A stretch of DNA of 64,000 nucleotides from a bacterium (lineage in GTDB: Bacteria > Oederibacteriota > CAKKQC01). The stretch spans positions 155,896 through 219,895 of the forward strand of contig CAKKQC010000006.1 of the NCBI GenBank assembly GCA_919901855.1, given 5' to 3'. Positions 1 through 64,000 of this stretch are shown here, piece by piece. Positions within the stretch are counted from its first letter, which is position 1; each line of letters begins with the position of its first letter. The position numbers were made by a program, and so were the translations under genes. A model generated the notes under the pieces. The model did not search any database and was not told where the DNA came from. It was given only the letters and a program-made list of their open reading frames with translations.

Positions 1-894
1 CTCGAGGTCAGCAGCTTCCAGCTCGACAGCGCGCCCTCGTTCCATCCCTCGGTCGCGGTCCTCCTCAACGTGACGCCCGACCACCAGGACCGGTACCCGT
101 CCCTCGAGGCGTACGCGGCTTCGAAAGCCAGGATCTTCGCCAATCAGGGCCCGGCGGATTTCGCGATCCTGAACCGGGGCGACGGCCGGTGCACCCAGCT
201 CGCGCCGGCCCTCAAGGCCCGCGTGCGGTGGTTCGACGCGGACTCGGCCGGCATCGAAGGCGCGGGGCTTGACGCGGACTGGCTCACCCTCTGCGAGGGG
301 GGGCGCCGGTCGCGCATCCTGCCCGCGGCGGACCTGGCCATCCCGGGCCGGCACAACCTCGAGAACGCGCTCGCGGCGTGCGCGGCGGCGGGAGCGCTCG
401 GGGTGGCGCCGGGGGCGCTCGCGGAGGGCCTGCGAACGTTCCGGGGCGTCGAGCACCGGCTCGAGCCCGTCGGCGAGATCGGGGACGTGCGCTTCGTGAA
501 CGACTCGAAGGCCACGAACACGGACGCGCTCGAGAAGGCCCTCCTGGCCTTCCGGGAGCCCGTGGTCCTGATCGCGGGCGGGCGCGACAAGAACCTGGAC
601 TTCACGAAGCTCAAGGACCTGATCGCGGCCCGGGTGAAGGCGGTCGTGCTCATCGGCGAAGCCGCGGGCAAGATCGAGTCCGCGTGGCGCGGGGCGGCGC
701 CTATGCGGAACGCCGCAACTATCGAGGAGGCCGTCGAGACCGGCTACGAGCTCGCGCGGCCGAAGGGGCTGGTCCTGCTCTCGCCCGGCTGCGCGAGTTA
801 CGACATGTTCCGGAACTTCGAGGACCGGGGCCGCCGGTTCCGCGAGGCGGTCGGCCGGCTCGCGTCCCGCGGCGGCTTCCGGGCGCGCGCATGA
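1..894 (+). CDS. murD: UDP-N-acetylmuramoylalanine--D-glutamate ligase, 5'-truncated by window edge
   Basis: MurD adds D-Glu to UDP-MurNAc-L-Ala in the cytoplasm, the second amino-acid step of the peptidoglycan stem peptide. The reading frame is open from base 1, with no start codon in the window; about 297 C-terminal residues are present. Visible family signatures are EVSSFQLD and LNVTPDHQDRY in the central ATP-binding domain, GRHNLENALAA at the start of the C-terminal domain, and NDSKATNTDA plus AGGRDKNLDF in the ligase C-terminal domain. About 150 N-terminal residues, including the GKT loop, lie upstream of the window. The stop overlaps the ftsW start (ATGA), so the two are probably translationally coupled within the dcw operon. 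Confidence 0.95.
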   Translation, partial: LEVSSFQLDSAPSFHPSVAVLLNVTPDHQDRYPSLEAYAASKARIFANQGPADFAILNRGDGRCTQLAPALKARVRWFDADSAGIEGAGLDADWLTLCEGGRRSRILPAADLAIPGRHNLENALAACAAAGALGVAPGALAEGLRTFRGVEHRLEPVGEIGDVRFVNDSKATNTDALEKALLAFREPVVLIAGGRDKNLDFTKLKDLIAARVKAVVLIGEAAGKIESAWRGAAPMRNAATIEEAVETGYELARPKGLVLLSPGCASYDMFRNFEDRGRRFREAVGRLASRGGFRARA

Positions 895-2057
895 GGCTCC
901 TGGCGCTCCGGCGCGAGATCCCGATCCTGGTCCCGATGGTCATCCTCATCGGGATCGGGTGGGTCATGGTCTTCTCGACGGCGGCCGTGATCGGCGTGGA
1001 GTCCGGCCACGTCGCCGTCTTCGCCCATCTGAGACGGCAAGTGCTGGCCACCGCGATCGGGGCCCTCGGGTTGTACGTGGCGCTCCGCCTTCCATTGACC
1101 GCGCTCGAGGCGCTCGCGCCGCGGCTGCTCGCGGTCGCTTCCGCGCTCATGCTCGTCGTGTTCGTGCCGGGCGTCGGCCGGAGCGTCGCACGCGCGACCC
1201 GGTGGATCAGCTTGGGGCCGGTATCGTTCCAGCCGGTCGAGTTGTTCAAGGTCGCCGTCGTCCTCATGTACGCGCGGCTCCTGTGCGCCGAGCGGCTCCG
1301 GGCCGCGTGGCCCCTGCGCACCTGGGGCGCCCTGGCCGCGCTCGCCGTCCTGAGCCTGCTCCTGCCCATCCTGCAGCGGGACTTCGGCTCCGCGGTCCTG
1401 ATGCTGGCGCTGGCGGTCGGCCTCCTGTGGCTGGGCGGGGCGAGGTGGAGCGCGCTCGCGGCTTTCGGCGGGGTGGCGCTCGCGGCGGCGGTCGTCGCGT
1501 TCGCGTCGGCCCCGTACCGCCTGCACCGGCTTCAGCTCTACCTCGCGGGGTTCGGTCACGGGGGCGGCGCGGGTTACCAGACCCAGCAGTCCCTGATCGC
1601 CCTGGGGTCGGGGGGCCTGCGGGGGGTTGGGCTGGGGGAGAGCGTGCAGAAGCTGCTCTTCCTCCCGAGCGCCCACGCGGACTTCATCTTCGCGATCATC
1701 GGGGAGGAGCTCGGCCTCATCGGGGCGCTCGCGGTCGTCGGGCTCTACGGGCTCCTGCTCCGCGAGGGGCTGTCCATCGCGCAGGCTTCCGTGATGCGGT
1801 TCGCGCGCCTGCTGGCTTCCGGCCTCACGATCCTGATCTTCCTCCAGGCCGTCTGGCACATCGCCGTGTCCCTCGTGCTCGTGCCGACGAAGGGGCTCGC
1901 CCTGCCGTTCGTCTCCTACGGGGGCAGTTCGCTGATCGCCTCGATGACCGCGATCGGGCTGATCCTGCGGTGCGCGGACGACGGAGTCGTCTCGCCCGCG
2001 CCAGTGACCTGGGTGCCCGTAAACCAGCCGGGGGACCGCGCATGGACTCCGTCGTGA
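891..2057 (+). CDS. ftsW: FtsW, septal peptidoglycan glycosyltransferase (SEDS family)
   Basis: FtsW is the polytopic inner-membrane SEDS polymerase that works with a class B PBP to build septal peptidoglycan. The 388-residue product is almost entirely hydrophobic, with about ten membrane segments. It carries the SEDS signatures RWISLGPVSFQPVELFK, FAIIGEELGL and LPFVSYGGSS near the C-terminus. The ATG at 891 overlaps the murD stop by four bases. It sits between murD and murG, the usual dcw position for ftsW, which favours FtsW over RodA. The 3' end overlaps murG by 16 bp. Confidence 0.94.
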   Translation: MRLLALRREIPILVPMVILIGIGWVMVFSTAAVIGVESGHVAVFAHLRRQVLATAIGALGLYVALRLPLTALEALAPRLLAVASALMLVVFVPGVGRSVARATRWISLGPVSFQPVELFKVAVVLMYARLLCAERLRAAWPLRTWGALAALAVLSLLLPILQRDFGSAVLMLALAVGLLWLGGARWSALAAFGGVALAAAVVAFASAPYRLHRLQLYLAGFGHGGGAGYQTQQSLIALGSGGLRGVGLGESVQKLLFLPSAHADFIFAIIGEELGLIGALAVVGLYGLLLREGLSIAQASVMRFARLLASGLTILIFLQAVWHIAVSLVLVPTKGLALPFVSYGGSSLIASMTAIGLILRCADDGVVSPAPVTWVPVNQPGDRAWTPS

Positions 2058-3151
2058 TTGCGGCCGGCGGCACCGGCGGCCATCTCTACCCGGCGCTCGC
2101 CGTCGCCGGCGAGCTCGCGCGGCTCGCGCCCGGCCTGGGGTTAAGGTTCACGGGTGGCGCCGCGGGGATCGAGGCCCGTGTCGTGCCGGCGGAGGGATGG
2201 TCCTTTACCCCGCTCGAGTCCTCGGCCTGGCACCGGGGCCGCCCCCTAACTCTCCTCACGGGGAGTGTCCGGGCGCTCCGTGGGGCGTGGCGGGCGCGCG
2301 GGTTTCTCAGGCACGAGGGCGCGCGCGCCGTGTTCTCGACCGGCGGATTCCCGGCCGCGCCGGCGCTCCTCGCCGCGGCGGCGGAACGGATCCCGATCGT
2401 ACTGCACGAGCCGAACCGGCGTCCCGGCGTCGTGAACCGATTCTTCGGCCGCGTCGCCTCGTGCGTGACGGTCGGCGACGAGGCGGCCGCCTCCGCCTTC
2501 CCCCGCGGACGTGTTCGCGTCACGGGGGTGCCCGTCCGCCGCGCCGTTCTCGAGGCAGACCGTGCCCGGGGCCGCCGGACGCTCGGGATCGCGGACGGGG
2601 CCTTTGCCGTGCTCGTGCTCGGGGGGAGCCAGGGCGCGGGCGCGATCAACCGGGCCATGACGCAGGCTCTACCCGGGCTCGGTAGCATGCCGGAGCCCCT
2701 CTCCATCGTCTGGCTGTCAGGGCGGGCGGGGGAGGCCGTGCTCGCCCCGGTCGCGAAAGCCGCGCCCGTGCCCGTCCGGCTCTTCGGGTACCTCGACGAC
2801 ATGGCGTCCGCGCTCGCGGCCGCGGACCTCGTGGTCGGCCGCGCCGGCGCGAGCACGCTCGCGGAGATCGCGGCCACGGGGCGTCCGGCGGTCCTCGTGC
2901 CCTACCCCCACGCGGCGGCCGACCACCAGGCGCGGAACGCCGAGGCCGCGGGCCAAGCGGGGGCGGCGCTCGTGATTCCCGAGCGCGAACTGACGGGGAC
3001 CAGGCTGGCGGAAGCTATCGGGGCGCTCGCCGGAGATCCGGCCCGGCTGGCGGACATGGGCCGGCGGTCGGCGGAGCTGGGCCGGCCCGACGCCGCCCGG
3101 GACGTCGCCCTCGCGATCCTCGAGATCATGGGGATTGAGGCCAGGGCATGA
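2042..3151 (+). CDS. murG: UDP-GlcNAc:lipid I N-acetylglucosaminyltransferase
   Basis: MurG is a peripheral inner-membrane GT28 enzyme converting lipid I to lipid II. The 369-residue protein has the N-terminal glycine-rich loop GGTGGH (residues 9-14), the acceptor-domain motif HEPNRRPGVVNR, the linker GGSQGAGAIN (about 194-204), and the donor-binding segment VGRAGASTLAEI followed by VPYPHAAADHQARNA. The ATG at 2042 was chosen because GGTGGH must lie close to the N-terminus; it overlaps the ftsW 3' end. The stop overlaps murC (ATGA). Length and motifs are normal. Confidence 0.96.
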   Translation: MDSVVIAAGGTGGHLYPALAVAGELARLAPGLGLRFTGGAAGIEARVVPAEGWSFTPLESSAWHRGRPLTLLTGSVRALRGAWRARGFLRHEGARAVFSTGGFPAAPALLAAAAERIPIVLHEPNRRPGVVNRFFGRVASCVTVGDEAAASAFPRGRVRVTGVPVRRAVLEADRARGRRTLGIADGAFAVLVLGGSQGAGAINRAMTQALPGLGSMPEPLSIVWLSGRAGEAVLAPVAKAAPVPVRLFGYLDDMASALAAADLVVGRAGASTLAEIAATGRPAVLVPYPHAAADHQARNAEAAGQAGAALVIPERELTGTRLAEAIGALAGDPARLADMGRRSAELGRPDAARDVALAILEIMGIEARA

Positions 3152-4527
3152 AGAAGATCCAGCGAGTGCACATGATCGGCATCGGGGGATCGGGCATGTG
3201 CGGGATCGCCGAGATCCTGCTCACGCTCGGGTACAAGGTCTCGGGGTCGGACCTCAAACTCACGGATGTGACCGAGCGCCTCAAGAACCGCGGCGCCCGG
3301 ATCGCGCAGGGCCACCAGGCCGGCCACGTGGGCGACGCCCAGGTCGTCGTCTACTCCTCGGCCGTGGATCCCGCCAACCCCGAGGTCGTCGAGGCCCGGC
3401 GGCGCGGCGTCCCGCTCATCCGGCGGGCCGAGATGCTCGCCGAGCTCATGCGGCTCAAGTACGGGGTCGCGGTGGCGGGGACGCACGGCAAGACGACGAC
3501 GACTTCCATGGCCGGGCTCGTGCTCACCGAGGCGGGGCTCGATCCCACGGTCATCATCGGCGGCCGGCTCAACAACCTCGGGAGCCACGCGCGGCCGGGC
3601 GAGGGCGAGTACCTGGTCGCGGAGGCGGACGAGAGCGACGGCTCCTTCCTCTGCCTGAATCCCGTGATCGCCGTGATCACGAACATCGACAACGACCACC
3701 TGGACCACTACCGGTCGATCCAGCGGCTGCAGGCGGCCTTCGTCGAGTTCGCGCACAAGGTGCCGTTCTGGGGCTCGGTCATCGTCTGCGCGGACGATCC
3801 CGGAGTGCGCCAGATCCTGCCGGAACTGCGCCGCCGCGTCGTGACCTACGGGCTGGGGACGGGCGCCGCCCTCAGGGCCGAGGGCCTCCGGCTCTCGGGC
3901 GCGGGGTCGGTATTCCGGGTCGTGCACGAGGACCGGGTGCTGGGCGAGCTGGCCCTGACCGTGCCGGGCCGGCACAACGTCCTCAACGCGCTGGGCGCCG
4001 TCGGCGTCGGACTCGAGCTCGAGGTGCCTTTCGACCGCATCGCCCGGGCCCTGGCCGCGTTCACGGGCGTGGCGCGCCGGCTCCAGCTCAAGGGGGAGGC
4101 GCGCGGCGTCCGCGTGTACGACGATTACGGGCACCATCCGACCGAGATCCTGGCCACGGCGGAAGCCGCGCGCCTGCTCGCGGACCAGGGGAAGCTCTGG
4201 CTGCTCTTCCAGCCGCACCGGTTCACGCGCACTAACCTGCTCCGGGACTCCTTCGGCCCCGCGTTCGAGCCCGCGGACGGGGTCATTCTCACCGAGATCT
4301 ACGCGGCCGGCGAGTCCCCGATTCCGGGCGTGACGGGCCGGATCGTCCTGGACGCGGTCCGGGCCCACGGGCGGCCGGAAGTCGAGTTCGTGCCGGAGCT
4401 CGCGGCGGCCTGCGAGACAGTCGCGCGCCGGGCGAAGCCGGGGGACGTCATCGTGACGCTGGGAGCGGGGGACGTGGGGAAGATGGGGGACAAGATCCTG
4501 AGACTTCTCGAGGGCATTGCCGCATGA
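3148..4527 (+). CDS. murC: UDP-N-acetylmuramate--L-alanine ligase
   Basis: MurC ligates L-Ala to UDP-MurNAc, the first stem-peptide step, in the cytoplasm. The 459-residue protein has the N-terminal Rossmann motif GIGGSGMCGIAEIL, the ATP loop GTHGKTTTT (about residues 111-119), the central Mg/ATP motif EADESDGSF, TNIDNDHLDHY, the hinge GRHNVLNALGA, and the C-terminal DDYGHHPTEI and FQPHRFTRT, all typical of MurC rather than MurD/E/F. It overlaps murG and murB by ATGA at both ends. Nothing unusual was seen. Confidence 0.97.
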   Translation: MKKIQRVHMIGIGGSGMCGIAEILLTLGYKVSGSDLKLTDVTERLKNRGARIAQGHQAGHVGDAQVVVYSSAVDPANPEVVEARRRGVPLIRRAEMLAELMRLKYGVAVAGTHGKTTTTSMAGLVLTEAGLDPTVIIGGRLNNLGSHARPGEGEYLVAEADESDGSFLCLNPVIAVITNIDNDHLDHYRSIQRLQAAFVEFAHKVPFWGSVIVCADDPGVRQILPELRRRVVTYGLGTGAALRAEGLRLSGAGSVFRVVHEDRVLGELALTVPGRHNVLNALGAVGVGLELEVPFDRIARALAAFTGVARRLQLKGEARGVRVYDDYGHHPTEILATAEAARLLADQGKLWLLFQPHRFTRTNLLRDSFGPAFEPADGVILTEIYAAGESPIPGVTGRIVLDAVRAHGRPEVEFVPELAAACETVARRAKPGDVIVTLGAGDVGKMGDKILRLLEGIAA

Positions 4528-5474
4528 GCAGCCTGCCGGACGCCGTGACCGCGGGGCTCGAGGGCCTCCTGGGCGACCTGGTCCGGTTCGACGAGCCGCT
4601 GGGCCGGCTGACCTCGATGGGCATCGGCGGCCCGGCGGACGCCTTCTGCCGGGTGGGGGACCTCCCGAAGCTCCGGGCGGTCCTCGACCTCCTCGATGCG
4701 CACCGGGTTCCCCGGCTCCTGTTCGGCCGGGGATCGAACCTCCTGCCCGACGACCGCGGGTTCCGGGGCGCGGTCATCCGGCTCGAGGGCGAGTTCGCGG
4801 CGATCGAGGTTCAGGAGCGCTCGGTCGAGGCGGGCGCGGCGGCGTGGCTGGGGACCGTGATCGAGCGCGCGATGAGCCGCGATCTCGGCGGGCTCGAGTT
4901 CCTGACCGGGATTCCGGGGAGCGTGGGCGGCGCCCTGATCGGGAACGCCGGGACCGCGACCGAGGCCATCGGCGACGCGACTGAACGCGTGCACGTCCTG
5001 GCGCCGGGCTGGGTCGTGCGCGAGCTCTCGCGGAGCGACCTCGAGTTCGGGTACCGGAAGAGCGTGCTCAAGGGGATGGGGGCGGTCGTGCTCCGGGCGC
5101 GGCTCAGCCTCGAGCCGAGGCCGCGCGCGGGAATCGCCGAGCGGCTCCGGACCTACGCCGAGCGGCGGAGGGGCCAGCCCCTGGCGATGCCGAACGTCGG
5201 GTGCATCTTCAAGAACCCGGCGGCGGAGTCGGCCGGCCGGCTCATCGACCGGGCGGGGCTCAAGGGCGAGCGCGCGGGCCGGATCGAGGTCTCGCGCGTG
5301 CATGCGAACTTCATGGTGAACGTCGGGGGTGGGACGGCGGCGGACGTCCGCGAGCTGATCCGCCGGGTCCGCGACCGCGTGCGCGAATCGACCGGGATCC
5401 TCCTCGAGCCCGAGGTCGTTCTGCTGGACGAGACCGGGCGGCCCAGCCTCCTCGACGCGGGGGTCCCGTGCTGA
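4524..5474 (+). CDS. murB: UDP-N-acetylenolpyruvoylglucosamine reductase, with Cys at the catalytic Ser position
   Basis: MurB reduces UDP-GlcNAc-enolpyruvate to UDP-MurNAc using FAD and NADPH. The 316-residue protein has a FAD-binding oxidase fold with FGRGSNLL (about 67-74) and GIPGSVGGALIGNAG (about 129-143), the FGYRKS motif, and a C-terminal domain with LEPEVVLLDE. Its short length indicates the type II form. The proton-donor motif, usually GSxFKNP, reads GCIFKNP, so residue 227 is Cys. Ser-to-Cys variants are known in this family and are probably active. ATGA overlap with murC; ddl begins inside its 3' end. Confidence 0.95.
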   Translation: MSSLPDAVTAGLEGLLGDLVRFDEPLGRLTSMGIGGPADAFCRVGDLPKLRAVLDLLDAHRVPRLLFGRGSNLLPDDRGFRGAVIRLEGEFAAIEVQERSVEAGAAAWLGTVIERAMSRDLGGLEFLTGIPGSVGGALIGNAGTATEAIGDATERVHVLAPGWVVRELSRSDLEFGYRKSVLKGMGAVVLRARLSLEPRPRAGIAERLRTYAERRRGQPLAMPNVGCIFKNPAAESAGRLIDRAGLKGERAGRIEVSRVHANFMVNVGGGTAADVRELIRRVRDRVRESTGILLEPEVVLLDETGRPSLLDAGVPC

Positions 5475-6445
5475 CCCCGGCGACCCGCGTCCTCGTCGTC
5501 ATGGGCGGCTGGTCCGCCGAGCGCGAGGTCTCGCTGGCTTCCGGCGCGGCGGTCGTCGAGTGCCTGACCCAGGCCGGGCACCCGGTCCTCGGGTTCGACC
5601 TCGCCCCGGGGGACTCGCACGGGGATGCCGTGCGCCGCCTGCTGGAGGCGGCCGTGACCTTCAAGCCGGACGCGGTCTACCTCGCCCTGCACGGACCGAT
5701 GGGCGAGGACGGGACGATGCAGGGACTGCTCGAGCTGGCCGGCCTCCCGTACAACGGCTCTCGCGTGGCCGCATCCGCGATCGGGATGGACAAGGTCCTC
5801 GCGAAGCAGGTGTTCGTTGCCAACAAGATCACGACGCCCCGGTACAACCTGGTGCCGCTGGGCTCCGCGGCGGCCCACGCGCCGCTGCCACTGCCCGTGG
5901 TCGTGAAGCCGAGGTCGCTCGGTTCCTCGATCGGGGTGTCGCTCGTCGAGAAATCCGAGGAGTTCGCCCCCGCCCTCGCGCTCGCGTTCGCCCAGGGTCA
6001 GGACGCCGTAGTCGAGCAGTACATCTCGGGGCGGGAGCTTCAGGCGTGCGTCGTGGACGGGGAGGCCCTGCCGCTCATCGAGGTGACGACGACGAACCGG
6101 TTCTACGACTACGAGGCGAAGTACACGGCGGGGAAGTCGGAACACAAGGTACCGGCACCGCTGCCGAAGAAGCAGTACGAGGCGGCCCAGCGCCTGGCGG
6201 TGTCCGCGTACCGCTCTCTGGGGTGCGAGGGCGCGGCCCGGGTGGAACTCATCGCGGAGGCCACGGGGACGCTCTACGTGATCGAGGTGAATACCCTGCC
6301 GGGCATGACGGTGACGAGCCTCCTGCCGGAGGCGGCGCGGGAGGCGGGCTGGAGCTTCCTGGATCTCATCCACCGGGAGCTGGCGGGGGCGATCCGGCGG
6401 CACGGCCGGGGCCCGGCGGCTCCGCAAGGGGGGGACAAGTCATGA
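5468..6445 (+). CDS. ddl: D-alanine--D-alanine ligase
   Basis: Ddl is an ATP-grasp enzyme making D-Ala-D-Ala for the stem-peptide terminus. The GTG at 5468, overlapping the murB stop, gives a 325-residue protein beginning just before the family motif GGWSAEREVSLASG. Further motifs are LHGPMGEDGTMQGLLE, PYNGSRVAASAIGMDK, VKPRSLGSSIGVS and the C-terminal VIEVNTLPGMT with the metal-binding residues. Length is normal. No upstream ATG preserves this reading frame without deep overlap into murB, so the GTG is preferred. It overlaps ftsQ by ATGA. Confidence 0.96.
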   Translation: MLTPATRVLVVMGGWSAEREVSLASGAAVVECLTQAGHPVLGFDLAPGDSHGDAVRRLLEAAVTFKPDAVYLALHGPMGEDGTMQGLLELAGLPYNGSRVAASAIGMDKVLAKQVFVANKITTPRYNLVPLGSAAAHAPLPLPVVVKPRSLGSSIGVSLVEKSEEFAPALALAFAQGQDAVVEQYISGRELQACVVDGEALPLIEVTTTNRFYDYEAKYTAGKSEHKVPAPLPKKQYEAAQRLAVSAYRSLGCEGAARVELIAEATGTLYVIEVNTLPGMTVTSLLPEAAREAGWSFLDLIHRELAGAIRRHGRGPAAPQGGDKS

Positions 6446-7125
6446 GGACCGGCTGGCGGGGACGGGCCTGGTTGGGAGCGGGCGTGGCGCTCGCGGGGCT
6501 GATGTTGGGCGTCTGGTTGACGCCGGTCACCGTCCGGCAGGTGAGCGTGACGGGCACGGAGAAGCTGGCGCGGACCGAGGTGGCGCGGCTGGCCGGGGTC
6601 GCCCTGGGCACGCGGATGACCTACGGGCAGGCCTGCCGGGTGGAGGCGGCGCTGGGCCGACATCCCGCGTTCAGCCGCGTAAGCGTGACGCGTGGACTGA
6701 CCGGCACCCTGCACGTGCGCGTGACCGAAAGGGTGCCCGCCGTCTGGTGCCCGAGGACCGGATGCGCGTTGGCGGTCGACGGCATCGCTCTGCCCCACTT
6801 CAACCGCCGCGAGGCGGGGTGGGTCGGCGTCGACGGGTTCGAGACGGCTAAGGGGGTGGTGACGGACCGCGCGGCTTTCGCCGAGGCCCTGGAGCTGGCG
6901 GGGCTGATCGCGGCCCTCGGGATCGGCGATGCCGGTCTGATCCGGCGGACCCCGGCGGAGGGCTGGGAGTGGTCGGCCGCGGGCAAGCGCATCCGGTTCT
7001 CGAGTCCGCTCGTGCCTGCGGAGTTCGGCCGCCTGGGACGCTTCCGCGAGGCCTACCCCGCCGCGTGGGCGGGGGCGGGACGGCTGGATCTCCGGTTCCG
7101 GGACCGGCTGGTGATGAAGCCTTAG
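6442..7125 (+). CDS. ftsQ: FtsQ/DivIB-type cell division protein
   Basis: FtsQ is a bitopic inner-membrane divisome scaffold protein. The 227-residue product has a short basic cytoplasmic N-terminus, one membrane helix at about residues 10-29, a POTRA-like domain (VRQVSVTGTEKLARTEVARLAG onward, quoted in part, residues about 33-100) and a beta-rich FtsQ domain after RVTERVPAVWC. Sequence identity in this family is low, so the call rests on topology, the POTRA pattern and the position between ddl and ftsA. ATGA overlap with ddl. Confidence 0.88.
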   Translation: MRTGWRGRAWLGAGVALAGLMLGVWLTPVTVRQVSVTGTEKLARTEVARLAGVALGTRMTYGQACRVEAALGRHPAFSRVSVTRGLTGTLHVRVTERVPAVWCPRTGCALAVDGIALPHFNRREAGWVGVDGFETAKGVVTDRAAFAEALELAGLIAALGIGDAGLIRRTPAEGWEWSAAGKRIRFSSPLVPAEFGRLGRFREAYPAAWAGAGRLDLRFRDRLVMKP

Positions 7126-7157
7126 AGCAGGGGGGGAATCATGAACGGGGGTAAGCC

Positions 7158-8414
7158 ATGAGCGCAACGGATATGGAGCAGCCGGACGTCCCGGAAGAAG
7201 TTCTCACCGCGATCGACCTGGGCACGACGAAGGTCACCGTCCTGCTCGGGCTGGCGCGGGAGGGGGCCGTGTCCGCGATCGGGTTCGGGACGGCGCCGTC
7301 CCACGGGCTCATGAAGGGCACCGTCGTGGACATCGAGACGACGGTCGAGGCCATCAGCCGGGCGGTCCGGGAGGCCGAGGCGCAGGCCGGCGTGTCGGCG
7401 GGACTCGCGTTCGCGACGATCGGCGGGAACCACATCCACTCCGCCAGCAGCCAGGCGATGGCCACCATCGCGAACCGCGAGCACGGGATCACGGAGGAGG
7501 ATTTCCAGCGGGTCCTGGAGCAGGCGCAGAACATTTCCCTGCCGAGCGACCACGAGATCCTGCACGCGATCGTGCAGGAGTTCTCGGTGGACAACCAGGA
7601 CGGTATCCGGAACCCGGTGGGGATGTACGGGAACAAGCTCGAGGCGAGGGTCCGGATCGTCACCGGCGCCATCACCTGCATCCAGAACGTCATCCGGTCG
7701 GTCCAGCGCTCCGGGCTGGCGTGCGGCGGCGTGATCCTGCAGGCCCTGGCGGCCGAGCGCGCGGTCCTGACCCCCGAGGAGCGCGAGCTCGGGGCGGTCG
7801 CCCTGGACCTCGGGGGCGGGACCACGGACATGGCGGTCATCACGGGCAAGGCCCTGCGGCACACGGCGGTCGTGACGCTGGGCGGCAACCAGATCACGAA
7901 GGACATCGCGTTCGGCCTGCGCATCCCGTTCGGGAGCGCCGAGGAACTCAAGCGGAGCGCCGGGTGCTGCCTGGTGTCCGAGATCCGGGACGACGAGGTG
8001 GCCCAGCTGCCGGCCGTCGGCGGACGCCAGCCGAGGGCGGTCCCGCGCCGCGCCATCGCCCGCATCATCGAGCCGCGCATCGAGGAGATGTTGGGCATGG
8101 TCCGGGACGAGCTCCGCACCGCGGGCTGCCCCGAGGAGTCGCTGGGCGGCGGGGTGGTGCTGACGGGCGGCTGCGCCCACCTCCCGTTCCTCGTCGAGAA
8201 GGCGGAGCAGGTTTTCGAACAGCTCTCGGCCCGGGTCGGGGAGCCCGTGCAGTTGCCGGGCGCGCCGGACACGCTGCGGCGGCCGGAGCACGCCTGCGCG
8301 GTCGGGTTGTTGTTGCTGGCGGCGGAGCAGCGGCGCCACGCGGTGCCGCGGCGCCGGGCGCCCCTTTTCGGAGGGGTGGGGAAATGGTTCAAGGGTCTGA
8401 TCAAGGATTCATGA
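7158..8414 (+). CDS. ftsA: FtsA, actin-like membrane tether of the Z-ring
   Basis: FtsA anchors FtsZ filaments to the inner membrane and recruits later divisome proteins. The 418-residue protein has the actin-fold phosphate-1 motif AIDLGTTKVTVL near residue 18, the 1C domain (AGLAFATIGGNHIHS), phosphate-2 ALDLGGGTTDMAV and the adenosine motif VLTGGCAHLPF. The extreme C-terminus, KWFKGLIKDS, is a typical amphipathic membrane-targeting helix. The ATG at 7158 is preceded by a GGGGG-rich ribosome site. The 32-bp gap after ftsQ shows no promoter. Confidence 0.96.
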   Translation: MSATDMEQPDVPEEVLTAIDLGTTKVTVLLGLAREGAVSAIGFGTAPSHGLMKGTVVDIETTVEAISRAVREAEAQAGVSAGLAFATIGGNHIHSASSQAMATIANREHGITEEDFQRVLEQAQNISLPSDHEILHAIVQEFSVDNQDGIRNPVGMYGNKLEARVRIVTGAITCIQNVIRSVQRSGLACGGVILQALAAERAVLTPEERELGAVALDLGGGTTDMAVITGKALRHTAVVTLGGNQITKDIAFGLRIPFGSAEELKRSAGCCLVSEIRDDEVAQLPAVGGRQPRAVPRRAIARIIEPRIEEMLGMVRDELRTAGCPEESLGGGVVLTGGCAHLPFLVEKAEQVFEQLSARVGEPVQLPGAPDTLRRPEHACAVGLLLLAAEQRRHAVPRRRAPLFGGVGKWFKGLIKDS

Positions 8415-8452
8415 CGGGCGCGTGAAGGCAGTCCTGTGAGCGAGGAGGAAAC

Positions 8453-9607
8453 ATGATCGAGCTGGCGAAACCGGAACTGGGTCGGGTGAAGGTGCAAGTG
8501 GTCGGCATCGGGAACGCGGGGGGGACAATAGTGAAACGCGTCGCCCGCGAGCGGCTCGCCGGCGTCGAGGTGGCCGCGATCAACACGGCGCTCAAGGACC
8601 TCGGGAACGTCGCCGAGATCCGCCAGCTCCAGATCGGGACGGAACTCACGCGCGGCCACGGGGCCGGCATGGATCCGAAGGTGGGCCGGAAGGCCGCCCT
8701 CGAGGACGCCAACCGGATCAGGGACTTCATCGGGAGCAACGAGCTGGTCTTCCTAGTCGCCGGAATGGGCAAGGGGACGGGGACCGGCGCCACGCCGGTG
8801 GTAGGTGAGCTGGCACGGGAGCAGGGCGCCCTGGTGATCGCGTTCGTGACGACGCCCTTCGACCACGAGAAGCGGTGCCACCACGACATCGCGGAGGAGG
8901 GGCTGAAGGAGATCCAGGGCAAGGTGGATGTCTACGTCCCGCTCCCGAACCAGCGGCTCTACAGCCTGCCCTCGCTCGTGACGTACGAGCAGGCCTGCGC
9001 GTTCATGGACGAGGTCATCCTGCAGGCCATCCGCGCGATCGTGGACGTTCTCCTCCGCGGCGGCCGAATGAGCCTCGACCTCGCGGACCTGCGCACGCTC
9101 TTCAAGGGCGCCGGGCTGGCCGCGTTCTCGACGGGATACGGGAAGGGCGAAGGGCGCGTCGCGGGGGTGATCCGCGGGCTCTCGGAGTACCCGTTCGCCC
9201 AGGGCGGCCAGTTCGAGCGGGCGCGCAACGTGCTCGTGAGCATCTCGGGCGGGCCGGACCTCGGCCTCAAGGAGGTGGACGAGCTGTCGACCGCGATCGG
9301 CAACCTGCACGCGGGCGAGCCGCAAACCGCCACCGGCATCTACCAGGACGAGTCCCTGCAGGGCGAGCTGCGGGCGATGGTGCTGGCGGCGGGGGTGGTG
9401 CCGGCGGAGGAGCCCCAGGACGAGTACGAGCTGTTCGCGGGGCGCGAGGCGGCGGCGCGGACGGGTGCGACCCCGTACCGGCCGGCCGGCTGGGCCGGCC
9501 GCACGGGTCGCCCGGCACCGGAGCGCGAGGCGGCGCCCGTGGACGAGGACAACATCGAGGTTCCCGCGTACCTGCGCAAGCCCCGGAACGGCGTGGCCAA
9601 GGGGTGA
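8453..9607 (+). CDS. ftsZ: Divergent FtsZ with altered tubulin signature
   Basis: FtsZ is the tubulin-like GTPase that forms the division ring. This 384-residue protein sits in the canonical place after ftsA, behind a GAGGAGGAAAC ribosome site. It keeps the fold: nucleotide loop GIGNAGG, GAGMDPKVG, T7 loop with both catalytic acids (D209 and D212 in SLDLADL) and a C-terminal FtsA-binding-like tail IEVPAYLRK. Several near-invariant positions differ. GGGTGTG reads GKGTGTG (Lys107), the NTD motif reads NTA, PNDKL reads PNQRL, and the T7 Asn is Ser. No second ftsZ is visible here, so it is probably the functional copy. Confidence 0.93.
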   Translation: MIELAKPELGRVKVQVVGIGNAGGTIVKRVARERLAGVEVAAINTALKDLGNVAEIRQLQIGTELTRGHGAGMDPKVGRKAALEDANRIRDFIGSNELVFLVAGMGKGTGTGATPVVGELAREQGALVIAFVTTPFDHEKRCHHDIAEEGLKEIQGKVDVYVPLPNQRLYSLPSLVTYEQACAFMDEVILQAIRAIVDVLLRGGRMSLDLADLRTLFKGAGLAAFSTGYGKGEGRVAGVIRGLSEYPFAQGGQFERARNVLVSISGGPDLGLKEVDELSTAIGNLHAGEPQTATGIYQDESLQGELRAMVLAAGVVPAEEPQDEYELFAGREAAARTGATPYRPAGWAGRTGRPAPEREAAPVDEDNIEVPAYLRKPRNGVAKG

Positions 9608-9620
9608 TCCCATCCAGCGT

Positions 9621-10892
9621 ATGACCCCGGCCCGGGCCGTATCGCGGGCGGCTTCGGCCGCGATGCGGTGGTCCGCCACCGCCGTTCGAGCCGCGGTTCG
9701 ACTTGCTGCAGTCGTGGTCGCGCTGTCCGCGGAGCCCGCGGTCGCAGCCCTTGCGGCGGGGGCGTATCCCTCGTCGACCGCGGCTTCGGTCCCCGCGATC
9801 CGCGTGCTCCGCGAGGGCGCCTCGACGGCCGTCCCGGTCGTGCGCGCCGACGGCCGGCGGCTCGTTCCGCTGGGGGCGGCGCTCCTCGAGGCCACGGGGG
9901 AGACGATCACGGTCACGGTCGCCTGGCCCTTCGCGACCCTGACCAGGGGGCCGCGCAGCCTGCGGATGGCGGTCGGTGTGGCCGGCGCGGCGGGCTCCGA
10001 GGGCCGGGTCGCCTGGCTTCCGGACCCCCCAAGGATGGCCGGCGGGAGGCTGGCGTTGACGCCCGAAGCGGTGGCAGAAGCGTTTCAGCGCATCGGCGTC
10101 CGGTGCCGGTGGGACTCCGCCGGGGACACTCTCGAAATCACGCCGGAGCCGGCGGCGGCTCCGGCGCCCCCGGCGGTCGCCCCTCCGTCCGCGGAGGGGA
10201 GGCCCGGGGACCGGCAGAAGCCGGCTGCCGGGGCGCTCTCCCGCTGGCCCCTGCACATCGTCCTGGACGCCGGCCACGGCGGCCACGACGGCGGGGCCCG
10301 GGGCGAGGGCGGGCTGTGCGAGAAGACGGTCACGCTCGACATCGCGCTTCGGGTGACGAAGATCCTGCGCGCGCACGGCGCCCGGATCACGCTTACCCGC
10401 GACGACGACACCTTCATCCCCCTGCCGAAACGGGTCAAGATCGCCGAGCGCGCGCAGGCGGACCTCTTCGTCAGCGTCCACGTGAACGCGTCCCCGAACC
10501 GGCGGGCGAGCGGCATCGAGACATACGTTTACGGGGCCCGCACCACGAGCCGGCGTGCCGCGGCCGTGGCGCGCCGCGAGAACGCGGAAGCGAACTACAT
10601 GGACATCATCCTGGGGGACCTCGCCCAGCAGGTGCACCACGACGCGAGCATCCGCGTGGCGGGATCGGTGGAGAAGGCGCTCGTCCGGCGGATGGCGCTG
10701 ACCGGCCGGGCGCACGAGCGGGTCATGGAGGCCCCCTTCTACGTCCTCGCCCGGTCCGGCCGTCCGGCCGTGCTCTTCGAGCTCGGGTTCATCAGCAATC
10801 CGGCGGAGGAGGCCCGGCTGCGCGATCCGAAATACCGGGCCCAGCTCGCCGACGTGATCGCCGCGGGGCTCCGCGAGCTCGCCGGCCGGTGA
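9621..10892 (+). CDS. Secreted N-acetylmuramoyl-L-alanine amidase (Amidase_3)
   Basis: This is a zinc amidase that cuts the bond between MurNAc and L-Ala and probably acts in the periplasm during septum splitting. The 423-residue product has an N-terminal signal peptide (hydrophobic run ending near AVAAL, about residue 46), a region at about 55-180 that resembles the copper-amine-oxidase N-terminal type repeat domain, a Pro/Ala linker, and Amidase_3 from about residue 210. Zinc and catalytic motifs are DAGHGGHDGGA, SVHVNAS and the late Glu in LFELGFISNPAEE. Thirteen bases separate it from ftsZ, so it is probably part of the division operon. The ATG at 9663 is an alternative start. Confidence 0.9.
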   Translation: MTPARAVSRAASAAMRWSATAVRAAVRLAAVVVALSAEPAVAALAAGAYPSSTAASVPAIRVLREGASTAVPVVRADGRRLVPLGAALLEATGETITVTVAWPFATLTRGPRSLRMAVGVAGAAGSEGRVAWLPDPPRMAGGRLALTPEAVAEAFQRIGVRCRWDSAGDTLEITPEPAAAPAPPAVAPPSAEGRPGDRQKPAAGALSRWPLHIVLDAGHGGHDGGARGEGGLCEKTVTLDIALRVTKILRAHGARITLTRDDDTFIPLPKRVKIAERAQADLFVSVHVNASPNRRASGIETYVYGARTTSRRAAAVARRENAEANYMDIILGDLAQQVHHDASIRVAGSVEKALVRRMALTGRAHERVMEAPFYVLARSGRPAVLFELGFISNPAEEARLRDPKYRAQLADVIAAGLRELAGR

Positions 10893-11623
10893 CCGGGCGC
10901 GTGCCCGATCCCGCGTTTCCCCTGCGGGGTGACGAGGCCGTGCCGTGGTTCGAGGCCCTGCTGCTCGATCGCGAGACCAGATGCCGCCACGCGTTCTCGA
11001 CCCGCCGGGGCGACCGGAACCGGCTGTGGGAAGCCCTGGACCTGCCGCGGCCCCCGTTGGTGCCGAGGCAGGTCCACGGCGATGCGGTGCTCGTCCTCGA
11101 GGCGGGGAACCTCGAGGCCTGCCGGGCCGAAGCGCCCGAAGCGGATGCGGTCGTGACGGCACTCCGGGGAGAGCCGATAGCGGTTCTGACGGCGGATTGC
11201 GTGGGCATCATAGTCTGGGACCGGCGGACTCCCGCCCTCGGTGTCGTGCACGCGGGCTGGCGCGGGACGGCCCGCGCCGTGCTGGCCAAGGCGCTGGCCA
11301 CCATGGCCGGCGTATTCGGGACGCAGGCCGGAGACTGCACGGCGGCCGTCGGCCCGTCCATCGGGCCCGAGTGCTATCCCGTGGGGAGGGACGTGTACGA
11401 CGCGTTCGCCGGCGCCCCGGGCGTCCTCGTGTCCGACGGTCCGGCGCGCTGGCGGCTGGACCTCCGGGAGGCCAACCGCCGCCAACTGGTCGACGGCGGG
11501 GTCGCGGCCGACCGGATCGCGGTCTGTCCCTACTGCACCTCCTGCGAGACGGACTGGTTCTACTCGGCGCGCCGCGATCACGGCGCGCCGGGACGCCAGG
11601 CCGCGGTCGCCATGATCTCATGA
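10889..11623 (+). CDS. pgeF: PgeF/YfiH laccase-domain protein, peptidoglycan-editing or purine nucleoside phosphorylase
   Basis: This belongs to the multicopper-oxidase-like PgeF (YfiH, DUF152) family. Members show purine nucleoside phosphorylase/adenosine deaminase activity, and in E. coli the protein prevents L-Ser misincorporation into peptidoglycan. The 244-residue product contains RQVHGD, LTADCVGIIVWD, VVHAGWRGTAR, VGPSIGPECYPVG and CTSCETDWFYSARRD, with the His and Cys ligands of the zinc site. The GTG at 10889 overlaps the amidase stop (GTGA). Neighbouring cell-wall genes fit the editing role. Confidence 0.93.
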   Translation: MTGRVPDPAFPLRGDEAVPWFEALLLDRETRCRHAFSTRRGDRNRLWEALDLPRPPLVPRQVHGDAVLVLEAGNLEACRAEAPEADAVVTALRGEPIAVLTADCVGIIVWDRRTPALGVVHAGWRGTARAVLAKALATMAGVFGTQAGDCTAAVGPSIGPECYPVGRDVYDAFAGAPGVLVSDGPARWRLDLREANRRQLVDGGVAADRIAVCPYCTSCETDWFYSARRDHGAPGRQAAVAMIS

Positions 11624-12579
11624 CGCGCCGGCGTACCGTGACGCGCGTCGCGGTCTTTGGCGACCCCGTGGCGCACAGTCTGTCGCCGGCGATGCACAAT
11701 GCGGCCTTCCGCGCGACGGGTCTCGCGTGGCGGTACGACAAGCTCCGGGTTCCGCGCTCGCGCTTGCGCGCGGCGCTGCGCCGAGCGCGCCGAAAGGGCT
11801 GGCGCGGCGTGAACCTCACGATTCCGCTCAAGGAGGCCGCCCTGCCGCTAATGGACCGGCTCACGCCGGAGGCCCGCCGCGCGGGGGCGGTCAACACCGT
11901 AACGTTCGAGGACGGCCGGATGGAGGGCCACTCGACGGACGGCGAGGGCTTCCTGCGCGCGCTTCGCGACGCGTGGGGGTTCCGGCCGCTCGGCGGACGC
12001 GTGATCGTACTTGGCGCGGGCGGCGCGGCCCGCTCGGTTTCCGTCGCGCTCGCGGCTGCGGGCGCGCGCTCGATCGTGATCGTGAACCGCCATCCGGCCC
12101 GCGCCCGCGTGCTCTCTCGCGCCCTCACGCGCGCGGTCGCACGAACCGCCGTGCGAGCCGTCGCGTGGCCCGCGCCGGAGGCGTGGGGCCGTATGCTGCG
12201 GTGCGCGGACCTCCTCGTCAACGCGACATCCGTGGGGCTCCACGGCGGGCCGAGCCCGGTTCCCGCGGGGGCGATACCCCGGAGGCTCCGGGTCGCGGAC
12301 CTGGTGTACAACCCGGCGTGCACGGCGCTCGTCCGCGAGGCACGCGCGCGCGGCGTGCCGGCGGTCAACGGGGCGGGGATGCTCGTGCACCAGGGGGCCC
12401 TGGCCTTCGAGCGGTGGACGGGCCGGTGCGCGCCGGTCAGGATCATGCACCGGGCGCTGGCCGCCGCGCTCGCGAGGAATTGCCGGTCCGTCAGGGCCTC
12501 ACAAAACCGTTGTCAGCCCCTTGCGCAAACCTCCGGGCTCGGATATCGTAAAAAGCTGAAGGGTATGCATGCCGTATAG
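11620..12579 (+). CDS. aroE: Shikimate dehydrogenase
   Basis: AroE reduces 3-dehydroshikimate to shikimate with NADPH. The 319-residue protein has the shikimate-binding motif DPVAHSLSPAMHN, NLTIPLKE with catalytic Lys, AGAVNTV, STDGEGF, the Rossmann motif LGAGGAARSV and the C-terminal GAGMLVHQGALAFERW. It is longer than typical AroE (about 270-290 residues). The last 30 or so residues, after LARNCR, do not look conserved and run across the probable pilT promoter. ATGA overlap with pgeF; overlaps pilT by 11 bp. Confidence 0.95.
   Translation: MTRRRTVTRVAVFGDPVAHSLSPAMHNAAFRATGLAWRYDKLRVPRSRLRAALRRARRKGWRGVNLTIPLKEAALPLMDRLTPEARRAGAVNTVTFEDGRMEGHSTDGEGFLRALRDAWGFRPLGGRVIVLGAGGAARSVSVALAAAGARSIVIVNRHPARARVLSRALTRAVARTAVRAVAWPAPEAWGRMLRCADLLVNATSVGLHGGPSPVPAGAIPRRLRVADLVYNPACTALVREARARGVPAVNGAGMLVHQGALAFERWTGRCAPVRIMHRALAAALARNCRSVRASQNRCQPLAQTSGLGYRKKLKGMHAV
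12521..12549 (+). promoter_or_regulatory. Candidate sigma-70 promoter for the pilT operon
   Basis: TTGCGC at 12521-12526, a 17-bp spacer and TATCGT at 12544-12549 lie in a relatively AT-rich patch inside the 3' end of aroE. Transcription would begin near 12556, followed by a GAAGGG ribosome site and the pilT ATG at 12569. The -10 matches TATAAT at four of six bases and the -35 at only three, so this is tentative. Confidence 0.4.
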
Positions 12580-13633
12580 TCTGGAAGCGCTCCTCGGGGA
12601 GATGTTCACGCGCGAGGCGTCCGACCTTTACCTATCGGTCGGCCTGCCCCCGGTCTTTCGCGTGAAGGGAAACCTGCAGCCGGTCGAGGGGGAACGCCTG
12701 TCGGCGGACGCGAGCCAGCGGCTCGTGTACGGCTTCCTGACGGACGAGCAGAAGGAGCAGCTTGAGCGGGAGTGGGAGATCGACCTCTCCTTCGGCCTGG
12801 AGGGCAAGGCCCGGATCCGGGCCAACGCCTACCGCCAACGGGGCGCGGTGTCGTGCACCCTCCGCATGATCCCGACCCAGGTCCCGACCTTCGAGCAACT
12901 GCACCTGCCCAAGGCCATCGACTATATCGTCAACCTGCCCAAGGGCCTCGTCCTCGTGACGGGGGCCGCCGGGTCGGGCAAGACGACGACCCTCGCCTCC
13001 ATCATCGACTACATCAACGAACGCGAGCGCCTGCACATCATCACGGTCGAGGACCCGATCGAGTATATCCATCCCCACAAGATGTCGATCGTGAACCAGC
13101 GCGAGGTGGGGGCGGACACGGCCACGTTCTCGAGCGCCCTCAAGTTCGCCCTCCGGGAAGACCCGGACGTCGTGCTGGTCGGCGAGATGCGCGACCTCGA
13201 GACGATCGAGTCGGCCCTGATCATCGCCGAGACTGGCCACCTGGTGTTCGCCACCCTGCACACGCCGGACGCCATCCAGGCCATCAACCGCGTCATCGAC
13301 GTATTCCCCGCGCACCAGCAACCCCAGATCCGGACCCAGCTGTCGTTCGTCCTCATGGCCGTCATGTGCCAGCAGCTGCTGACGACCGCGGACGGCATGA
13401 GTCAGGTCCTGGCGGCGGAGACGCTCATCCTGACCCCCGCGATCCGGGCCATGATCCGGGAGGAGAAGGTCCACCAGATCTACTCCATGATGCAGACGGG
13501 CTCGGAGATGGGCATGCAAACGATGAACCAGGCCATGCACCGGCTGGTCAAGGAGCGCCGGATCAACCGCGAGGAGGCCCTGGCCCATTCCTCGGAGCCT
13601 CTCGAGCTCGAGAACCTCCTGAGGGGGAAATAG
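12569..13633 (+). CDS. pilT: PilT-type twitching motility ATPase (first of a tandem pair)
   Basis: This hexameric cytoplasmic ATPase of the PilT/VirB11 superfamily powers pilus retraction. The 354-residue protein has an N-terminal PAS-like domain, Walker A GAAGSGKTTT (about 132-141), the Asp box ITVEDPIEY, Walker B VVLVGEMRDLETI, the His box TGHLVFATLHT and the PilT-specific C-terminal motif AIRAMIREEKVHQI. The last motif separates PilT from the assembly ATPase PilB. One base separates it from the next gene, a paralog of almost the same length. Confidence 0.94.
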   Translation: MPYSLEALLGEMFTREASDLYLSVGLPPVFRVKGNLQPVEGERLSADASQRLVYGFLTDEQKEQLEREWEIDLSFGLEGKARIRANAYRQRGAVSCTLRMIPTQVPTFEQLHLPKAIDYIVNLPKGLVLVTGAAGSGKTTTLASIIDYINERERLHIITVEDPIEYIHPHKMSIVNQREVGADTATFSSALKFALREDPDVVLVGEMRDLETIESALIIAETGHLVFATLHTPDAIQAINRVIDVFPAHQQPQIRTQLSFVLMAVMCQQLLTTADGMSQVLAAETLILTPAIRAMIREEKVHQIYSMMQTGSEMGMQTMNQAMHRLVKERRINREEALAHSSEPLELENLLRGK

Positions 13634-13634
13634 C

Positions 13635-14708
13635 ATGGCCCCCGTGACGATGGAATTCCTCCTGCGCCAGCTCTTCGAGAAGAACGCGTCGGACCTGCAC
13701 ATCACGACTGGGGCGCCTCCCGCGCTGCGGATCGACGGGGAAGTGCACCAGTTGGAGATGGAGCGGCTCTCCACCCAGATGGCCCAGCGCCTTATCTACA
13801 GCCTGCTTACCGACGAGCAGAAGGAGCGCTTCGAGCGCGACCACGAGCTGGACCTTTCCTTCGGCGTCGAGGGGCTCGGCCGGGTCCGGATGAACGTCTT
13901 CATGCAACGGGGCACCGTCGCGACCGTCCTCCGGAACATCCCCACCGAGATCAAGTCCTTCGAGGACTTGCAGGTGCCGCCGGTCGTCAAGGAGCTGGTC
14001 AAGATCCCGAAGGGGCTTGTGCTGATCACGGGCGTGACGGGGTCGGGGAAGTCGACGACCCTGGCCACGATGATCGACTGGATCAACACCAGCCGCAAGT
14101 GCCACATCCTCACGGTCGAGGATCCGATCGAGTTCCTGCACCGCCACAAGGAGTCGGTCGTCGACCAGCGCGAGGTCGGCATGGACACCAAGGCCTTCGG
14201 GCGGGCCCTCCGGAGCGCGCTCCGCCAGCGTTGCGACGTCGTGCTGGTCGGCGAGATGCGGGACCTCGAGACGATCGGGGCGACCCTCACGCTGGCGGAG
14301 ACGGGCCACCTGGTGTTCGCGACCCTGCACACGCCCGACGCCGCCCAATCCATCAACCGTATCATCGACGTCTTTCCGCACTACCAGCAGGCGCAGGTGC
14401 GCGCCCAGTTGTCGTTCACGCTCAAGGCCGTGCTGTCCCAGCAGCTCCTGCCGCGCACGCCCGGACCGGGCCGGATCATCGCGGTGGAGGTTCTGCTCTG
14501 CACGACCGCGGTGGCGAACATGATCCGGGACGAGAAGATCCACCAGGTGACTTCCGTGATCCAGACAAGCAGCGAGCAGGGGATGCAGACGATGAACCAG
14601 GCCCTGCTCGAGCTCTACCGCAAACGGTTGGTGACGAAGGCCGAAATCCTGTCCCGGACCACCGAGGTCAAGGACCTGGAGCGGTTGCTGAAGATGATGG
14701 GAGGCTGA
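13635..14708 (+). CDS. Second PilT-type ATPase (PilT2/PilU-like)
   Basis: A paralog of the preceding PilT, 357 residues, in the same order: PAS-like N-domain, Walker A GVTGSGKSTT (about 132-141), TVEDPIEFLH, Walker B VVLVGEMRDLET, TGHLVFATLHT, and a degenerate AIRNLIRE motif reading AVANMIRDEKIHQV. The segment before Walker B reads LRQRCDV, where the first copy has the more usual REDPDV. The catalytic boxes are intact, so it is probably an active accessory retraction ATPase. I cannot tell PilU from PilT2 by eye. No pilB lies in the window. Confidence 0.92.
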   Translation: MAPVTMEFLLRQLFEKNASDLHITTGAPPALRIDGEVHQLEMERLSTQMAQRLIYSLLTDEQKERFERDHELDLSFGVEGLGRVRMNVFMQRGTVATVLRNIPTEIKSFEDLQVPPVVKELVKIPKGLVLITGVTGSGKSTTLATMIDWINTSRKCHILTVEDPIEFLHRHKESVVDQREVGMDTKAFGRALRSALRQRCDVVLVGEMRDLETIGATLTLAETGHLVFATLHTPDAAQSINRIIDVFPHYQQAQVRAQLSFTLKAVLSQQLLPRTPGPGRIIAVEVLLCTTAVANMIRDEKIHQVTSVIQTSSEQGMQTMNQALLELYRKRLVTKAEILSRTTEVKDLERLLKMMGG

Positions 14709-14710
14709 TC

Positions 14711-15913
14711 ATGCCGCAGTTCAAGTACAAGGCGCGCAACCCCGAAGGTCGTGTGATCGAGGGGACGATCGAGGCGGAAACCGAAGACCAGGGACGAGCC
14801 GTACTCCGGGGCCGGAAGCTGACGATCATGGAGATCGCCCAGGCCAAGGGTCGGGGCTTCCTGAACCGGGGGCCGAAGGTATCGTCCAACGCCGTCGTGC
14901 TCTTCAGCCGCCAGCTTGCGACCATGGTGTCCTCGGGCCTGCCCCTGCCGCAGGCCATCGGCATCATCGCGGAGCAGAGCGACAGCAAGGCGTTCAAGGG
15001 CATCCTGCTCCAGGTTCGCGACGACGTGACCTCGGGCAGCAGCTTCCCCGAGGCCCTGGCCAAGCACCCGAGCGCGTTCAACTCGCTCTACGTGAACATG
15101 GTCAAGGCCGGCGACATCGGCGGGAATCTGGATACCATTCTGGAGCGGCTTTCGGGCTTCCTGGAAAAGGCCGAGGTGCTGCGCAACAAGACCAAGGCCG
15201 CCATGATCTACCCGGCGGCGATCACGGTCATCATGCTGGGCGTGGTGGCCTTCCTGCTGATCATGGTCGTGCCGACCTTCAAGGACGTGTTCACGTCGTT
15301 CGGGGCCCAGCTGCCCCTGCCGACGCGGATCGTCATCAGTGCGAGCGAGTTCCTCCAGCATCAGTTCCTGGTCATCATCGGGGTCATCGTCGCGATCGGC
15401 GTCTCCTACACGATGTTCAAGCGCACCGAGACCGGCGTCCGGACCATCGACGCGGTACTGCTCAAGCTGCCGTTGGCGGGGAGCCTCCTGCGCCGGATCG
15501 CGGTTTCGCGCTTCTCGCGGACCCTGGCCACCCTGTTGTCCAGCGGGGTGCCCATCCTGGACGGGCTCGACATCGTCGCCCGGACGGCGGGGAACAAGAT
15601 CATCGAGGAGGCCATCTTCACGGCCCGGGGCAAGATCCGGGAGGGCGAGGAAATCGCCGCCCCGCTCAAGGCCACGGGCGTGTTCCCGCCCATGGTCATC
15701 CAGATGATCTCGGCGGGCCAGGAGACGGGCAAGCTGGACGCCATGCTCTACAAGATCGCCGACTTCTACGATCAGGAGGTGGACACGGCGGTCGAGGGGC
15801 TGCTGAAGCTGATCGAGCCCATCATGATCGTCTGCCTCGGCATTGTGGCCGGCGGGTTCGTCCTGGCCATGTATCTGCCCATGTTCCAGATGAGCCAGGT
15901 GGCGGGAGGTTGA
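14711..15913 (+). CDS. pilC: PilC, inner-membrane platform protein of the type IV pilus
   Basis: PilC (GspF family) is the polytopic inner-membrane platform on which the pilus motor ATPases act. The 400-residue protein starts with the family motif FKYKARNPEGRVIEG. It has two GspF cytoplasmic domains (about 65-190 and 270-390), each with a FSRQLATMVSSGLPL- or FSRTLATLLSSGVPI-type motif, and three membrane segments near residues 170-195, 215-235 and 370-392. It follows pilT2 by two bases, which fits a pilT-pilT-pilC operon. Confidence 0.95.
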   Translation: MPQFKYKARNPEGRVIEGTIEAETEDQGRAVLRGRKLTIMEIAQAKGRGFLNRGPKVSSNAVVLFSRQLATMVSSGLPLPQAIGIIAEQSDSKAFKGILLQVRDDVTSGSSFPEALAKHPSAFNSLYVNMVKAGDIGGNLDTILERLSGFLEKAEVLRNKTKAAMIYPAAITVIMLGVVAFLLIMVVPTFKDVFTSFGAQLPLPTRIVISASEFLQHQFLVIIGVIVAIGVSYTMFKRTETGVRTIDAVLLKLPLAGSLLRRIAVSRFSRTLATLLSSGVPILDGLDIVARTAGNKIIEEAIFTARGKIREGEEIAAPLKATGVFPPMVIQMISAGQETGKLDAMLYKIADFYDQEVDTAVEGLLKLIEPIMIVCLGIVAGGFVLAMYLPMFQMSQVAGG

Positions 15914-15956
15914 CGACGGGGTCGCGAGGGGTGCCGACCACAAGGGGTTGTGGTAT

Positions 15957-15976
15957 GCCGCCAGCCCGCTGGCGGC
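15957..15976 (+). other. Perfect hairpin in the pilC-pilD' gap
   Basis: GCCGCCAG and CTGGCGGC form an 8-bp perfect stem with a 4-base loop in the 141-bp gap after pilC. No T-run follows, so it is not a classical terminator. It is followed by an AT-rich patch (TTTATATA, about 15999-16006), unusual for this GC-rich DNA, which could be a -10 region for the downstream pil genes. No convincing -35 was seen. Confidence 0.4.
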
Positions 15977-16054
15977 GGGGGTTATCGCGTGCTAGCTCTT
16001 TATATACCGGCGGCCGGGGATGAGGCGGCCGGAGACGTGTTCAAGGGAGGGCCT

Positions 16055-16360
16055 GTGCTGAGTGTCGTGACCGTGGTGGCGCTGCTGTTCGGTTTCGCGA
16101 TCGGCAGCTTCCTCAACGTGGTGCTGACGCGCGTGCCGCGCGGCGAGTCCATCGTATTCCCCGGCTCCCACTGCCGGGTCTGCGGCCGGGCCCTGTCCTG
16201 GTGGGAAAACGTTCCCGTGCTGAGCTATGCGATGTTGCGCGGCCGTTGCCGGACCTGTCATGCGCCCATCGGGTCCCGCTACGTCCTGGTCGAGCTCGGC
16301 TGCGGACTGGCCGCCGCCGTCGCCGTCCAGTGCTGGCCGTGGGTGAGGGGAGACCGCTGA
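16055..16360 (+). CDS. N-terminal domain of prepilin peptidase only; aspartyl protease domain absent
   Basis: The 101-residue product matches the N-terminal methylase/zinc domain of PilD. It has one membrane helix with GFAIGSFLNVVLTRVPRGES, then two CxxC pairs (CRVCG and CRTCH) around the conserved ENVPVLSYAMLRGRCR, then IGSRYVLVELGCG. A full PilD continues with several membrane helices and two catalytic Asp (peptidase A24). Here the frame stops at 16360 and pilM begins at once. The GTG at 16055 has a good GGGAGG ribosome site; a longer reading from 15950 is open but has no family similarity. It is either a split-domain protein or the remnant of a disrupted pilD. Confidence 0.82.
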   Translation: MLSVVTVVALLFGFAIGSFLNVVLTRVPRGESIVFPGSHCRVCGRALSWWENVPVLSYAMLRGRCRTCHAPIGSRYVLVELGCGLAAAVAVQCWPWVRGDR

Positions 16361-17439
16361 TGGCCGGACTCACGGGCCTCGACCTCGGCAGCCGTTCCTT
16401 CAAGGCCGTGGGCGTCAACATGGTCAAGGACGGCTACACGCTGGCCGGCATCGGCTACCAGGACCTCCCGTTCCCCGAAGAGGACACGCAGGCGGAACAG
16501 CTCCTGCTCGAGAATCTCAAGCGGTTCATCAAGGAGGGCGGCGTCAAAATGAAGGACGTCGCCGTGGCCCTGTCGGGCGAGCACTCGAACCTGCGCGCGC
16601 AGGAGATGCCGAAGATGGGGAAGGAGGAGCTCCGCAACGTGCTCCCCTACGAGATCGAGCAGTACCTGCCCATCAACCCCGAGGAGAGCGTCATCGACTT
16701 CGAGATCCAGGGCGACTCGAAGGCGGACCCCTCGAAGATGAGCGTCCTCCTGGCCGCGGGCCGGCTCGAGGCCGCCGAAGCCATGTACAAGGTCACCGAG
16801 CAGGTGAAGCTGAACTGCCGCGTGATCGACATCGACGACCTCGCGCTCACGAACATGTTCCAGGTCAACTACGCCTGGGAGGACGACTACAAGAAGGTGA
16901 TCTGCCTGCTCAACGTCGGCAACCGGATCACCTCGGTCATCATCTTCGAGGACGGCGAGTTCCGGTTCAACAAGCCCATCACGATCGGCGGGGAGATGCT
17001 GACGAAGGACATCCAGCGGGAGTTCGCGCTCAAGAGCGAGCAGGCCGAGGATCTCAAGAAGGAGCAGGCCAAGGTCGTGGTCGAGGACGCGAGCAGTTTC
17101 TCGCTGTCGATGTTCGACCGCGAGGACCGGAGTTTGCGCATCTACGAGACGATCAGCGGCAGCCTGAACAAGCTGCTGGCCGAGGTGAAGCGCTGCTTCG
17201 ACTTCTACGACACCCAGTACAAGGGTCGCAGCGTCGAGCGGATTCTCCTCTGCGGCGGCGGGTCGAAGCTCAAGGAGTTCGACCGGTTCCTGTCCGACAA
17301 GCTGGGGGTCGCCGTGGAATTCGCCGACCCGTTCCGCCAGATCCGGGTGCCGGCCAAGGGGACGGCGGCCGCGCTCGTGGAACAGCATTCGCCCGCGTTC
17401 GGGGTCGCCGTGGGACTCGCGCTGCGGCGGGCCGGATAG
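16360..17439 (+). CDS. pilM: PilM, actin-like type IV pilus assembly protein
   Basis: PilM is a cytoplasmic FtsA-like ATPase-fold protein that binds the N-terminus of PilN and links the pilus alignment complex to the motor. The 359-residue protein has the phosphate-1 motif GLDLGSRSFKAV, the PilM motif LPYEIEQYLPI, NVGNRITSVIIF as phosphate-2, a DFYDTQYKGR helix and LLCGGGSKLKEF. Its ATG shares a base with the stop of the prepilin-peptidase fragment. It begins the classical pilMNOPQ set. Confidence 0.95.
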   Translation: MAGLTGLDLGSRSFKAVGVNMVKDGYTLAGIGYQDLPFPEEDTQAEQLLLENLKRFIKEGGVKMKDVAVALSGEHSNLRAQEMPKMGKEELRNVLPYEIEQYLPINPEESVIDFEIQGDSKADPSKMSVLLAAGRLEAAEAMYKVTEQVKLNCRVIDIDDLALTNMFQVNYAWEDDYKKVICLLNVGNRITSVIIFEDGEFRFNKPITIGGEMLTKDIQREFALKSEQAEDLKKEQAKVVVEDASSFSLSMFDREDRSLRIYETISGSLNKLLAEVKRCFDFYDTQYKGRSVERILLCGGGSKLKEFDRFLSDKLGVAVEFADPFRQIRVPAKGTAAALVEQHSPAFGVAVGLALRRAG

Positions 17440-17448
17440 GGGCGCGTC

Positions 17449-18027
17449 ATGGTAAAGGTCAATCTTCTCCCCCCGCGCATTAAGGCAGCCCGCGCGAAGC
17501 GGATGATGATGACCGCGGCGGCGGCCGCGGTCGCGGTCCTGCTCACCATCCCGGTCGGATTCTGGTACATCCGCTACATGACGGTCCTGGGCCTCCGGGG
17601 CGAACTCAAGGTGGTGGTGGCCGAGGCGGCCAAGCCGGAGTACGCGGGGGTCATCGAGAAGGTGACGGCGCTCGAGACGCAGGAGGCCGCGGTCGCGAAG
17701 AAGCTCGAGGTGCTGGACAAGCTCCTGGGGCGTCAGGCGACGTGGATCCGGGTGATGGAGGCTCTCAGCTTCAGCCAGGGTCGCGCCAAGGACCTCTGGC
17801 TGACGGGCCTGATGAGCAAGGTCATGGTGACCGCCCCGGACACGGGCAAGGTGGAGCTGACCATCCAGGGGATGGCGTTCTCGGCGGCGTCGGTGAACGA
17901 CTTCGTGACCACGTTCCTGAAGAGCGACTTCAGCCCCGAGCTCGGTACGCAGAGCATGACGATCGTGCTGGGCGAGGGCGGGCAGCGCGTTCTCCAGTTC
18001 ATCACCGTCGTGAAGATCAAGGTGTAG
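17449..18027 (+). CDS. pilN: PilN, pilus alignment subcomplex protein
   Basis: PilN is a bitopic inner-membrane protein. Its cytoplasmic N-terminus, here VKVNLLPPRI, is the PilM-binding motif. The 192-residue protein has one membrane helix (about residues 21-43), a coiled-coil region (about 50-95) and a periplasmic ferredoxin-like domain that pairs with PilO. The start is the ATG at 17449, nine bases after pilM. Family identity outside the NLLP motif is low, but topology, size and position agree. Confidence 0.93.
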   Translation: MVKVNLLPPRIKAARAKRMMMTAAAAAVAVLLTIPVGFWYIRYMTVLGLRGELKVVVAEAAKPEYAGVIEKVTALETQEAAVAKKLEVLDKLLGRQATWIRVMEALSFSQGRAKDLWLTGLMSKVMVTAPDTGKVELTIQGMAFSAASVNDFVTTFLKSDFSPELGTQSMTIVLGEGGQRVLQFITVVKIKV

Positions 18028-18028
18028 C

Positions 18029-18649
18029 GTGGCGGATATCAAGATCGATCTCAACAAGCTCAAGAACCTGAAGCTCACGAAGGAGCAGCAGCAGTACGTG
18101 GCGGCGGGCGTCCTGGGGCTGGGCCTCGCCGTCTACTCCTACTGGAACTTCGGGCTCAAGCCGCTCAACACCGAGATCGAGACGATCCATAAGACGCTGA
18201 CGGAGCAGCGGGACAACCTCGAAAAGGCGAAGCGCCTCAAGGGCCAGTGGGAGGAGTACAACCAGCGGCTGGTGCGCGTCCAGACCGCCTCCCAGTTCCT
18301 GGCCCGCCGCCTGCCGCGCCTCGCGGACTACAACGTCGGCGTGCCGCGGATGACCAAGATGACCCTCGAGGGCGGCGTGACGCTGGGGGCCTACGGCGAG
18401 GACAAGTCGACGAGCATCAAGTCCGAGTTCGAGGGGTACGTGAAGCGGGTGTCGATCATCATGCTCGCCGGCGGCTACCACAAGCTCGGCGAGTTCCTGT
18501 CGCGGCTGTCCGGCGAGGACCTCGTCTACAACATCGAGGACGTCCAGATGATCGGCGCGCCCGATCTCTTCCAGCAGCAGTTCCACCAGTCCACGGCGCT
18601 GGTCATGAAGCTGGTGACCTACGCGGATATCTCGGAGGTGAAGAAGTGA
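18029..18649 (+). CDS. pilO: PilO, pilus alignment subcomplex protein
   Basis: PilO heterodimerises with PilN in the periplasm. The 206-residue protein has a short basic N-terminus, one membrane helix (about residues 23-42), a coiled coil through about residue 90 (LNTEIETIHKTLTEQRDNLE) and a C-terminal ferredoxin-like domain. It starts at GTG 18029, one base after pilN; no better start lies upstream. The stop overlaps pilP. Confidence 0.92.
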   Translation: MADIKIDLNKLKNLKLTKEQQQYVAAGVLGLGLAVYSYWNFGLKPLNTEIETIHKTLTEQRDNLEKAKRLKGQWEEYNQRLVRVQTASQFLARRLPRLADYNVGVPRMTKMTLEGGVTLGAYGEDKSTSIKSEFEGYVKRVSIIMLAGGYHKLGEFLSRLSGEDLVYNIEDVQMIGAPDLFQQQFHQSTALVMKLVTYADISEVKK

Positions 18650-19176
18650 TGCGGCTGGCGGTTCTCCTGCTGGGCGTGTGCATGCCGATGGTCGCGGCCG
18701 CGGCGGAGTCCAAGGACGCGATCAAGGGCCACAAGTACGAGGTTCTGCCCACCCCGTACCGCGACGAGGGGCGCCAGGACCCGTTCGCGCCGCTGGTGCC
18801 GCTGCGGGCCGTGCTCCGCCGCGAGGACTCGAAGGTCCGGGTCGCCTCGCTAATCCTTTCCTCCGTCATCTGGGGGAAGCGGAAGGTCGCCATCTTCAAC
18901 GAGGTGCACGGGCCCCGGTTCTCCTACATCCTGATGAACGGGGTCCTCATCGGCCCCGATCATCACCCGATTCCCGGCGTGGCGGGCACTATCGAGCCGG
19001 TGGGCGGGCGGGGGAGCTACCGCGTCGTCCTCAAGCAGGGGGCCGAGCGTATCGAGTACTCGATGTCCAATTGGGACTTGTCCACATACAGGAGAGCCCG
19101 GCCCGATCGGAAGGCCCCGGCATCGGGTTCTTCCGGGGGCAAGGGCCAGAGACGAAAAAACTTCGGGGGGAGGTGA
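18649..19176 (+). CDS. pilP: PilP-like pilus assembly protein
   Basis: PilP links the PilMNO inner-membrane complex to the PilQ secretin. The 175-residue product has a signal peptide (about 1-20, cleavage near VAAAAES), the PilP motif GRQDPFAPLVPL and a compact beta domain (SSVIWGKRKVAIFN to the RIEYSMS segment), followed by a basic tail. No lipobox Cys is visible after the signal sequence, unlike many PilP lipoproteins. The ATG overlaps the pilO stop. Confidence 0.88.
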   Translation: MRLAVLLLGVCMPMVAAAAESKDAIKGHKYEVLPTPYRDEGRQDPFAPLVPLRAVLRREDSKVRVASLILSSVIWGKRKVAIFNEVHGPRFSYILMNGVLIGPDHHPIPGVAGTIEPVGGRGSYRVVLKQGAERIEYSMSNWDLSTYRRARPDRKAPASGSSGGKGQRRKNFGGR

Positions 19177-19182
19177 TCTGTG

Positions 19183-21393
19183 ATGAGGAACATGCGTGGG
19201 GGAATCTGGATCATGGCGGTGGGGTGGCTGGTGCCCCAGGCCCTGACGACGCCGGCCCTGGCGGCGGAGGGGGTGCTGGCGGCCGTGCCGCCGGCCGGCG
19301 CCGTGATCTCGAGAGTCACGGTCATGCCCGTCGAAGGCCAGACCGAGGTCAGGATCGAAGGCCGGGGCGTCCTGGTCCCGACGGTCAAGAAGGATGCCGA
19401 GGAGGGCAAGATCATCCTCGACTTCCCCGGCGTGTCGTACCAGGCCCCCGGGATCATCCTGAACGCCCCCGGGCTGGGGGATCTCAAGGCGGTCCGTGGC
19501 GGCCAGAACAAGGGCTTTGCCCGCGTGGTCGTCGAGGTGCCGTCCACGGTGGCTGTGGAACAAGCCAGCGCCGCCGGACGGTTCGTCCTGTCCCTGGCGA
19601 CGAAGGCCGTGGCGGGTCCGGAGGAGGCGGTGACGGTGCCGGCGGCTTCGCCGCCGTCCACGGCCGCGGTGCCGGCGGCGACCGTGTCGGCCGAGGCCTC
19701 GCCCGCATCCGCGGGATCGGACGCGGCTCCCGGCGCGCGAGCGCGGGTTCTCCACGCCATGATCGAGGACCTGCCGGACCGGGTGCGTCTGGTCGTGACC
19801 GCCGACGGCGTTCTGCGCTACAAAATGGCCAGCCAGGCGGACGGGCGCGAGCTGATCCTGTCCCTGTTCGACGTGGACCTCAAGTGGTCGCCGGCGAGGC
19901 TGGCCGTCAAGGACGGTCCGATCCAGGACGTGCAGGCCTCGGAGACCGCGACCCCGTCCCAGATGGTCCGGGTCGCGATCAAGCTCCGCCAGATCCGTCC
20001 CTACCACATCCGCCGGGACCAGAACCAGGTCGTCGTCGAGGTGGACAAGGAGGCGGAGAGCGAGGAGGCCGCAGCCGACGTGGCCAGCCGGGGCGGCGAT
20101 CTCATGCACCGGGTGACCCTGAACGTGCAGAACGAGGACCTCACGTCGCTGGTCAAGGCGCTGGCCTTCGAGGCGGGGTTCGACAACGTGGTCGCCAACA
20201 TCACCCTGAGCATGCCGGTGACCATCAGCCTCCGGGAGGTGCCGCTGGCGAAGGCGTTGAACCTGATCCTGGCGCCGCAGAACTACGTGTGGAAGGTCGA
20301 GCGCGGCGTGTTGCGGGTGGCGTTGCAGACCCAGTTCGAGTCCGAGCTCAACGCCTCGGCCCTGTCGGGCGCGGAGGGCGCGGGCGAATCCGGCGATGAC
20401 GAGGGTGGCGTTTCCACGCGCGTGTTCCGTCTCAAGTACGTGAGCGTGTTCGACATCGGCGGGACGCCCGCCCTGTCGGGGATCCAGGTCGTGGGCTCGT
20501 CCATGCCGCTTTACGTGCAGACCGACCTGGTCAACGCCATCACGCAGATGCTGATCCTGCGAACGCGCGGCCGCGTGATCGTGGACTCCAGGTCGAACAG
20601 CCTGATCGTGACCGACGCGAGCTCGAACATGTCCAAGATCGCCCGGCTGATCCGGGAGCTCGACGTGCCCCTGCCGCAGGTGCACATCCTGGCCCGGCTC
20701 GTGCAGATCAGCCACTCTTCGATCGACCAGTTCGGCGTGAACTGGTCGGCGGAGAAGGCCACGCCGGCGAATCCCACGCTCAAGGCGACCGCGCTCGGGT
20801 ACGCGATTCCGCAGACGAACCGGCAGTTCGACCTGGTTACCGGCTTCCTCGGACCGGGATTCAACCTGGACGCGAACCTGAAGCTCCTGCAGACGCGCGG
20901 GGACGCCCAGTTGATCCTGAACCCGAGCATCACGACCGTCCACGACCGGCCGGCCATCGTGTCGTCGACCGACTCGCGGAGCTTCGCGCAGACGACGATC
21001 GTCCCGATCGGCCAGCAGGGCTTTCCCCAGACGACGTTCCAGCAGGTGTCGATTCCGATCCAGTTGGTCGTGCGTCCGCACGTCAACCCGGACAAGACCG
21101 TGGTGCTCGAAGTCGACATCACGATGACGGCCATCACGAAGGAATACACCACCGGGCCTCCGCCGGACACGACAGCCCAGCACGCGACCACGCGTCTCCT
21201 GGTCCGGAACCGCGAGACCGGAGTCATCGGCGGTATGCTGACGGACTCCAAGCGGAAGTCGGTGGAGAAGGTCCCTCTCCTGGGAGACCTGCCGTGGTTC
21301 CTCGGCGGAGCCCTGTTCCGCACCGAGAGCACGACGATCGACAAGGTGGAGCTGGTCCTATTCCTGACGCCCACGATCGCGGAAGACATCTGA
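19183..21393 (+). CDS. pilQ: PilQ, type IV pilus secretin
   Basis: PilQ forms the outer-membrane channel for the pilus. The 736-residue product has a signal peptide (cleavage near LAAEG, residue 27), two AMIN-type peptidoglycan-binding domains (about 35-130 and 185-275), a short secretin/TonB N-domain (about 310-385), an NolW-like N-domain (about 420-510) and the secretin domain with RLVQISHSS, NPSITTVHDRPAIV and the late VPLLGDLPWFLGGALF motif. The ATG at 19183 sits 5 bases after a strong GGAGGTGAT ribosome site. The GTG at 19180 would be too close to that site. Confidence 0.95.
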   Translation: MRNMRGGIWIMAVGWLVPQALTTPALAAEGVLAAVPPAGAVISRVTVMPVEGQTEVRIEGRGVLVPTVKKDAEEGKIILDFPGVSYQAPGIILNAPGLGDLKAVRGGQNKGFARVVVEVPSTVAVEQASAAGRFVLSLATKAVAGPEEAVTVPAASPPSTAAVPAATVSAEASPASAGSDAAPGARARVLHAMIEDLPDRVRLVVTADGVLRYKMASQADGRELILSLFDVDLKWSPARLAVKDGPIQDVQASETATPSQMVRVAIKLRQIRPYHIRRDQNQVVVEVDKEAESEEAAADVASRGGDLMHRVTLNVQNEDLTSLVKALAFEAGFDNVVANITLSMPVTISLREVPLAKALNLILAPQNYVWKVERGVLRVALQTQFESELNASALSGAEGAGESGDDEGGVSTRVFRLKYVSVFDIGGTPALSGIQVVGSSMPLYVQTDLVNAITQMLILRTRGRVIVDSRSNSLIVTDASSNMSKIARLIRELDVPLPQVHILARLVQISHSSIDQFGVNWSAEKATPANPTLKATALGYAIPQTNRQFDLVTGFLGPGFNLDANLKLLQTRGDAQLILNPSITTVHDRPAIVSSTDSRSFAQTTIVPIGQQGFPQTTFQQVSIPIQLVVRPHVNPDKTVVLEVDITMTAITKEYTTGPPPDTTAQHATTRLLVRNRETGVIGGMLTDSKRKSVEKVPLLGDLPWFLGGALFRTESTTIDKVELVLFLTPTIAEDI

Positions 21394-21418
21394 TCCGGGC
21401 GCCGGAGACCAGGCGGGT

Positions 21419-22573
21419 ATGCTTCGCTACCTGACCGCCGGCGAGTCGCACGGGCGGGGCCTGGTGGCCGTGCTCGACGGCCTCCCAGCCGGTCTGGGCG
21501 TGTCCGCGGCCGCGATCAACTCCGATCTGGCCCGCCGCCAGCGCGGCCATGGGCGCGGCGGCCGCCAGCGCATCGAGCATGACGAAGTCGAGATCCTGTC
21601 CGGGGTCCGCGGCGGTCTCACGCTCGGAAGCCCGGTGACCCTGCTCGTCCGCAACCGCGATTGGGCCAACTGGTCGTCGGCGATGGCCGCCGAGCCGGGC
21701 CCCCTCCCGCCTCCCCTGACCGCCCCGCGTCCGGGTCATGCCGACCTGCCCGGCGCGCTCAAGTTCAGCCATCGCGACATCCGGAACGTCCTCGAACGGG
21801 CCTCCGCGCGCGAGACGGCGGCCCGGGTGGCGGCGGGGGCGGTGGCGAGGCTCCTGCTCGCCGCGTTCGGGGTGGACGTGCTCGGCCATGTCCTCTCCAT
21901 CGGGGCCTTTCGGGCCCGCCCCTGGCGCGGCCCTATCGGGTCCTTAAGGCGGTTGACCGAGTCCTCGCCCGTCCGCTGCGCGGACTCCCGCGCCGCCTCG
22001 GCCATGATCCGCGCGATCGACCGCGCCGCGCGCCTCCGCGACACGATCGGCGGCGAGGTCGAGGTGCGGGCCGCCGGGCTGCCGCCCGGGCTCGGGAGCT
22101 TCACCCAGTGGGATGCGCGGCTCGACGGACGCCTGGCCGCCGCCGTGATGAGCGTGCAGGCGGTCAAGGGAGTGGCAATCGGCGACGCTTTCGCCGTGGC
22201 GGCGGCACCGGGCTCCCGCGCGCACGATGAGATCCGGTGGTCCGGCCGGCGCGGCTACTTCCGGCGCACGAACCGGGCCGGCGGGGTCGAGGGCGGCATG
22301 ACCAACGGGGAAGAACTCGTGATCCGGGCCGCGCTGAAGCCCATCTCCACCCTCCGCCGGCCCCTGCGCACGGTGGACCTGGCGACTCATCGCCCGGTGC
22401 GGGCGCTCGTCGAGCGGTCGGACGTCTGCATGGTTCCGGCGGCGGCGGTCGTGGTGGAAGCCGCGGTGGCTCTCGAGCTCGCCCGGGCTTTCGGAGAGAA
22501 GTTCGGCGGCGACAGCCTCGGGGAGATGCGCCGGAATCACCGGGGTTACCTGAAGGCCCTCCGGGGCTCCTGA
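21419..22573 (+). CDS. aroC: Chorismate synthase
   Basis: AroC makes chorismate from EPSP using reduced FMN. The 384-residue protein has the family signatures LTAGESHGRGLVAVLDG at the N-terminus, RRQRGHGRGGRQ, FSHRDIRNVLERASARETA, GGVEGGMTNGE and the late RSDVCMVPAAAVV. Length is normal. It follows pilQ by 25 bases and sits where aroK/aroB follow pilMNOPQ in proteobacteria, so transcription with the pilus operon is likely. Confidence 0.96.
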   Translation: MLRYLTAGESHGRGLVAVLDGLPAGLGVSAAAINSDLARRQRGHGRGGRQRIEHDEVEILSGVRGGLTLGSPVTLLVRNRDWANWSSAMAAEPGPLPPPLTAPRPGHADLPGALKFSHRDIRNVLERASARETAARVAAGAVARLLLAAFGVDVLGHVLSIGAFRARPWRGPIGSLRRLTESSPVRCADSRAASAMIRAIDRAARLRDTIGGEVEVRAAGLPPGLGSFTQWDARLDGRLAAAVMSVQAVKGVAIGDAFAVAAAPGSRAHDEIRWSGRRGYFRRTNRAGGVEGGMTNGEELVIRAALKPISTLRRPLRTVDLATHRPVRALVERSDVCMVPAAAVVVEAAVALELARAFGEKFGGDSLGEMRRNHRGYLKALRGS

Positions 22574-22605
22574 GCGTCGAGCTCAGGGGGCGGATAAGGA
22601 CCCGT

Positions 22606-23160
22606 ATGGCCAGGCCCGCGGCGGAACTCCCCCGGAACGTCATCCTCACCGGCTTCATGGGATCCGGGAAAACCACGGTCGGACGGGTCCTGGCCCGCCG
22701 GATCGGTTGGCGGTTCCTGGATCTCGACCGCGAGGTCGAGCGTAGAGCCGGGATGAGCGTGGCCGCGATCTTCCGCCGGCGCGGGGAGGAGGCGTTCCGC
22801 GCCGCCGAATACGCGGCGATACGCGGGCTGTGCCGCCGCCGTTGCCGCGTGGTCGCCGTGGGCGGCGGCGCGCCCGTATCGGCACGCAATCGCGCCTGGC
22901 TCCGTAGAGCGGGCCTGGTCGTCTGGCTCCGGGTGCCGGCCGCCGAGCTCGTGCGTCGCCTGAGGCCGGGCGCGTCCCGTCCCCTCCTCGCGCCCGCGCA
23001 CGGAGACTGCCGGGCCCTGGCGCGGCTGGTGAAGGGCCTGCTGCGGCGCCGGACCGCGGCCTACTCCCGGGCCGCCGTCGCGGTCTCCGGGTCGGGATCG
23101 TCGGCGCGGGTCGCGGCCCGTGTCGCGGCCCGGGCCGGGCTTTCCGCGAGGGCCCGGTGA
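22606..23160 (+). CDS. aroK: Shikimate kinase
   Basis: AroK phosphorylates shikimate at O3. The 184-residue protein has Walker A GFMGSGKTTVGR (residues 16-27), the shikimate-binding LDLDREVERRAGMSVAAIF, the RRRGEEAFRAAE segment and VAVGGGAPVS. The lid Arg lies in RPLLAP. The start ATG at 22606 has an AAGGAC ribosome site. The C-terminal third is unusually Arg/Ala-rich. The stop overlaps the next gene (GTGA). Confidence 0.95.
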   Translation: MARPAAELPRNVILTGFMGSGKTTVGRVLARRIGWRFLDLDREVERRAGMSVAAIFRRRGEEAFRAAEYAAIRGLCRRRCRVVAVGGGAPVSARNRAWLRRAGLVVWLRVPAAELVRRLRPGASRPLLAPAHGDCRALARLVKGLLRRRTAAYSRAAVAVSGSGSSARVAARVAARAGLSARAR

Positions 23161-23855
23161 CCTGTCCGGTCTGCGGCGGGGCGGCGGAGGCGGGGGTGCG
23201 GTGTCCGCAGTGCGGGGCGCCGGACGTGCCGGAGGACGCGGCAAGAGCCCTGGCCGAGGCCCGCGTGCTGGCCGCGTCCGGCGACCTCGACCGGTCGATC
23301 CGCGTCATCCACGCGGCGGTGAAGGCCGCCCCGGGTGCCGCCCTCCCGCACTTGAGGCTGGCGGAGGCCTACGAGCGCAAGATGCGGGGAGGCGAGACGG
23401 CCCTGACGTCGCTCGCGGACCGCGAGTTTCGCGAGGCGCTCCGCCTGGCGCCCGCCGATCGTGACGTGCACATCAGCCGGCTGGGATTCTGGACGCGGGC
23501 CGGCCGGCTCAATGCCCTCCGGTTGGAATACACGCGCCGCCGGGAGGAGCTCCCGTTCGCGGACGAGTGCCTCAGGATCCTCGACACGCTGGAGCGGTCG
23601 GGGGCGGTCGCGGGCGCGCTGGATGCGGCCTCGGGCGCGACGGCCCTGAGGGCCCGCTACCTGTTCATCTCGGCCGCGGGGCTGGGGGTGATCGGGCTGG
23701 TCGAGGTCAGCGTCGTCGTCTACTCCGCCATGCGGGACGACGAGTATGTGATGATGTCGGACATGAACTTCTTCGTTGCCGTGGCCGGGCTGACGACCGC
23801 GGCCATCCTGGTCCTGGAGGGCCTGAGGGCCCTGAAGCACGGGAAGGGCGCATGA
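23157..23855 (+). CDS. Zinc-ribbon / TPR-like protein with two C-terminal membrane helices, function unknown
   Basis: I do not recognise a named family. The 232-residue protein opens with a zinc-ribbon-like CPVCG...CPQCG (residues 3-21). Residues 30-155 form helical repeats resembling TPRs, with alternating Ala/Leu/Arg helices and a DREFREALRLAPADRDVH segment. The C-terminus has two membrane helices (about 163-183 and 203-222) separated by an acidic loop, so the TPR part would face the cytoplasm. It begins with GTG overlapping aroK and precedes TPR and Roadblock proteins. Confidence 0.75.
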   Translation: MTCPVCGGAAEAGVRCPQCGAPDVPEDAARALAEARVLAASGDLDRSIRVIHAAVKAAPGAALPHLRLAEAYERKMRGGETALTSLADREFREALRLAPADRDVHISRLGFWTRAGRLNALRLEYTRRREELPFADECLRILDTLERSGAVAGALDAASGATALRARYLFISAAGLGVIGLVEVSVVVYSAMRDDEYVMMSDMNFFVAVAGLTTAAILVLEGLRALKHGKGA

Positions 23856-24055
23856 TCATGTCCCGGCCGCCGGTCGGTGTCCACGCACCGGCGGCGCGGA
23901 CGCCGGCCGGCAACTGCGCCGCCGCTGTCCGCAGCGCCGTCGTCTGCGACGAGGGCGTCTATGCGCCCGCGGCGCAGACGACGAAGGGCGTCTTCGCCAC
24001 CTTGACAGGCCGCAGCGGCGAGGTTAGAGTACGTGACGAAGTGCGCGCGGACTAG
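23852..24055 (+). CDS. Doubtful small ORF with internal repeat
   Basis: A 67-codon frame starts with an ATGA overlap to the preceding gene. It contains an imperfect internal repeat (GVHAPAARTPAG and GVYAPAAQTTKG). A good sigma-70 promoter lies inside its last 60 bases, which argues against constraint as protein. I see no family similarity. The 238-bp stretch between the flanking genes otherwise holds only that promoter and short direct repeats. Confidence 0.2.
   Translation: MIMSRPPVGVHAPAARTPAGNCAAAVRSAVVCDEGVYAPAAQTTKGVFATLTGRSGEVRVRDEVRAD
24002..24030 (+). promoter_or_regulatory. Sigma-70 promoter for the TPR-Roadblock gene
   Basis: A perfect TTGACA (24002-24007), a 17-bp spacer and TAGAGT (24025-24030, four of six matches to TATAAT) stand out from the GC-rich surroundings. 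Transcription would start near 24037, giving a leader of about 57 bases before the GTG at 24094. It is the best sigma-70 match I found in the window. Confidence 0.7.
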
Positions 24056-24093
24056 GGGCCTCGAAGATTTCGCGCGCGGGAGAACCCCCGGTT

Positions 24094-25722
24094 GTGGCTA
24101 ACGCCAACGAAGCAGCGCTCGATGCCATCATCCAGTCGTATTCCGACAAGGTCAAGCAGAATCCGGATTCCCTCCTGTTCGTCCAGCTCGCCGACGCGTA
24201 CCGCAAGAAGGGCGACTTCGACCGGGCGCTCGAGGTCCTCAGGGGCGGCCTGGCCCGGCACAACAACCTGCTGAGCGGGCTGCTCATGATGGGGCGGATC
24301 CACTGCGCGAAGCGCGAGTACGACGAGGCTGTCGAGGTGCTCCGGAAGGTCGTCCAGCGGGAGCCCAGCAACATGACCGCCCACGCGCTGCTGAGCCAGT
24401 CCTACGTGTCTACGGGCCGCTGGTCGGAGGCGATCGGCGAGTACCAGAAGATCCTGTCGCTCAATCCCGAGGACGCGGCGGCGCAGGCCGCCCTCCGGGA
24501 CGCGCTCGACCGGCTCCGTCAGGCCAAGGCGGCGGATCCTCCGGCAGTTCTGGTGCCGCCGACAGCCCAAGGCCGGACGGCACCTGCCGCCTCAACCGGG
24601 TCGGAACCTGCCGACGCCGCCCCACGGTCGGAACCTGCCGTGTCCGTGCGGCCGACCGTGGCCCCTCCGTCGCCGCGTTCTGCGGTTCCCTCGCCGGTCC
24701 CGGCATTGCCGATTGACCAGCCCATCGCGGCCCCGAAGCGGACTGACGCGCCGCCGGCGAAGACGCCGGAGGCCCGGGCGCCGATGGAGGCTCCCGCCTT
24801 CGCGGCGGCGGAGGAGCTGGCGGCTCGCGGCCTCTACGAGGAGGCGGTCGAGGCGCTTCAGCGCATCCTGGAGGCGGACCCCGACAACTTCATGGCGCGG
24901 CAGAAGCTTCGCGAGGTCTACGCCCAGCGGGAGGCGATGGAATCGCCCTCGGCGGCTTCGATGGCGAATGCCGCTCCGGCGGAAACCGCCCCCGCCGCTG
25001 CCGCTCCTGCCGGCGGCGCCACGCCGGCGGCGGCCCCGGCCGAGACGCAGGCCGACAAGATCACGGACGACGAGATCCTGTACCTGCTGGGGCTGATGGA
25101 GGATGCCTCCGCGCCATCAGCCGCGACTGTGGCTACCCCTGAGCCGAAGCCTGAACCCAAGCGTGAGCCCGCGGCAGTTCCAGTGCAGCCGCCATCCCAG
25201 AGCCGGTCGGCACCTGCCGTCTCAACTGCGTCGGAGCCTGCCGTCGCGGCCGCACCGGAGCCCGTGATCGAGCCCGTGCTGGAGGCCGTGGTCGAACCAG
25301 TGGAAATATCCGCCGTCGAAACACCCACCCCGGTGGCCGCTGCTCCGGCAGGGGGCCTGAGCGAGGGAGCCATCGCGAAGGTGACCGAGATCCTGGACCG
25401 GTTCGGGACGACGGAAGGCCTCCGGCAGGCCTACTTCATCGCGGGCACGTCCGTCGTCATGTCGGGCCAGGCGTCGTCCGTCGACCAGTCCGCGAAGATC
25501 ACGACGCTCGTCAGCATGCTCGCGGATCTGACGCGCCGCGCGGCCTCGAGCATGAAGCAGGGCGAGGTGAAGCAGGTGCTCGTGTTCGGCACCGACGGAC
25601 TGGTCATGGTGAGCCCCGCCGCCACGGGCATCCTGGCGGCGGTCGCCGGCGGGGGCGTAAAAGTCGGTCTTTTGCGCATTGCGCTGAACGATTGCCTGAA
25701 GCGGCTGGCTGATGTAAGCTGA
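24094..25722 (+). CDS. TPR protein with C-terminal Roadblock/LC7 domain
   Basis: The 542-residue protein has three to four TPR repeats (residues about 8-150, for example PDSLLFVQLADAYRKKGDFD and EDAAAQ helices), a long Pro/Ala/Glu linker, one more TPR (about 233-285), a second Ala/Pro linker, and a Roadblock/LC7-like domain (about 425-540, from EGAIAKVTEILDRFG). Roadblock proteins of the MglB type regulate small Ras-like GTPases controlling polarity and pili in other bacteria; that role here is inference. The linkers contain an 80-bp direct duplication. GTG start; own promoter upstream. A stand-alone Roadblock gene follows. Confidence 0.82.
   Translation: MANANEAALDAIIQSYSDKVKQNPDSLLFVQLADAYRKKGDFDRALEVLRGGLARHNNLLSGLLMMGRIHCAKREYDEAVEVLRKVVQREPSNMTAHALLSQSYVSTGRWSEAIGEYQKILSLNPEDAAAQAALRDALDRLRQAKAADPPAVLVPPTAQGRTAPAASTGSEPADAAPRSEPAVSVRPTVAPPSPRSAVPSPVPALPIDQPIAAPKRTDAPPAKTPEARAPMEAPAFAAAEELAARGLYEEAVEALQRILEADPDNFMARQKLREVYAQREAMESPSAASMANAAPAETAPAAAAPAGGATPAAAPAETQADKITDDEILYLLGLMEDASAPSAATVATPEPKPEPKREPAAVPVQPPSQSRSAPAVSTASEPAVAAAPEPVIEPVLEAVVEPVEISAVETPTPVAAAPAGGLSEGAIAKVTEILDRFGTTEGLRQAYFIAGTSVVMSGQASSVDQSAKITTLVSMLADLTRRAASSMKQGEVKQVLVFGTDGLVMVSPAATGILAAVAGGGVKVGLLRIALNDCLKRLADVS
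24541..24620 (+). repeat. Direct repeat copy 1 in the linker of the TPR-Roadblock gene
   Basis: This 80-bp segment aligns without gaps to 25171-25250, with about 15 mismatches. It includes the motif GTCGGAACCTGCCG, which recurs at about 24637-24650 as an exact copy and in variant form in copy 2. The repeats keep the reading frame and encode SAPA/SEPA-like linker units. Confidence 0.7.
25171..25250 (+). repeat. Direct repeat copy 2 in the linker of the TPR-Roadblock gene
   Basis: The partner of 24541-24620, 630 bp downstream and in the same frame, with about 80% identity by eye. It encodes the second low-complexity linker. The even spacing in codons suggests segmental duplication of the linker within the gene. 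Confidence 0.7.
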
Positions 25723-25786
25723 ACACCCGGCGACCAAGGGGCTGACGGTCACGCGAGCGCGCGGGAAAAGTCGGAGGACGCGGTAA

Positions 25787-26143
25787 ATGGACTTCAAGGC
25801 GGTGTTGCGGGAAACGGTTAGCAACGTGGACGGCTCCCTCGGGGCCGGCCTGATCGGCCTCGACGGAATCGTCGTCGACCAGGTCTCCGCCAAGGCGGAC
25901 TTTGACATGACCATCGCGGGCGCCGAATACGCGACCATCGTCAAAAGCGCCCGCCGCGCCTCCGAGGAGTTCGGGATCGGGTCCACGAACGAGGTCATGA
26001 TCTCGACCGAGCGGACGACGATGCTGATGATGACGGTCGGGAAGGACTACTTCTGCGCGCTCGCCATGAACCTCGACGGCAACCTGGGCCGCGGCCGCCT
26101 CGAGCTCAAGAAGGCCATCGCCAAATTCGAGAAGGAGTTCTGA
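25787..26143 (+). CDS. Stand-alone Roadblock/LC7 (MglB-like) protein
   Basis: This 118-residue protein is a single Roadblock/LC7 domain: helix LRETVSNVDGS, strands GAGLIGLDGIVVDQV and NEVMISTERTTMLMMTV, and a final helix GRGRLELKKAIAKFEKE. Members such as MglB act as GTPase-activating or scaffold proteins for small GTPases. No mglA-like GTPase lies in the window, so its partner is unknown. The ATG at 25787 has a GGAGGAC ribosome site. The following membrane-protein frame opens right at its stop codon. Confidence 0.85.
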   Translation: MDFKAVLRETVSNVDGSLGAGLIGLDGIVVDQVSAKADFDMTIAGAEYATIVKSARRASEEFGIGSTNEVMISTERTTMLMMTVGKDYFCALAMNLDGNLGRGRLELKKAIAKFEKEF

Positions 26144-28419
26144 CGCCGAGTCCCGCCGGGACCGGGTCCTCCCTGCCGGCGTCCCGGCACACGGGACTCG
26201 TCGCGCACCTCGCCTACCTGCTCGCGCTGCTTCCCCTGATCGCGCCCGCGCTCAGCCCCGAGAGTGGCCTGGCGGGGGGGGACTGGACCGATCTCCTCTA
26301 TCCGTTTAGGGCGTTCACGGACGGGGTCTTCCGCGCCACGGGTCGCTTGCCGCAGTGGAATCCGTTCATCTTCTCCGGCATGCCCCATCTCGTCTCCCTC
26401 AACGTGCTGACCCTGTACCCGACCGAGCTCGTCGCCCTCTTCCTTCCGGTTTCCCCGTCGACGTTCTACGCCTTTGACCTTCTCCTCCACCTGTTCCTGG
26501 CCGCGGCGGCCATGCGCTGGTGGCTCCGGCGCCAGGGGGTGACCGAGGGCGGCGCCTTCACCGGCGGTCTGGTCTACGCTCTCGGGGGACACTGCCTGAC
26601 CCTGGCGGCCGCGGGGCATCCCCACTGGGTGCGCTGCCTTGCCCTGATGCCCCTCTGTTTCGCCGCGCTCGAGGGCTTCCCGGCCCGGGGGGCCGTCTCG
26701 GGCGCGCTCGCCGGACTGGTCATCTCGGTGGCCCTCCTGGGCGCGTCCCTGCACTTCGTAATCCTCGCCGTGCCCGTCGGCGTCATCTGGATCGTGGCCA
26801 CGGGAACGGCGCCGCTCCGCGAGAAAGCGGTACGGATCTTCTGCTTTGGCGCCGTACCGCTCGTGCTGGGCGCCGTCATCTGGATTCCCGGGTTCGAGTA
26901 CTTCCTCGAATCCGTGCGCCGCGTGCCCGCTGCGGGCGCGGGGACCTCCTGGGCGCTGTCGGTCTGGGATCTGCCGGCCCTCCTGGTGCCGGGGCTGTGG
27001 GGGACACCGGAGGCGTACTGGGGCCCGCACCTCTTCCGGGCGTCGGGCGACTACCCGGGCCTCCTCGCGGTCGCCCTGGCGGCGATCGGGCTGGCGGCGC
27101 GGTGGCGCTCCGAGATGCGGTTCGCGGTGCTGGGCACCGCCGGGATCCTGCTCGCGCTCGGGGCCGCGACGCCCGCCGGCGCGGCTCTCGATCACCTTCC
27201 CGTGTTCGCCGGCCTCCGGGTGCCCCTGCGCTGGTTGTCGTTTACGCACCTCGCCGTCTGCGTCCTCGCGGCGCGCGGCTGGGACGAGGTTGTCGCCCAG
27301 CGGCGATCGCGTGTCGCCGTCGCGGGGCTGGGCGCGGTCGGGCTCGCGTGCGCCGTTGGAATCGCGCTGGCCCAGCCCGTGGCGGCCCGGCTCGAACGCG
27401 TCCCTTTCGTCGCCGGGCACATGCGCGAGGGCGGGGTTTCGCGCGCCGGGATCGCGACCGGGGTCGGGACCGCGGCCCGCGACGGCTTCGTGCGCGGCGT
27501 CGTGTCGGCGGCGTCGCTGGCGTTCCTCGCCGCGGGGCCCGGGCCCCTCGTGTGGCGGGCGGGGCAGGCCTGGCTGGTGGCGACCGCCGACATGCTGACC
27601 GCGGGGTCCCCGTATTTCCAGTATGCCGATGCGCGCGCGGCCGCGACTCCCGACGCGGTCGCCTCCGAACTCCTCCGGCGGATTCCGCCGGACTCCGGGC
27701 GGGTGGCGACGGACGAGTACTTCGGGCTTCCGAACCGGCGGATGGGCCTCGGACTCGAGTTCACTTCGGGGTACCACGGCCTGCCGCTCGCGCGCTACGT
27801 GAAGCTGCACGACGCCGCCGCGCAGACCGGATCGCTCGCCATCCTGGGGACTCTCGCCGTGCAATGCATGGTGACCGGCATACGCCCCTTGGGCGCCTGG
27901 CCGGCCGTCGTCGGGATCGACGTCGCGCCCGGCGAGAGGGAGTGGGTCGTCGGGAACCCGGCCGCCATGCCGAGGGCCTGGCTGGCGGCGGAGACGGTTC
28001 GGGTCCGGGACGCGGAGGACGCGGTCGCGTTCATGCGGCGGCCCGGCTGGACGCCGGCGGTAGTGCCGGTCGAGGCCGCCTCCGGGCAGACGATACCCGT
28101 GGGAGCCGGGCGGGTGGAAGGTCGCAACGAGATCACGATGCTGAAGGGGCAGGACGAGCTGGAGGCCACCCTCGAGCTCGCCCGGGGCGGGCCGGTCGTC
28201 TTCTCCGAGGTCTGGTATCCGGCCTGGAAGGCTTTCGTGGACGGGCGTCGCGTGGCCGTCTGGCGCGCCTGCGCGGCCCTGCGCGCGGTCGAGGTGCCGG
28301 CCGGGCGGCACCGGGTGAGGATGATCTACGACTCCTGGAGCCTTAAGATCGGTATATGGGTTTCCCTGCTGGGCTGGACGGTGGTGGTCTGCGCGATGCG
28401 CGGGCGGCGCGAGGCGTGA
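26140..28419 (+). CDS. YfhO-family polytopic membrane protein
   Basis: A large YfhO-like membrane protein. Such proteins have a GT-C-type fold, and some transfer sugars from lipid carriers to envelope polymers. The N-terminal region contains the family motif GDWTDLLYPFRAF...QWNPFIFSGMPH, then about eleven membrane helices, with a soluble C-terminal domain (FSEVWYPAWKAFVDG...VEVPAGRHRVRMIYD). The motif begins upstream of the first TTG (26347), so the true start must be earlier. No ATG/GTG fits. The CTG at 26140 overlaps the Roadblock stop behind AAGGAG and is my best guess (759 residues). Confidence 0.82.
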   Translation: MTPSPAGTGSSLPASRHTGLVAHLAYLLALLPLIAPALSPESGLAGGDWTDLLYPFRAFTDGVFRATGRLPQWNPFIFSGMPHLVSLNVLTLYPTELVALFLPVSPSTFYAFDLLLHLFLAAAAMRWWLRRQGVTEGGAFTGGLVYALGGHCLTLAAAGHPHWVRCLALMPLCFAALEGFPARGAVSGALAGLVISVALLGASLHFVILAVPVGVIWIVATGTAPLREKAVRIFCFGAVPLVLGAVIWIPGFEYFLESVRRVPAAGAGTSWALSVWDLPALLVPGLWGTPEAYWGPHLFRASGDYPGLLAVALAAIGLAARWRSEMRFAVLGTAGILLALGAATPAGAALDHLPVFAGLRVPLRWLSFTHLAVCVLAARGWDEVVAQRRSRVAVAGLGAVGLACAVGIALAQPVAARLERVPFVAGHMREGGVSRAGIATGVGTAARDGFVRGVVSAASLAFLAAGPGPLVWRAGQAWLVATADMLTAGSPYFQYADARAAATPDAVASELLRRIPPDSGRVATDEYFGLPNRRMGLGLEFTSGYHGLPLARYVKLHDAAAQTGSLAILGTLAVQCMVTGIRPLGAWPAVVGIDVAPGEREWVVGNPAAMPRAWLAAETVRVRDAEDAVAFMRRPGWTPAVVPVEAASGQTIPVGAGRVEGRNEITMLKGQDELEATLELARGGPVVFSEVWYPAWKAFVDGRRVAVWRACAALRAVEVPAGRHRVRMIYDSWSLKIGIWVSLLGWTVVVCAMRGRREA

Positions 28420-29930
28420 GGCGGATGGCCGTGCTCCTCGCGCTGGCGCTGGCGCCCGGCACCGCCGGGGCCGTCGGTGGCGACCTCTGCGTGCCCCTGC
28501 CGCTCGAGGGCTGGGCCGTAGTCGGCCGCTGGCATGTCGGGTCCGCGGCGCGGTCGGCGCGCGAGGGCTGGTGGCGGCCGGCGTTTCGCGCGCGGGACTG
28601 GGCATTGGTGCGGGCCGGGGGCTGGCTGCCGGCCGCCCCGGCGGGGTGCTGGCTGCGGGCCCGGTTCCAGTTCCGGCGGTCGTCCTGGCAGACGGTCGCC
28701 CTCGACGGTCGCGCGCTGCCGGCGGGCACGCGGGTCCACGTCAACGGGGTCGAGGTCAGGTGGACGGACACCACGTCCGGTACACCGGCCGATCTCGCCG
28801 GCGTCGTCCACGCGGGGGAGAACGTGCTGGTGCTGTCCCTTCCCCCGGTCGCCGCGAAGACCCTGAAGGCGCCGGAGGTCTCGCTGACCGGGCACGCGGC
28901 CCCGTCGGGGGCGCCCCGGGCGGCCTCGATCGGCCCGCCGTGGCGGGCGAAAGCCGACCAGGTGGAAACGGTCCTGCCGGCCGCGTGGCTCAAGGGGCGG
29001 GACGTGTCGGCCTGGCGGGTCGCCCTGCCGCGTCCCCTGGCCGTGACCGACACCTGGCTGCCGCAGGCGCCCGTGTGCGTGAAGGCGGTGCTGGACCTCC
29101 CCCCGCCCTGGGGCGGCCGCCGGTTCTCGCTCTTCCTCCACGGACTCGCCGGCACGCCCGAGGTGTGGCTGAACGGTGAGCCGCTCACGGGGCCGGTCAA
29201 GTGTCCGGCCCGGATCGATCTGGGCCGGCGACTCAAGTTCGACGGGCGCGACTCCCTCTGCCTCGTCTACCCCGCGCCGCCGGCGGGCCCCGGCGACGAC
29301 GGGTCCTGGGGCGTGGCCGCGCTCTTCTGGGACACGAGCATCCGGCCCCTGCGCCTGCCGGCCGGGGCGTCCGTGCTGTTCGACCCCGGGGAATGGGCGG
29401 GGCAGGAGGGCGTGCGCCGGGCGCTCCGGTACGCCTCCGAGGCGGCGGAGGTCAGTGCGACCCCGTGCGCGTTCACCTGGGGGGAGGCGGGGGTGACCCC
29501 GGCGATGACTTCCACCGGGACGGGCGGCCCCGCCGGCATCGTGGTCGCCGCCTGGGGGGCGACGACGTACCGGCCGGACGAACTCGAGGCCACGCGCGCG
29601 GCGATCCGGGCGCGGGTGGCCGGGTTCAAGCAGCAGGGCCTCCGGGTCTGGGTGATGTCGCCGACGACCCTCGGCGAGCGTCCGGACACCTCGCGGAACG
29701 AGCGCATCCGGCTCTACAACCGCAGCCTGCGCGATCTCGCCAAGGGGGAGGGCGTGCGGCTCATCACGGTCTACGACGTCTTCTACTCCTCGCTGCGGCG
29801 CATGACCACGGGGCCGAGGTACCGCCGGTGGCCCGTACGCCTGCCGTTGACCGACGATGGAGGGACTCTCGGTCCCCAGGGGGCATTCCTGCTGGGTCTC
29901 GCCATCCTCAACGAGTTCGCCGTCCCATAG
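28416..29930 (+). CDS. Secreted protein, beta-sandwich plus degenerate SGNH-like domain, function unknown
   Basis: The 504-residue product has a signal peptide (cleavage near GTAGAVGG). Residues 30-330 are rich in beta strands, with segments like RVHVNGVEV and EVWLNGEPL that resemble the jelly-roll domains attached to glycosidases. Residues 350-500 resemble an SGNH/GDSL hydrolase core (VVAAWGATTYRPDEL, RLYNRSLRDLAKGEGVRLI). The usual GDS motif and the C-terminal DxxH are not evident, so activity is doubtful. It overlaps the YfhO-like gene (GTGA), suggesting a shared role in envelope polysaccharide biology. Confidence 0.7.
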   Translation: MRRMAVLLALALAPGTAGAVGGDLCVPLPLEGWAVVGRWHVGSAARSAREGWWRPAFRARDWALVRAGGWLPAAPAGCWLRARFQFRRSSWQTVALDGRALPAGTRVHVNGVEVRWTDTTSGTPADLAGVVHAGENVLVLSLPPVAAKTLKAPEVSLTGHAAPSGAPRAASIGPPWRAKADQVETVLPAAWLKGRDVSAWRVALPRPLAVTDTWLPQAPVCVKAVLDLPPPWGGRRFSLFLHGLAGTPEVWLNGEPLTGPVKCPARIDLGRRLKFDGRDSLCLVYPAPPAGPGDDGSWGVAALFWDTSIRPLRLPAGASVLFDPGEWAGQEGVRRALRYASEAAEVSATPCAFTWGEAGVTPAMTSTGTGGPAGIVVAAWGATTYRPDELEATRAAIRARVAGFKQQGLRVWVMSPTTLGERPDTSRNERIRLYNRSLRDLAKGEGVRLITVYDVFYSSLRRMTTGPRYRRWPVRLPLTDDGGTLGPQGAFLLGLAILNEFAVP

Positions 29931-29933
29931 TAG

Positions 29934-29959
29934 GGGGACGTAGTTGCATAGTTGCATAG
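29934..29959 (+). repeat. Left terminal inverted repeat of the RAYT element
   Basis: The repeat begins GGGGACGTAGTTGCATAG and ends with a second GTTGCATAG unit. Its reverse complement appears at 30978-31003 with three mismatches. It starts four bases after the stop codon of the upstream secreted-protein gene. Confidence 0.85.
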
Positions 29960-29977
29960 CTCGGGGGAGAATCAGGC

Positions 29978-30976
29978 GTGCCAAGGACTGAGCGGTTGGA
30001 CGTGCCCGGGGTGCTGTATCACGTGATCGTTCGCGGGATTGAAAGAGGGCGGATATTCCGCAACGAACGCGATCACGAGGACTTCGTCGCGAGACTCGGG
30101 AAGCTGGTGGAAGCGTCGGGGACCACATGCTTCGCGTGGGTGCTCCTGCCCAACCACGCGCATCTGCTGGTGCGACGGGGCGAGAAGGCACTCTCGTGGG
30201 TCATGCAACGCCTCCTGACCGGATACGCGGTCTCGCATAACCTGAGGCATGGGAGAAGCGGGCACCTCTTCCAGAACAGGTACAAGGCGATCATCTGCGA
30301 GGAGGATGCGTACTTCCTCGAACTCGTGAGGTACATTCACCTGAACCCATACCGGGCGGGGATGGTTGCCGATCCGGCGAAGCTGGGGCGATATCGATGG
30401 TCGGGGGAGGGTGTCCTGGAAGGACTGCGTCGTTGCGGGTGGCAGGAGACGGAAGAGATTCTGGCGTTGTTCTGCAGGAACAGGCGGCAGGCTCGGGATG
30501 GATACCGGCGGTTCCTGCTGGAGGGGAGCGGGGAGGGACATCGACCGGAGTTGTCGGGAGGAGGGCTGGTCCGGAGTGCCGGCGGAACGGAGCAGTATCT
30601 GGCGAACCGCAGGGCGGGAGAGACGATGCGGGGAGACGTTCGGGTGTTGGGGAGCAGCGAGTTCGTATCGGGAATCATGAAGAAGGCCGAAGCCCTGGAA
30701 CGGCGCACGCACAGGTTGTCACGGCTGATGACGCCCAGGCAGGTGATCGAGAAGGCCGCGAAGGTGGCGGGCGTGAGCCCGGCATCCATGCGTGGGCGGA
30801 ATCAGCATGTGGGTCGCGTGCTGGCGAAGGACTTGGCGTGCAAGTGGCTGGTCGAGGATCTTGGGTTGCGGGGAGCGGCAGTCGCGAAATTGCTGGACAT
30901 CTCGAAGTCCGCGGTCAGCCGCGGGGTCGTGCGGGGGCAGAGGATCGAGAAGGAACGCGGGGTAGCCTTGGAATGA
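29978..30976 (+). CDS. REP-associated tyrosine transposase (RAYT, Y1/IS200-like)
   Basis: This 332-residue HUH single-strand transposase has the metal-binding HxH in LPNHAHLLV (about residue 59), an upstream strand YHVIVRG, and the catalytic-Tyr helix VRYIHLNPYRAG near residues 112-123. The C-terminal half carries a DnaA-like helix-turn-helix (ASMRGRNQH...VAKLLDISKSAVSRGV), as in one RAYT subgroup. It starts at GTG 29978 behind GGGGGAGAA. Members are usually single-copy, domesticated-like genes that mobilise or maintain REP palindromes. The reading frame is intact. Confidence 0.92.
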   Translation: MPRTERLDVPGVLYHVIVRGIERGRIFRNERDHEDFVARLGKLVEASGTTCFAWVLLPNHAHLLVRRGEKALSWVMQRLLTGYAVSHNLRHGRSGHLFQNRYKAIICEEDAYFLELVRYIHLNPYRAGMVADPAKLGRYRWSGEGVLEGLRRCGWQETEEILALFCRNRRQARDGYRRFLLEGSGEGHRPELSGGGLVRSAGGTEQYLANRRAGETMRGDVRVLGSSEFVSGIMKKAEALERRTHRLSRLMTPRQVIEKAAKVAGVSPASMRGRNQHVGRVLAKDLACKWLVEDLGLRGAAVAKLLDISKSAVSRGVVRGQRIEKERGVALE

Positions 30977-30977
30977 G

Positions 30978-31003
30978 TAATGCAACAATGCAACTACGTC
31001 CCC
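30978..31003 (-). repeat. Right terminal inverted repeat of the RAYT element
   Basis: The inverse of 29934-29959, ending AACTACGTCCCC. Tandem AATGCAAC units are present. It begins one base after the transposase stop. Confidence 0.85.
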
Positions 31004-31011
31004 TGAAGGGG
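31000..31011 (+). repeat. REP-like hairpin CCCCTGAAGGGG
   Basis: A 4-bp GC stem with a TGAA loop at the right end of the RAYT element. A sister palindrome, CCCCTTAAGGGG, lies at 31622-31633 beyond the next gene. Such short palindromes are candidate substrates for the adjacent transposase. Confidence 0.45.
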
Positions 31012-31015
31012 GAGC

Positions 31016-31045
31016 TTGACCGGGAGGCATCCGGACCGTTAACGT
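31016..31045 (+). promoter_or_regulatory. Candidate promoter of the thioredoxin-like gene
   Basis: TTGACC at 31016-31021 is followed after 18 bp by TAACGT (31040-31045). The -35 is a five-of-six match; the -10 only three of six. It sits directly outside the RAYT element and 12 bp before the ATG at 31057, so the leader would be only a few bases long. Tentative. Confidence 0.35.
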
Positions 31046-31056
31046 GGAGCCCGATC

Positions 31057-32947
<1,891 letters not shown>

Positions 32948-32961
32948 ACGGAGGACGGAAC

Positions 32962-33330
32962 ATGGCGAAGATCGTGGCGGTTGACGACGAATCCATGACG
33001 CTGGACCTGATCACGGCCTGCCTCGACCGGCACGAGGTGACGACGGCGTCCGGGGTGGACGAGGGGCTGGCGGCGGTCAAGGCCGCGCGGCCGGACCTCG
33101 TGATCGTGGACTACCACATGCCCGGCAAGGACGGCACGGAGCTCGTGCGCGATATCCGCGCGGACGCGATCCTCAAGGGCACCAGGATCATGATGCTCAC
33201 CGGCGACAGCCGGATGCAGAAGGTCGAGGAGTCGTTCGGGCTGGGCGCGGATGACTATCTCGTCAAGCCATTCTCCTCCGCCGTGCTCCGGGCGCGCGTC
33301 GACGCCCTGCTCGCGAAGCCCAGGGCCTGA
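32962..33330 (+). CDS. Single-domain response regulator
   Basis: The 122-residue protein is one receiver domain, with the acidic pair VDDE (residues 8-9), phosphoacceptor D50 in VIVDYHMPG, the Thr in MMLTGDS and the Lys in YLVKPFSS. There is no output domain, so it acts either like CheY or as a phosphorelay intermediate. It follows enolase by 14 bp with a GGAGGAC ribosome site. The convergent hybrid kinase ends at the next base. Cognate kinase unknown. Confidence 0.93.
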   Translation: MAKIVAVDDESMTLDLITACLDRHEVTTASGVDEGLAAVKAARPDLVIVDYHMPGKDGTELVRDIRADAILKGTRIMMLTGDSRMQKVEESFGLGADDYLVKPFSSAVLRARVDALLAKPRA

Positions 33331-34935
33331 TCAGACCGAGACCGAGGGCGCCGCGGCGGGCGGCGCGTCGAGCACCTCCCGCACCTTGGCCGCGAGCCCG
33401 GTCGGGCTGAACGGCTTCTCGAGGAACGCGATCCCGGACACGAGGAGGCCGTGCTGGATGATCGCGTCCTCGGTGTATCCGGACATGTAGAGGATGCGCA
33501 GGCCGGGGCGGAGGATCTCGAGCCGCTCCCCGAGGATCCGGCCGTTCATCCGGGGCATGACGACGTCGGTCAGCAGGAGGTCGATCGGGTCCGCGTGCGC
33601 GCCCGCGAGCTCGAGGGCGTGCTCGCCGTCGCGGCCCGTGATGACCCGGTAGCCGAGTCCGGCCAGCACCTCCCGCGCGAGGTCGCGAACGCCCTGTTCG
33701 TCCTCCACCAGGAGGATCGTCTCGGTGCCCCCGCGCGCCGGGAGGGGAGGGAGGGCCGCGGCCACCGGCTCTCCGGCCTCCGTGACCAGGGGCAGGTAGA
33801 CCTTGAAAGTGGTTCCGTGGCCGGGCTCGGAGTACGCCCAGATGTTCCCGCCGCTCTGCTTCACGATCCCGTACACGGTGGATAGGCCGAGCCCCGTGCC
33901 CTTGCCCTTCTCCTTGGTAGTGAAGAACGGCTCGAACATGTGCGAGAGCGTCCCCGCGTCCATGCCGGTGCCCGTATCGCTCACCGTCAGCCGCACGTAG
34001 GGGCCGATGCTGACCCCGACGTGGCGGCGGGCGTAGTCCTCGTCGAGGTACACGTTCGCCGTCTCGATCGTGAGCGTGCCGCCGCCCGGCATCGCGTCGC
34101 GGGCGTTGACGACGAGGTTCAGGAGCACCTGGTGGAGGCGGCCGGGGTCGACCTTGAGCCGGCCGAGGCCGGCGGCGAGATGCAGGCGGATCTCGACGTC
34201 CTCGCCGAGCGTTCGCCTGAGTAGTTCCTCGATTTCGCCAAGCTCGGCGTTGAGGTCGAGAACCTTCGGCTGGAGCATCTGGCGGCGGCTGAACGCGAGC
34301 AACTGCTGGGTCAGGCCGGTCGCCCGTTGGCCCGCCTTGTGGATTTCGGCGATGGTTTTGCGCGCGGGGTCCTCGGGCGGGAGGCGGTGGAGCAGGAGCT
34401 CGCTGTAACCGATCACGGTGGTCATGATGTTGTTGAAGTCGTGCGCGATGCCGCCGGCCAGCCGGCCGACGGCCTCGAGCTTCTGGACCAGGATGAGCTG
34501 TTCCTCGCTCCGGGCTAGCGCCTCGATCGACTTGGCCCGCTCGCAGGCGTAGCGCAGGGTGCGGGCGAGCATCGCGGGACTCACGTGCGCGCGGGGCAGG
34601 CATTCCTGCGCCCCCAGTTCGAATGCGCGGACGCCGCCGGGAACGTCCTCGTGCTCGGTGAGGAGGACGACCGGGACGTTCGGAGCGGCCGTGACCAGGG
34701 AGCGGAGGTGGTCCGCGCCCGATCCGTCGAACCGGGGGAGGTTGAGCAGGACGACATCCCAGCGCTTCGCGTCCGGCGCTTCTGCGGTCCTGATGTGGGA
34801 GAGCGCGTCGGCCTGCCCGGCCGCCCAGACGACCTCGAAGGGCGAGCCGGCGGGGGAGGTCAGCATGTCGCCGATGATCCGGGCGTCCTGCTCTATCCCG
34901 TCCACGAGGAGTACGCGCATCTTGGTGTTCAGCAT
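33331..34935 (-). CDS. Hybrid histidine kinase (pseudo-REC, HisKA, HATPase, REC)
   Basis: The 534-residue cytoplasmic protein has a receiver-like N-terminal domain whose phosphoacceptor position is Asn (N65 in VVLLNLPRFDG), so it is a pseudo-receiver. Next come HisKA with H165 in GGIAHDFNN, HATPase with NLVVNARDAMPGG and TGLGLSTVYGI, and a C-terminal receiver with intact Asp in LLTDVVMPRMNG. The start ATG at 34935 is chosen because a sigma-54 promoter places transcription near 34945; an ATG at 34950 would lie upstream of that point. It is probably controlled by, and signals to, the neighbouring sigma-54 activator. Confidence 0.92.
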   Translation of the reverse strand: MLNTKMRVLLVDGIEQDARIIGDMLTSPAGSPFEVVWAAGQADALSHIRTAEAPDAKRWDVVLLNLPRFDGSGADHLRSLVTAAPNVPVVLLTEHEDVPGGVRAFELGAQECLPRAHVSPAMLARTLRYACERAKSIEALARSEEQLILVQKLEAVGRLAGGIAHDFNNIMTTVIGYSELLLHRLPPEDPARKTIAEIHKAGQRATGLTQQLLAFSRRQMLQPKVLDLNAELGEIEELLRRTLGEDVEIRLHLAAGLGRLKVDPGRLHQVLLNLVVNARDAMPGGGTLTIETANVYLDEDYARRHVGVSIGPYVRLTVSDTGTGMDAGTLSHMFEPFFTTKEKGKGTGLGLSTVYGIVKQSGGNIWAYSEPGHGTTFKVYLPLVTEAGEPVAAALPPLPARGGTETILLVEDEQGVRDLAREVLAGLGYRVITGRDGEHALELAGAHADPIDLLLTDVVMPRMNGRILGERLEILRPGLRILYMSGYTEDAIIQHGLLVSGIAFLEKPFSPTGLAAKVREVLDAPPAAAPSVSV

Positions 34936-34955
34936 GGGCTCACGGTGCATTGCAT

Positions 34956-34971
34956 AGCAACTGCCGTGCCA
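34956..34971 (-). promoter_or_regulatory. Consensus sigma-54 promoter of the hybrid kinase gene
   Basis: On the minus strand the sequence reads TGGCACG-GCAG-TTGCT, with GG and GC 12 bases apart, a full match to the sigma-54 -24/-12 consensus. Transcription would start near 34945. A palindrome GGGAGAATCTCCC lies about 96 bp upstream. The same promoter pattern recurs at 38535. Confidence 0.85.
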
Positions 34972-35034
34972 CCGACCGGTGCGGGCGGGACAGGGTTCCT
35001 GAGGGCACAAGGGGGGGAAGGAGGCTTGGGGGCC

Positions 35035-35047
35035 GGGAGAATCTCCC
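35035..35047. promoter_or_regulatory. Candidate enhancer site GGGAGAATCTCCC for the sigma-54 activator
   Basis: This perfect 13-bp palindrome is followed 6 bp later by a degenerate copy, GGGATTATCTCCT (35054-35066), spaced 19 bp centre to centre. It lies about 96 bp upstream of the sigma-54 transcription start of the hybrid kinase. It differs at one base from GGGAGAAACTCCC at 38449-38461, placed similarly before the second sigma-54 promoter. Confidence 0.65.
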
Positions 35048-35098
35048 TGCCGCGGGATTATCTCCTCGTGGTGCCGTGGCAGGCTAGAATGACTCCAT

Positions 35099-37051
35099 GT
35101 CGCGTCCTGAAGGACTGCATCGCGAACAGGGGGTGAGAGTCCCCTCCGGGCAAGCGCCGGAGCACCCGGAAGCAGGCTCCGGCGTCGGGCAGAGATGCCT
35201 TGCGCTGAGCGGAGCGTCGAAAGCCATCGAGAGGTGGGAGCGAATCCACAGCCCGCAACATGAAGTGAAGTCTGCAGCCTCGACATATTCTCAGCCGAAA
35301 GGTGTACGGGAGGGCCGAGCCGCTCATGTCACGGCGAAGGCAATAGACAAGCGTCCGGGTACCGGAGGGACGCTGGACCTCCCCGGGGTACGGGAAGCAG
35401 GATGTGGAGAAGGCGCGATGCGGGACAGGAGAGACCCTCCCCGGCAGCCTCTGTCGGGCAAACACCGTTTGTATAAGGAGAAACCGAAAGCGAGCGGAGC
35501 CGGGAGGGAGTCCGAGGGGCTCGTAGTACCGAGGATGGTCGCGGAGAACAACGCGGCCGGAGGGAAGGGGCCCTGCTTTGGTCGTGCGTGCGACGGGGGT
35601 AAGCGCGTGGGAATGGCTCGGGAAACCGGACCTAACGACCCCGGCGGACAGAAGTCCGCTGAACCCGTGCGAGAACTCCAACGTACGCTTCGGGCGTGTG
35701 CCAAGCGGAGCAAGACACGGCGTTTCCACGCGCTGTATGACCGGATGTGCGGGAGTGACGTCCTGCACGAGGCGTGGAGGCGAGTGAGCAGGAATCGGGG
35801 AGCGGCGGGAGTGGACGGTGAGAGCATCAAGGCCGTGGAGGAACGCGGAGTTGAAGCGTTCCTTGAAGGCATCCGCGCCGACCTCGGGACGGGCCGGTAC
35901 CGACCCCATCCGGTGCGGAGGCGGTACATACCGAAGGGAGACGGGAAGCAGAGGCCGCTGGGGATACCGACGGTGCGCGACCGGGTAGTGCAGGCGGCGG
36001 CGAAGGTGGTCCTGGAACCGATCTTCGAGGCGGACTTCCGGCCCTGCTCGTACGGGTTCCGGCCCGGGCGGAACACGACGCAGGCGCTGGAAGCGATCCG
36101 AGAAGCCGGGAACCGGGGACTGAACTTCGTGCTCGACGCCGACATCCGGAAGTTCTTCGACTCGATCGACCAGCAGAAGTTGCTGGTGCTGGTAGGGAAG
36201 AGGGTGAGCGACCGGCGGGTGGTGAAACTGATCCGACAGTGGCTTTCAGCCGGGGTGATGGAGGAGGGCACGGTGAGGAACAGCCTGACGGGGACGCCCC
36301 AGGGCGGAGTGATCTCGCCGTTGCTGGCCAACATATACCTGCACTTTCTCGACCGTGCGTGGGAGAAGAGGTACTCACACCTTGGAATCCTCGTGCGGTA
36401 CGCGGACGACTTCGTGGTGATGAGTGACACGAGGGAGAAGGCCGAGAGAGCGCGAGACCGCGTGACGGAGATCATGGCGCGGCTGGGGCTGGAACTGCAT
36501 CCGGAGAAGACGAGACTGCTCGATCTCACAAGGGGCAAGGAGAGCTTCACGTTTCTGGGATGCGAGATCCGCAAGCGGCGGAGCATTCAGCGGGCACCGG
36601 ACAAGTACTTCATGAAGCGGTGGCCGTCGAGGGAAGCGATGAAGCGCATCCGGAGCCGCATATACGCGCTGACGGACGCGAGTCAAAGCGGGGTGAGACA
36701 CGTCGGCGAGCTGATCGAGCGGATCAACCCGGTACTCCAAGGCTGGGGCCAGTACTTCCGGACCGGAAACGCGGAGCATATGTTCAACGTGACCGACGCG
36801 TACGTGTACCGGCGCATCATGCGCTGGTTCTCCCGGCGCGGCGGCTGGCGTACCGCCTTCCGGGCCGAGGTCTGGCCCTCAGCGCGTCTCCACGGCATTG
36901 GTCTCGTCCGTCTGATGGGGTCCGTGCGGTATCCCGCGCAAGCCACGCTTGTAAGACCATCGTTAAGCCGTGTGCGGGAAATCCGCAAGCACGGTTTGAA
37001 AGGGGGTGCTGGATTGGTGTCCGCCTGTGGGATACTGAGCCAGTAATCTAC
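35099..37051 (+). mobile_element. Group II intron with maturase/reverse transcriptase
   Basis: About 510 bases of structured non-coding sequence precede the RT gene, corresponding to ribozyme domains I-IV. The 5' boundary GTCGCG is close to the GUGYG consensus, and GGGGGTGAGAGTCCCCT at 35129 is a typical domain I hairpin. Domain V is recognisable at 36966-36997: AGCCGTG pairs with CACGGTT, with a two-base bulge and a GAAA-containing loop. Domain VI and the end, near CTAC at 37051, follow. Boundaries are good to a few bases. The 3' end lies two bases before the ATG of the sigma-54 activator gene. Confidence 0.85.
35613..37046 (+). CDS. ltrA: Group II intron reverse transcriptase/maturase
   Basis: The 477-residue RT copies and helps splice its host intron. 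Visible RT blocks are RKFFDSID (block 3), GTPQGGVISPLLANIYL (block 4), RYADDFVVM (block 5, YADD at residues 263-266), GLELHPEKTRL and FTFLGCEIRKR. A group II maturase domain follows (NPVLQGWGQYFRTGNA). No HNH endonuclease domain is present. The ATG at 35613 was chosen because upstream in-frame sequence is ribozyme RNA. The C-terminal 30 codons read through domain V into domain VI, an overlap found in some intron lineages. No disruption is visible. Confidence 0.93.
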   Translation: MARETGPNDPGGQKSAEPVRELQRTLRACAKRSKTRRFHALYDRMCGSDVLHEAWRRVSRNRGAAGVDGESIKAVEERGVEAFLEGIRADLGTGRYRPHPVRRRYIPKGDGKQRPLGIPTVRDRVVQAAAKVVLEPIFEADFRPCSYGFRPGRNTTQALEAIREAGNRGLNFVLDADIRKFFDSIDQQKLLVLVGKRVSDRRVVKLIRQWLSAGVMEEGTVRNSLTGTPQGGVISPLLANIYLHFLDRAWEKRYSHLGILVRYADDFVVMSDTREKAERARDRVTEIMARLGLELHPEKTRLLDLTRGKESFTFLGCEIRKRRSIQRAPDKYFMKRWPSREAMKRIRSRIYALTDASQSGVRHVGELIERINPVLQGWGQYFRTGNAEHMFNVTDAYVYRRIMRWFSRRGGWRTAFRAEVWPSARLHGIGLVRLMGSVRYPAQATLVRPSLSRVREIRKHGLKGGAGLVSACGILSQ

Positions 37052-37053
37052 CA

Positions 37054-38421
37054 ATGGCGCTCAACCGGGAGATCCTGCTCGTCGTCGAGGACGAGGAAGA
37101 GGTGGCCGGCCTGCTCCGGGACGCGCTGGAGGCCCCGAACCGGGAGATCCTGTTGGCCCGGACCGGTGCGGAGGCGCGGAGCCTGCTGGCGCGGGACCCC
37201 GCGGTTGTTCTCCTCGATATCGGCCTGCCGGACGTTTCCGGCCTAGATCTCCTGCCCGAGGTGCTCGGTGACCGGCGCGGCCGGGTGGCGCTCATGCTCA
37301 CGGGGCAGGCCGAACAGGACAGCGTCATCATCGCGATGCGGCACGGCGCCATGGATTACCTCACCAAGCCGTTCTCGATCGACGAGGTGACGGCCAAGGT
37401 CGACAAGGCCTTCGAGCTGGCCGCCCGGAACCGCGCCGTCCGGGAATTGCCGGCCGCCGGCGAAGCGCCGGTTTCCGGCGCCGGGGTCGAGCAGTTCCTG
37501 GTCGGGCGGTCCCCGGCGATGCTCGAGCTGTACAAGCTGATCGGCCGGCTGGCCGGCTCCGCGATCCCGGTCCTGATCCGGGGCGAGAGTGGGTCCGGCA
37601 AGGAACTGGTGGCCCGCGCGCTCCACCGGTTCGGTCCCCGCCCGGACGGCCCCTTCGTGGCCGTGGACTGCGGCAGCCTGCCGGCGGGCCTCCTGGAGGG
37701 AGAGCTCTTCGGATACGAGCGGGGGGCGTTCACGGGAGCGGTGGCGGCGAAGCCGGGCCGGTTCGAGCTCGCCGACGGCGGCACCCTGTTCCTGGACGAA
37801 GTTGGGAACATCCCCATGGAGCTTCAGGCGAAGCTGCTCCGCGCGCTCCAGGAGAAGGCGACCCAGCGGCTGGGCGCCACGAAGGCCGTGTCCTGGGATG
37901 CCCGGGTCCTCTCCGCCACCAACGCCGATCCCCGGGAACTGGCCTCCGAGGGCCGGTTCCGCGAGGATCTTCTGTACCGGCTTGCAGGGGTCGAGATCGG
38001 CGTGCCGCCCCTGCGGGAACGGCTGGGCGATCTCCCGGTCCTGGTGGGGCTTTTCCTTCGCCGCTGGGCCGCCGGCCGGCCGGGGTTGGCGTTTACGCCC
38101 GAGGCCATCCGGCTGCTCGAGGCCTGGTCCTGGCCGGGGAACGTCCGCGAGCTGGAGCACGCGGTCAGCCGGGCCGCCGCGCTGGCGTCCGGGCCGTCGA
38201 TCGGCCCGGAGTCTCTCCCGGGCGAGGTCCGGTCGGGTCGGTCTCCCGACCCCCCGGGCATGTCCGGCCGTCCGGCGGGCAAGGCGGACCTCCTGACCCT
38301 CGAGGAGATGAAACGGCGTTACGCCCGCGAGGCGCTTGGGCTCTGCGGGGGGAACCGGGCCGAGACGGCCCGCCTCCTCGGGGTCGATCCCAAGACGTTG
38401 AGAGCGCTCCTCCAGGACTGA
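37054..38421 (+). CDS. Sigma-54-dependent response regulator (NtrC family)
   Basis: The 455-residue activator has a receiver domain with D55 in [10 protein letters not shown], an AAA+ domain with Walker A GESGSGKE (177-184), the sigma-54 contact loop GAFTGA (224-229), Walker [12 protein letters not shown] and the Arg-finger segment FREDLLYRL, and a C-terminal Fis-type helix-turn-helix ([20 protein letters not shown]). No ribosome site precedes the ATG, because a group II intron ends two bases upstream. It is flanked by two sigma-54 promoters with matching palindromes, its probable targets. Confidence 0.95.
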
Positions 38422-38443
38422 TCTCCCCGCAAGACCGGCGGGA

Positions 38444-38486
38444 GGGAGGGGAGAAACTCCCCACCTACCGGACTGATTCCCCTCCC
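38444..38486. promoter_or_regulatory. Candidate enhancer region upstream of the second sigma-54 promoter
   Basis: The core palindrome GGGAGAAACTCCC occupies 38449-38461, extending by one G/C pair on each side. It is a one-base variant of 35035-35047. A larger dyad, GGGAGGGGA (38444-38452) with TCCCCTCCC (38478-38486), overlaps it. The core centre is about 106 bp before the predicted transcription start. The hairpin could alternatively terminate the activator mRNA, but it lacks a T-run. Confidence 0.6.
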
Positions 38487-38534
38487 GTGATCCCGCGACA
38501 CCAGAAAAGCCGCTGCCTGCGCGCCGTTTGCGCT

Positions 38535-38550
38535 TGGCACGCCGCTTGCT
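38535..38550 (+). promoter_or_regulatory. Consensus sigma-54 promoter of the secreted-protein operon
   Basis: TGGCACG-CCGC-TTGCT fully matches the -24/-12 consensus, with GG and GC 12 bases apart. The predicted start of transcription is near 38561. A strong AGGAGGAAC ribosome site follows at about 38576, before the ATG at 38590. It lies 113 bp after the stop of the sigma-54 activator gene. Confidence 0.87.
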
Positions 38551-38589
38551 CTATCAGGGAGCAGCATGACACCGCAGGAGGAACACTCG

Positions 38590-40128
38590 ATGATTCCCAG
38601 GGAAATGAGCCGGTTGGGATGCGTCGTCGCGTTGGTGGTGGCCGGTAGGGCCGCGGTGGCGGCCGACTGGAACGGACTCGAGAACCAGGGCGCTCCCGTG
38701 GCGTATCTCGCCCAGCCTTCCGTGGCGTTGCTCTCGTCCTCGCGGTCGGTCGTCGTCGGCACCCGCCTCGACGGCGGCGTCGTCCGGCTCGGCGGGATGC
38801 TCGTGGACCGGGGGGTCTGGACGGCGCTTGGCGGGGCGTCCGTGGACGAGGGGACCGCCGTGGCGCACCGGGCCCCCCGCCTTGCTGCGGACGGCGCCGG
38901 TCATGCGGCCCTGCTCTACGGCCGGTTCGACGGCAGTGTCTGGCGCCTCGCGGCACGCTGGTTTGACGGCGCCGTCTTCTCCGACCTCTCCGGCGGCGCT
39001 CCGGTCGACCAGGATGTCGGAGGGAACACCGGCGGCTTCGCGGGCGCGTTCGTGACGATAACCAAACTCGTTGTCGCGTACACGAAGGACGACGGGAGCC
39101 GGATGGCGCTCTTCGTCCGGTCGTGGAACGGCGGCGGCTGGCAGGACGAGAACGCGGGAGCGGCTCTGGACGATCCGGCCGGCATCGGCGCCGATGCGCC
39201 CGCGATTGCGGGGGACGGGGCCGGCGGGGCGCTGGTCGCGTACGTCCAGTACGGATCCGGCGGTCAGCGGCTCACGACCGTGCGGCTCGACGCGACCGGC
39301 TGGCAGCCGACCGGCGCCGCGACGCCTCCGGATCACCTGGGGTTGGGCGGGGTATCCTCGCCCGCCGTGACGGCGCTGGCGGGCGGCCGCTGGCTCGTCG
39401 CGTACGTCCAGGAGGACGCGGACGGCGCGAGCCAGCACCTGTACGCCGCGGTCTGGACGGGCTCGTCCTGGGCGTACGTCAACGAGGGCCTGCCCCTGGA
39501 CGGCTACCCGAAGGGCGTCCGGGCTCCCGCGGTGGCGTCCGACGGCGCGGGGGGCGCGATTCTCGTCTACACCACGGCGGATCTCGTGGACGGCATCGAG
39601 GCGCCCACGGTCAGGTCCCTGCGCGTGACCGGGCTGTCGGCCACTCCGATGAACGGCGGGGATTTCCTCGAGGCGGCCGGCGCCGGAACGATTCCGGCGC
39701 TCGCCCTCGCGACGTGGGGGGTGGGAGGAGCGTGCAGCGCCCTCCTGCTCATGGACGAGCAGTCGGGTGGCATCGACCGGGTCTATTCCCGGGCGATCCT
39801 GGCGCCCGTGGCGGCGACGCCCGTCGCAACCGCTCCGGCGGAGACGGGCCCGGGGGTGCGCGTAACGCACAATCTGTTCAGGCCCGACCGGGGCGAGCAG
39901 GCGCGGATCGTCTATGTGTCTCCCACCTCGGAGCGCTTGCGGGTGGCAATCTATTCGCTCGCGGGTACCGCGGTCCGGCTGGTGTCCGACGGCCCCTTGG
40001 CGGGCCGGGGCGAGTGGATGTGGGACGGCCGGGATGACGCGGGGCAGACGGTGGGCGCGGGAGTCTATCTCCTGGTGGCGGAGGCGGGGTCCGCTCGCGA
40101 CACCCGCAAGATCGTGGTGGTCCGGTGA
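38590..40128 (+). CDS. Secreted repeat protein with FlgD-like C-terminal domain
   Basis: The 512-residue product has a signal peptide (cleavage near AAVAADW). Residues 30-410 contain repeated beta-strand units with AxxxDGAGGALVAYVQ-like and GGRWLVAYVQE-like motifs, suggesting a beta-propeller. The last 85 residues (from VRVTHNLFRPDRGEQ) form a FlgD-Ig-like domain ending GVYLLVAEAGS...RKIVVVR, similar to C-terminal anchoring or sorting domains in lineages with many surface proteins. The ATG at 38590 has a clear AGGAGGAAC site; the ATG at 38566 does not. It is probably under sigma-54 control. Confidence 0.85.
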   Translation: MIPREMSRLGCVVALVVAGRAAVAADWNGLENQGAPVAYLAQPSVALLSSSRSVVVGTRLDGGVVRLGGMLVDRGVWTALGGASVDEGTAVAHRAPRLAADGAGHAALLYGRFDGSVWRLAARWFDGAVFSDLSGGAPVDQDVGGNTGGFAGAFVTITKLVVAYTKDDGSRMALFVRSWNGGGWQDENAGAALDDPAGIGADAPAIAGDGAGGALVAYVQYGSGGQRLTTVRLDATGWQPTGAATPPDHLGLGGVSSPAVTALAGGRWLVAYVQEDADGASQHLYAAVWTGSSWAYVNEGLPLDGYPKGVRAPAVASDGAGGAILVYTTADLVDGIEAPTVRSLRVTGLSATPMNGGDFLEAAGAGTIPALALATWGVGGACSALLLMDEQSGGIDRVYSRAILAPVAATPVATAPAETGPGVRVTHNLFRPDRGEQARIVYVSPTSERLRVAIYSLAGTAVRLVSDGPLAGRGEWMWDGRDDAGQTVGAGVYLLVAEAGSARDTRKIVVVR

Positions 40129-41030
40129 TTCCCCGGACGGTGGGTGGCCGCGGTTTCGCGCTCGCGCTGGCCGTGGCGTTGGCGGCTGGGGCGCCGGCGG
40201 CGGGCCGCGGTGCCTCGACGCAGGCCCTGCTCGGGTCCGCGCGGTCGGCCGGGCTGGGGGCGGATGCGGCCGCCGGCGGCGGGATCGCGGGGCTCCAGGG
40301 CAACCCGGCCGCGCTCGCATCCCAGACCGGCTGGGCCGCGGCCGGGACCTACCTCTCGTGGCTCGAGGGGGCCAGGATCGGCCAGCTCACGGCGTGTGCC
40401 CCCACGCCGGCGGGGCCGGTAGCCCTCTCCATCGGCAGCTTCACGGCGGGGAGTGTGGACGTGGTCGAGGACAGCGGCGCGGTCCGGACCGTGAATGCCC
40501 AGCAGGATACGGTGGTGACCGCCACGCTGGCGCGGTCGATCGTGCCCGGGTTCGAGGCGGGCGTGGCCGGAACGTGGTACCGCTCCGTACTCGCGGAGAC
40601 GTGGGTGGCGAGCGCCGCGTCCGTGGGGCTCGGCGCGCGGTTCGTGACCGCCGACGGGGCCCTTTCGCTCGGAGGGGTGGTCGCGAACGCCGTGGGCACG
40701 CCGCTCCGGTACGCCGGACAGCCCCAGGCCCTCCCCAGAACGGTGACGGCGGGGGCGGCGTGGCGGCCGGTGCGGAGCCGGCTGGTGGGCCTGCTGCTCG
40801 CCGTCGATTACGTCGCGGCGCCGGGAGACGCGGATGCGCAACGGTTGGGCGTCGAGGCCGAGTTCGTGCGCCTCCTGGCCCTGCGGGCCGGCGTCACCCG
40901 GGGCGGCGGGGTCGCTTCGGTCTCGGCCGGCCTCGGGGCGCGGTGGGGACGGGTCCAGTTCGACTACGCGGTCGCCTCTCCCTCCCGGCTGGGGACGGCG
41001 TCGCGCGCGACCGTGACGGTGGCGCTGTGA
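40125..41030 (+). CDS. PorV/UPF0164-like outer-membrane barrel protein
   Basis: The 301-residue product has a signal peptide (through about residue 30, AGRGAS). The N-terminal motif GSARSAGLGADAAAGGG...LQGNPAALA matches the start of PorV/PorQ/UPF0164-type barrels (GARxxGLGGA...NPAGL). The rest is alternating amphipathic strands ending ATVTVAL, consistent with an outer-membrane barrel. PorV proteins escort type IX secretion substrates. Pairing with a FlgD-tailed secreted protein in the preceding gene (GTGA overlap) is suggestive, but no type IX core genes lie in the window. Confidence 0.78.
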   Translation: MIPRTVGGRGFALALAVALAAGAPAAGRGASTQALLGSARSAGLGADAAAGGGIAGLQGNPAALASQTGWAAAGTYLSWLEGARIGQLTACAPTPAGPVALSIGSFTAGSVDVVEDSGAVRTVNAQQDTVVTATLARSIVPGFEAGVAGTWYRSVLAETWVASAASVGLGARFVTADGALSLGGVVANAVGTPLRYAGQPQALPRTVTAGAAWRPVRSRLVGLLLAVDYVAAPGDADAQRLGVEAEFVRLLALRAGVTRGGGVASVSAGLGARWGRVQFDYAVASPSRLGTASRATVTVAL

Positions 41031-42196
41031 CCGCCACTTTCATCCGCCCGCCGCGGGTTCTCGTCGTGGACGACGACGAGGGCATCCGGGGGCTGATCGA
41101 CGCCACGCTCTCGACCATGGGGTGCCAGGTCACCTGCGAGGCGGACGGGCGCCTCGGGCTGGCGCGGCTCGACGAGGGAACCTGGGACGCGGTCCTATTG
41201 GACCTCAACCTGCCCGGGATGAACGGCTTCAAGGTTCTGGAAGCCATCCGCGACCGCTATCCCGTGGAGAAGCTCCCGGTGATCATGATCACGGGCCAGG
41301 ACGACTCCGAGACCCGGTTCGAGGCGCTCCGGCTCCGGGCCAACGACTTCCTGAGCAAGCCCCTGCACCCGGCCGAGCTCCTCGCGCGGATGAACACCGT
41401 CCTCTCGATGCGGATCGCCCAGCAGGAGCTGGAGGAGCGCGTAGCCGAGCTCGGCCGGATGAACGAGCTCAAGGACCTGCTCGTCAACTACTGCATCCAC
41501 GACATGCGGGGTCCGCTGTCGAGCGCGCGGGGGTTCGTCGAGCTGGCCATGGAGCGCGCGGCTGACCCCGCGGCGCCCGAACACCGCCACCTGGCGAGGG
41601 CGCTGGGGGCCATCGACATGGTCGTCCGGATGGCGTCGGACGTCATCGAGGTGACGAAGATGGAGGAGGGGCGGCTCACGCCGGCGCTCGAGGACGTGGA
41701 CGCGGGCGGGATCGTGCGGGCGCGGGTCGAGCTCTTCGAGGGGCTCGCCTCGTCCCGGCGGGTGACGTTGGGGGTGGTCGTCGAGGAGGGCCTTACGCCC
41801 GTGCGGGCGGATGTCCACCTGCTGGAGCGGATCCTCGACAACCTGACTACCAACGCGCTCAAGCATACCCCTCCCGGGGGACGGGTGACCCTGCGTGCCG
41901 CACGGGCGCCGGAGGGGGCATCGGTCGTCCTCGCGGTCGAGGACACGGGCGAGGGCATCCCGCAGGCGTGGCTGGGCCGGATCTTCGACAAGTTCACGCA
42001 GGTCGAGGCGCGCCGGCTCGGGTTCGCGCACGACACGGGGCTGGGGCTCACGTTCTGCCGGATGGCCGCGGAAGCCCAGGGGGCCCGGCTCTGGGTCGAG
42101 AGCGAGGAGGGCCGGGGGTCCCGGTTCAGCCTTGAAGTGCCGCTGGCCGCGGTTCGGCCGGAGGCGCTCGACCGGCGGATGGCCGTCGCCGCCTGA
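41027..42196 (+). CDS. Response regulator-histidine kinase (REC-HisKA-HATPase)
   Basis: The 389-residue soluble protein has an N-terminal receiver (DDDEG, phospho-Asp in VLLDLNLPGMNG, Lys in FLSKPLH), a coiled linker, HisKA with the His of CIHDMRGPLSSARGF, and a complete HATPase (LDNLTTNALKHTPPGG, VEDTGEGIP, DTGLGLTFCR). It is the third gene of the sigma-54 operon, overlapping the barrel gene (GTGA). A degenerate paralog lies at 46434-47558. It ends six bases from a convergent kinase gene. Confidence 0.92.
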   Translation: MTATFIRPPRVLVVDDDEGIRGLIDATLSTMGCQVTCEADGRLGLARLDEGTWDAVLLDLNLPGMNGFKVLEAIRDRYPVEKLPVIMITGQDDSETRFEALRLRANDFLSKPLHPAELLARMNTVLSMRIAQQELEERVAELGRMNELKDLLVNYCIHDMRGPLSSARGFVELAMERAADPAAPEHRHLARALGAIDMVVRMASDVIEVTKMEEGRLTPALEDVDAGGIVRARVELFEGLASSRRVTLGVVVEEGLTPVRADVHLLERILDNLTTNALKHTPPGGRVTLRAARAPEGASVVLAVEDTGEGIPQAWLGRIFDKFTQVEARRLGFAHDTGLGLTFCRMAAEAQGARLWVESEEGRGSRFSLEVPLAAVRPEALDRRMAVAA

Positions 42197-42202
42197 CCGG
42201 GG

Positions 42203-44020
42203 TCAGCCCGCGGCGTTCAGGATCTGGCGCGTCTTCTCGAGCAGGGCGCGCGGGGTGAAGGGCTTCTGGAGGAAGTTCCCGCCGACGTCAACGCCCAGGT
42301 CCGCGAGCGCGTCCTCGGCGTACCCCGACATGAACAGCTTCCGGATGTCCGGCCGCCGGTCCGCAACCGTATCGAGGATCTTCCGGGCGCCGCCGTTGGG
42401 CATCCTGACGTCCGTGATGAGGAGATGGATCGGGCCCTCCCGTTCCCGCTCTATCCGGGCGGCCTCTCCCGGCTCTCCGGCCGACAGCACCGTGTATCCC
42501 GTCTCGGTCAGGACGCTCGCCATGAGGTCGCGCAGCCGCGGCTCGTCCTCGACCAGCAGGATGGTGGCCGTGGCCCGGAGGACGGCGCCGGCCGCGGATT
42601 CTCCCGGTGCCGCGGAGACCGGGAGGTCGACGCGGGGGAGATGGAGCCGGAAGACGGACCCGGCGCCCGGGGCGCTCTCGACCTCGATGTCCCCCTTGTT
42701 CTGCTTGATGGCTCCGTAGACGGTGGCGAGGCCGAGCCCCGTGCCCTTGCCCTGTTCCTTCGTGGTGAAGAACGGCTCGAACAGCCGCGAAATCGTGCGC
42801 TGGTCCATCCCGGTGCCGGAGTCGCGGACGGACAGCGTCACGTACCGCCCGGGCGCCAGCCCGGCCGGCAGCCGGGGGTCGTCTCCCGCGAACGAGGTAT
42901 TCGCCGTCGTGATCTCGATCCGGCCGCCGTTCGGCATGGCGTCCCGGGCGTTTACCAGCAGGTTCACGAGGATCTGCTCGAGCTGGCCGGGGTCGAGCAG
43001 GCAGTTCCCGAGATCGGGAGCGAGGCCGGGCACGACCGCGATGTGCTCGCCCAGGAGCCTGGAGAAGACATCGAGGCGCTCGGTTACGAACGCGTTGACG
43101 TTGACGGCCCGGGGGCGGATCACCTCCTTGCGGCTGAAGGAGAGGAGCTGGCGGACGAGCCGCGTGGCCTCTTCGGTCGAGCTCCGGAGGCCCGCGAGCC
43201 AATGCCGGGCCGGCGCGTCCCCTGAAAGGCGGCCTGCCAGCAGTTCCCCGTAGCCCGTGATTACCGTGAGCTTGTTGTTGAAGTCGTGCGCCACGCCTCC
43301 CGCGAGCAATCCGATGGCTTCGAGCTTCTGGGACTCGAACAGGCGCTCCTGCTGCCGCGTGATGACGCCGGCCTGCGCGGTCACTTCGTCCTTGAGCTTC
43401 GCGTTCAGCCGGGCCAGCCCGTCCCGGGCGGAGAGCATGCGCTCGTAGAAGAGGTCGAGGAGTCCCGCGCCGAACACGGTGAGCGCCCACATGCCCAGGA
43501 CGTTGACAATGACGCTGGACGCGGCGCCCGTTCCGTGGGGGGGCAGGAAGTGCTCGCGCATGACCACCGACCAGGCGATGATCATCGCGCAGGCGGAGGT
43601 CGAATAGATGAGATACCACCGGAGCGGCAGCAGAATCACGGCGACGAAAAGCAGGGAGTACGTCTGCGCGAGCTGCATGTTGAGCCGCGTGAACCAGTCG
43701 GTATTGGAGGCCTGGAAGAGCCCGGTCAGCACGGCGAATGCGGCGAAGACGTAGATCACGTGCGCCTCGCGCCGGCGGCCCCGCCGGGCGAGCAGGTAGA
43801 GACCCGGGTGGACGAGGGCCCAGCAAACCACGCCGATCCGCAGGAACGGGACCCGCTCGGGTTCGTAGAACGGATTCTGGCCGCCGAATCCGACCGTCAG
43901 GACGGCGGTCGCGCTGACGAAGAGGAGGACGTTGAATACGGCATCGCGGACCCGCTCGATGTCGACGGCGGCGCCGAGGAGCGCCGCGCGCCGCGCGGCG
44001 AGCCAGGCCCGCAGGTTCAC
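42203..44020 (-). CDS. Membrane-bound hybrid histidine kinase
   Basis: The 605-residue protein has six probable membrane helices in its first 190 residues, of no sensor family I recognise. A coiled linker follows, then HisKA (GGVAHDFNNKLTV), HATPase (NLLVNARDAMPNGG, TGLGLATVYGA) and a C-terminal receiver (LLITDVRMPNGG). It starts with GTG at 44020, overlapping the stop of the membrane-protein gene upstream. It is thus the third member of a coupled operon with a flavoprotein and a small membrane protein, which may supply or detect its signal. Confidence 0.9.
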   Translation of the reverse strand: MNLRAWLAARRAALLGAAVDIERVRDAVFNVLLFVSATAVLTVGFGGQNPFYEPERVPFLRIGVVCWALVHPGLYLLARRGRRREAHVIYVFAAFAVLTGLFQASNTDWFTRLNMQLAQTYSLLFVAVILLPLRWYLIYSTSACAMIIAWSVVMREHFLPPHGTGAASSVIVNVLGMWALTVFGAGLLDLFYERMLSARDGLARLNAKLKDEVTAQAGVITRQQERLFESQKLEAIGLLAGGVAHDFNNKLTVITGYGELLAGRLSGDAPARHWLAGLRSSTEEATRLVRQLLSFSRKEVIRPRAVNVNAFVTERLDVFSRLLGEHIAVVPGLAPDLGNCLLDPGQLEQILVNLLVNARDAMPNGGRIEITTANTSFAGDDPRLPAGLAPGRYVTLSVRDSGTGMDQRTISRLFEPFFTTKEQGKGTGLGLATVYGAIKQNKGDIEVESAPGAGSVFRLHLPRVDLPVSAAPGESAAGAVLRATATILLVEDEPRLRDLMASVLTETGYTVLSAGEPGEAARIEREREGPIHLLITDVRMPNGGARKILDTVADRRPDIRKLFMSGYAEDALADLGVDVGGNFLQKPFTPRALLEKTRQILNAAG

Positions 44021-44688
44021 AACCTGCCCTCGAGCTTGAGGGCCCACACGCGCATCGTCGTCCCGTACCAGAACATGATGATCATGTACCCGATGTGGAT
44101 TTCCCAGCCCAGCCCCAGCGGGGACTTGCCGATGCCGAACCCGAGGTTGTAGGTCCAGCATCCCAGCATGATGCCGTACGACCACTCCGCCAGCGAGCCC
44201 ATGATCTGGATCGCGATCGCGTCGCACAGGAGCACGCGCCAATCGATGAGCAGGTTCCGGTGGGGCAGGCGGAAGAACACCTTGCCCATCCAGTTCGAGA
44301 TCAGCATCGCGAGCGTAAACGTCGTCCCCCAACCGATCAGGGCGAGCAGGGGGATGTCCTTCCAGACGACGACGTTGAACTTGTCGGGCAGGTAGGTCCA
44401 GTAGGGCTCGGTCAGGAACTCCCACTGGATGCCGAAGATCCAGCCCATCAGGAACTCCTCCATGAGGTCGCGCTTGAAGAACGCCTTCGCGATCGACCAG
44501 ACCAGAACGGCGGTGAAGACCGATCCGTACTCGTACTTCGTCGGCCACCCGTTCCCCTGGAGATGGATCTGGCCGGTCGCGGCCAGCAGCGCTATGGAGC
44601 CGATCACGATCACGGCCCACAGCCGCAGCCATGGACGGTCCACGAAGTACTTGACCACGGCCTCAACCCACGTCTTCCGCTTGCGCAT
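44017..44688 (-). CDS. Polytopic membrane protein of unknown function
   Basis: I do not recognise the family. The 223-residue protein has about six membrane helices (near residues 21-40, 55-70, 76-92, 110-132, 150-170 and 195-215), with many aromatic residues, including a conserved-looking WEFLTEPYWTYLPDKFN segment and GWEIHIGYMIIMFWYG. Its start overlaps the stop of the FAD protein gene (ATGA), and its stop overlaps the hybrid kinase start (GTGA). It may be a lipid- or isoprenoid-modifying enzyme, or a sensory partner of the kinase, but nothing in the sequence decides. Confidence 0.75.
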   Translation of the reverse strand: MRKRKTWVEAVVKYFVDRPWLRLWAVIVIGSIALLAATGQIHLQGNGWPTKYEYGSVFTAVLVWSIAKAFFKRDLMEEFLMGWIFGIQWEFLTEPYWTYLPDKFNVVVWKDIPLLALIGWGTTFTLAMLISNWMGKVFFRLPHRNLLIDWRVLLCDAIAIQIMGSLAEWSYGIMLGCWTYNLGFGIGKSPLGLGWEIHIGYMIIMFWYGTTMRVWALKLEGRL

Positions 44689-46367
44689 CAGCGTGCTCCC
44701 TTCTTGCCTGCCGCCATCCGGGTCTTCACCGCCCGTCCCGTGGCGTAGAATCTGCCGACGTTCGCCGCGAAAGCGGGCAGGGCGCCCACGGCCCGTCCGC
44801 CCGCCACGGCGTACTTGGTCTTCCTTCTTCCGAGAAACAGCATGGCCTCATGATACAGGAGGGTGACATAGGCCGAGACGAACGTCCACACGACGAGATC
44901 GAGGCGGCCCCGATTGTTGCGCAGGACGGAGGCGACGACGCCGGGCCGGCCGGCGCAGATTCCGACGAGCCGGTTGAGAGTCTTCAGGCGGATCTTGTCC
45001 TGGAACGCCTCGTTCTTGAGTTCCGGGTCGAGTCCCTCGGCCGCCTCCGCGAACGCGATCCAGTCGCGGTTGACCGTCCCCGGCGCCTCGCCGGGCGCGA
45101 GCTCCATGGCCCCGCCGAAGAGGCCCTCGACGGCCTGCGAGGCGCGCTCGCGCGGGTCGATGTCGATCCGGCAGAGGTGGCGGAACGAGAGCCGGTTCCT
45201 CCGGAGGGCGAGATCGATCGAGGCGGCGAGCGCCGCGGCGTTCCGGGCCAGCGGCCCGAACGCGCATCCCGTGAGGCCGCTGTACTGGAGGGCGGAGGCC
45301 CCGGCGAGCAGGACCCGGTCACCGACGGATGTCCGCCGCCGGAACCGGGCGAGCGGCCCGGGGGCGTGGAAGGCGGGCCCGTGGCCGAAGTACGTCTTCA
45401 CCGCCATTTCCTCCCGGAAGCCGTCCAGTACCTGCGGGATTCGGGCCAGCATGTCGTCGAGGAGTGGCGCCAGCGGCGAAGGGCGGGCCGTCCGGGTGAA
45501 GTAGTAGACAAGGTCGCCCCCGTCGTGGCGATCGGGGACGTAGTCCGTGAACCGTTCGAGTATGGGCTGGACGGGCCCCGCCGCGGACGGAATCTCGTTC
45601 TCGTACGTCGCGCAGATGAGTCCGAGGGGGCGGCCGGTGGCCGGGTTCGCGATCCTGGGGAGCCGCGTCGCGGTGCGAATCCCGAGCATGTTGTAGACCG
45701 ACTCCGGGTCCATATCCCGGGTCATGATCCCCGCCAGCGGTGAGGCCCACCCGGTCGTGTCGAGGTAGAGCCGGGCCGCGACGATCCGCTCTCCGGTGCC
45801 GTCCGCGCACGCGACGCGGGCCTCGGACCGGTTGATCGCCGCCAGCCGGGCCGTGCATCCGGACCGTATGCTGAGGCCCGGCCGCTTCGTCAGCGCGGCG
45901 AAGAACCGGTCCTCGTCGAGGGAGAGGTTCAGAATCTCGTCGAAGTGGTACTCCCGCTGGCGGGGTGGGGCCGCGGCGGAGTCGTACAGCCGGAAGACGC
46001 CCTCGTCGAACTCGCCGGTGACGAGGGCTTCCCATGCTCCTTCGGGCAGGACGCCGGTGGCCCGGAGCGCGGCGAGCTCGTCGCGGGAAACGTTCCAGGT
46101 GGCCCCGCAGCGGAACGTCAGGTTCCGCTCCAGCAGGAGGATCGAGTGTCCCCGGCCGGCCAGCAGGTTGCCGAGCAGGACGCCCCAGGGACCTCCGCCG
46201 GCGATCACGACGTCGAACCGCTCGCCGACGGGGGGGCCGGGCTCGGTCGGGACGATGACCCGGGCCCGGCCGCGGAGTCCGGTCCGGACCACGCGCTCCG
46301 GCAGTTCGTTGGGGGGGACCGACTGCCAGAACCGGTCGTATGCGGCCACCGCCTCACGGTCGATCAT
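44688..46367 (-). CDS. FAD-dependent oxidoreductase, halogenase/lycopene-cyclase-like fold
   Basis: The 559-residue protein has a Rossmann FAD motif VVIAGGGPWGVLLGNLLAGRG with the terminal acid in LLLER (about residues 51-80). A second flavin motif follows, DRVLLAGASALQYSGLTGCAFGPL (quoted in part, near residue 355), where GD is typical in the PHBH superfamily. A C-terminal helical extension (about 400-559) is present. The pattern fits the geranylgeranyl-reductase/lycopene-cyclase/halogenase group, but the halogenase WxWxIP motif is absent, so the substrate is unknown. First gene of a coupled operon with a membrane protein and hybrid kinase. ATG at 46367. Confidence 0.8.
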   Translation of the reverse strand: MIDREAVAAYDRFWQSVPPNELPERVVRTGLRGRARVIVPTEPGPPVGERFDVVIAGGGPWGVLLGNLLAGRGHSILLLERNLTFRCGATWNVSRDELAALRATGVLPEGAWEALVTGEFDEGVFRLYDSAAAPPRQREYHFDEILNLSLDEDRFFAALTKRPGLSIRSGCTARLAAINRSEARVACADGTGERIVAARLYLDTTGWASPLAGIMTRDMDPESVYNMLGIRTATRLPRIANPATGRPLGLICATYENEIPSAAGPVQPILERFTDYVPDRHDGGDLVYYFTRTARPSPLAPLLDDMLARIPQVLDGFREEMAVKTYFGHGPAFHAPGPLARFRRRTSVGDRVLLAGASALQYSGLTGCAFGPLARNAAALAASIDLALRRNRLSFRHLCRIDIDPRERASQAVEGLFGGAMELAPGEAPGTVNRDWIAFAEAAEGLDPELKNEAFQDKIRLKTLNRLVGICAGRPGVVASVLRNNRGRLDLVVWTFVSAYVTLLYHEAMLFLGRRKTKYAVAGGRAVGALPAFAANVGRFYATGRAVKTRMAAGKKGAR

Positions 46368-46433
46368 CTGGTTGGGATGTTAGCAGTCTTCCGGGATCAG
46401 TGTGCGATTGGACAATGCGTCACGGCATACGGA

Positions 46434-47558
46434 TCAGACGGGATTCGCCCCCGGCGCGAACTGGGCAACGCCGCCGGTCCGCGCGTAGCTCTCGATCCCC
46501 TTGTGGAGGCGCAGGGAGAAACATAGAGCCGAGGTCTTGCCCGGCGTCCCCTCGGCCCGGAGCCGTCCGCCCATGCTTTCCACCGCGCGCCGGCAGAATC
46601 CCAGCCCGGTGCCGTCCACGGGCTGGAGCGAGCCCTGCCAGCCCTCGGCCAGCCGGACCTCGACCCGGACCTCCCCGGCGGCGTCATCCTGGGTCAGGCC
46701 GACGTCAACGCGGCCGCGGACGGCCGACTGGGCCACCGCCGCGGCCAGCAGGTGGTCCATGACCCGCGTGAGCCTGGAGACGTCGGCGGCCACGGCCCCT
46801 ACGTGGGAGCCCAGGACCAGCCCGACCGCGACCTCCCGGCGAAGCGCCCGGCGTTGGGCCGCCTCGACCCGGGCGAGGCAGAGTTCCTGGAGATCCACGG
46901 CAGCGACCCGCAGCGGCTCGTGCCGCTCCTCGGTTCGCGCGAACGCCGCCGCCCGCGCGAGGATGACGCCCGCGTCCTCGAGAGCCTCGAGCCCCTCCTG
47001 AATGCGGTGCTTGGCGGCGTCCTCGACGCCGGGACCTTCGAGCGCCCCGCGCAGAACCCGCCGGGCCTCCGTCAGCGGGGCTCCGAGGTCCGCCTCGAGG
47101 GAGCCCGCGAGCCAGGTCCGGAAGGCCGTCGCCGGCTTGAGCTCCGCGATCTCGTCCTCGAGAATGGCCTGCGCGCGCCGGAAGGCGAGGAGGCCGCCGA
47201 TGCGGACGAGCAGTTCCGAGCGATCCACTGGCTTGGACAGGAACTCGTTCGCCCGCAGCTCGAGGCCCCGCTGGCGCGCCTCGGCGTCGTCCATGCCGGT
47301 GACCAGGATGACGGGCAAATGCTCCATCGGCCACTTCGCGCGGAGCCGCTCGAGGACCTCGAATCCGTCGATCCCGGGCATGTTGAGATCGAGCAGGACG
47401 ACATCCCATCCGCCGTCCTCGAGCCGGTCGAGCCCCTCCTGGCCGCCTGCCGCCTCGGTGACGGCGCATCCCATGGGTTCGAGGAGCGCGCGCAGGAGCC
47501 GGCGCGACCGTTCATCGTCGTCGACGACGAGGAGCCGCGGCTGTCCGACGAGCGGCAT
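46434..47558 (-). CDS. Receiver fused to degenerate (pseudo) histidine kinase
   Basis: The 374-residue protein has an intact N-terminal receiver (VVDDDE, Asp in VLLDLNMPGIDG, Lys in FLSKPVD) and a kinase-like C-terminal half similar in layout to the protein at 41027-42196. The phospho-acceptor His is missing: the position corresponding to HDMRGPL reads ADLGAPL. The N-box reads DHLLAAAV instead of DNLTTNAL, and the DTGEGIP box is not found; only GTGLGFCRRA remains. It is probably a phosphorylation-controlled scaffold. It follows the REC-TM kinase by two bases. Confidence 0.87.
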   Translation of the reverse strand: MPLVGQPRLLVVDDDERSRRLLRALLEPMGCAVTEAAGGQEGLDRLEDGGWDVVLLDLNMPGIDGFEVLERLRAKWPMEHLPVILVTGMDDAEARQRGLELRANEFLSKPVDRSELLVRIGGLLAFRRAQAILEDEIAELKPATAFRTWLAGSLEADLGAPLTEARRVLRGALEGPGVEDAAKHRIQEGLEALEDAGVILARAAAFARTEERHEPLRVAAVDLQELCLARVEAAQRRALRREVAVGLVLGSHVGAVAADVSRLTRVMDHLLAAAVAQSAVRGRVDVGLTQDDAAGEVRVEVRLAEGWQGSLQPVDGTGLGFCRRAVESMGGRLRAEGTPGKTSALCFSLRLHKGIESYARTGGVAQFAPGANPV

Positions 47559-47560
47559 CG

Positions 47561-49045
47561 TCAGACGAGGGCGGCGGCCGGACGCGCCGCGGGGGCGGGG
47601 ACCGGCGTCGCGGCGGGCAGGGAAACGTGGAACTTGGTGCCCTCGCCCGGGAAGCTCTCGATCCAGATCCGCCCGTGGTGCAGTTCGACCAGCCGGCGGC
47701 TGATCGCGAGCCCGAGCCCCGTGCCCTCGCCGCTGACGGCGCCGACCTGCCCGAACTCCTCGAAGAGCTTGCCCTGGTCCTCGGGGGCGATGCCCGGTCC
47801 GGCGTCGGCCACCGTGATCCGGACCTCGCCCGGGAGGGCGGCGGCCGTGATCGAGACCCGCGACTCCGGCGGGGTGAACTTGATCGCGTTCGAGACCAGG
47901 TTCAGGACCACCTGCTTGATCCGTCCGAAGTCAGCGTGCATCTCGGCCGACAGGTCCCCGGAGGGCACCAGCATGACCTTGCGCTGGTCGGCCATCGGCC
48001 TGGCGACCGTCAGCGCTTCGGCGAGCACCGATGCCACGGAGATGTCCTCGAGCTTGAGCTCGATCGTCCCGGCCTCGATGCGGGCGAGATCCAGGAGGTC
48101 CGTGATCATGCCGCGCATGTGCTTGACCCCGCCCCGGATCTCGGCGACACTGCCCGCCTGCTCCGGGGTCATGGCGCCCTGGGCTCCGCTCGCGAGGATG
48201 TCCGCGAATCCCCCGATGCCGTTCAGCGGTGTTTTCAGCTCGTGCGAGACCCACCGCACGAGCCTGGACTTGCGCTGGTTCGCCTCCTCGATCTCGGCGA
48301 AGTGGAACCGGACGAACCTCCCGATTACGAGGAGCGAGATGGCGATGACGAGACCCATGGCGATCCCGGCCAGCAGGAGCACGATGTCCAGGCGGGTGAT
48401 GGCTTCCATCACCCGGGTGATCATGGCGGCTTTGGGGAGCTTCTCGGTCACGGCGGATTCGATATCCTGCGAGATCCAGTATACGGCGCCGAGCGTGAGC
48501 AGGATGAAGAGGCCGATGAACAGTCCCATGCGGCGGATCTTGATCATCAGGCGGGGCCGGCTTGATTCGGCGAGGGCGCCGCCGACCATGGCCCCGATCG
48601 CGGCCCGGTTGGCGGCCAGGGACTTGAGTTTCGCCAGCCGCCGTTTCCGGGCGGGGCTCAGCGCGAGCTGGGCGCGGCTCCGGACCCGCAGTTCCTCGCG
48701 GTCCAGGGGCTTGACTATGAAGTCATTGGCGCCGGTGGCCACCGCCTTGAGCCGGTCCTCGCGCGTATTGGTGGCGGTGATGACGATGATGGGGACGTCC
48801 GCGATCGCGGATATTCCGCGCAGGCGCTTGATGGTCTCGTAGCCGTCCATGTCGGGCATCCGGAGGTCGACGAAGATGAGGTCCGGCTCCTGCTGGGCCT
48901 TGGCCAGCGCCTCGGCGCCGCTCCCGGCCGCGTCCACGTCGTAACCTTCGGCGGTCAGGACCTCCCCGAGGAGATCCCGGAAGGTGTCGTCGTCGTCGAC
49001 GACGAGGGCGCGGGGGCGGCCGGCGGATGCCACTGTCACAAGCAT
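47561..49045 (-). CDS. Receiver-transmembrane-histidine kinase
   Basis: This 494-residue protein has an N-terminal receiver (VVDDDD, Asp in IFVDLRMPDMDG, Lys in FIVKPLD), then two membrane helices (about 172-193 and 222-245) with a short extracytoplasmic loop, then HisKA (VSHELKTPLNG) and HATPase (LNLVSNAIKFTP, VADAGPGIAP, GTGLGLAISRRL). A receiver placed before the membrane segment is unusual. The upstream region is shared divergently with the PAS kinase at 49174 and contains a GTAGGG palindrome. The start ATG at 49045 has no strong ribosome site. Confidence 0.92.
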   Translation of the reverse strand: MLVTVASAGRPRALVVDDDDTFRDLLGEVLTAEGYDVDAAGSGAEALAKAQQEPDLIFVDLRMPDMDGYETIKRLRGISAIADVPIIVITATNTREDRLKAVATGANDFIVKPLDREELRVRSRAQLALSPARKRRLAKLKSLAANRAAIGAMVGGALAESSRPRLMIKIRRMGLFIGLFILLTLGAVYWISQDIESAVTEKLPKAAMITRVMEAITRLDIVLLLAGIAMGLVIAISLLVIGRFVRFHFAEIEEANQRKSRLVRWVSHELKTPLNGIGGFADILASGAQGAMTPEQAGSVAEIRGGVKHMRGMITDLLDLARIEAGTIELKLEDISVASVLAEALTVARPMADQRKVMLVPSGDLSAEMHADFGRIKQVVLNLVSNAIKFTPPESRVSITAAALPGEVRITVADAGPGIAPEDQGKLFEEFGQVGAVSGEGTGLGLAISRRLVELHHGRIWIESFPGEGTKFHVSLPAATPVPAPAARPAAALV

Positions 49046-49092
49046 GACGGCAGCACCGGCGACCCGTATGCCGGGTATTCCCCACCTCCGGT

Positions 49093-49108
49093 GTAGGGTT
49101 TTCCCTAC
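49093..49108. promoter_or_regulatory. Palindrome GTAGGGTTTTCCCTAC, candidate NarL-type regulator site
   Basis: This 6-4-6 inverted repeat lies within a longer stem (49088-49113) in the divergent gap between two kinase genes. An almost identical copy (one mismatch in 16) lies at 51406-51421, before the chemosensory operon. The two copies bracket the kinase/NarL-type regulator pair, so autoregulation by that regulator is a reasonable inference. The position favours the ATG at 49174 over GTG 49117 as the kinase start. Confidence 0.65.
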
Positions 49109-49173
49109 GCCGGACCGTGCGCCGGCCGTCCGGCGGAATTGAGTCCCGGGGGCGGTTGCGCGAAAATGGCACG

Positions 49174-50655
49174 ATGGAGACAGGCGATCCGCCGGAGGTG
49201 CCGGCCGGCGAGGCGCGGGGCGGGCCGGCGGCCGCGCGGGCGGCGGAGGAGCGGTTCCGCACGCTGGTCGCGGCCCTTCCCGACGCGGTCGCGATAACCG
49301 ATCTCGAGGGCCGGGTCGAGTTCGCCTCCCCGCTGGCCATCCGTCTCCTCGGCCTGTCCGGGCCCGGGGAGGCGGTGGGGAGGAGTGCGCTCGAATTCAT
49401 CGCGCCCGAAGACCGCGCGCGGGCGCAGGATAATTTGCGCAAGACCGCGGCCGAAGGGCAGGTCCGGGAGGTCCAGTACAACTTCCTCAAGCGGAACGGC
49501 GCCATGTTCCCCGGGGAACTCAGCGCGGTCCTGGTGCGGGATGCCGGGGGCCAGCCGGCGTCGTTCATCGCGATCATTCGCGACATCACCGAACGCCTCG
49601 AGGCCGAGGACCGGCTCCGGCGGTTCGGAGCGCAACACGCGGGCATCCTGGAGGCCATACCCGTGGCCGTCGGCGTCAGCATCGAGGAAGGCCGCAACGT
49701 CTACACCAATCTGGCGATGCAGGGCATCTTCGGGTACACGGCCGCGGAGGCGCTGGCCGTGCCGATCGCGAGCCACTATGTAAATCCGGAGGACCGGATC
49801 CGTATGCTCGCGGACCTCGCCCGGGACGGCTCCATCCGCGACCGCGAGGTGGGGTTGCGGCATCGCGACGGCACCGCCCTCACGGCGCTGCTGAACGTGG
49901 ACATCGTGGAATGGAACGGCGCGCCGGCCCGGATGGCTTCGCTGCGCGACGTCACGGAGGCCAAACTCACGGAGGGGCGACTGCGCGAGCAGGCCGATCA
50001 GCTTCGCCTGCTCACGGATCGTCTCGCTGCGGTCGCGGAAGCGGAGCGCGCGGAGTTCGCGCGGATGCTGCACGACGCCATGGGCCAGAACCTGACGGGT
50101 TTGAGCTTCCAACTTCACGCGCTTCTGGGCGGTCCGCGGCCGGCGACCGACCCCGGGGTCCGGGAGCGCCTGCTGGAGTGCCTCTCGATGGTCAGCGACA
50201 TGGCGGATGCATCCCGGGAGTTGGGCGACAACCTGCGCCCTTCCGTGCTCGACGACTACGGGCTGGACGCGGCGGTTCGGGCCTGGGGGGACCGGTTCAC
50301 GGCCCGGACGGGGATCGCGCTCCGCCACCGCACCGCGGAGGTCTTCGGGCTCCGGCTGGCCCGCGAGGCCGAGATCGCGCTCTTCCGCATCGTGCAGGAG
50401 GCGCTGGCCAATGCGGCCCGGCACGCGAAGGCGACCGAGATCGTGGTCTCGATGGACGGAAGTCCGGAGGTGTTCCGGCTGGAGGTGGCGGACAACGGCG
50501 CCGGGTTCGACCTCGCGGCGCCGCAGGCCGAGGGCGGCCGGGGCGCGATGGGTATTCCCATCATGCAGAGGCGGGCCGAGTCCGTTCGCGGATCGTTCCG
50601 GATCGAATCCCGTCCGGGTCTCGGTACTTCCGTCATTGTGGAGGTGCCAAGGTGA
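49174..50655 (+). CDS. PAS-PAS sensor histidine kinase (HPK7/NarX-like)
   Basis: The 493-residue soluble protein has two PAS domains (about 25-135 and 145-270; ALPDAVAITDLEGRVEFASP and VGVSIEEGRNVYTN mark them), a dimerisation HisKA_3 domain with the His of MLHDAMGQNLTGL, and HATPase with EALANAARHAKAT, VADNGAGFD and a final GTSVIVEVPR. It is partnered with the NarL-type regulator that begins at its stop codon (GTGA). No membrane segment is present. An in-frame GTG at 49117 would add 19 residues but lies against the palindrome. Confidence 0.92.
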   Translation: METGDPPEVPAGEARGGPAAARAAEERFRTLVAALPDAVAITDLEGRVEFASPLAIRLLGLSGPGEAVGRSALEFIAPEDRARAQDNLRKTAAEGQVREVQYNFLKRNGAMFPGELSAVLVRDAGGQPASFIAIIRDITERLEAEDRLRRFGAQHAGILEAIPVAVGVSIEEGRNVYTNLAMQGIFGYTAAEALAVPIASHYVNPEDRIRMLADLARDGSIRDREVGLRHRDGTALTALLNVDIVEWNGAPARMASLRDVTEAKLTEGRLREQADQLRLLTDRLAAVAEAERAEFARMLHDAMGQNLTGLSFQLHALLGGPRPATDPGVRERLLECLSMVSDMADASRELGDNLRPSVLDDYGLDAAVRAWGDRFTARTGIALRHRTAEVFGLRLAREAEIALFRIVQEALANAARHAKATEIVVSMDGSPEVFRLEVADNGAGFDLAAPQAEGGRGAMGIPIMQRRAESVRGSFRIESRPGLGTSVIVEVPR

Positions 50656-51311
50656 TCACGGTCCTGATCGCGGACGACCACGCGATGGTCCGGGACGGCC
50701 TGCGGGCCGTGCTCGAGGCGAGCGGGGAGTTCAAGGTGGTCGGAAGCGTCGCGGACGGCCGGGAAGCCGCGGACGTGGCGCGGAGGACGTTCCCGGACGT
50801 GGCTGTCCTGGATGTAACGATGCCGGGGGTGGGTGGGCTCGAGGCGGCCCGGGAGATCCGGAAGGCGTGTCCGAAGTCGAAGGTTATCATGCTCTCCATG
50901 CACGCGGCGCTGGCATACGTCACCCAGGCCGTGCAGGCGGGAGCGAGCGGGTACGTGCTCAAGGAATCCGCGGGCGCCGAGCTGATCGAGGCCATTCGTG
51001 CCGCGATGCGGGGTGAGATGTTCTTCAGCCGCAAGATCGCCGAGGGGATGGCGGGCCGCCTCGCCGGCACCGGACATCCCACCGGTCTGGCCGCACTCGA
51101 CCGGCTCAGCGACCGGGAACGCGAGGTCCTGAAGCTCGTGGCCCAGGGGCATTCGAGCAAGGCGATCGGCCTCATGCTCAAGGTCTCCGCCAAGACCGTG
51201 GACTCCTACCGGGGCCGGGCGATGGTCAAGCTCGGCGTCGACAACCTGGCCGGGCTGATCAGGATCGCGGTCCAGTCCGGCCTGCTCCCGGTCGAACCCG
51301 AAGCGGAGTAA
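50652..51311 (+). CDS. NarL/FixJ-family response regulator
   Basis: The 219-residue protein has an N-terminal receiver (IADDHAMVRDGL, phospho-Asp in VAVLDVTMPGVGG, Lys in YVLKESAGAELIEAI) and a C-terminal LuxR-type helix-turn-helix (LSDREREVLKLVAQGHSSKAIGLMLKVSAKTVDSY). It overlaps the PAS kinase by GTGA and is its obvious cognate. Candidate DNA targets are the GTAGGG-N4-CCCTAC palindromes on both sides of the gene pair. A strong hairpin follows the stop. Confidence 0.95.
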   Translation: MITVLIADDHAMVRDGLRAVLEASGEFKVVGSVADGREAADVARRTFPDVAVLDVTMPGVGGLEAAREIRKACPKSKVIMLSMHAALAYVTQAVQAGASGYVLKESAGAELIEAIRAAMRGEMFFSRKIAEGMAGRLAGTGHPTGLAALDRLSDREREVLKLVAQGHSSKAIGLMLKVSAKTVDSYRGRAMVKLGVDNLAGLIRIAVQSGLLPVEPEAE

Positions 51312-51324
51312 GCCTCCCCCCTGT

Positions 51325-51355
51325 AGAGGCCATTGCCGAAGCGGCAACGGCCTCT
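51325..51355 (+). terminator. Strong hairpin after the NarL-type regulator
   Basis: AGAGGCC-A-TTGCCG and CGGCAA-C-GGCCTCT form a stem of 13 pairs with one A/C mismatch and an AAG loop, starting 13 bases after the stop codon. It lacks a downstream T-run, so termination may depend on other factors, but position and stability suit a terminator. Confidence 0.6.
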
Positions 51356-51376
51356 GCAAGCAGTGGATGGATATTC

Positions 51377-51405
51377 AAGCCTGCGGAGTTCCTCCGCAGT
51401 GGCTT
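51377..51405 (+). other. Second hairpin in the regulator-cheW gap
   Basis: CTGCGGAG-TTC-CTCCGCAG (51381-51399) is a perfect 8-bp stem, extended by AAGC/GCTT on the outside with a small bulge. It lies between the terminator-like hairpin and the palindrome at 51406. It could be a second terminator or an mRNA leader structure. Confidence 0.45.
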
Positions 51406-51421
51406 GTAGGGTTTCCCCTAC
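51406..51421. promoter_or_regulatory. Palindrome GTAGGGTTTCCCCTAC upstream of the chemosensory operon
   Basis: A second copy of the site at 49093-49108, with one mismatch, located about 120 bp before the cheW start. No clear -10/-35 pair is visible between them. It is a candidate operator through which the NarL-type regulator controls the chemosensory operon. Confidence 0.6.
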
Positions 51422-51540
51422 ACGCCAGCCCGTGATTTCCCGGCAGATCGGCCGGCGGGGTTGCGGCATGCTCATCAATGCGGAACGCACACCACACCAT
51501 GACATCAACGAGCACGAGGCGGGGAGAGGAAGCATGTAGC

Positions 51541-52005
51541 GTGCTGTTGCGGTTCGAGGTCGGGGAGACCAGGTTCGCCTTGCGGACCCCGCTCGTGCGG
51601 GAACTCGCCCGGGCCGTTCCGATAGTTCCCCTGCCCGCCGCGCCTCCGGTGATCGAGGGGGTCGTGAACCTCCGGGGGACGATCGTTCCCATTCTGGATC
51701 TGCGCGCCAGGTTCTCCCTGGGGGCCCGGCCGCTCGATCCCGGCGACCACCTGGTCTTTGCCGACGCGGGATCGCGCGTCGTCGGCTTCCGCGTGGACCG
51801 CGCGCTGGACATCGTGTCTGTCTCCGAAGACCGGGTGGAGGCCGCGCGCTCCGTCACGCCCGCCGCGGAGTATATCGAGGGATTCGCCAAACTCGACGAT
51901 GGGCTGGTCCTCATCCACGATCCCGCGTCCTTCCTCTCGCGCGCGGAATCCGCTAAGCTCGACGAGGCGCTCGGGGCCTCGGCCGCGCCGGGTGCGCCCC
52001 AATGA
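51541..52005 (+). CDS. cheW: CheW-like coupling protein (first copy)
   Basis: CheW couples chemoreceptors to CheA. The 154-residue product matches the CheW fold: LLRFEVGETRFALRTPLVREL, then VIEGVVNLRGTIVPILDLRARF and the second SH3-like half (VVGFRVDRALDIVSV, YIEGFAKLDDGLVLI). The GTG at 51541 is preferred because GAGAGGAAG lies eight bases upstream and the fold starts here. In-frame ATGs at 51499 and 51478 have no ribosome site. It opens the chemosensory operon and overlaps cheR (ATGA). Confidence 0.88.
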   Translation: MLLRFEVGETRFALRTPLVRELARAVPIVPLPAAPPVIEGVVNLRGTIVPILDLRARFSLGARPLDPGDHLVFADAGSRVVGFRVDRALDIVSVSEDRVEAARSVTPAAEYIEGFAKLDDGLVLIHDPASFLSRAESAKLDEALGASAAPGAPQ

Positions 52006-53387
52006 CCGCCCCCTCCTGCGTCGCCGGCGGCCACGGGGAAATCCTGGCGTTCCTCGCCGCGCGGGCCGGCCTCGTGTTTCCCCCGAGCCGGATCGAAGCG
52101 GTTCGCGACGGGATCGGGCGGGCGATGGCGCGGGCCGGCGCGGCCGACGGCCCGTCCTACCTCGGCGCTATCGAGTCCAGCCCCGCGGCCCTGGACGATC
52201 TCGTCTCCGAGCTCGTCGTCGGCGAGACGTACTTCTTCCGCGATCCCGGCCAGTTCGATTTCCTCCGCCAGGATGGAATCCCGGCCGTCCTGGCCCGGCG
52301 TCCCGCGGGCCACGCGCTCAGGATCTGGAGCGCGGGTTGCGCGACGGGGGAAGAGGCGTATTCCCTCGCGATCCTGGCCGACGAGATGGGGCTTTCGGGC
52401 CGGTCGAGCGTGGTGGGAACCGACCTGTGCCGGTCCGCCCTCGTGAAGGCCCGGCGGGCGGTTTACGGCGGCTGGTCGTTCCGGGGGACGGGCGAGCCGC
52501 TCCTGGCGCGGTTCGAGCCGGACGGCCCGCGGCGCCGGGTCGGCGCGGCGCTGCGGGAACGGGTGCGGTTCGAGTACCTGAACCTGGCGCTGGATTCGTA
52601 CCCGTCGTTCGCCGCCGGAATCTGGGGCATGGACGTGATCCTCTGCCGCAACGTCCTGATCTACTTCTCGCGCGAGGCGGTGGCGGCGACCGCCCGGCGG
52701 CTCCACGACACGCTCGGTGAGGACGGCTGGCTCCTGACCGGCCCGTCCGATCCGCCGCTCCAGGACCTGGCGCCCTTCGAGATCGTGATCACGCCGGGCG
52801 GCACGGCCTACCGGCGGGCGGCGAGGAGGACCGTCGTGGCCGGCTGGGAGGCCGTCGCCCCCGTCCTGGCGGAGTCCCTCACGGCGGAGATCCCCCAGGT
52901 TGCCTGCGAGCCGCGCGTCGCCCTTCCCGTCGAACCGGTGGGGGCGCCCGGCATCCCGCCCGCGCCAGCGGAGGAGCCGGACCCCGCCGCCCGTATTCGG
53001 GGGATTGCGAACTTGGCCGGTTTGCCGGCGGCGCTGCGCGAGGTCGAGGACGCGAGGCTGCGGAGCCCGCACTCCGTGGACCTCGCGTTCCTGCGGGCGG
53101 TGGTGCTCTCCGAGTTGGGGAGGCTCGACGATGCCGCCGCCGAGGCGCGGCACGCGCTCTACCTGGACCGGACGCTCGCGGCCGCGCACTTCCTGCAGGG
53201 GACGATCCTGCGGCGGCTCGGCGACCTCGGCGGGGCGGCCCGGGCGTTCCGGAACGCCCGCGATCTCGCCGCAGGCAGGCCGCCGGACGAGCCCGTGCCT
53301 CTCGGGGAAGGCGAGCGGGCCGGACGACTCGCCGAGGGCGCGGCGGTCCAGCTCGAGATGGTCGGGGCCGCCCGGAGGGTCGGATGA
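52002..53387 (+). CDS. cheR: CheR methyltransferase with C-terminal TPR domain
   Basis: CheR methylates receptor Glu residues using S-adenosylmethionine. The 461-residue protein has the N-terminal helical domain, [11 protein letters not shown], the SAM motif [17 protein letters not shown], and [13 protein letters not shown]. After about residue 275 comes a Pro-rich linker, then two to three TPRs (about 320-440: [41 protein letters not shown]). CheR-TPR fusions occur in pilus-linked and alternative chemosensory systems. ATGA overlaps both neighbours. Confidence 0.94.
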
Positions 53388-53908
53388 GCTCTCCCGATTC
53401 CGCGCGGACGAGGGAAATCATGGAGGAGCGCGCCCGGCGGCTCGCCCGGCCGGCGGCGGAAGTCCGGGGATCCGGCGACACGCTCGAGATCGTCGTCTTC
53501 GGGCTCGCGAGCGAGCGGTACGCGGTGGAGAACCGGTACGTCCGCGAGGTGGTCCGGCTGGCGGACCTCGCGCCGGTGCCCGGGGCTCCCGAGTTCATGG
53601 CGGGAGTCACCAACCTGCGGGGCGAGATCCTGGCCGTCGTGGACCTGCGCCGGTTCTTCGGGGTTCCCGCGCGCGGCATCACGGACACGTCGCGCGTGGT
53701 CGTGCTGGGGGCCGACGAGGCCGAGTTCGGCGTCCTCGCCGACGCGGTCGGCGAGGTCGTCTCCGTGCGGCCGGAGGAGATCCTGGACCCGCTGGCGCCC
53801 GCCGGGGGGGTGGGCGGCGAGTACCTCCGGGGGGTCACGAAGGACGGACTAATCGTCCTGGACGGCGCGGCACTGCTCGCGAGTCCGCGGCTGGTCGTCG
53901 AACAATGA
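53384..53908 (+). CDS. cheW: CheW-like coupling protein (second copy)
   Basis: The 174-residue protein has about 35 extra N-terminal residues, then the CheW fold: [46 protein letters not shown], and the second half with [13 protein letters not shown] and [15 protein letters not shown]. Together with the first cheW it gives two different couplers for one receptor and one CheA. ATGA overlap with cheR. An ATG overlapping its stop (53905) could extend the receptor gene. Confidence 0.93.
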
Positions 53909-53949
53909 GAAGGCTGAATCTGGCGCCCGAGGGCGCCGGGAGGAAGACA

Positions 53950-55590
53950 ATGGCAATGGAGATTCCGTGGTCGAGGACGATCAAGGCGAAGCTCGGAGGC
54001 ATCGTGGCCGTTCTCGGGCTGCTGGCTGCAGGGCTGGTCGGGGGCAACCTCCTGATCCTGTCCACGATCCGGGGCGACGCGGCCGCCATCGACCTGGCGG
54101 GGATGGGCCGGATGCGCGCCTTCCAGATGCTCTACCTGGTACATCGGCTGGTGCAGGAAGGACCGCGGAACCGGGCCGATCTCTTGCCCGAGCTCCGGGA
54201 TGCCATGGAGCGCACCGGAAGCCGATTCCCCGAGCTCCGTAACGGCGACGCCGCAAACGGAATCCCCGCCACCCGCGACGCCGGGCTGCTCGCGCAAATC
54301 ACCGAACGCGAAGGCCTGTGGCGGGACGAGATCAAGCCGGCCATCGATTCGATCCTCGCCGCACGCTCCCGGCAGGATGCCGAGTCGAAACTGGGATCGC
54401 TCGAGACCTCGCTCCGCAAATACCTGAAGGACGTCAATGACTTCACGCTCGCCTACCAGCGAGTGACCGAGGAGAAGGTGAGGTTGTTCGAGCGTCTCCA
54501 GGTGGCCTTCCTGGCCATCGCGCTCCTCATCATCGCGGGAGTCTGGTTGGTGGCGCGCGGGATCGCCGGGCGCGCCCGCGAGCTCGCGTCGACCGCCGAG
54601 CGCATCGCTGGCGGCGAACTGTCCCTGGCCGCCCCGGCATCGGGGTCCGACGAGCTCGCGGCGCTGGGCGAGGCGTTCAACGCGATGACCGCGAACCTAC
54701 GGCGGATCATCGAGACCGAGAAGGAGGCCCGGGCCGGGCTCGAGAAGCTCCTGGCCGCGATCCGGGAGACCGCGAGTAGCGTCTCCTCCGCGACCGCCGA
54801 GATCCTGGCGGGGACGACCCAGCAGGCGTCCGGCGCGCAGGAGCAGTCGGCGGCGGTGGCCGAGACGGTTACCACGGTCAACGAGGTGCTCCAGACCTCG
54901 GACCAGGCCGCCCAGCGGGCAAAGGCGGTGCTGGATTCGTCCCAGCGCGCGGCCGAGATCGGCAAGGCCGGGCGGAAGGCCGTCGACGACACGGTCGTGG
55001 TCATGGGGACGGTCAAGGAACAGGCGGAGACGATCGCCGAGAGCATCCTCGCGCTGGCCGAGCAGGCGCAGGCGATCGGCGAGATCATCGCGAGCGTCAA
55101 CGACATCGCGGAGCAGACGAATCTGCTCGCGCTCAACGCCGCGATCGAGGCCTCCCGGGCTGGAGAGCAGGGCAAAGGGTTCGCGGTCGTCGCGGCCGAG
55201 ATCAAGGCCCTGGCCGACCAGTCGAAGAAGGCGACCGGGCAGGTGCGCCAGATCCTGGGCGAGATCCAGAAGGCTACGAACAGCTCGGTCATGGTGACGG
55301 AGGAGGGCAGCAAGAGCGTGAACGCGGCGATCAAGGTCGTGAACCAGGCCGGGGAGACGATCCGGACGCTCGCGGACACGATCGCGGAAGCCTCGCAGGC
55401 AGCGGGCCAGATCGCGGCCTCGGCGGGACAGCAGGCCAACGGGATGACCCAGATCCATCAGGCGATGAAGAACATCGAGGTCACGACCAGCCAGAGCCTG
55501 GCGAGCGTCCGGCAGGCGGAGAAGGCGGCGCAGGACCTCAACGCGATGGCGGGGAAGCTGAAGACGCTCGTGGCCGCGTACGGGGGCTGA
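53950..55590 (+). CDS. Methyl-accepting chemotaxis protein with PilJ-type sensor
   Basis: The 546-residue receptor has a first membrane helix (about 16-37) followed at once by a PilJ/NarX-type sensor motif, [20 protein letters not shown]. The periplasmic helical domain runs to about 175, the second helix spans about 181-200, then HAMP and a long signalling coiled coil with the conserved hairpin tip [20 protein letters not shown]...GKGFAVVA (about residues 375-415). The ATG at 53950 has GGGAGGAAG upstream; ATG 53905 overlaps cheW. PilJ-type sensors are typical of type IV pilus chemosensory systems. Confidence 0.93.
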
Positions 55591-55596
55591 GCCCGG

Positions 55597-57810
55597 GTGG
55601 ACCGGGACGCGCTCGCCCGCAGGCTCATGGCGACCTTCCTGGCCGAGATGGAGGAGCACGTCCGCACGCTCAACGCCGGGCTCGTCGCGCTGGAGAAGGG
55701 AGGGGACCCCGCGCGGCGGCCGGAGCTCGTCGCGGAGCTCTTCCGCGCCGCCCATAGTCTCAAGGGGGCTTCGCGGTCGGTGGGCGCGGCCCGGATCGAG
55801 ACGGCCTGTCACCGGATGGAGGGGATTTTCGCGAGTGTCCGCGACGGGTCGCTGGCGCTCGGACCGGAGCAGTTCGGCGTGCTCTTCGCGGCCGTCGACG
55901 GGGTGGAGGAGGCGGGGGCGAGGCTCCGCGACGGCCGGGAGCCCGCGGGGCCGGCCGGAGTGCCGGCGCCGCCGGTCCTCCCCGGCGCTCGGGCGCCCGA
56001 ACCGGCCGCCGTCGTCGCCAGCGCCGCGGCCGTTCCCGGCCGCGCGGTGCGCATTCCGGCCGCCCGGCTGGACCGGCTGCTGGACCTCAACGGCGAGCTC
56101 CAGGTCGCCCGGCGGCGGGGCGAATCCCGGGCGGCGGCGCTCGCGGCACTGCGGGAGTCCGTCGGGCGCTGGCGCGGGGAGTGGCGCGGCGCGAACCGGG
56201 ATGTCCGAAAGGTGGTCGGCGGCGCGGACCGGGGCGGGCCGGGATTCGGCAGCGGCCACGGCGGCGAGGCGGCCCCGCTGCCGCGCCGGGCGGTCAGGGT
56301 GCTGGAGGGGACCGCCGAGCGGCTCGACCGGCTGGAGGACGACCTCGAGAGCCTGGCGGTCGGCCTCGCCGGCGACCGCCGGGCCGTCGACCAGGCCGCC
56401 ATCCCCCTGTCCGACGAGGTGCGGCGGGCGCGGATGCTCCCGTTCGCCGAGGTCTGCGAGGGACTCGACCGGGTCGTTCGCGACCTGGCCGCGGCTTCGG
56501 GGAAGATCGTGGACCTCGTGGTCGAGGGAGGAGCCGCCGAGCTGGACCGCGAGGTGCTCGACCGGCTCAAGGACCCCCTCGTTCACCTGGTTCGGAACGC
56601 CGTCGGTCACGGGATCGAGCCGCCGGAAGTCCGCCGGGCGGCCGGCAAGCCCGAGCTCGGCCGGGTCACGGTGGCCGCCGCGGTGACGGGCTCTGACGTC
56701 GTGATCGCGGTCCGGGACGACGGTCGGGGGCTGGACGGGGACGCCATCGGGCGCGAGGCGCGCAGGCGCGGACTGCCGCCGCCCGAGGGGCCGCACGACC
56801 TCGTGCGGCTCGCGTTCCAGCCCGGGTTTTCGACGGCCACCGCCGTCACCGAGGTGTCGGGCCGCGGCGTCGGGCTCGACGTGGTGAAGTCGCGGGTGGA
56901 GGCGCTCCACGGCGCCGTCGAGTGTACGACCTTCCCTGGCCGCGGGACCGCGTTTTCCCTGCGCGCGCCCGTCACGCTGGCCGCGATCCGGGCCCTGCTG
57001 GTTTCCTCCGGGGGCGGGGTATTCGCCGTGCCGAACTCGGGCGTGCGCCGGCTCCTCCGCGCCGGGCCGGGGGATCTCGGCTCCGTCGGGGGACGGGACG
57101 TCGTATTCCTCGCCGACGGGCCGGTGCCCGTGGTCCCGCTCGCGGCGGTCCTCGGGCTTCCGGCGCGCGACCCCGCGAGGCCGGGCGGCAGGCTTCCGGT
57201 TGCCGTCCTCGCGTCCGGCGAGGAGCGGATGGCGTTCGCGGTCGAGGAGTTCGTCGCGGAGGCCGAGGTCGTCGTCAAGGGCCTCGGCCGGAGGCTGAAA
57301 CGGGTGCGGGGCATGGCCGGCGCCACCGTGCTGCCGGACGGCCGGGTGGCCATGATCCTGAGCGTCGGCGAGCTGTTGCGCGCGGCGGCCGCGGCCGCGC
57401 CCGCCGCGTCGCTCGCCTCCGCGCCGCGCGAAACAGCGGCTCCGGCGCGCAAGCGCCTGCTTGTCGTGGACGACTCCATCACCACCCGGACGCTCGTGCG
57501 AAGCATCCTGGACGCGGCGGGGTACGAGGTGACGGCGGCTGCGGACGGAGCCGAGGCCTGGATGGTGCTCCAGGAAGCGGGCTCCGACCTCGTGGTCGCG
57601 GACGTCGAGATGCCCAGGCTTGACGGCGTCGCCCTCACGCAGGCCATCCGCGCCTCGAAGCGGTTCCGCGACCTGCCCGTGGTCCTGGTGACGGCGATGG
57701 AGAGCGAGGCCGACCGCTCCCGCGGGCTCGAAGCGGGCGCCGACGCCTACCTGCTCAAGAGCGCGTTCGACCAGGCGCGCCTGCTCGAGACGATCGGGCA
57801 GTTGCTGTGA
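55597..57810 (+). CDS. cheA: CheA histidine kinase with C-terminal receiver
   Basis: The 737-residue hybrid CheA has an HPt domain with H53 in RAAHSLKGASR, a Pro/Ala linker, a P3 dimerisation region, and a HATPase with HLVRNAVGHGIE, VRDDGRGLDGD and SGRGVGLDVVKSRVEALHG. A CheW-like P5 domain (about 440-590) and a receiver (VVDDSITTRTLVRSIL, phospho-Asp in VVADVEMPRLDG, to the end) complete it. There is only one HPt. The fused receiver may replace CheY, which is absent from the operon. GTG start six bases after the receptor gene. Confidence 0.94.
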   Translation: MDRDALARRLMATFLAEMEEHVRTLNAGLVALEKGGDPARRPELVAELFRAAHSLKGASRSVGAARIETACHRMEGIFASVRDGSLALGPEQFGVLFAAVDGVEEAGARLRDGREPAGPAGVPAPPVLPGARAPEPAAVVASAAAVPGRAVRIPAARLDRLLDLNGELQVARRRGESRAAALAALRESVGRWRGEWRGANRDVRKVVGGADRGGPGFGSGHGGEAAPLPRRAVRVLEGTAERLDRLEDDLESLAVGLAGDRRAVDQAAIPLSDEVRRARMLPFAEVCEGLDRVVRDLAAASGKIVDLVVEGGAAELDREVLDRLKDPLVHLVRNAVGHGIEPPEVRRAAGKPELGRVTVAAAVTGSDVVIAVRDDGRGLDGDAIGREARRRGLPPPEGPHDLVRLAFQPGFSTATAVTEVSGRGVGLDVVKSRVEALHGAVECTTFPGRGTAFSLRAPVTLAAIRALLVSSGGGVFAVPNSGVRRLLRAGPGDLGSVGGRDVVFLADGPVPVVPLAAVLGLPARDPARPGGRLPVAVLASGEERMAFAVEEFVAEAEVVVKGLGRRLKRVRGMAGATVLPDGRVAMILSVGELLRAAAAAAPAASLASAPRETAAPARKRLLVVDDSITTRTLVRSILDAAGYEVTAAADGAEAWMVLQEAGSDLVVADVEMPRLDGVALTQAIRASKRFRDLPVVLVTAMESEADRSRGLEAGADAYLLKSAFDQARLLETIGQLL

Positions 57811-57820
57811 GGCGCCGGGC

Positions 57821-58849
57821 GTGATCCGCGTCGTCGTCGCCGAAGACTCCGCCACGATGCGGGAACTGCTCGTGGCGGTGCTGAAGGCCGATCCGGAAAT
57901 CGTCGTCGCCGGGGAAGCGAAGAACGGGCTGGAGGCGGTGGAGATGGCCAACCGGATCCGTCCCCACGTGATCGTCATGGACGTCCGGATGCCGGTCATG
58001 GACGGGCTCGAGGCCACGAAGCGGATCATGGTAGAGGTCCCGACCCCGATCGTGATCGTGTCGGGCAGCTTCGACGTGCGCGAGATCGAAGTCTCCATGC
58101 ACGCGCTCCGGGTGGGTGCGCTCACGGTGCTGCCGAAGCCCCCGGGTCCGGAGTCCCCGGCATTCGGGGAGGCCGCCCGGCGGTTCGTCTCGACCGTGAA
58201 GGCGATGTCGCAGGTCAAGGTCGTCCGGCGGTGGCCCGACCGGGCCGTGGCGGCTCCGGCGTTGCGCGTTCCGGATAGCGGCGGGCAGGCCCGGGTCGTC
58301 GCGATCGCCGCCTCCACTGGAGGGCCGGCGGCCCTGCACCGGGTGTTGTCGGGACTCCCCGGCGGGCTGGCCGTTCCCGTGCTCGTGGTCCAGCACATGG
58401 CGCCGGGCTTCGTGGGGGGGTTCGCCGGGTGGCTGAACTCGGTTTCGCCGCTCCGGGTGAAGGTCGCGGAGGATGGGGACCCGCTCGCCCCCGGCGCCGT
58501 GTACCTGGCCCCCGACGGGTGCCACCTCGGCGTGGCGGGCCGGGGGGCGGTCAGGCTTTCGTGCGACGCGCCGATCGACGGGTTCCGGCCTTCGGGGACG
58601 CACCTGTTCGAGTCGGTCGCGGCGGGCTTCGGACCCGCGGTCCTCGCCGTGATCCTGACGGGGATGGGCGAGGACGGCGTGGCGGGCCTCCACGCGGTGC
58701 GCGCCGCGGGAGGACTGGTCCTCGCGCAGGACGAGGCGACCTCGGTCGTGTTCGGGATGCCGGGGCGGGCGGTGGCGGAAGGACTCGCGGACGTCGTCCT
58801 GCCGGTGGATTCCCTGGCGGCCCGGATCGCCGAGGAGGTGCGCGGATGA
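57821..58849 (+). CDS. cheB: CheB protein-glutamate methylesterase
   Basis: CheB removes methyl groups from receptors, with activity set by phosphorylation. The 342-residue protein has a receiver with D54 in IVMDVRMPVMDG and a methylesterase domain with Ser165 in ASTGGPAAL, His192 in VVQHMAPGF and the Asp in ILTGMGEDGVAG. All catalytic residues are present. It starts with GTG at 57821, ten bases after cheA, and overlaps the hybrid kinase by ATGA. Confidence 0.96.
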   Translation: MIRVVVAEDSATMRELLVAVLKADPEIVVAGEAKNGLEAVEMANRIRPHVIVMDVRMPVMDGLEATKRIMVEVPTPIVIVSGSFDVREIEVSMHALRVGALTVLPKPPGPESPAFGEAARRFVSTVKAMSQVKVVRRWPDRAVAAPALRVPDSGGQARVVAIAASTGGPAALHRVLSGLPGGLAVPVLVVQHMAPGFVGGFAGWLNSVSPLRVKVAEDGDPLAPGAVYLAPDGCHLGVAGRGAVRLSCDAPIDGFRPSGTHLFESVAAGFGPAVLAVILTGMGEDGVAGLHAVRAAGGLVLAQDEATSVVFGMPGRAVAEGLADVVLPVDSLAARIAEEVRG

Positions 58850-61494
58850 GGCGGCCCGCGGACTTCCGGCTTCTCGTCGTCGAGGACAGCCCGACCCAGG
58901 CCGAAACCCTCGGCGCGATCCTGGACGCCGAGGGCTACCGAGTCGAGATCGCCAGGAGCGGCGAGGAGGGGTTCGAGCGGTTCCGGGCCGGCGGCATCGA
59001 CCTCGTGCTCTCGGACGTCGTCATGCCCGGGATCTCCGGGTACGATCTCTGCCGGAGGATAAAGTCCGATCCGGCGGGGCGGGACGTGCCGGTCATCATG
59101 CTCACGTCGCTCTCGGACCCGATGGACATCATCCAGGGGCTCGAGGCGGGGGCCGACAACTTCGTAACCAAGCCCTACGAGTCCGGCTACCTCCTCGGCC
59201 GCGTGGCAACCATACTGGCCGACCGGGGATCTCCCGATGACAAGGTCCGGATCGGGGCGAGCGTTTCCTTCATGGGCCGGTCCGTGACGATCACGTCCGC
59301 GAAACAGCAGATCCTGAACCTGCTCGTGGGGACGTTCGAGGAGGCGGTCCGCAAGAGCCGGGAGCTCGAGGCCAAGCAGAAGGAGCTGGAGCAGGCGAAC
59401 GACCTGCTGGAAGAATACGCCCGCCAGGCGAAGGGCCAGGCCCGGGTGTCGAGCGAGAAGTACGCGATCCTGATGGAGCAGGCCGGCGACGGGATCTTCC
59501 TCCTCGATCCGGACGGACTCATGGTCGAGGCCAACCGCCGGATGCTCGAGGGGGCAGGAGTGTCCCGCGAGGACGCGATCGGCCGTCGCTTCCTCGAGTT
59601 CGTGCCCGAGACGGACCGGTCCCGCCGCTCCTCGGACTTCCGGGAAGTCATTGAAGGGAGATCGGTCAGGCTGGACGGAATGCACTTCCGGCGTCCGGAC
59701 GGGACGCTGGTCGCCCATGACATCACGGCCACCGCGGTCACGATCGAGGGCCGGGTGTTCGTGCTCGGAATCGCCCGGGACGCCACCGACCGGATCGCGG
59801 CCGAACGGCGGAGTGGAGTCCAGCGGGCCGTGACCGAGGTGCTTTCGTCCGCGGCGCCGTTCGACGAGGCGGCTCCGCGAATTCTCGACGGCGTCTGCCG
59901 GGCGCTGGATTGGGATTGGGGATGCTTCTGGCTGGTGGACCGGGCCGGGCAGACCCTGAGGCTGCACTCCTCGTGGACGAGCCCCGGGATCGACATGAGC
60001 GGGTACCTGGAAGCGGCGTCCCATGTCACGCACGGCCCCGGCACCGGGTTGCCGGGCCGCGCCTGGACCGCCCGGCGGGTCCTTTGGATCTCCGACGTTC
60101 CGGGCGACGGGGAACTGAACCGGTCACCGTCGCTGACCGGATACGTGGTCTCGGCCGGGATCAGGACGGGGGTGGCCGTTCCCATCGTGTGCGAGGGAGC
60201 GGTGGTCGCGGTCATGATTCTGGGCTGCCGAGCTCCGGGGGCGCCGGACTCGAGGCTGATCCGGACGTTCGAGACGGTGGGCGACCACATCGGACAGTAC
60301 ATGGAGCGTAAGCACGGGGAAGAGAGCCTGCGCATGAACGAGGAACAGCTCCGGCAGGCCCAGAAGATGGAAGCCGTCGGGCGGCTGGCGGGGGGGATCG
60401 CGCACGACTTCAACAACCTGCTCACGGTCATCATGGGGTTCTCGGACCTCCTCCTCATGAAGGAGCACGACGCGGCGACGGTCCGAAAGCGGATCGGGCA
60501 GATCCGGACGGCGGCCGAGCACGCGGCGGGGCTGACGAAGCAGTTGCTCGCGTTCAGCCGGCGGCAGGTCCTTCAGCCCCGGGCCATGGGCCTCGGGCAG
60601 ACGGTGGCGGAAATGCACCAGCTCCTGTCCCGGCTCGTGGGCGAGGACGTCGAGATCCTGCTCAAGCTCGATCCTGCGGCGGGCGAGGTCATGGCCGATC
60701 CGGGCCAGATCGGGCAGGTGGTCATGAACCTGGCCGTCAATGCCCGGGATGCGATGCCGCACGGGGGCAAGCTCTCGCTCGAGGTCGTGAACGCGGATCT
60801 CGACGCCGCCGGGTTGGCGACCCACCCCGGCGTGGGGCCGGGCCGTTACGTCATGCTCGCCGTCAGCGATACCGGCACCGGGATGGACGCGGAGACGAAG
60901 GCCCGGATCTTCGAGCCGTTCTTCACGACCAAGGAGGAGGGTGCCGGAACGGGGCTGGGTCTTTCGACGGTATACGGCATCGTCCGGCAGAGCGGCGGGA
61001 CCGTCTCGGTCTGCAGCGAGCCGGGTCGCGGGAGCACGTTCAAGGTCTACCTGCCCAGGCTGGATGGCCCGGTGCCGGCCGCGCCGGAGGCCGCCGTGGG
61101 CCCGTCCGGTTCGCGGCGGGTGGGAGCCGTCACGATCCTGGTCGTCGAGGACGAGGAGGCCGTGCGCGGTCTGGTGAGCGAGATCCTCGAGAGCGCGGGC
61201 CACCGGGTGACGATGGCGGGCAGCCCGCAGGATGCCCTCGCGCTGGCCGGCCAGGCGGACTGGCGTGCCGACCTCGTCCTCACGGACATGGTCATGCCGG
61301 GGATGACGGGACGGGAGATGGTGACCCGGCTCAAGGAGGGGCGACCGGAGTTGCGGGTCCTCTTCATGTCCGGCTACACGGCGCAGGCGGCGGGGCAGCA
61401 GCAGCTCCTCCAGCCCGGGGATGCCTTTCTCCAGAAGCCCTTCACGCCGGTCGCGCTCCTCGACAAGGTGCGGGAGACGCTGGGGAGCTCATGA
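58846..61494 (+). CDS. Large hybrid histidine kinase (REC-PAS-GAF-HisKA-HATPase-REC)
   Basis: The 882-residue soluble protein has a receiver (Asp in LVLSDVVMPGISG), a coiled coil (about 160-205), a PAS domain (about 205-320, LMEQAGDGIFLLDPDG), a GAF domain (about 335-490) and HisKA with GGIAHDFNNLLTV. A HATPase (NLAVNARDAMPHGG, TGLGLSTVYGI) and a final receiver (LVLTDMVMPGMTG) follow. It is translationally coupled to cheB, so it probably feeds into the chemosensory pathway. The HisKA-to-REC half is highly similar to the next gene, indicating tandem duplication of the kinase module. Confidence 0.94.
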   Translation: MRRPADFRLLVVEDSPTQAETLGAILDAEGYRVEIARSGEEGFERFRAGGIDLVLSDVVMPGISGYDLCRRIKSDPAGRDVPVIMLTSLSDPMDIIQGLEAGADNFVTKPYESGYLLGRVATILADRGSPDDKVRIGASVSFMGRSVTITSAKQQILNLLVGTFEEAVRKSRELEAKQKELEQANDLLEEYARQAKGQARVSSEKYAILMEQAGDGIFLLDPDGLMVEANRRMLEGAGVSREDAIGRRFLEFVPETDRSRRSSDFREVIEGRSVRLDGMHFRRPDGTLVAHDITATAVTIEGRVFVLGIARDATDRIAAERRSGVQRAVTEVLSSAAPFDEAAPRILDGVCRALDWDWGCFWLVDRAGQTLRLHSSWTSPGIDMSGYLEAASHVTHGPGTGLPGRAWTARRVLWISDVPGDGELNRSPSLTGYVVSAGIRTGVAVPIVCEGAVVAVMILGCRAPGAPDSRLIRTFETVGDHIGQYMERKHGEESLRMNEEQLRQAQKMEAVGRLAGGIAHDFNNLLTVIMGFSDLLLMKEHDAATVRKRIGQIRTAAEHAAGLTKQLLAFSRRQVLQPRAMGLGQTVAEMHQLLSRLVGEDVEILLKLDPAAGEVMADPGQIGQVVMNLAVNARDAMPHGGKLSLEVVNADLDAAGLATHPGVGPGRYVMLAVSDTGTGMDAETKARIFEPFFTTKEEGAGTGLGLSTVYGIVRQSGGTVSVCSEPGRGSTFKVYLPRLDGPVPAAPEAAVGPSGSRRVGAVTILVVEDEEAVRGLVSEILESAGHRVTMAGSPQDALALAGQADWRADLVLTDMVMPGMTGREMVTRLKEGRPELRVLFMSGYTAQAAGQQQLLQPGDAFLQKPFTPVALLDKVRETLGSS

Positions 61495-63929
61495 GTGTAA
61501 GAGCCGCCATCAGCCTTCAGGCCGTAATCGATTCCCTTCCCTTCTACGTCTTGTTGGTGGATGAAGACCATCGCATCCTGCTCGCGAACCGGGCGGTTGG
61601 CTCCGCTGTGGGGATGGATCCGGCTGCCTTGGCCGGTCAGTATTGCCCCAGGGCGATGCACGGGCTTGATGCGCCCTTCCCCGGTTGTCCATTGGAGGAC
61701 GCCGTCAGGGAGGTGGGAGCCGTCGAGAAGGAACTGTACGACGAGAGGGACGGACGCTGGATGAGATCATGCGTCTACCCCGTGGATCTTCCCCATGGAG
61801 AAGGGAAGAGGGTCTTCTTCCACACCGTGCATGATATTACCGTAGAAAAGCACGGGCAGGCGGAGAAGGAACGCGCCAATCAAAACCAAAGCATGCTCAA
61901 CGCTCTTCTGCGAATCTCCCTTGAAGATACTTCTCTTCCCGAGATGCTCGGCAAAATGCTCAAGACGGTATTGTCGGTATCCTGGCTGAATATCCTTCCG
62001 AAGGGCGCGATATTCCTGATGGAGGGTAGTCCGGAACGGCTCGTGTTGATGGTCCAGCAGGGCCTTTCGCCCTTCCTGCAGGATTCGTGCAGGAACGTCG
62101 CTTTAGGCCAATGCCTGTGTGGGAGAGCGGCCCTTTCCCGAAAGACGGTTTTCACGGATCACCTCGATGCCTCCCACGAAATCACCTACGAAGGCATTCA
62201 ACCTCACGGTCATTTCTGCGTTCCAATCACGAGTGGGCAGGAAGTGCTGGGAGTTCTCAGTGTTTACATCTCAGCGGGGCATTCGCGCGACCTGAGAGAA
62301 GAGGAGTTCCTTGGCGCGGTTGCGAGTGTAATCGCGGGCGCGATCAGACATCGGAGGGCGGAGGACGCAAGGGAGAACGCCACCGCGGCACTGGGGTCGT
62401 CCGAGGAGACGTTGCGGACGATATTCGAAGACATGCGGGATGGCATCCTGGCCGCCGATGTGGAGACACGACGGTTCGTAACGGTCAACGGGGCGATCTG
62501 TCGGATGCTCGGTTACACGCGCGAGGAGCTCATGGCTCTAGGGGTGCTGGACATCCACCCGGCGGAGGATATTCCCCGGATTGGGAAAGTGTTCGGGCGG
62601 ATGGCGATGGGCGAGGTGTTGGAGCCCTCCACGCTGCGCATGAAACGGAAGGACGGGTCTGTGTTCTTCGTCGACATCAACGGGACTGCGATTGTGCTCA
62701 AAGGGCGACGTTGTGCGGTCGGCGTCTTCCGGGACATAACCGATCGCAAGGTTGCGGAAGCCGAGCGCGGGAAGCTCGAGGACCAGCTCCGGCAGGCGCA
62801 AAAGATGGAGGCTATCGGCCGGCTGGCTGGTGGGGTCGCGCACGATTTCAACAACGCGCTCACCGTCATCATGGGTTTCACGGATCTTCTGTTGATGGGG
62901 ACACTCGAAGACGGGGTGACCCGACAACGGATGACGGCGATCCGGAAGTCGGCCGAGCACGCGGCATCTCTGACAAGACAGCTTCTCGCGTTCAGCCGGA
63001 GGCAGGTGTTGCAGCCTCACGTGTTGAACCTGGGCGACACGGTCGCCGGGATGGAGCAGATGATCCGCCGGCTGGTCGGGGAGGACATCGAGGTCAGGCT
63101 GACTCTCGATTCCGCCGCGGGGATGGTGATGGCGGACCCTGGCCAGATCGGGCAGGTACTCATGAATCTCGCGGTCAACGCGCGGGATGCCATGCCAGGC
63201 GGTGGCAAGCTCGTGATCGAGGTGGCCAATGCAGATCTATCCGGATCAGCGGACGCCGAAGGGCTGCTCGCCTCGAGTCCCCACCCTTGCGTCATGCTGG
63301 CCGTAAGAGATACCGGCATGGGGATGGACGCGGAGACGAAGACCAGGATCTTCGAGCCCTTCTTCACCACGAAGGCGGAGGGTCACGGCACCGGGCTTGG
63401 GCTCTCGACGGTATTCGGAATTGTCCAGCAGAGCGGGGGAACCATCTCGGTCGGCAGCGATCCGGGCCACGGGACCACGTTCAAGGTATACCTGCCCCGG
63501 GTTGATGAGGTAGTGGCCACCGCAGCGGAATCGGCCAAACATGGGCCGGCCACAACTCCAGGGGAGGTGGCCACGGTCCTTGTCGCCGAGGACGAAGAGG
63601 GCGTGCGGGAACTGGTTCGCGAGGTTCTCGAGAGCGCTGGCCACCGCGTCCTGGTGGCGGTGAGTCCCGAGGCTGCACTTACAGTCGGATTGAAGATGGA
63701 CGGGCGGCTGGACCTTCTGCTCACCGACATGATAATGCCGGGGATGACCGGGAAGGACCTGGCCGGACGACTTCAGGCGAAGGCTCCGGGTCTCCGGGTT
63801 CTCTTCATGTCCGGGTACACGGCGCAGGTCGCCGGTGGCCAGCAACTGCTCGCTGCCGGTGACGCGTTCATCCAGAAGCCGTTCACGCCGGCCGCGCTCC
63901 TCGAGAGGATCCGGGAGGTGCTGGCGTGA
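61491..63929 (+). CDS. Hybrid histidine kinase (PAS-GAF-PAS-HisKA-HATPase-REC)
   Basis: The 812-residue protein has an N-terminal PAS domain (about 8-125) with two or three Cys in the segment YCPRAMHGL...FPGCPLED. A GAF domain (about 150-295, with LGQCLCGRAALSRKTVF), a second PAS (about 310-430), HisKA (GGVAHDFNNALTV), HATPase (NLAVNARDAMPGGG) and a receiver (LLLTDMIMPGMTG) follow. The first 900 bases are visibly less GC-rich than the kinase half, as if a sensor module from elsewhere had been joined to a duplicated kinase core. ATGA overlap with the preceding kinase. Confidence 0.93.
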   Translation: MSVRAAISLQAVIDSLPFYVLLVDEDHRILLANRAVGSAVGMDPAALAGQYCPRAMHGLDAPFPGCPLEDAVREVGAVEKELYDERDGRWMRSCVYPVDLPHGEGKRVFFHTVHDITVEKHGQAEKERANQNQSMLNALLRISLEDTSLPEMLGKMLKTVLSVSWLNILPKGAIFLMEGSPERLVLMVQQGLSPFLQDSCRNVALGQCLCGRAALSRKTVFTDHLDASHEITYEGIQPHGHFCVPITSGQEVLGVLSVYISAGHSRDLREEEFLGAVASVIAGAIRHRRAEDARENATAALGSSEETLRTIFEDMRDGILAADVETRRFVTVNGAICRMLGYTREELMALGVLDIHPAEDIPRIGKVFGRMAMGEVLEPSTLRMKRKDGSVFFVDINGTAIVLKGRRCAVGVFRDITDRKVAEAERGKLEDQLRQAQKMEAIGRLAGGVAHDFNNALTVIMGFTDLLLMGTLEDGVTRQRMTAIRKSAEHAASLTRQLLAFSRRQVLQPHVLNLGDTVAGMEQMIRRLVGEDIEVRLTLDSAAGMVMADPGQIGQVLMNLAVNARDAMPGGGKLVIEVANADLSGSADAEGLLASSPHPCVMLAVRDTGMGMDAETKTRIFEPFFTTKAEGHGTGLGLSTVFGIVQQSGGTISVGSDPGHGTTFKVYLPRVDEVVATAAESAKHGPATTPGEVATVLVAEDEEGVRELVREVLESAGHRVLVAVSPEAALTVGLKMDGRLDLLLTDMIMPGMTGKDLAGRLQAKAPGLRVLFMSGYTAQVAGGQQLLAAGDAFIQKPFTPAALLERIREVLA

Positions 63930-64000
63930 CGAGACCGGGCAGAGCGGGGGCTGCGGCGGAAGGATCCGGCCTGATCCGTGCCGCGCAGGCATGCGGAGCG
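63926..64000 (+). CDS. Possible start of a further gene, cut by window edge
   Basis: A GTG overlaps the stop of the hybrid kinase (GTGA), the same arrangement used by many genes here, and the frame stays open for 25 codons to the window end. No domain can be recognised in so short a stretch. The call rests only on the overlap pattern. Confidence 0.35.
   Translation, partial: MTRPGRAGAAAEGSGLIRAAQACGA

Follow-up and report, generated by a model that had tools for sequence, protein, structure and literature searches.

A candidate sigma-54 operon circuit with a group II intron in the start codon of its activator gene, and a putative intron lineage that targets start codons

Genes and regulatory elements at the locus

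The window analyzed here, that is, the whole stretch of 64,000 nucleotides of bacterial DNA, contains the gene of an NtrC-type response regulator, followed by an operon that encodes an exported FlgD-tailed protein, a PorV/PorQ-like barrel protein and a histidine kinase, and preceded by a divergent hybrid kinase gene (Table 1). A group II intron, which the initial annotation had missed, occupies the DNA between the first dyads and the activator gene.

Table 1. Features of the locus, in window coordinates
Feature	Position	Strand	Basis or remark
Hybrid histidine kinase, receiver-HisKA-HATPase-receiver	33331..34935	-	Pfam
Sigma-54 -24/-12 promoter before hybrid kinase	34956..34971	-	exact TGGCACGGCAGTTGCT
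Dyad 1, upstream activator site, kinase/activator intergenic side	35035..35047		exact GGGAGAATCTCCC
Second, weaker dyad GGGATTATCTCCT	35054..35066		19 bp from dyad 1; sequence reading
-10-like TAGAAT, 6 nt before A of split start codon	35085..35090	+	candidate leaderless promoter
AU of original activator start codon, end of 5' exon	35097..35098	+	junction comparison; probable register
Group II intron, 1957 bp, splitting activator start codon AU^G	35099..37055	+	RF02003, RF00029, four-member alignment
Candidate EBS2 (ATTCT), pairs with AGAAT of -10 box	35287..35291	+	weak; ~0.7 sites by chance
Candidate EBS1 (GTGGAG), pairs with CTCCAT	35404..35409	+	weak; ~0.9 sites by chance
Intron-encoded reverse transcriptase/maturase	35682..37046	+	RVT_1 and GIIM; ORF start provisional
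Intron domains V and VI and 3' splice site	36963..37055	+	RF00029
NtrC-type response regulator/sigma-54 activator	37054..38421	+	Pfam, GAFTGA, NCBIfam
Dyad 1, operon activator site	38449..38461		exact GGGAGAAACTCCC
Second, weaker dyad CGGACTGATTCCC, operon side	38469..38481		20 bp from dyad 1; sequence reading
Sigma-54 -24/-12 promoter of operon	38535..38550	+	exact TGGCACGCCGCTTGCT
Exported FlgD_ig-tailed protein	38566..40128	+	Pfam and relative in G001
PorV/PorQ-like barrel protein	40125..41030	+	NF033709 below cut-off; relative in G001
Receiver-HisKA-HATPase kinase, operon member	41027..42196	+	Pfam; kept with operon in G001

The activator gene is intact, with no stop codons, and its product matches three NtrC-type domains in Pfam (Response_reg PF00072, Sigma54_activat PF00158 and the Fis-type helix-turn-helix HTH_8 PF02954); the translation contains ERGAFTGA, in agreement with the GAFTGA motif noted earlier. 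The highest NCBIfam scores are those of NtrC (362.7 bits), AtoC (359.6 bits) and the PEP-CTERM regulator PrsR (354 bits), but all 25 NCBIfam models shown score below their cut-offs, and none of these named subfamilies can claim the protein. When the contigs of its own genome were scanned with the activator, paralogs were found at 30-50% only. In the operon, 38590, which follows AGGAGG, is a likelier start for the exported FlgD-tailed protein than 38566, and the barrel protein reaches 73.8 bits against the NF033709 cut-off of 90, which is similarity to PorV/PorQ and not membership.

Two consensus -24/-12 promoters and two near-identical 13-bp palindromes had been described at this locus, and all four are present as exact matches. 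Counted as exact words in the whole genome, the dyad GGGAGAAWCTCCC occurs twice in 4,681,141 bases, both times at the locus, and the strict promoter word TGGCACGNNNNTTGCW occurs three times in the 4.68-Mb genome, twice at the locus. The spacing of 19-20 bp between paired dyads fits two adjacent dimer sites. When up to two mismatches are allowed, the promoter and dyad words show no excess in the window over shuffled sequences, and the case for them therefore rests on the exact matches. This lack of enrichment is what speaks for chance matches; against it stand the near-exclusive occurrence of the exact words at this locus in 4.68 Mb and the retention of the architecture in a second genus, which together make chance a highly improbable explanation. 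The genome also carries one copy of rpoN (PF04552, E 1.4e-56), on whose presence the earlier proposal depended.

Conservation of the circuit in relatives

Among 59 genomes, the closest relative of the activator (64% identity; the next reaches 51%) is found in G001, a genome of another genus of the same family. At that locus (L088/L333), the stop codon of the activator gene is followed by the dyad GGGAGAAATTCCT, 21 bp later by GGGAATAATTCCC, and then by a sigma-54 promoter TTGGCACGGCCGTTGCA, a short open reading frame and the operon, with identities of 41% for the FlgD-tailed protein, 51% for the PorV-like barrel and 57% for the kinase. Conservation of the palindromes before orthologous genes and co-occurrence of the genes in related genomes, both raised in the initial annotation, hold in G001 on the operon side, where tandem dyads, promoter, activator and operon are kept together. 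A search of 45 genomes of the phylum for the pattern dyad-N50-80-promoter gave the window locus, the G001 locus and one isolated match in G041, compared with one match for the reversed (backwards) pattern in the same genomes; the search fixed the central A of the dyad and so misses the kinase-side site, which is read the other way, and these counts bear on the operon side only. Relatives known to carry the circuit belong to one genus, that of G001.

It is likely from this conserved architecture that the activator controls the FlgD-tail/PorV-like operon through sigma-54, and this part of the circuit proposed earlier stands. The arm leading to the hybrid kinase is not supported. In that proposal, the loop was closed: the hybrid kinase would phosphorylate the activator, which would in turn drive both the kinase gene and the operon. 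The kinase is indeed divergent, with a consensus promoter and matching dyads on its side. But its relative in G001 (69% identity, contig C208) is unlinked to the activator, and the stretch of DNA examined around it shows neither such a dyad nor such a promoter, the gene adjacent to the G001 activator on its upstream side is not a kinase, and each genome yields dozens of kinase matches. Moreover, the kinase conserved together with the activator is the operon's own. We therefore regard the closed loop as unlikely. Calling the circuit self-contained also leaves out the intron in the activator start codon.

The intron in the activator start codon

The insert is identified as a group II intron by Rfam matches to RF02003 (35127-35263, 86.7 bits) and RF00029 (36963-37055, 40.7 bits), and its encoded protein as a maturase by PF00078 and PF08388 in Pfam and by TIGR04416 in NCBIfam (425.5 bits, cut-off 300). 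No endonuclease domain was detected in this protein by Pfam and NCBIfam profile searches.

The intron starts after the first two bases of the ATG at 35097, and its own last two bases are the first two of the ATG at 37054, so that the AUG of the activator is now made up of the last two intron bases and the first exon base. With an ATG at both junctions, the register could be shifted by up to three bases; AU^G was chosen because no other register gives an intron that begins with G and ends with AY. Group II introns have the end consensus 5' GUGYG ... AY 3' (PMC7923331). In the AU^G register, the ends G...AU fit, but the next 5' positions (GUCGC, GGUGC) depart from GUGYG. In the four-member intron alignment, conservation extends at either end as far as AT^G, up to the final base, and the copy on contig C7 has GTG at its 5' junction, which agrees with host ownership of the first base. 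Pairing between the candidate EBS and IBS elements is possible but near chance in the window copy, with expectations estimated from base composition, and is incomplete in L144 and in the Embleya copy; it was dropped as proof of the register.

Since the 3' AU of the intron and the G of the exon make up an AUG, the coding frame of the activator would be kept whether the transcript is spliced or unspliced. Folding of the 3' end gave no clear translational signal. Upstream of the junction, TAGAAT lies six bases before the original AUG. A -10 element at this distance has the spacing of a leaderless promoter, whose mRNA begins with the start codon itself. The shared dyads cover the -35 region of this candidate promoter, which suggests that autoregulation of the activator is likely.

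The insertion may instead have silenced or crippled the activator, leaving the circuit in this strain as a relic. A structured insert of 1.96 kb does separate the gene from its only apparent promoter region, and no Shine-Dalgarno-like sequence was found before the AUG. However, the activator, the dyads, both promoters and the operon are intact, with no stop codons, although a recent insertion could predate decay, and the remaining copies of the intron likewise keep a start codon. On balance, we consider the relic rather unlikely.

Intron copies at other start codons

The same kind of target recurs elsewhere. In the same genome, other 5' ends of the intron follow TATGAT-N6-[AG]TG (contigs C50 and C7), and other 3' ends, CTACCAATG, run into open reading frames (contigs C88 and C43); lying on other contigs, these ends cannot be paired into single copies. 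Relatives of the maturase, at 53-61%, were found on an Embleya plasmid, on an IMG/VR viral contig and in two genomes of another phylum, with a 3' intron fragment in a third genome. Searches of plasmids and phages for more members of the subfamily added only the Embleya copy and a fragment in S. scopuliridis, and a search of viral contigs with ATGGTGCGTCCTGA returned unrelated matches only.

At all eight 3' junctions, an open reading frame begins at the ATG. The hosts include YjbQ, a tryptophanase-like lyase, a TGS GTPase, an AbiEi-like protein, a phosphatase-like open reading frame and two open reading frames of the genome studied here, and several host family models begin at or beside the junction ATG (e.g., YjbQ is matched by TIGR00149 from residue 7). 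At the 5' junctions, TANNNT occurs 6-9 nt before the start codon in seven of eight cases (6, 6, 6, 6, 7, 8 and 9 nt), compared with 0.5-1.5% of RTG triplets in the same DNA (0.5% in the window) and with 4 of 41 gene-like open reading frames (~10%), a background in which any start within the first 40 codons was counted. These -10 matches are short words. The one exception, the subfamily fragment L284, follows a hairpin and has no start codon at its 5' junction.

The maturase tree places the five full members with one other intron, L162, in a supported group of six (95/99). A clade consisting only of start-codon introns is not fully supported, since L162 lies inside this group and sits off start codons. 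A single origin of the start-codon habit is not excluded, but it is not shown either.

We read this pattern as a lineage that targets the start codons of leaderless genes, in which case the activator mRNA would begin at the intron. It has to be weighed against the view that this is an ordinary intron: transcription would start further upstream, the 5' exon would be of adequate length, splicing would restore the AUG, and the pattern would reflect the survival of harmless insertions. That domains V/VI and the maturase are intact, that splicing at AU^G restores the AUG exactly, and that retained insertions are expected to be those preserving host gene expression are all consistent with this view. 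Survival alone, however, fails to predict a -10 element at a nearly fixed distance in seven of eight copies, and the divergent kinase leaves only ~125 bp free upstream for another promoter. An ordinary intron is thus a real possibility, though we lean against it.

Proposed mechanism and significance

We consider it probable that three things come together at this locus: a sigma-54 operon circuit, an activator with a leaderless promoter that has been hit by an intron, and an intron lineage that targets start codons. The elements and their conservation are read directly from the DNA, and from them we infer binding by the regulator: the NtrC-type protein would bind tandem dyads of approximate consensus GGGA-N5-TCCC, placed 19-21 bp apart, and from there switch on the sigma-54 promoter of the FlgD-tail/PorV-like/kinase operon. 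The divergent hybrid kinase has the same type of promoter and sites here, but not demonstrably in G001. The activator gene itself would be transcribed from a probable leaderless promoter, with TAGAAT six bases before the AUG, and into this start codon (AU^G) a mobile group II intron has inserted.

The position of the insertion and the repeated target are likewise visible in the sequence; the transcription starts, the leaderless mRNA and the effect of the intron are what we infer from them. Copies of the lineage, lying in start codons just 3' of -10 elements, would be transcribed from the host promoter from about their first base. With a transcript starting at the intron or within two bases of it, the 5' exon would be too short for normal splicing, and the host mRNA would have the start-codon copy as its 5' leader.

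A further step, which we put forward as speculation and hold to be unlikely, is that these introns home to active leaderless promoters. The stretch between the -10 element and the start codon is melted by RNA polymerase, so entry through single-stranded DNA without an endonuclease is conceivable; the endonuclease-free element would reverse-splice into the open complex and then be transcribed from its first base. If such homing is true, host genes, among them the regulatory master gene at this locus, would carry the intron as their 5' leader.

The usual view is that group II introns spare the host either through splicing or through insertion outside genes. Takeover of leaderless start codons, if true, would be a third way of coexisting with the host, and a start-codon lineage would tie intron mobility to promoter melting and bring intron RNA into bacterial gene control. 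The sigma-54 part, for its side, would give a poorly studied phylum a FlgD-tail/PorV-like export operon with a dedicated regulator and a defined operator.

Comparison with known systems

The activator resembles NtrC, AtoC and the PEP-CTERM regulator PrsR in its receiver, its AAA+ domain with GAFTGA and its Fis-type helix-turn-helix, and the locus resembles NtrC-family systems in its paired dyads ~100 bp upstream of a -24/-12 promoter and in the probable autoregulation. Unlike those regulators, it scores below all listed subfamily cut-offs, and the operon that it is predicted to control encodes a FlgD-tailed exported protein and a PorV-like barrel.

The intron has domain I, domains V/VI, a maturase-type reverse transcriptase and several copies in the genome, as mobile bacterial group II introns do (TIGR04416, RF02003). 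It differs from the usual ones in the target of its lineage, a start codon 3' of a -10 element, and in its 5' end, which in the AU^G register reads GUCGC or GGUGC where GUGYG is usual. Several RF02003 relatives (L127, L129 and L138) lie after or inside inverted repeats, as in group IIC-like introns; by eye, no hairpin or terminator of that habit was seen upstream of the insertion in the window copy or in most of its kin, and among the subfamily only the fragment L284 has one.

A leaderless start-codon target was not described in the literature searched; the key papers on such lineages lay outside that search, and priority is therefore uncertain. Insertions at gene boundaries are reportedly known: Avi.groEL is said to be a group II intron in the stop codon of groEL, and introns in stop and start codons are said to be treated by Michel et al. 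in 2007 ('Specialized lineages of bacterial group II introns') and by Waldern et al. in 2020 ('Hiding and Hijacking'). The introns described here share with them an insertion at the gene boundary that spares the coding frame.

Additional observations

In Streptomyces scopuliridis, a 5′ fragment from the lineage of the intron that splits the activator start codon lies directly after a long perfect hairpin, not a start codon, and in genome G020 a related intron interrupts an inverted repeat at its middle (GGTTGTCCACGATG ... CATCGTGGACAACC). In each of two congeneric genomes, an activator homolog contains one in-frame stop codon, TAG in G036 and TGA in G034. In G001, from another genus of the window's family, the sigma-54 promoter is separated from the gene for the FlgD-tailed protein by an additional short ORF whose sequence looks FlgD-like by eye. 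Within the window, a 16-kb stretch is unusually crowded with two-component genes, encoding five or more kinases as well as several receivers. Another ORF of the window resembles a REP-associated tyrosine transposase, scoring under the NCBIfam cut-off.

Coordinates of the features described
Feature	Sequence	Position
5′ intron fragment	S. scopuliridis, locus L284	3950-4240
Related intron	G020, locus L138	about 870-2900
Activator homolog	G036, contig C107	22814-24142
Activator homolog	G034, contig C105	34376-35701
Short ORF	G001, locus L333	6050-6500
Two-component cluster	Window	32932-49045
Transposase-like ORF	Window	29978-30976

Follow-up and report, generated by a model that had tools for sequence, protein, structure and literature searches.

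Twin palindromes flanking a sensor kinase–NarL-type regulator gene pair are probable operators of the regulator

Gene organization and position of the palindromes

The analyzed window is a 64-kb stretch of DNA corresponding to contig C6:155896-219895 of the assembly. Two short palindromes in this window bracket the genes of a soluble sensor kinase and a NarL-type response regulator, with a divergent kinase gene on one side and a chemosensory (che) operon on the other. The features of the locus, in window coordinates, are the following.

47561..49045, minus strand: divergent REC-TM-HisKA-HATPase kinase (ORF and domains); predicted target of site 1
49092..49109, unstranded: site 1, operator-like palindrome TGTAGGGTTTTCCCTACG in the divergent intergenic region; exact match, ranked second in the 64 kb by the relatives' motif
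49174..50655, plus strand: soluble PAS-PAS-HisKA_3-HATPase kinase, partner of the regulator (ORF and domains); overlaps the regulator start
50652..51311, plus strand: NarL-type response regulator (REC and GerE; Pfam Response_reg, GerE) with recognition helix KTVDSYRGR; predicted to bind sites 1 and 2
51318..51409, plus strand: REP-like dispersed repeat (hairpin, core AAGCAGTGGATGGATATTCA, terminal TGGCTTGTA), from genome matches and comparison of copies
51405..51422, unstranded: site 2, perfect 7-4-7 palindrome TGTAGGGTTTCCCCTACA in the gap between regulator and che operon; exact match, ranked first in the 64 kb by the relatives' motif
51541..52005, plus strand: CheW, first chemosensory gene (ORF and domains); predicted target of site 2
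52002..53387, plus strand: CheR with TPR (domains)
53384..53908, plus strand: second CheW (domains)
53950..55590, plus strand: methyl-accepting chemotaxis protein (MCP) with PilJ-type sensor, HAMP and signalling domain (domains)
55597..57810, plus strand: CheA with C-terminal REC (domains)
57821..58849, plus strand: CheB (domains)

As the original prediction had stated, GTAGGGTTTTCCCTAC at 49093-49108 and GTAGGGTTTCCCCTAC at 51406-51421 occur on the plus strand and differ at a single position, base 10 of the 16. Pfam domains and ORFs also confirmed the claimed surroundings, with site 1 between the REC-TM kinase and the PAS kinase and site 2 upstream of the che operon. The PAS kinase ORF opens at 49117, the ATG at 49174 being the likelier start, and the CheW ORF opens at 51478 while its likely start, GTG 51541, is preceded by the Shine-Dalgarno-like sequence GGAGAGGAAG. 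With the starts at 49174 and 51541 both sites are non-coding and lie at distances usual for regulator sites. The center of site 1 is 55 bp from the ATG of the REC kinase and 74 bp from that of the PAS kinase, and site 2 begins 95 bp past the regulator stop codon with its center 128 bp ahead of the CheW GTG. A sigma-70-like promoter was not recognized near either site in scans that are weak at 70% GC. Downstream of CheB there are REC-containing sensor kinases. The MCP (53950-55590) places a PilJ/NarX-like sensor domain inside a Wsp-like operon.

The RNA of the region comprising site 2 and the adjoining repeat forms strong hairpins (z = -6.3). A hairpin-capable sequence 95 bp past a stop codon could mark where the kinase-regulator transcript is terminated or ends, but we consider this reading of site 2 hardly credible. 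A U-tract is absent and the terminator scan gave no call near site 1 or site 2. A terminator would be senseless at site 1, where the same sequence separates two divergent starts, and a stronger hairpin closer to the stop codon (51322-51357) could itself terminate transcription. Furthermore, the versions found beside relatives of the regulator (e.g. TGTCATAGTTTCCCTACA) retain the TGT/ACA ends while the inner pairing is gone.

Copy number in the genome and phylum

Within the 64 kb the loose forms GTAG-N8-CTAC and GTA-N10-TAC were found at sites 1 and 2 only. When up to two mismatches to the 16-mer were allowed, the window contained 2 matches against a mean of 1.56 in shuffled sequences, which is no excess, and the signal therefore sits in the exact matches. 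The original prediction had named many scattered copies as evidence that would speak against it. The genome of 4.68 Mb in 91 contigs holds just three exact copies of GTAGGG-N4-CCCTAC, two of them being sites 1 and 2, and none of a reversed control pattern, so this objection fails. From simple base composition, ca. 0.5 copies of the 16-mer and ca. 0.01 of the 18-mer with TG/CA ends would be expected by chance in the genome. Other 16-mers of the genome with one mismatch scored at most ca. 11 bits on the motif derived from relatives (see below), as compared to 15-17 bits for sites 1 and 2.

Contig C90 (L003 / L146), which is 3.7 kb long and has 57% GC versus 70% in the window, holds the third exact palindrome, TGTAGGGGATTCCCTACA, 170 bp ahead of an ORF that encodes an Endonuclease_NS domain. 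Contamination or a mobile element could explain this contig, and its membership in the organism is uncertain. A second Endonuclease_NS-type gene adjoins the one next to this palindrome.

Among 45 genomes of the phylum, two carry the exact palindrome, and the copy in the other genome is a fully self-complementary run, GTAGGGGGCCCCCTAC. A full-length homologue of the regulator was likewise found in two of the 45; the second genome with a homologue is not the second genome with the exact palindrome. The rarity of both regulator and site in the phylum suggests that they were acquired by transfer.

A dispersed repeat touches site 2

The repeat to the left of site 2 ends in TGGCTTGTAG and thereby extends into the first bases of the palindrome. 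A genome search with the repeat gave 26 further matches to parts of it, including tandem copies on the small contigs C71 and C64. The copies in L144, L145, L147, L148 and the window share a variable hairpin of the form AGAGGCC...GGCCTCT or AGGGCC...GGCCCTT. Some copies have GTAG or CTAG at each end, which may reflect a target duplication.

The contact with a REP-like element of many copies, together with the strong RNA folding of the region, could mean that the palindromes are themselves a dispersed repeat family, or fortuitous hairpins, to which no regulator binds. We consider this very unlikely. Matches to the repeat stop before position 51382 genome-wide, and past the terminus the sequence differs in each of the other copies read. 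Since the rest of the palindrome occurs in none of these, it is not part of the repeat. Site 1 has no adjoining repeat, exact palindromes number only three in the genome, and the site recurs in other phyla at loci that were matched through the regulator and not through the repeat. Insertion of the repeat beside or into an operator may have shaped the locus.

The regulator and the motif beside its relatives

Both domains of the regulator scored above cut-off (Response_reg, 5e-28; GerE, 1e-16), as did HisKA_3 in the partner kinase (9e-9), whose gene overlaps that of the regulator. In the 4.68-Mb genome the regulator is the sole protein detected with a GerE/LuxR-type helix-turn-helix, and the remaining receiver-domain matches are not full-length to it.

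To the regulator we compared 80 loci of its relatives from other phyla (33-47% identical), which were retrieved by protein and not by site. The exact 16-mer had no match beside these relatives, and a pattern appeared only with a relaxed 18-mer, a near match being defined as TGTAGGG-N4-CCCTACA with at most 3 of the 14 positions mismatched. Seven of the 80 loci had a near match within 120 bp past the regulator stop codon, whereas the frequency in the remainder of these loci predicts 0.23. Closely related Burkholderiaceae account for four of the seven, which leaves about four independent lineages. None of 104 permuted palindromes equaled this result. Inspection of the downstream regions gave a common form, TGT[CA]...TTTCC[CT][TG]ACA, in Chloroflexota, Thermodesulfobacteriota, Myxococcota and Pseudomonadota. 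In the relatives' whole genomes the pattern with the right spacing had 11 matches, some within coding sequence, versus 3 in controls, and with a spacing one base longer the matches were near the control level.

A motif was then derived de novo under a palindrome constraint from the 160 bp downstream of relatives with a Tyr-containing recognition helix (15 of 18), leaving the window out. The choice of Tyr-helix loci and of the constraint was made after the sites were known, but the window sequence itself was unused. The motif obtained was TGTCAGG-N4-CCTGACA with A/G alternatives at positions 4 and 5, i.e. TGT[CA][AG]GG-N4-CC[CT][TG]ACA. Scanned over the 64-kb window it placed site 2 first (17.0 bits) and site 1 second (14.8 bits), and the third hit had 12.1 bits. 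Of the 18 regulators with the helix [KR][TS][VI]xxY[RK], 9 had a site of more than 14 bits no farther than 150 bp away, versus 0 of the 62 others (p = 2e-7, an optimistic value because the loci are related). These counts use all 18 Tyr-helix regulators. A blind version that used the window's own unrefined motif gave 6 of 18 versus 1 of 62 (p = 4e-4).

In a tree of the regulators the window protein fell into a group of 11 members (support 99/96) that spans Chloroflexota, Thermodesulfobacteriota, Myxococcota and Pseudomonadota, and 8 of the 11, including the window, carry the site. For L017, L020 and L014 of the same clade no site was seen. Two Desulfuromonadales loci with a His-Arg helix (L023, L028) have AGTAGGGTTT(G/C)(T/C)CCCACC and AATAGGGA-type repeats just downstream of the regulator, perhaps a sister specificity.

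These data also bear on the identity of the binding protein. The palindromes could be operators of another factor, such as a different response regulator or a Crp/Fnr-type protein, since the genome survey of candidate binders covered the GerE family. We regard this as unlikely. The motif in relatives tracks the regulator's own recognition helix and its position beside the regulator gene, and regulator and sites are both largely absent from the phylum.

The same arrangement in other genomes

The bracketing seen in the window recurs in L013 from a Desulfobulbaceae genome, where the order is divergent REC gene, site, kinase-regulator pair, site, and ammonium transporter-hemerythrin gene. Its two sites (2216-2233 and 5771-5788) are in inverted orientation to each other and agree at 17 of 18 positions, and the likeness runs ca. 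20 bases beyond them. In L065 a site lies 105 bp ahead of the kinase. The downstream site in Caballeronia precedes a Crp/Fnr-type gene. In Burkholderia/Caballeronia loci (L043, L054, L058, L087) the site is near Crp/Fnr-type and universal stress genes, and a second AAATCCCTAC half-site follows ca. 20 bp on. This resembles the low-oxygen-activated and the FixLJ-FixK contexts. The genes downstream vary among the relatives and none of those examined has a che operon in this position, so the che operon is named as a target from the position of site 2 only.

Proposed regulation and its implications

The palindromes are very probably operators of the NarL-type regulator encoded between them, through which it would govern its own expression along with that of the divergent kinase and the che operon. 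This was the central claim of the original prediction, and it is supported at the level of sequence by the single GerE protein of the genome, the motif beside homologues, the co-variation with the recognition helix and the bracketed arrangement in Desulfobulbaceae. In the proposed mechanism, the PAS-PAS-HisKA_3 kinase would sense a signal, upon which the regulator becomes phosphorylated. The phosphorylated regulator would then dimerize and bind the 18-bp TGTAGGG-N4-CCCTACA with one GerE domain per half-site. From site 1 the regulator would control the operon that it shares with the kinase (autoregulation) as well as the divergent REC-TM-kinase gene, and from site 2 the CheW-CheR-CheW-MCP-CheA-CheB operon. 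Binding of the regulator to the sites, its dependence on phosphorylation and an activating effect are predictions made from the DNA and protein sequences.

Under such control, transcription of a Wsp-like operon would be tied to a soluble PAS kinase system, which would set the timing of array building. It also yields a specific prediction, namely a recognition sequence for a NarL-type clade in several phyla and the Tyr-Arg/Lys helix that accompanies it. More tentatively, with the odds in our view somewhat against it, this may be a mobile clade that brings its own operator, TGT[CA][AG]GG-N4-CC[CT][TG]ACA, just past the regulator gene and so captures the next operon. If this is true, the chemosensory operon would be what was captured here, and elsewhere it would be cytochrome genes, an ammonium transporter-hemerythrin gene or a Crp/Fnr gene. 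The pattern in which the operator comes right after its regulator gene while the genes next in line vary suggests how such modules rewire after transfer.

Comparison with known systems

A literature search, with subscription papers mostly outside its range, gave no match to the palindrome motif, and a prior description is possible. Among curated NCBIfam models, those of the rhizobial MctR/MctS system scored best, with 181.2 bits for the regulator and 136 bits for the kinase, but the cut-offs of 300 and 700 are far above these values and the transporter gene mctP is not next door. The passages of PMC9100948 consulted describe no binding site for MctR.

The second-best model for the regulator was UvrY/SirA/GacA, with 163.7 bits against a cut-off of 280. 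GacA-type boxes are 18-bp palindromes of the form TGT...ACA. The cognate kinase GacS/BarA is an unorthodox HisKA hybrid, unlike the kinase type of the window.

FixJ of the FixLJ-fixK system of Rhizobiales and Caulobacterales is likewise a NarL-type regulator. Its target promoters contain an imperfect 18-bp palindrome, and the sequences GTAGTTTCCC and TAAGTAATTTCCCTTA given in PMC4999443 have a TTTCCCT core that is common to site 1 in the same register. Within its 18-bp imperfect palindrome site 1 has TTTTCCCTAC, and site 2 has TTTCCCCTAC with one more C. L011 and Caballeronia have repeated half-sites that are reminiscent of the two binding regions at fixK. However, the outer arms are TAAG in FixJ-type sites versus TGTAGGG here, and the window regulator reached 91.4 bits on the NCBIfam FixJ model, for which the cut-off is 255. 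Its partner kinase is of the HisKA_3 type, and by eye a haem ligand was not seen in the PAS domains. The neighbor of the regulator is a che operon and not the Crp/Fnr-type gene fixK, whereas the Caballeronia relatives do have a Crp/Fnr gene after the site. An assignment of the regulator as FixJ, GacA/UvrY or MctR was rejected because all curated model scores were well under the cut-offs.

The predicted target of site 2, with CheW, CheR-TPR, CheW, MCP, CheA-REC and CheB together, resembles Wsp-like (alternative cellular function) operons, but it is followed by REC-domain sensor kinases instead of a diguanylate cyclase and its MCP has a PilJ-type sensor. Judged by its sequence features, the locus would follow an autoregulated operator logic of the FixJ/GacA type, operated by a regulator group that is unnamed in the model libraries used.
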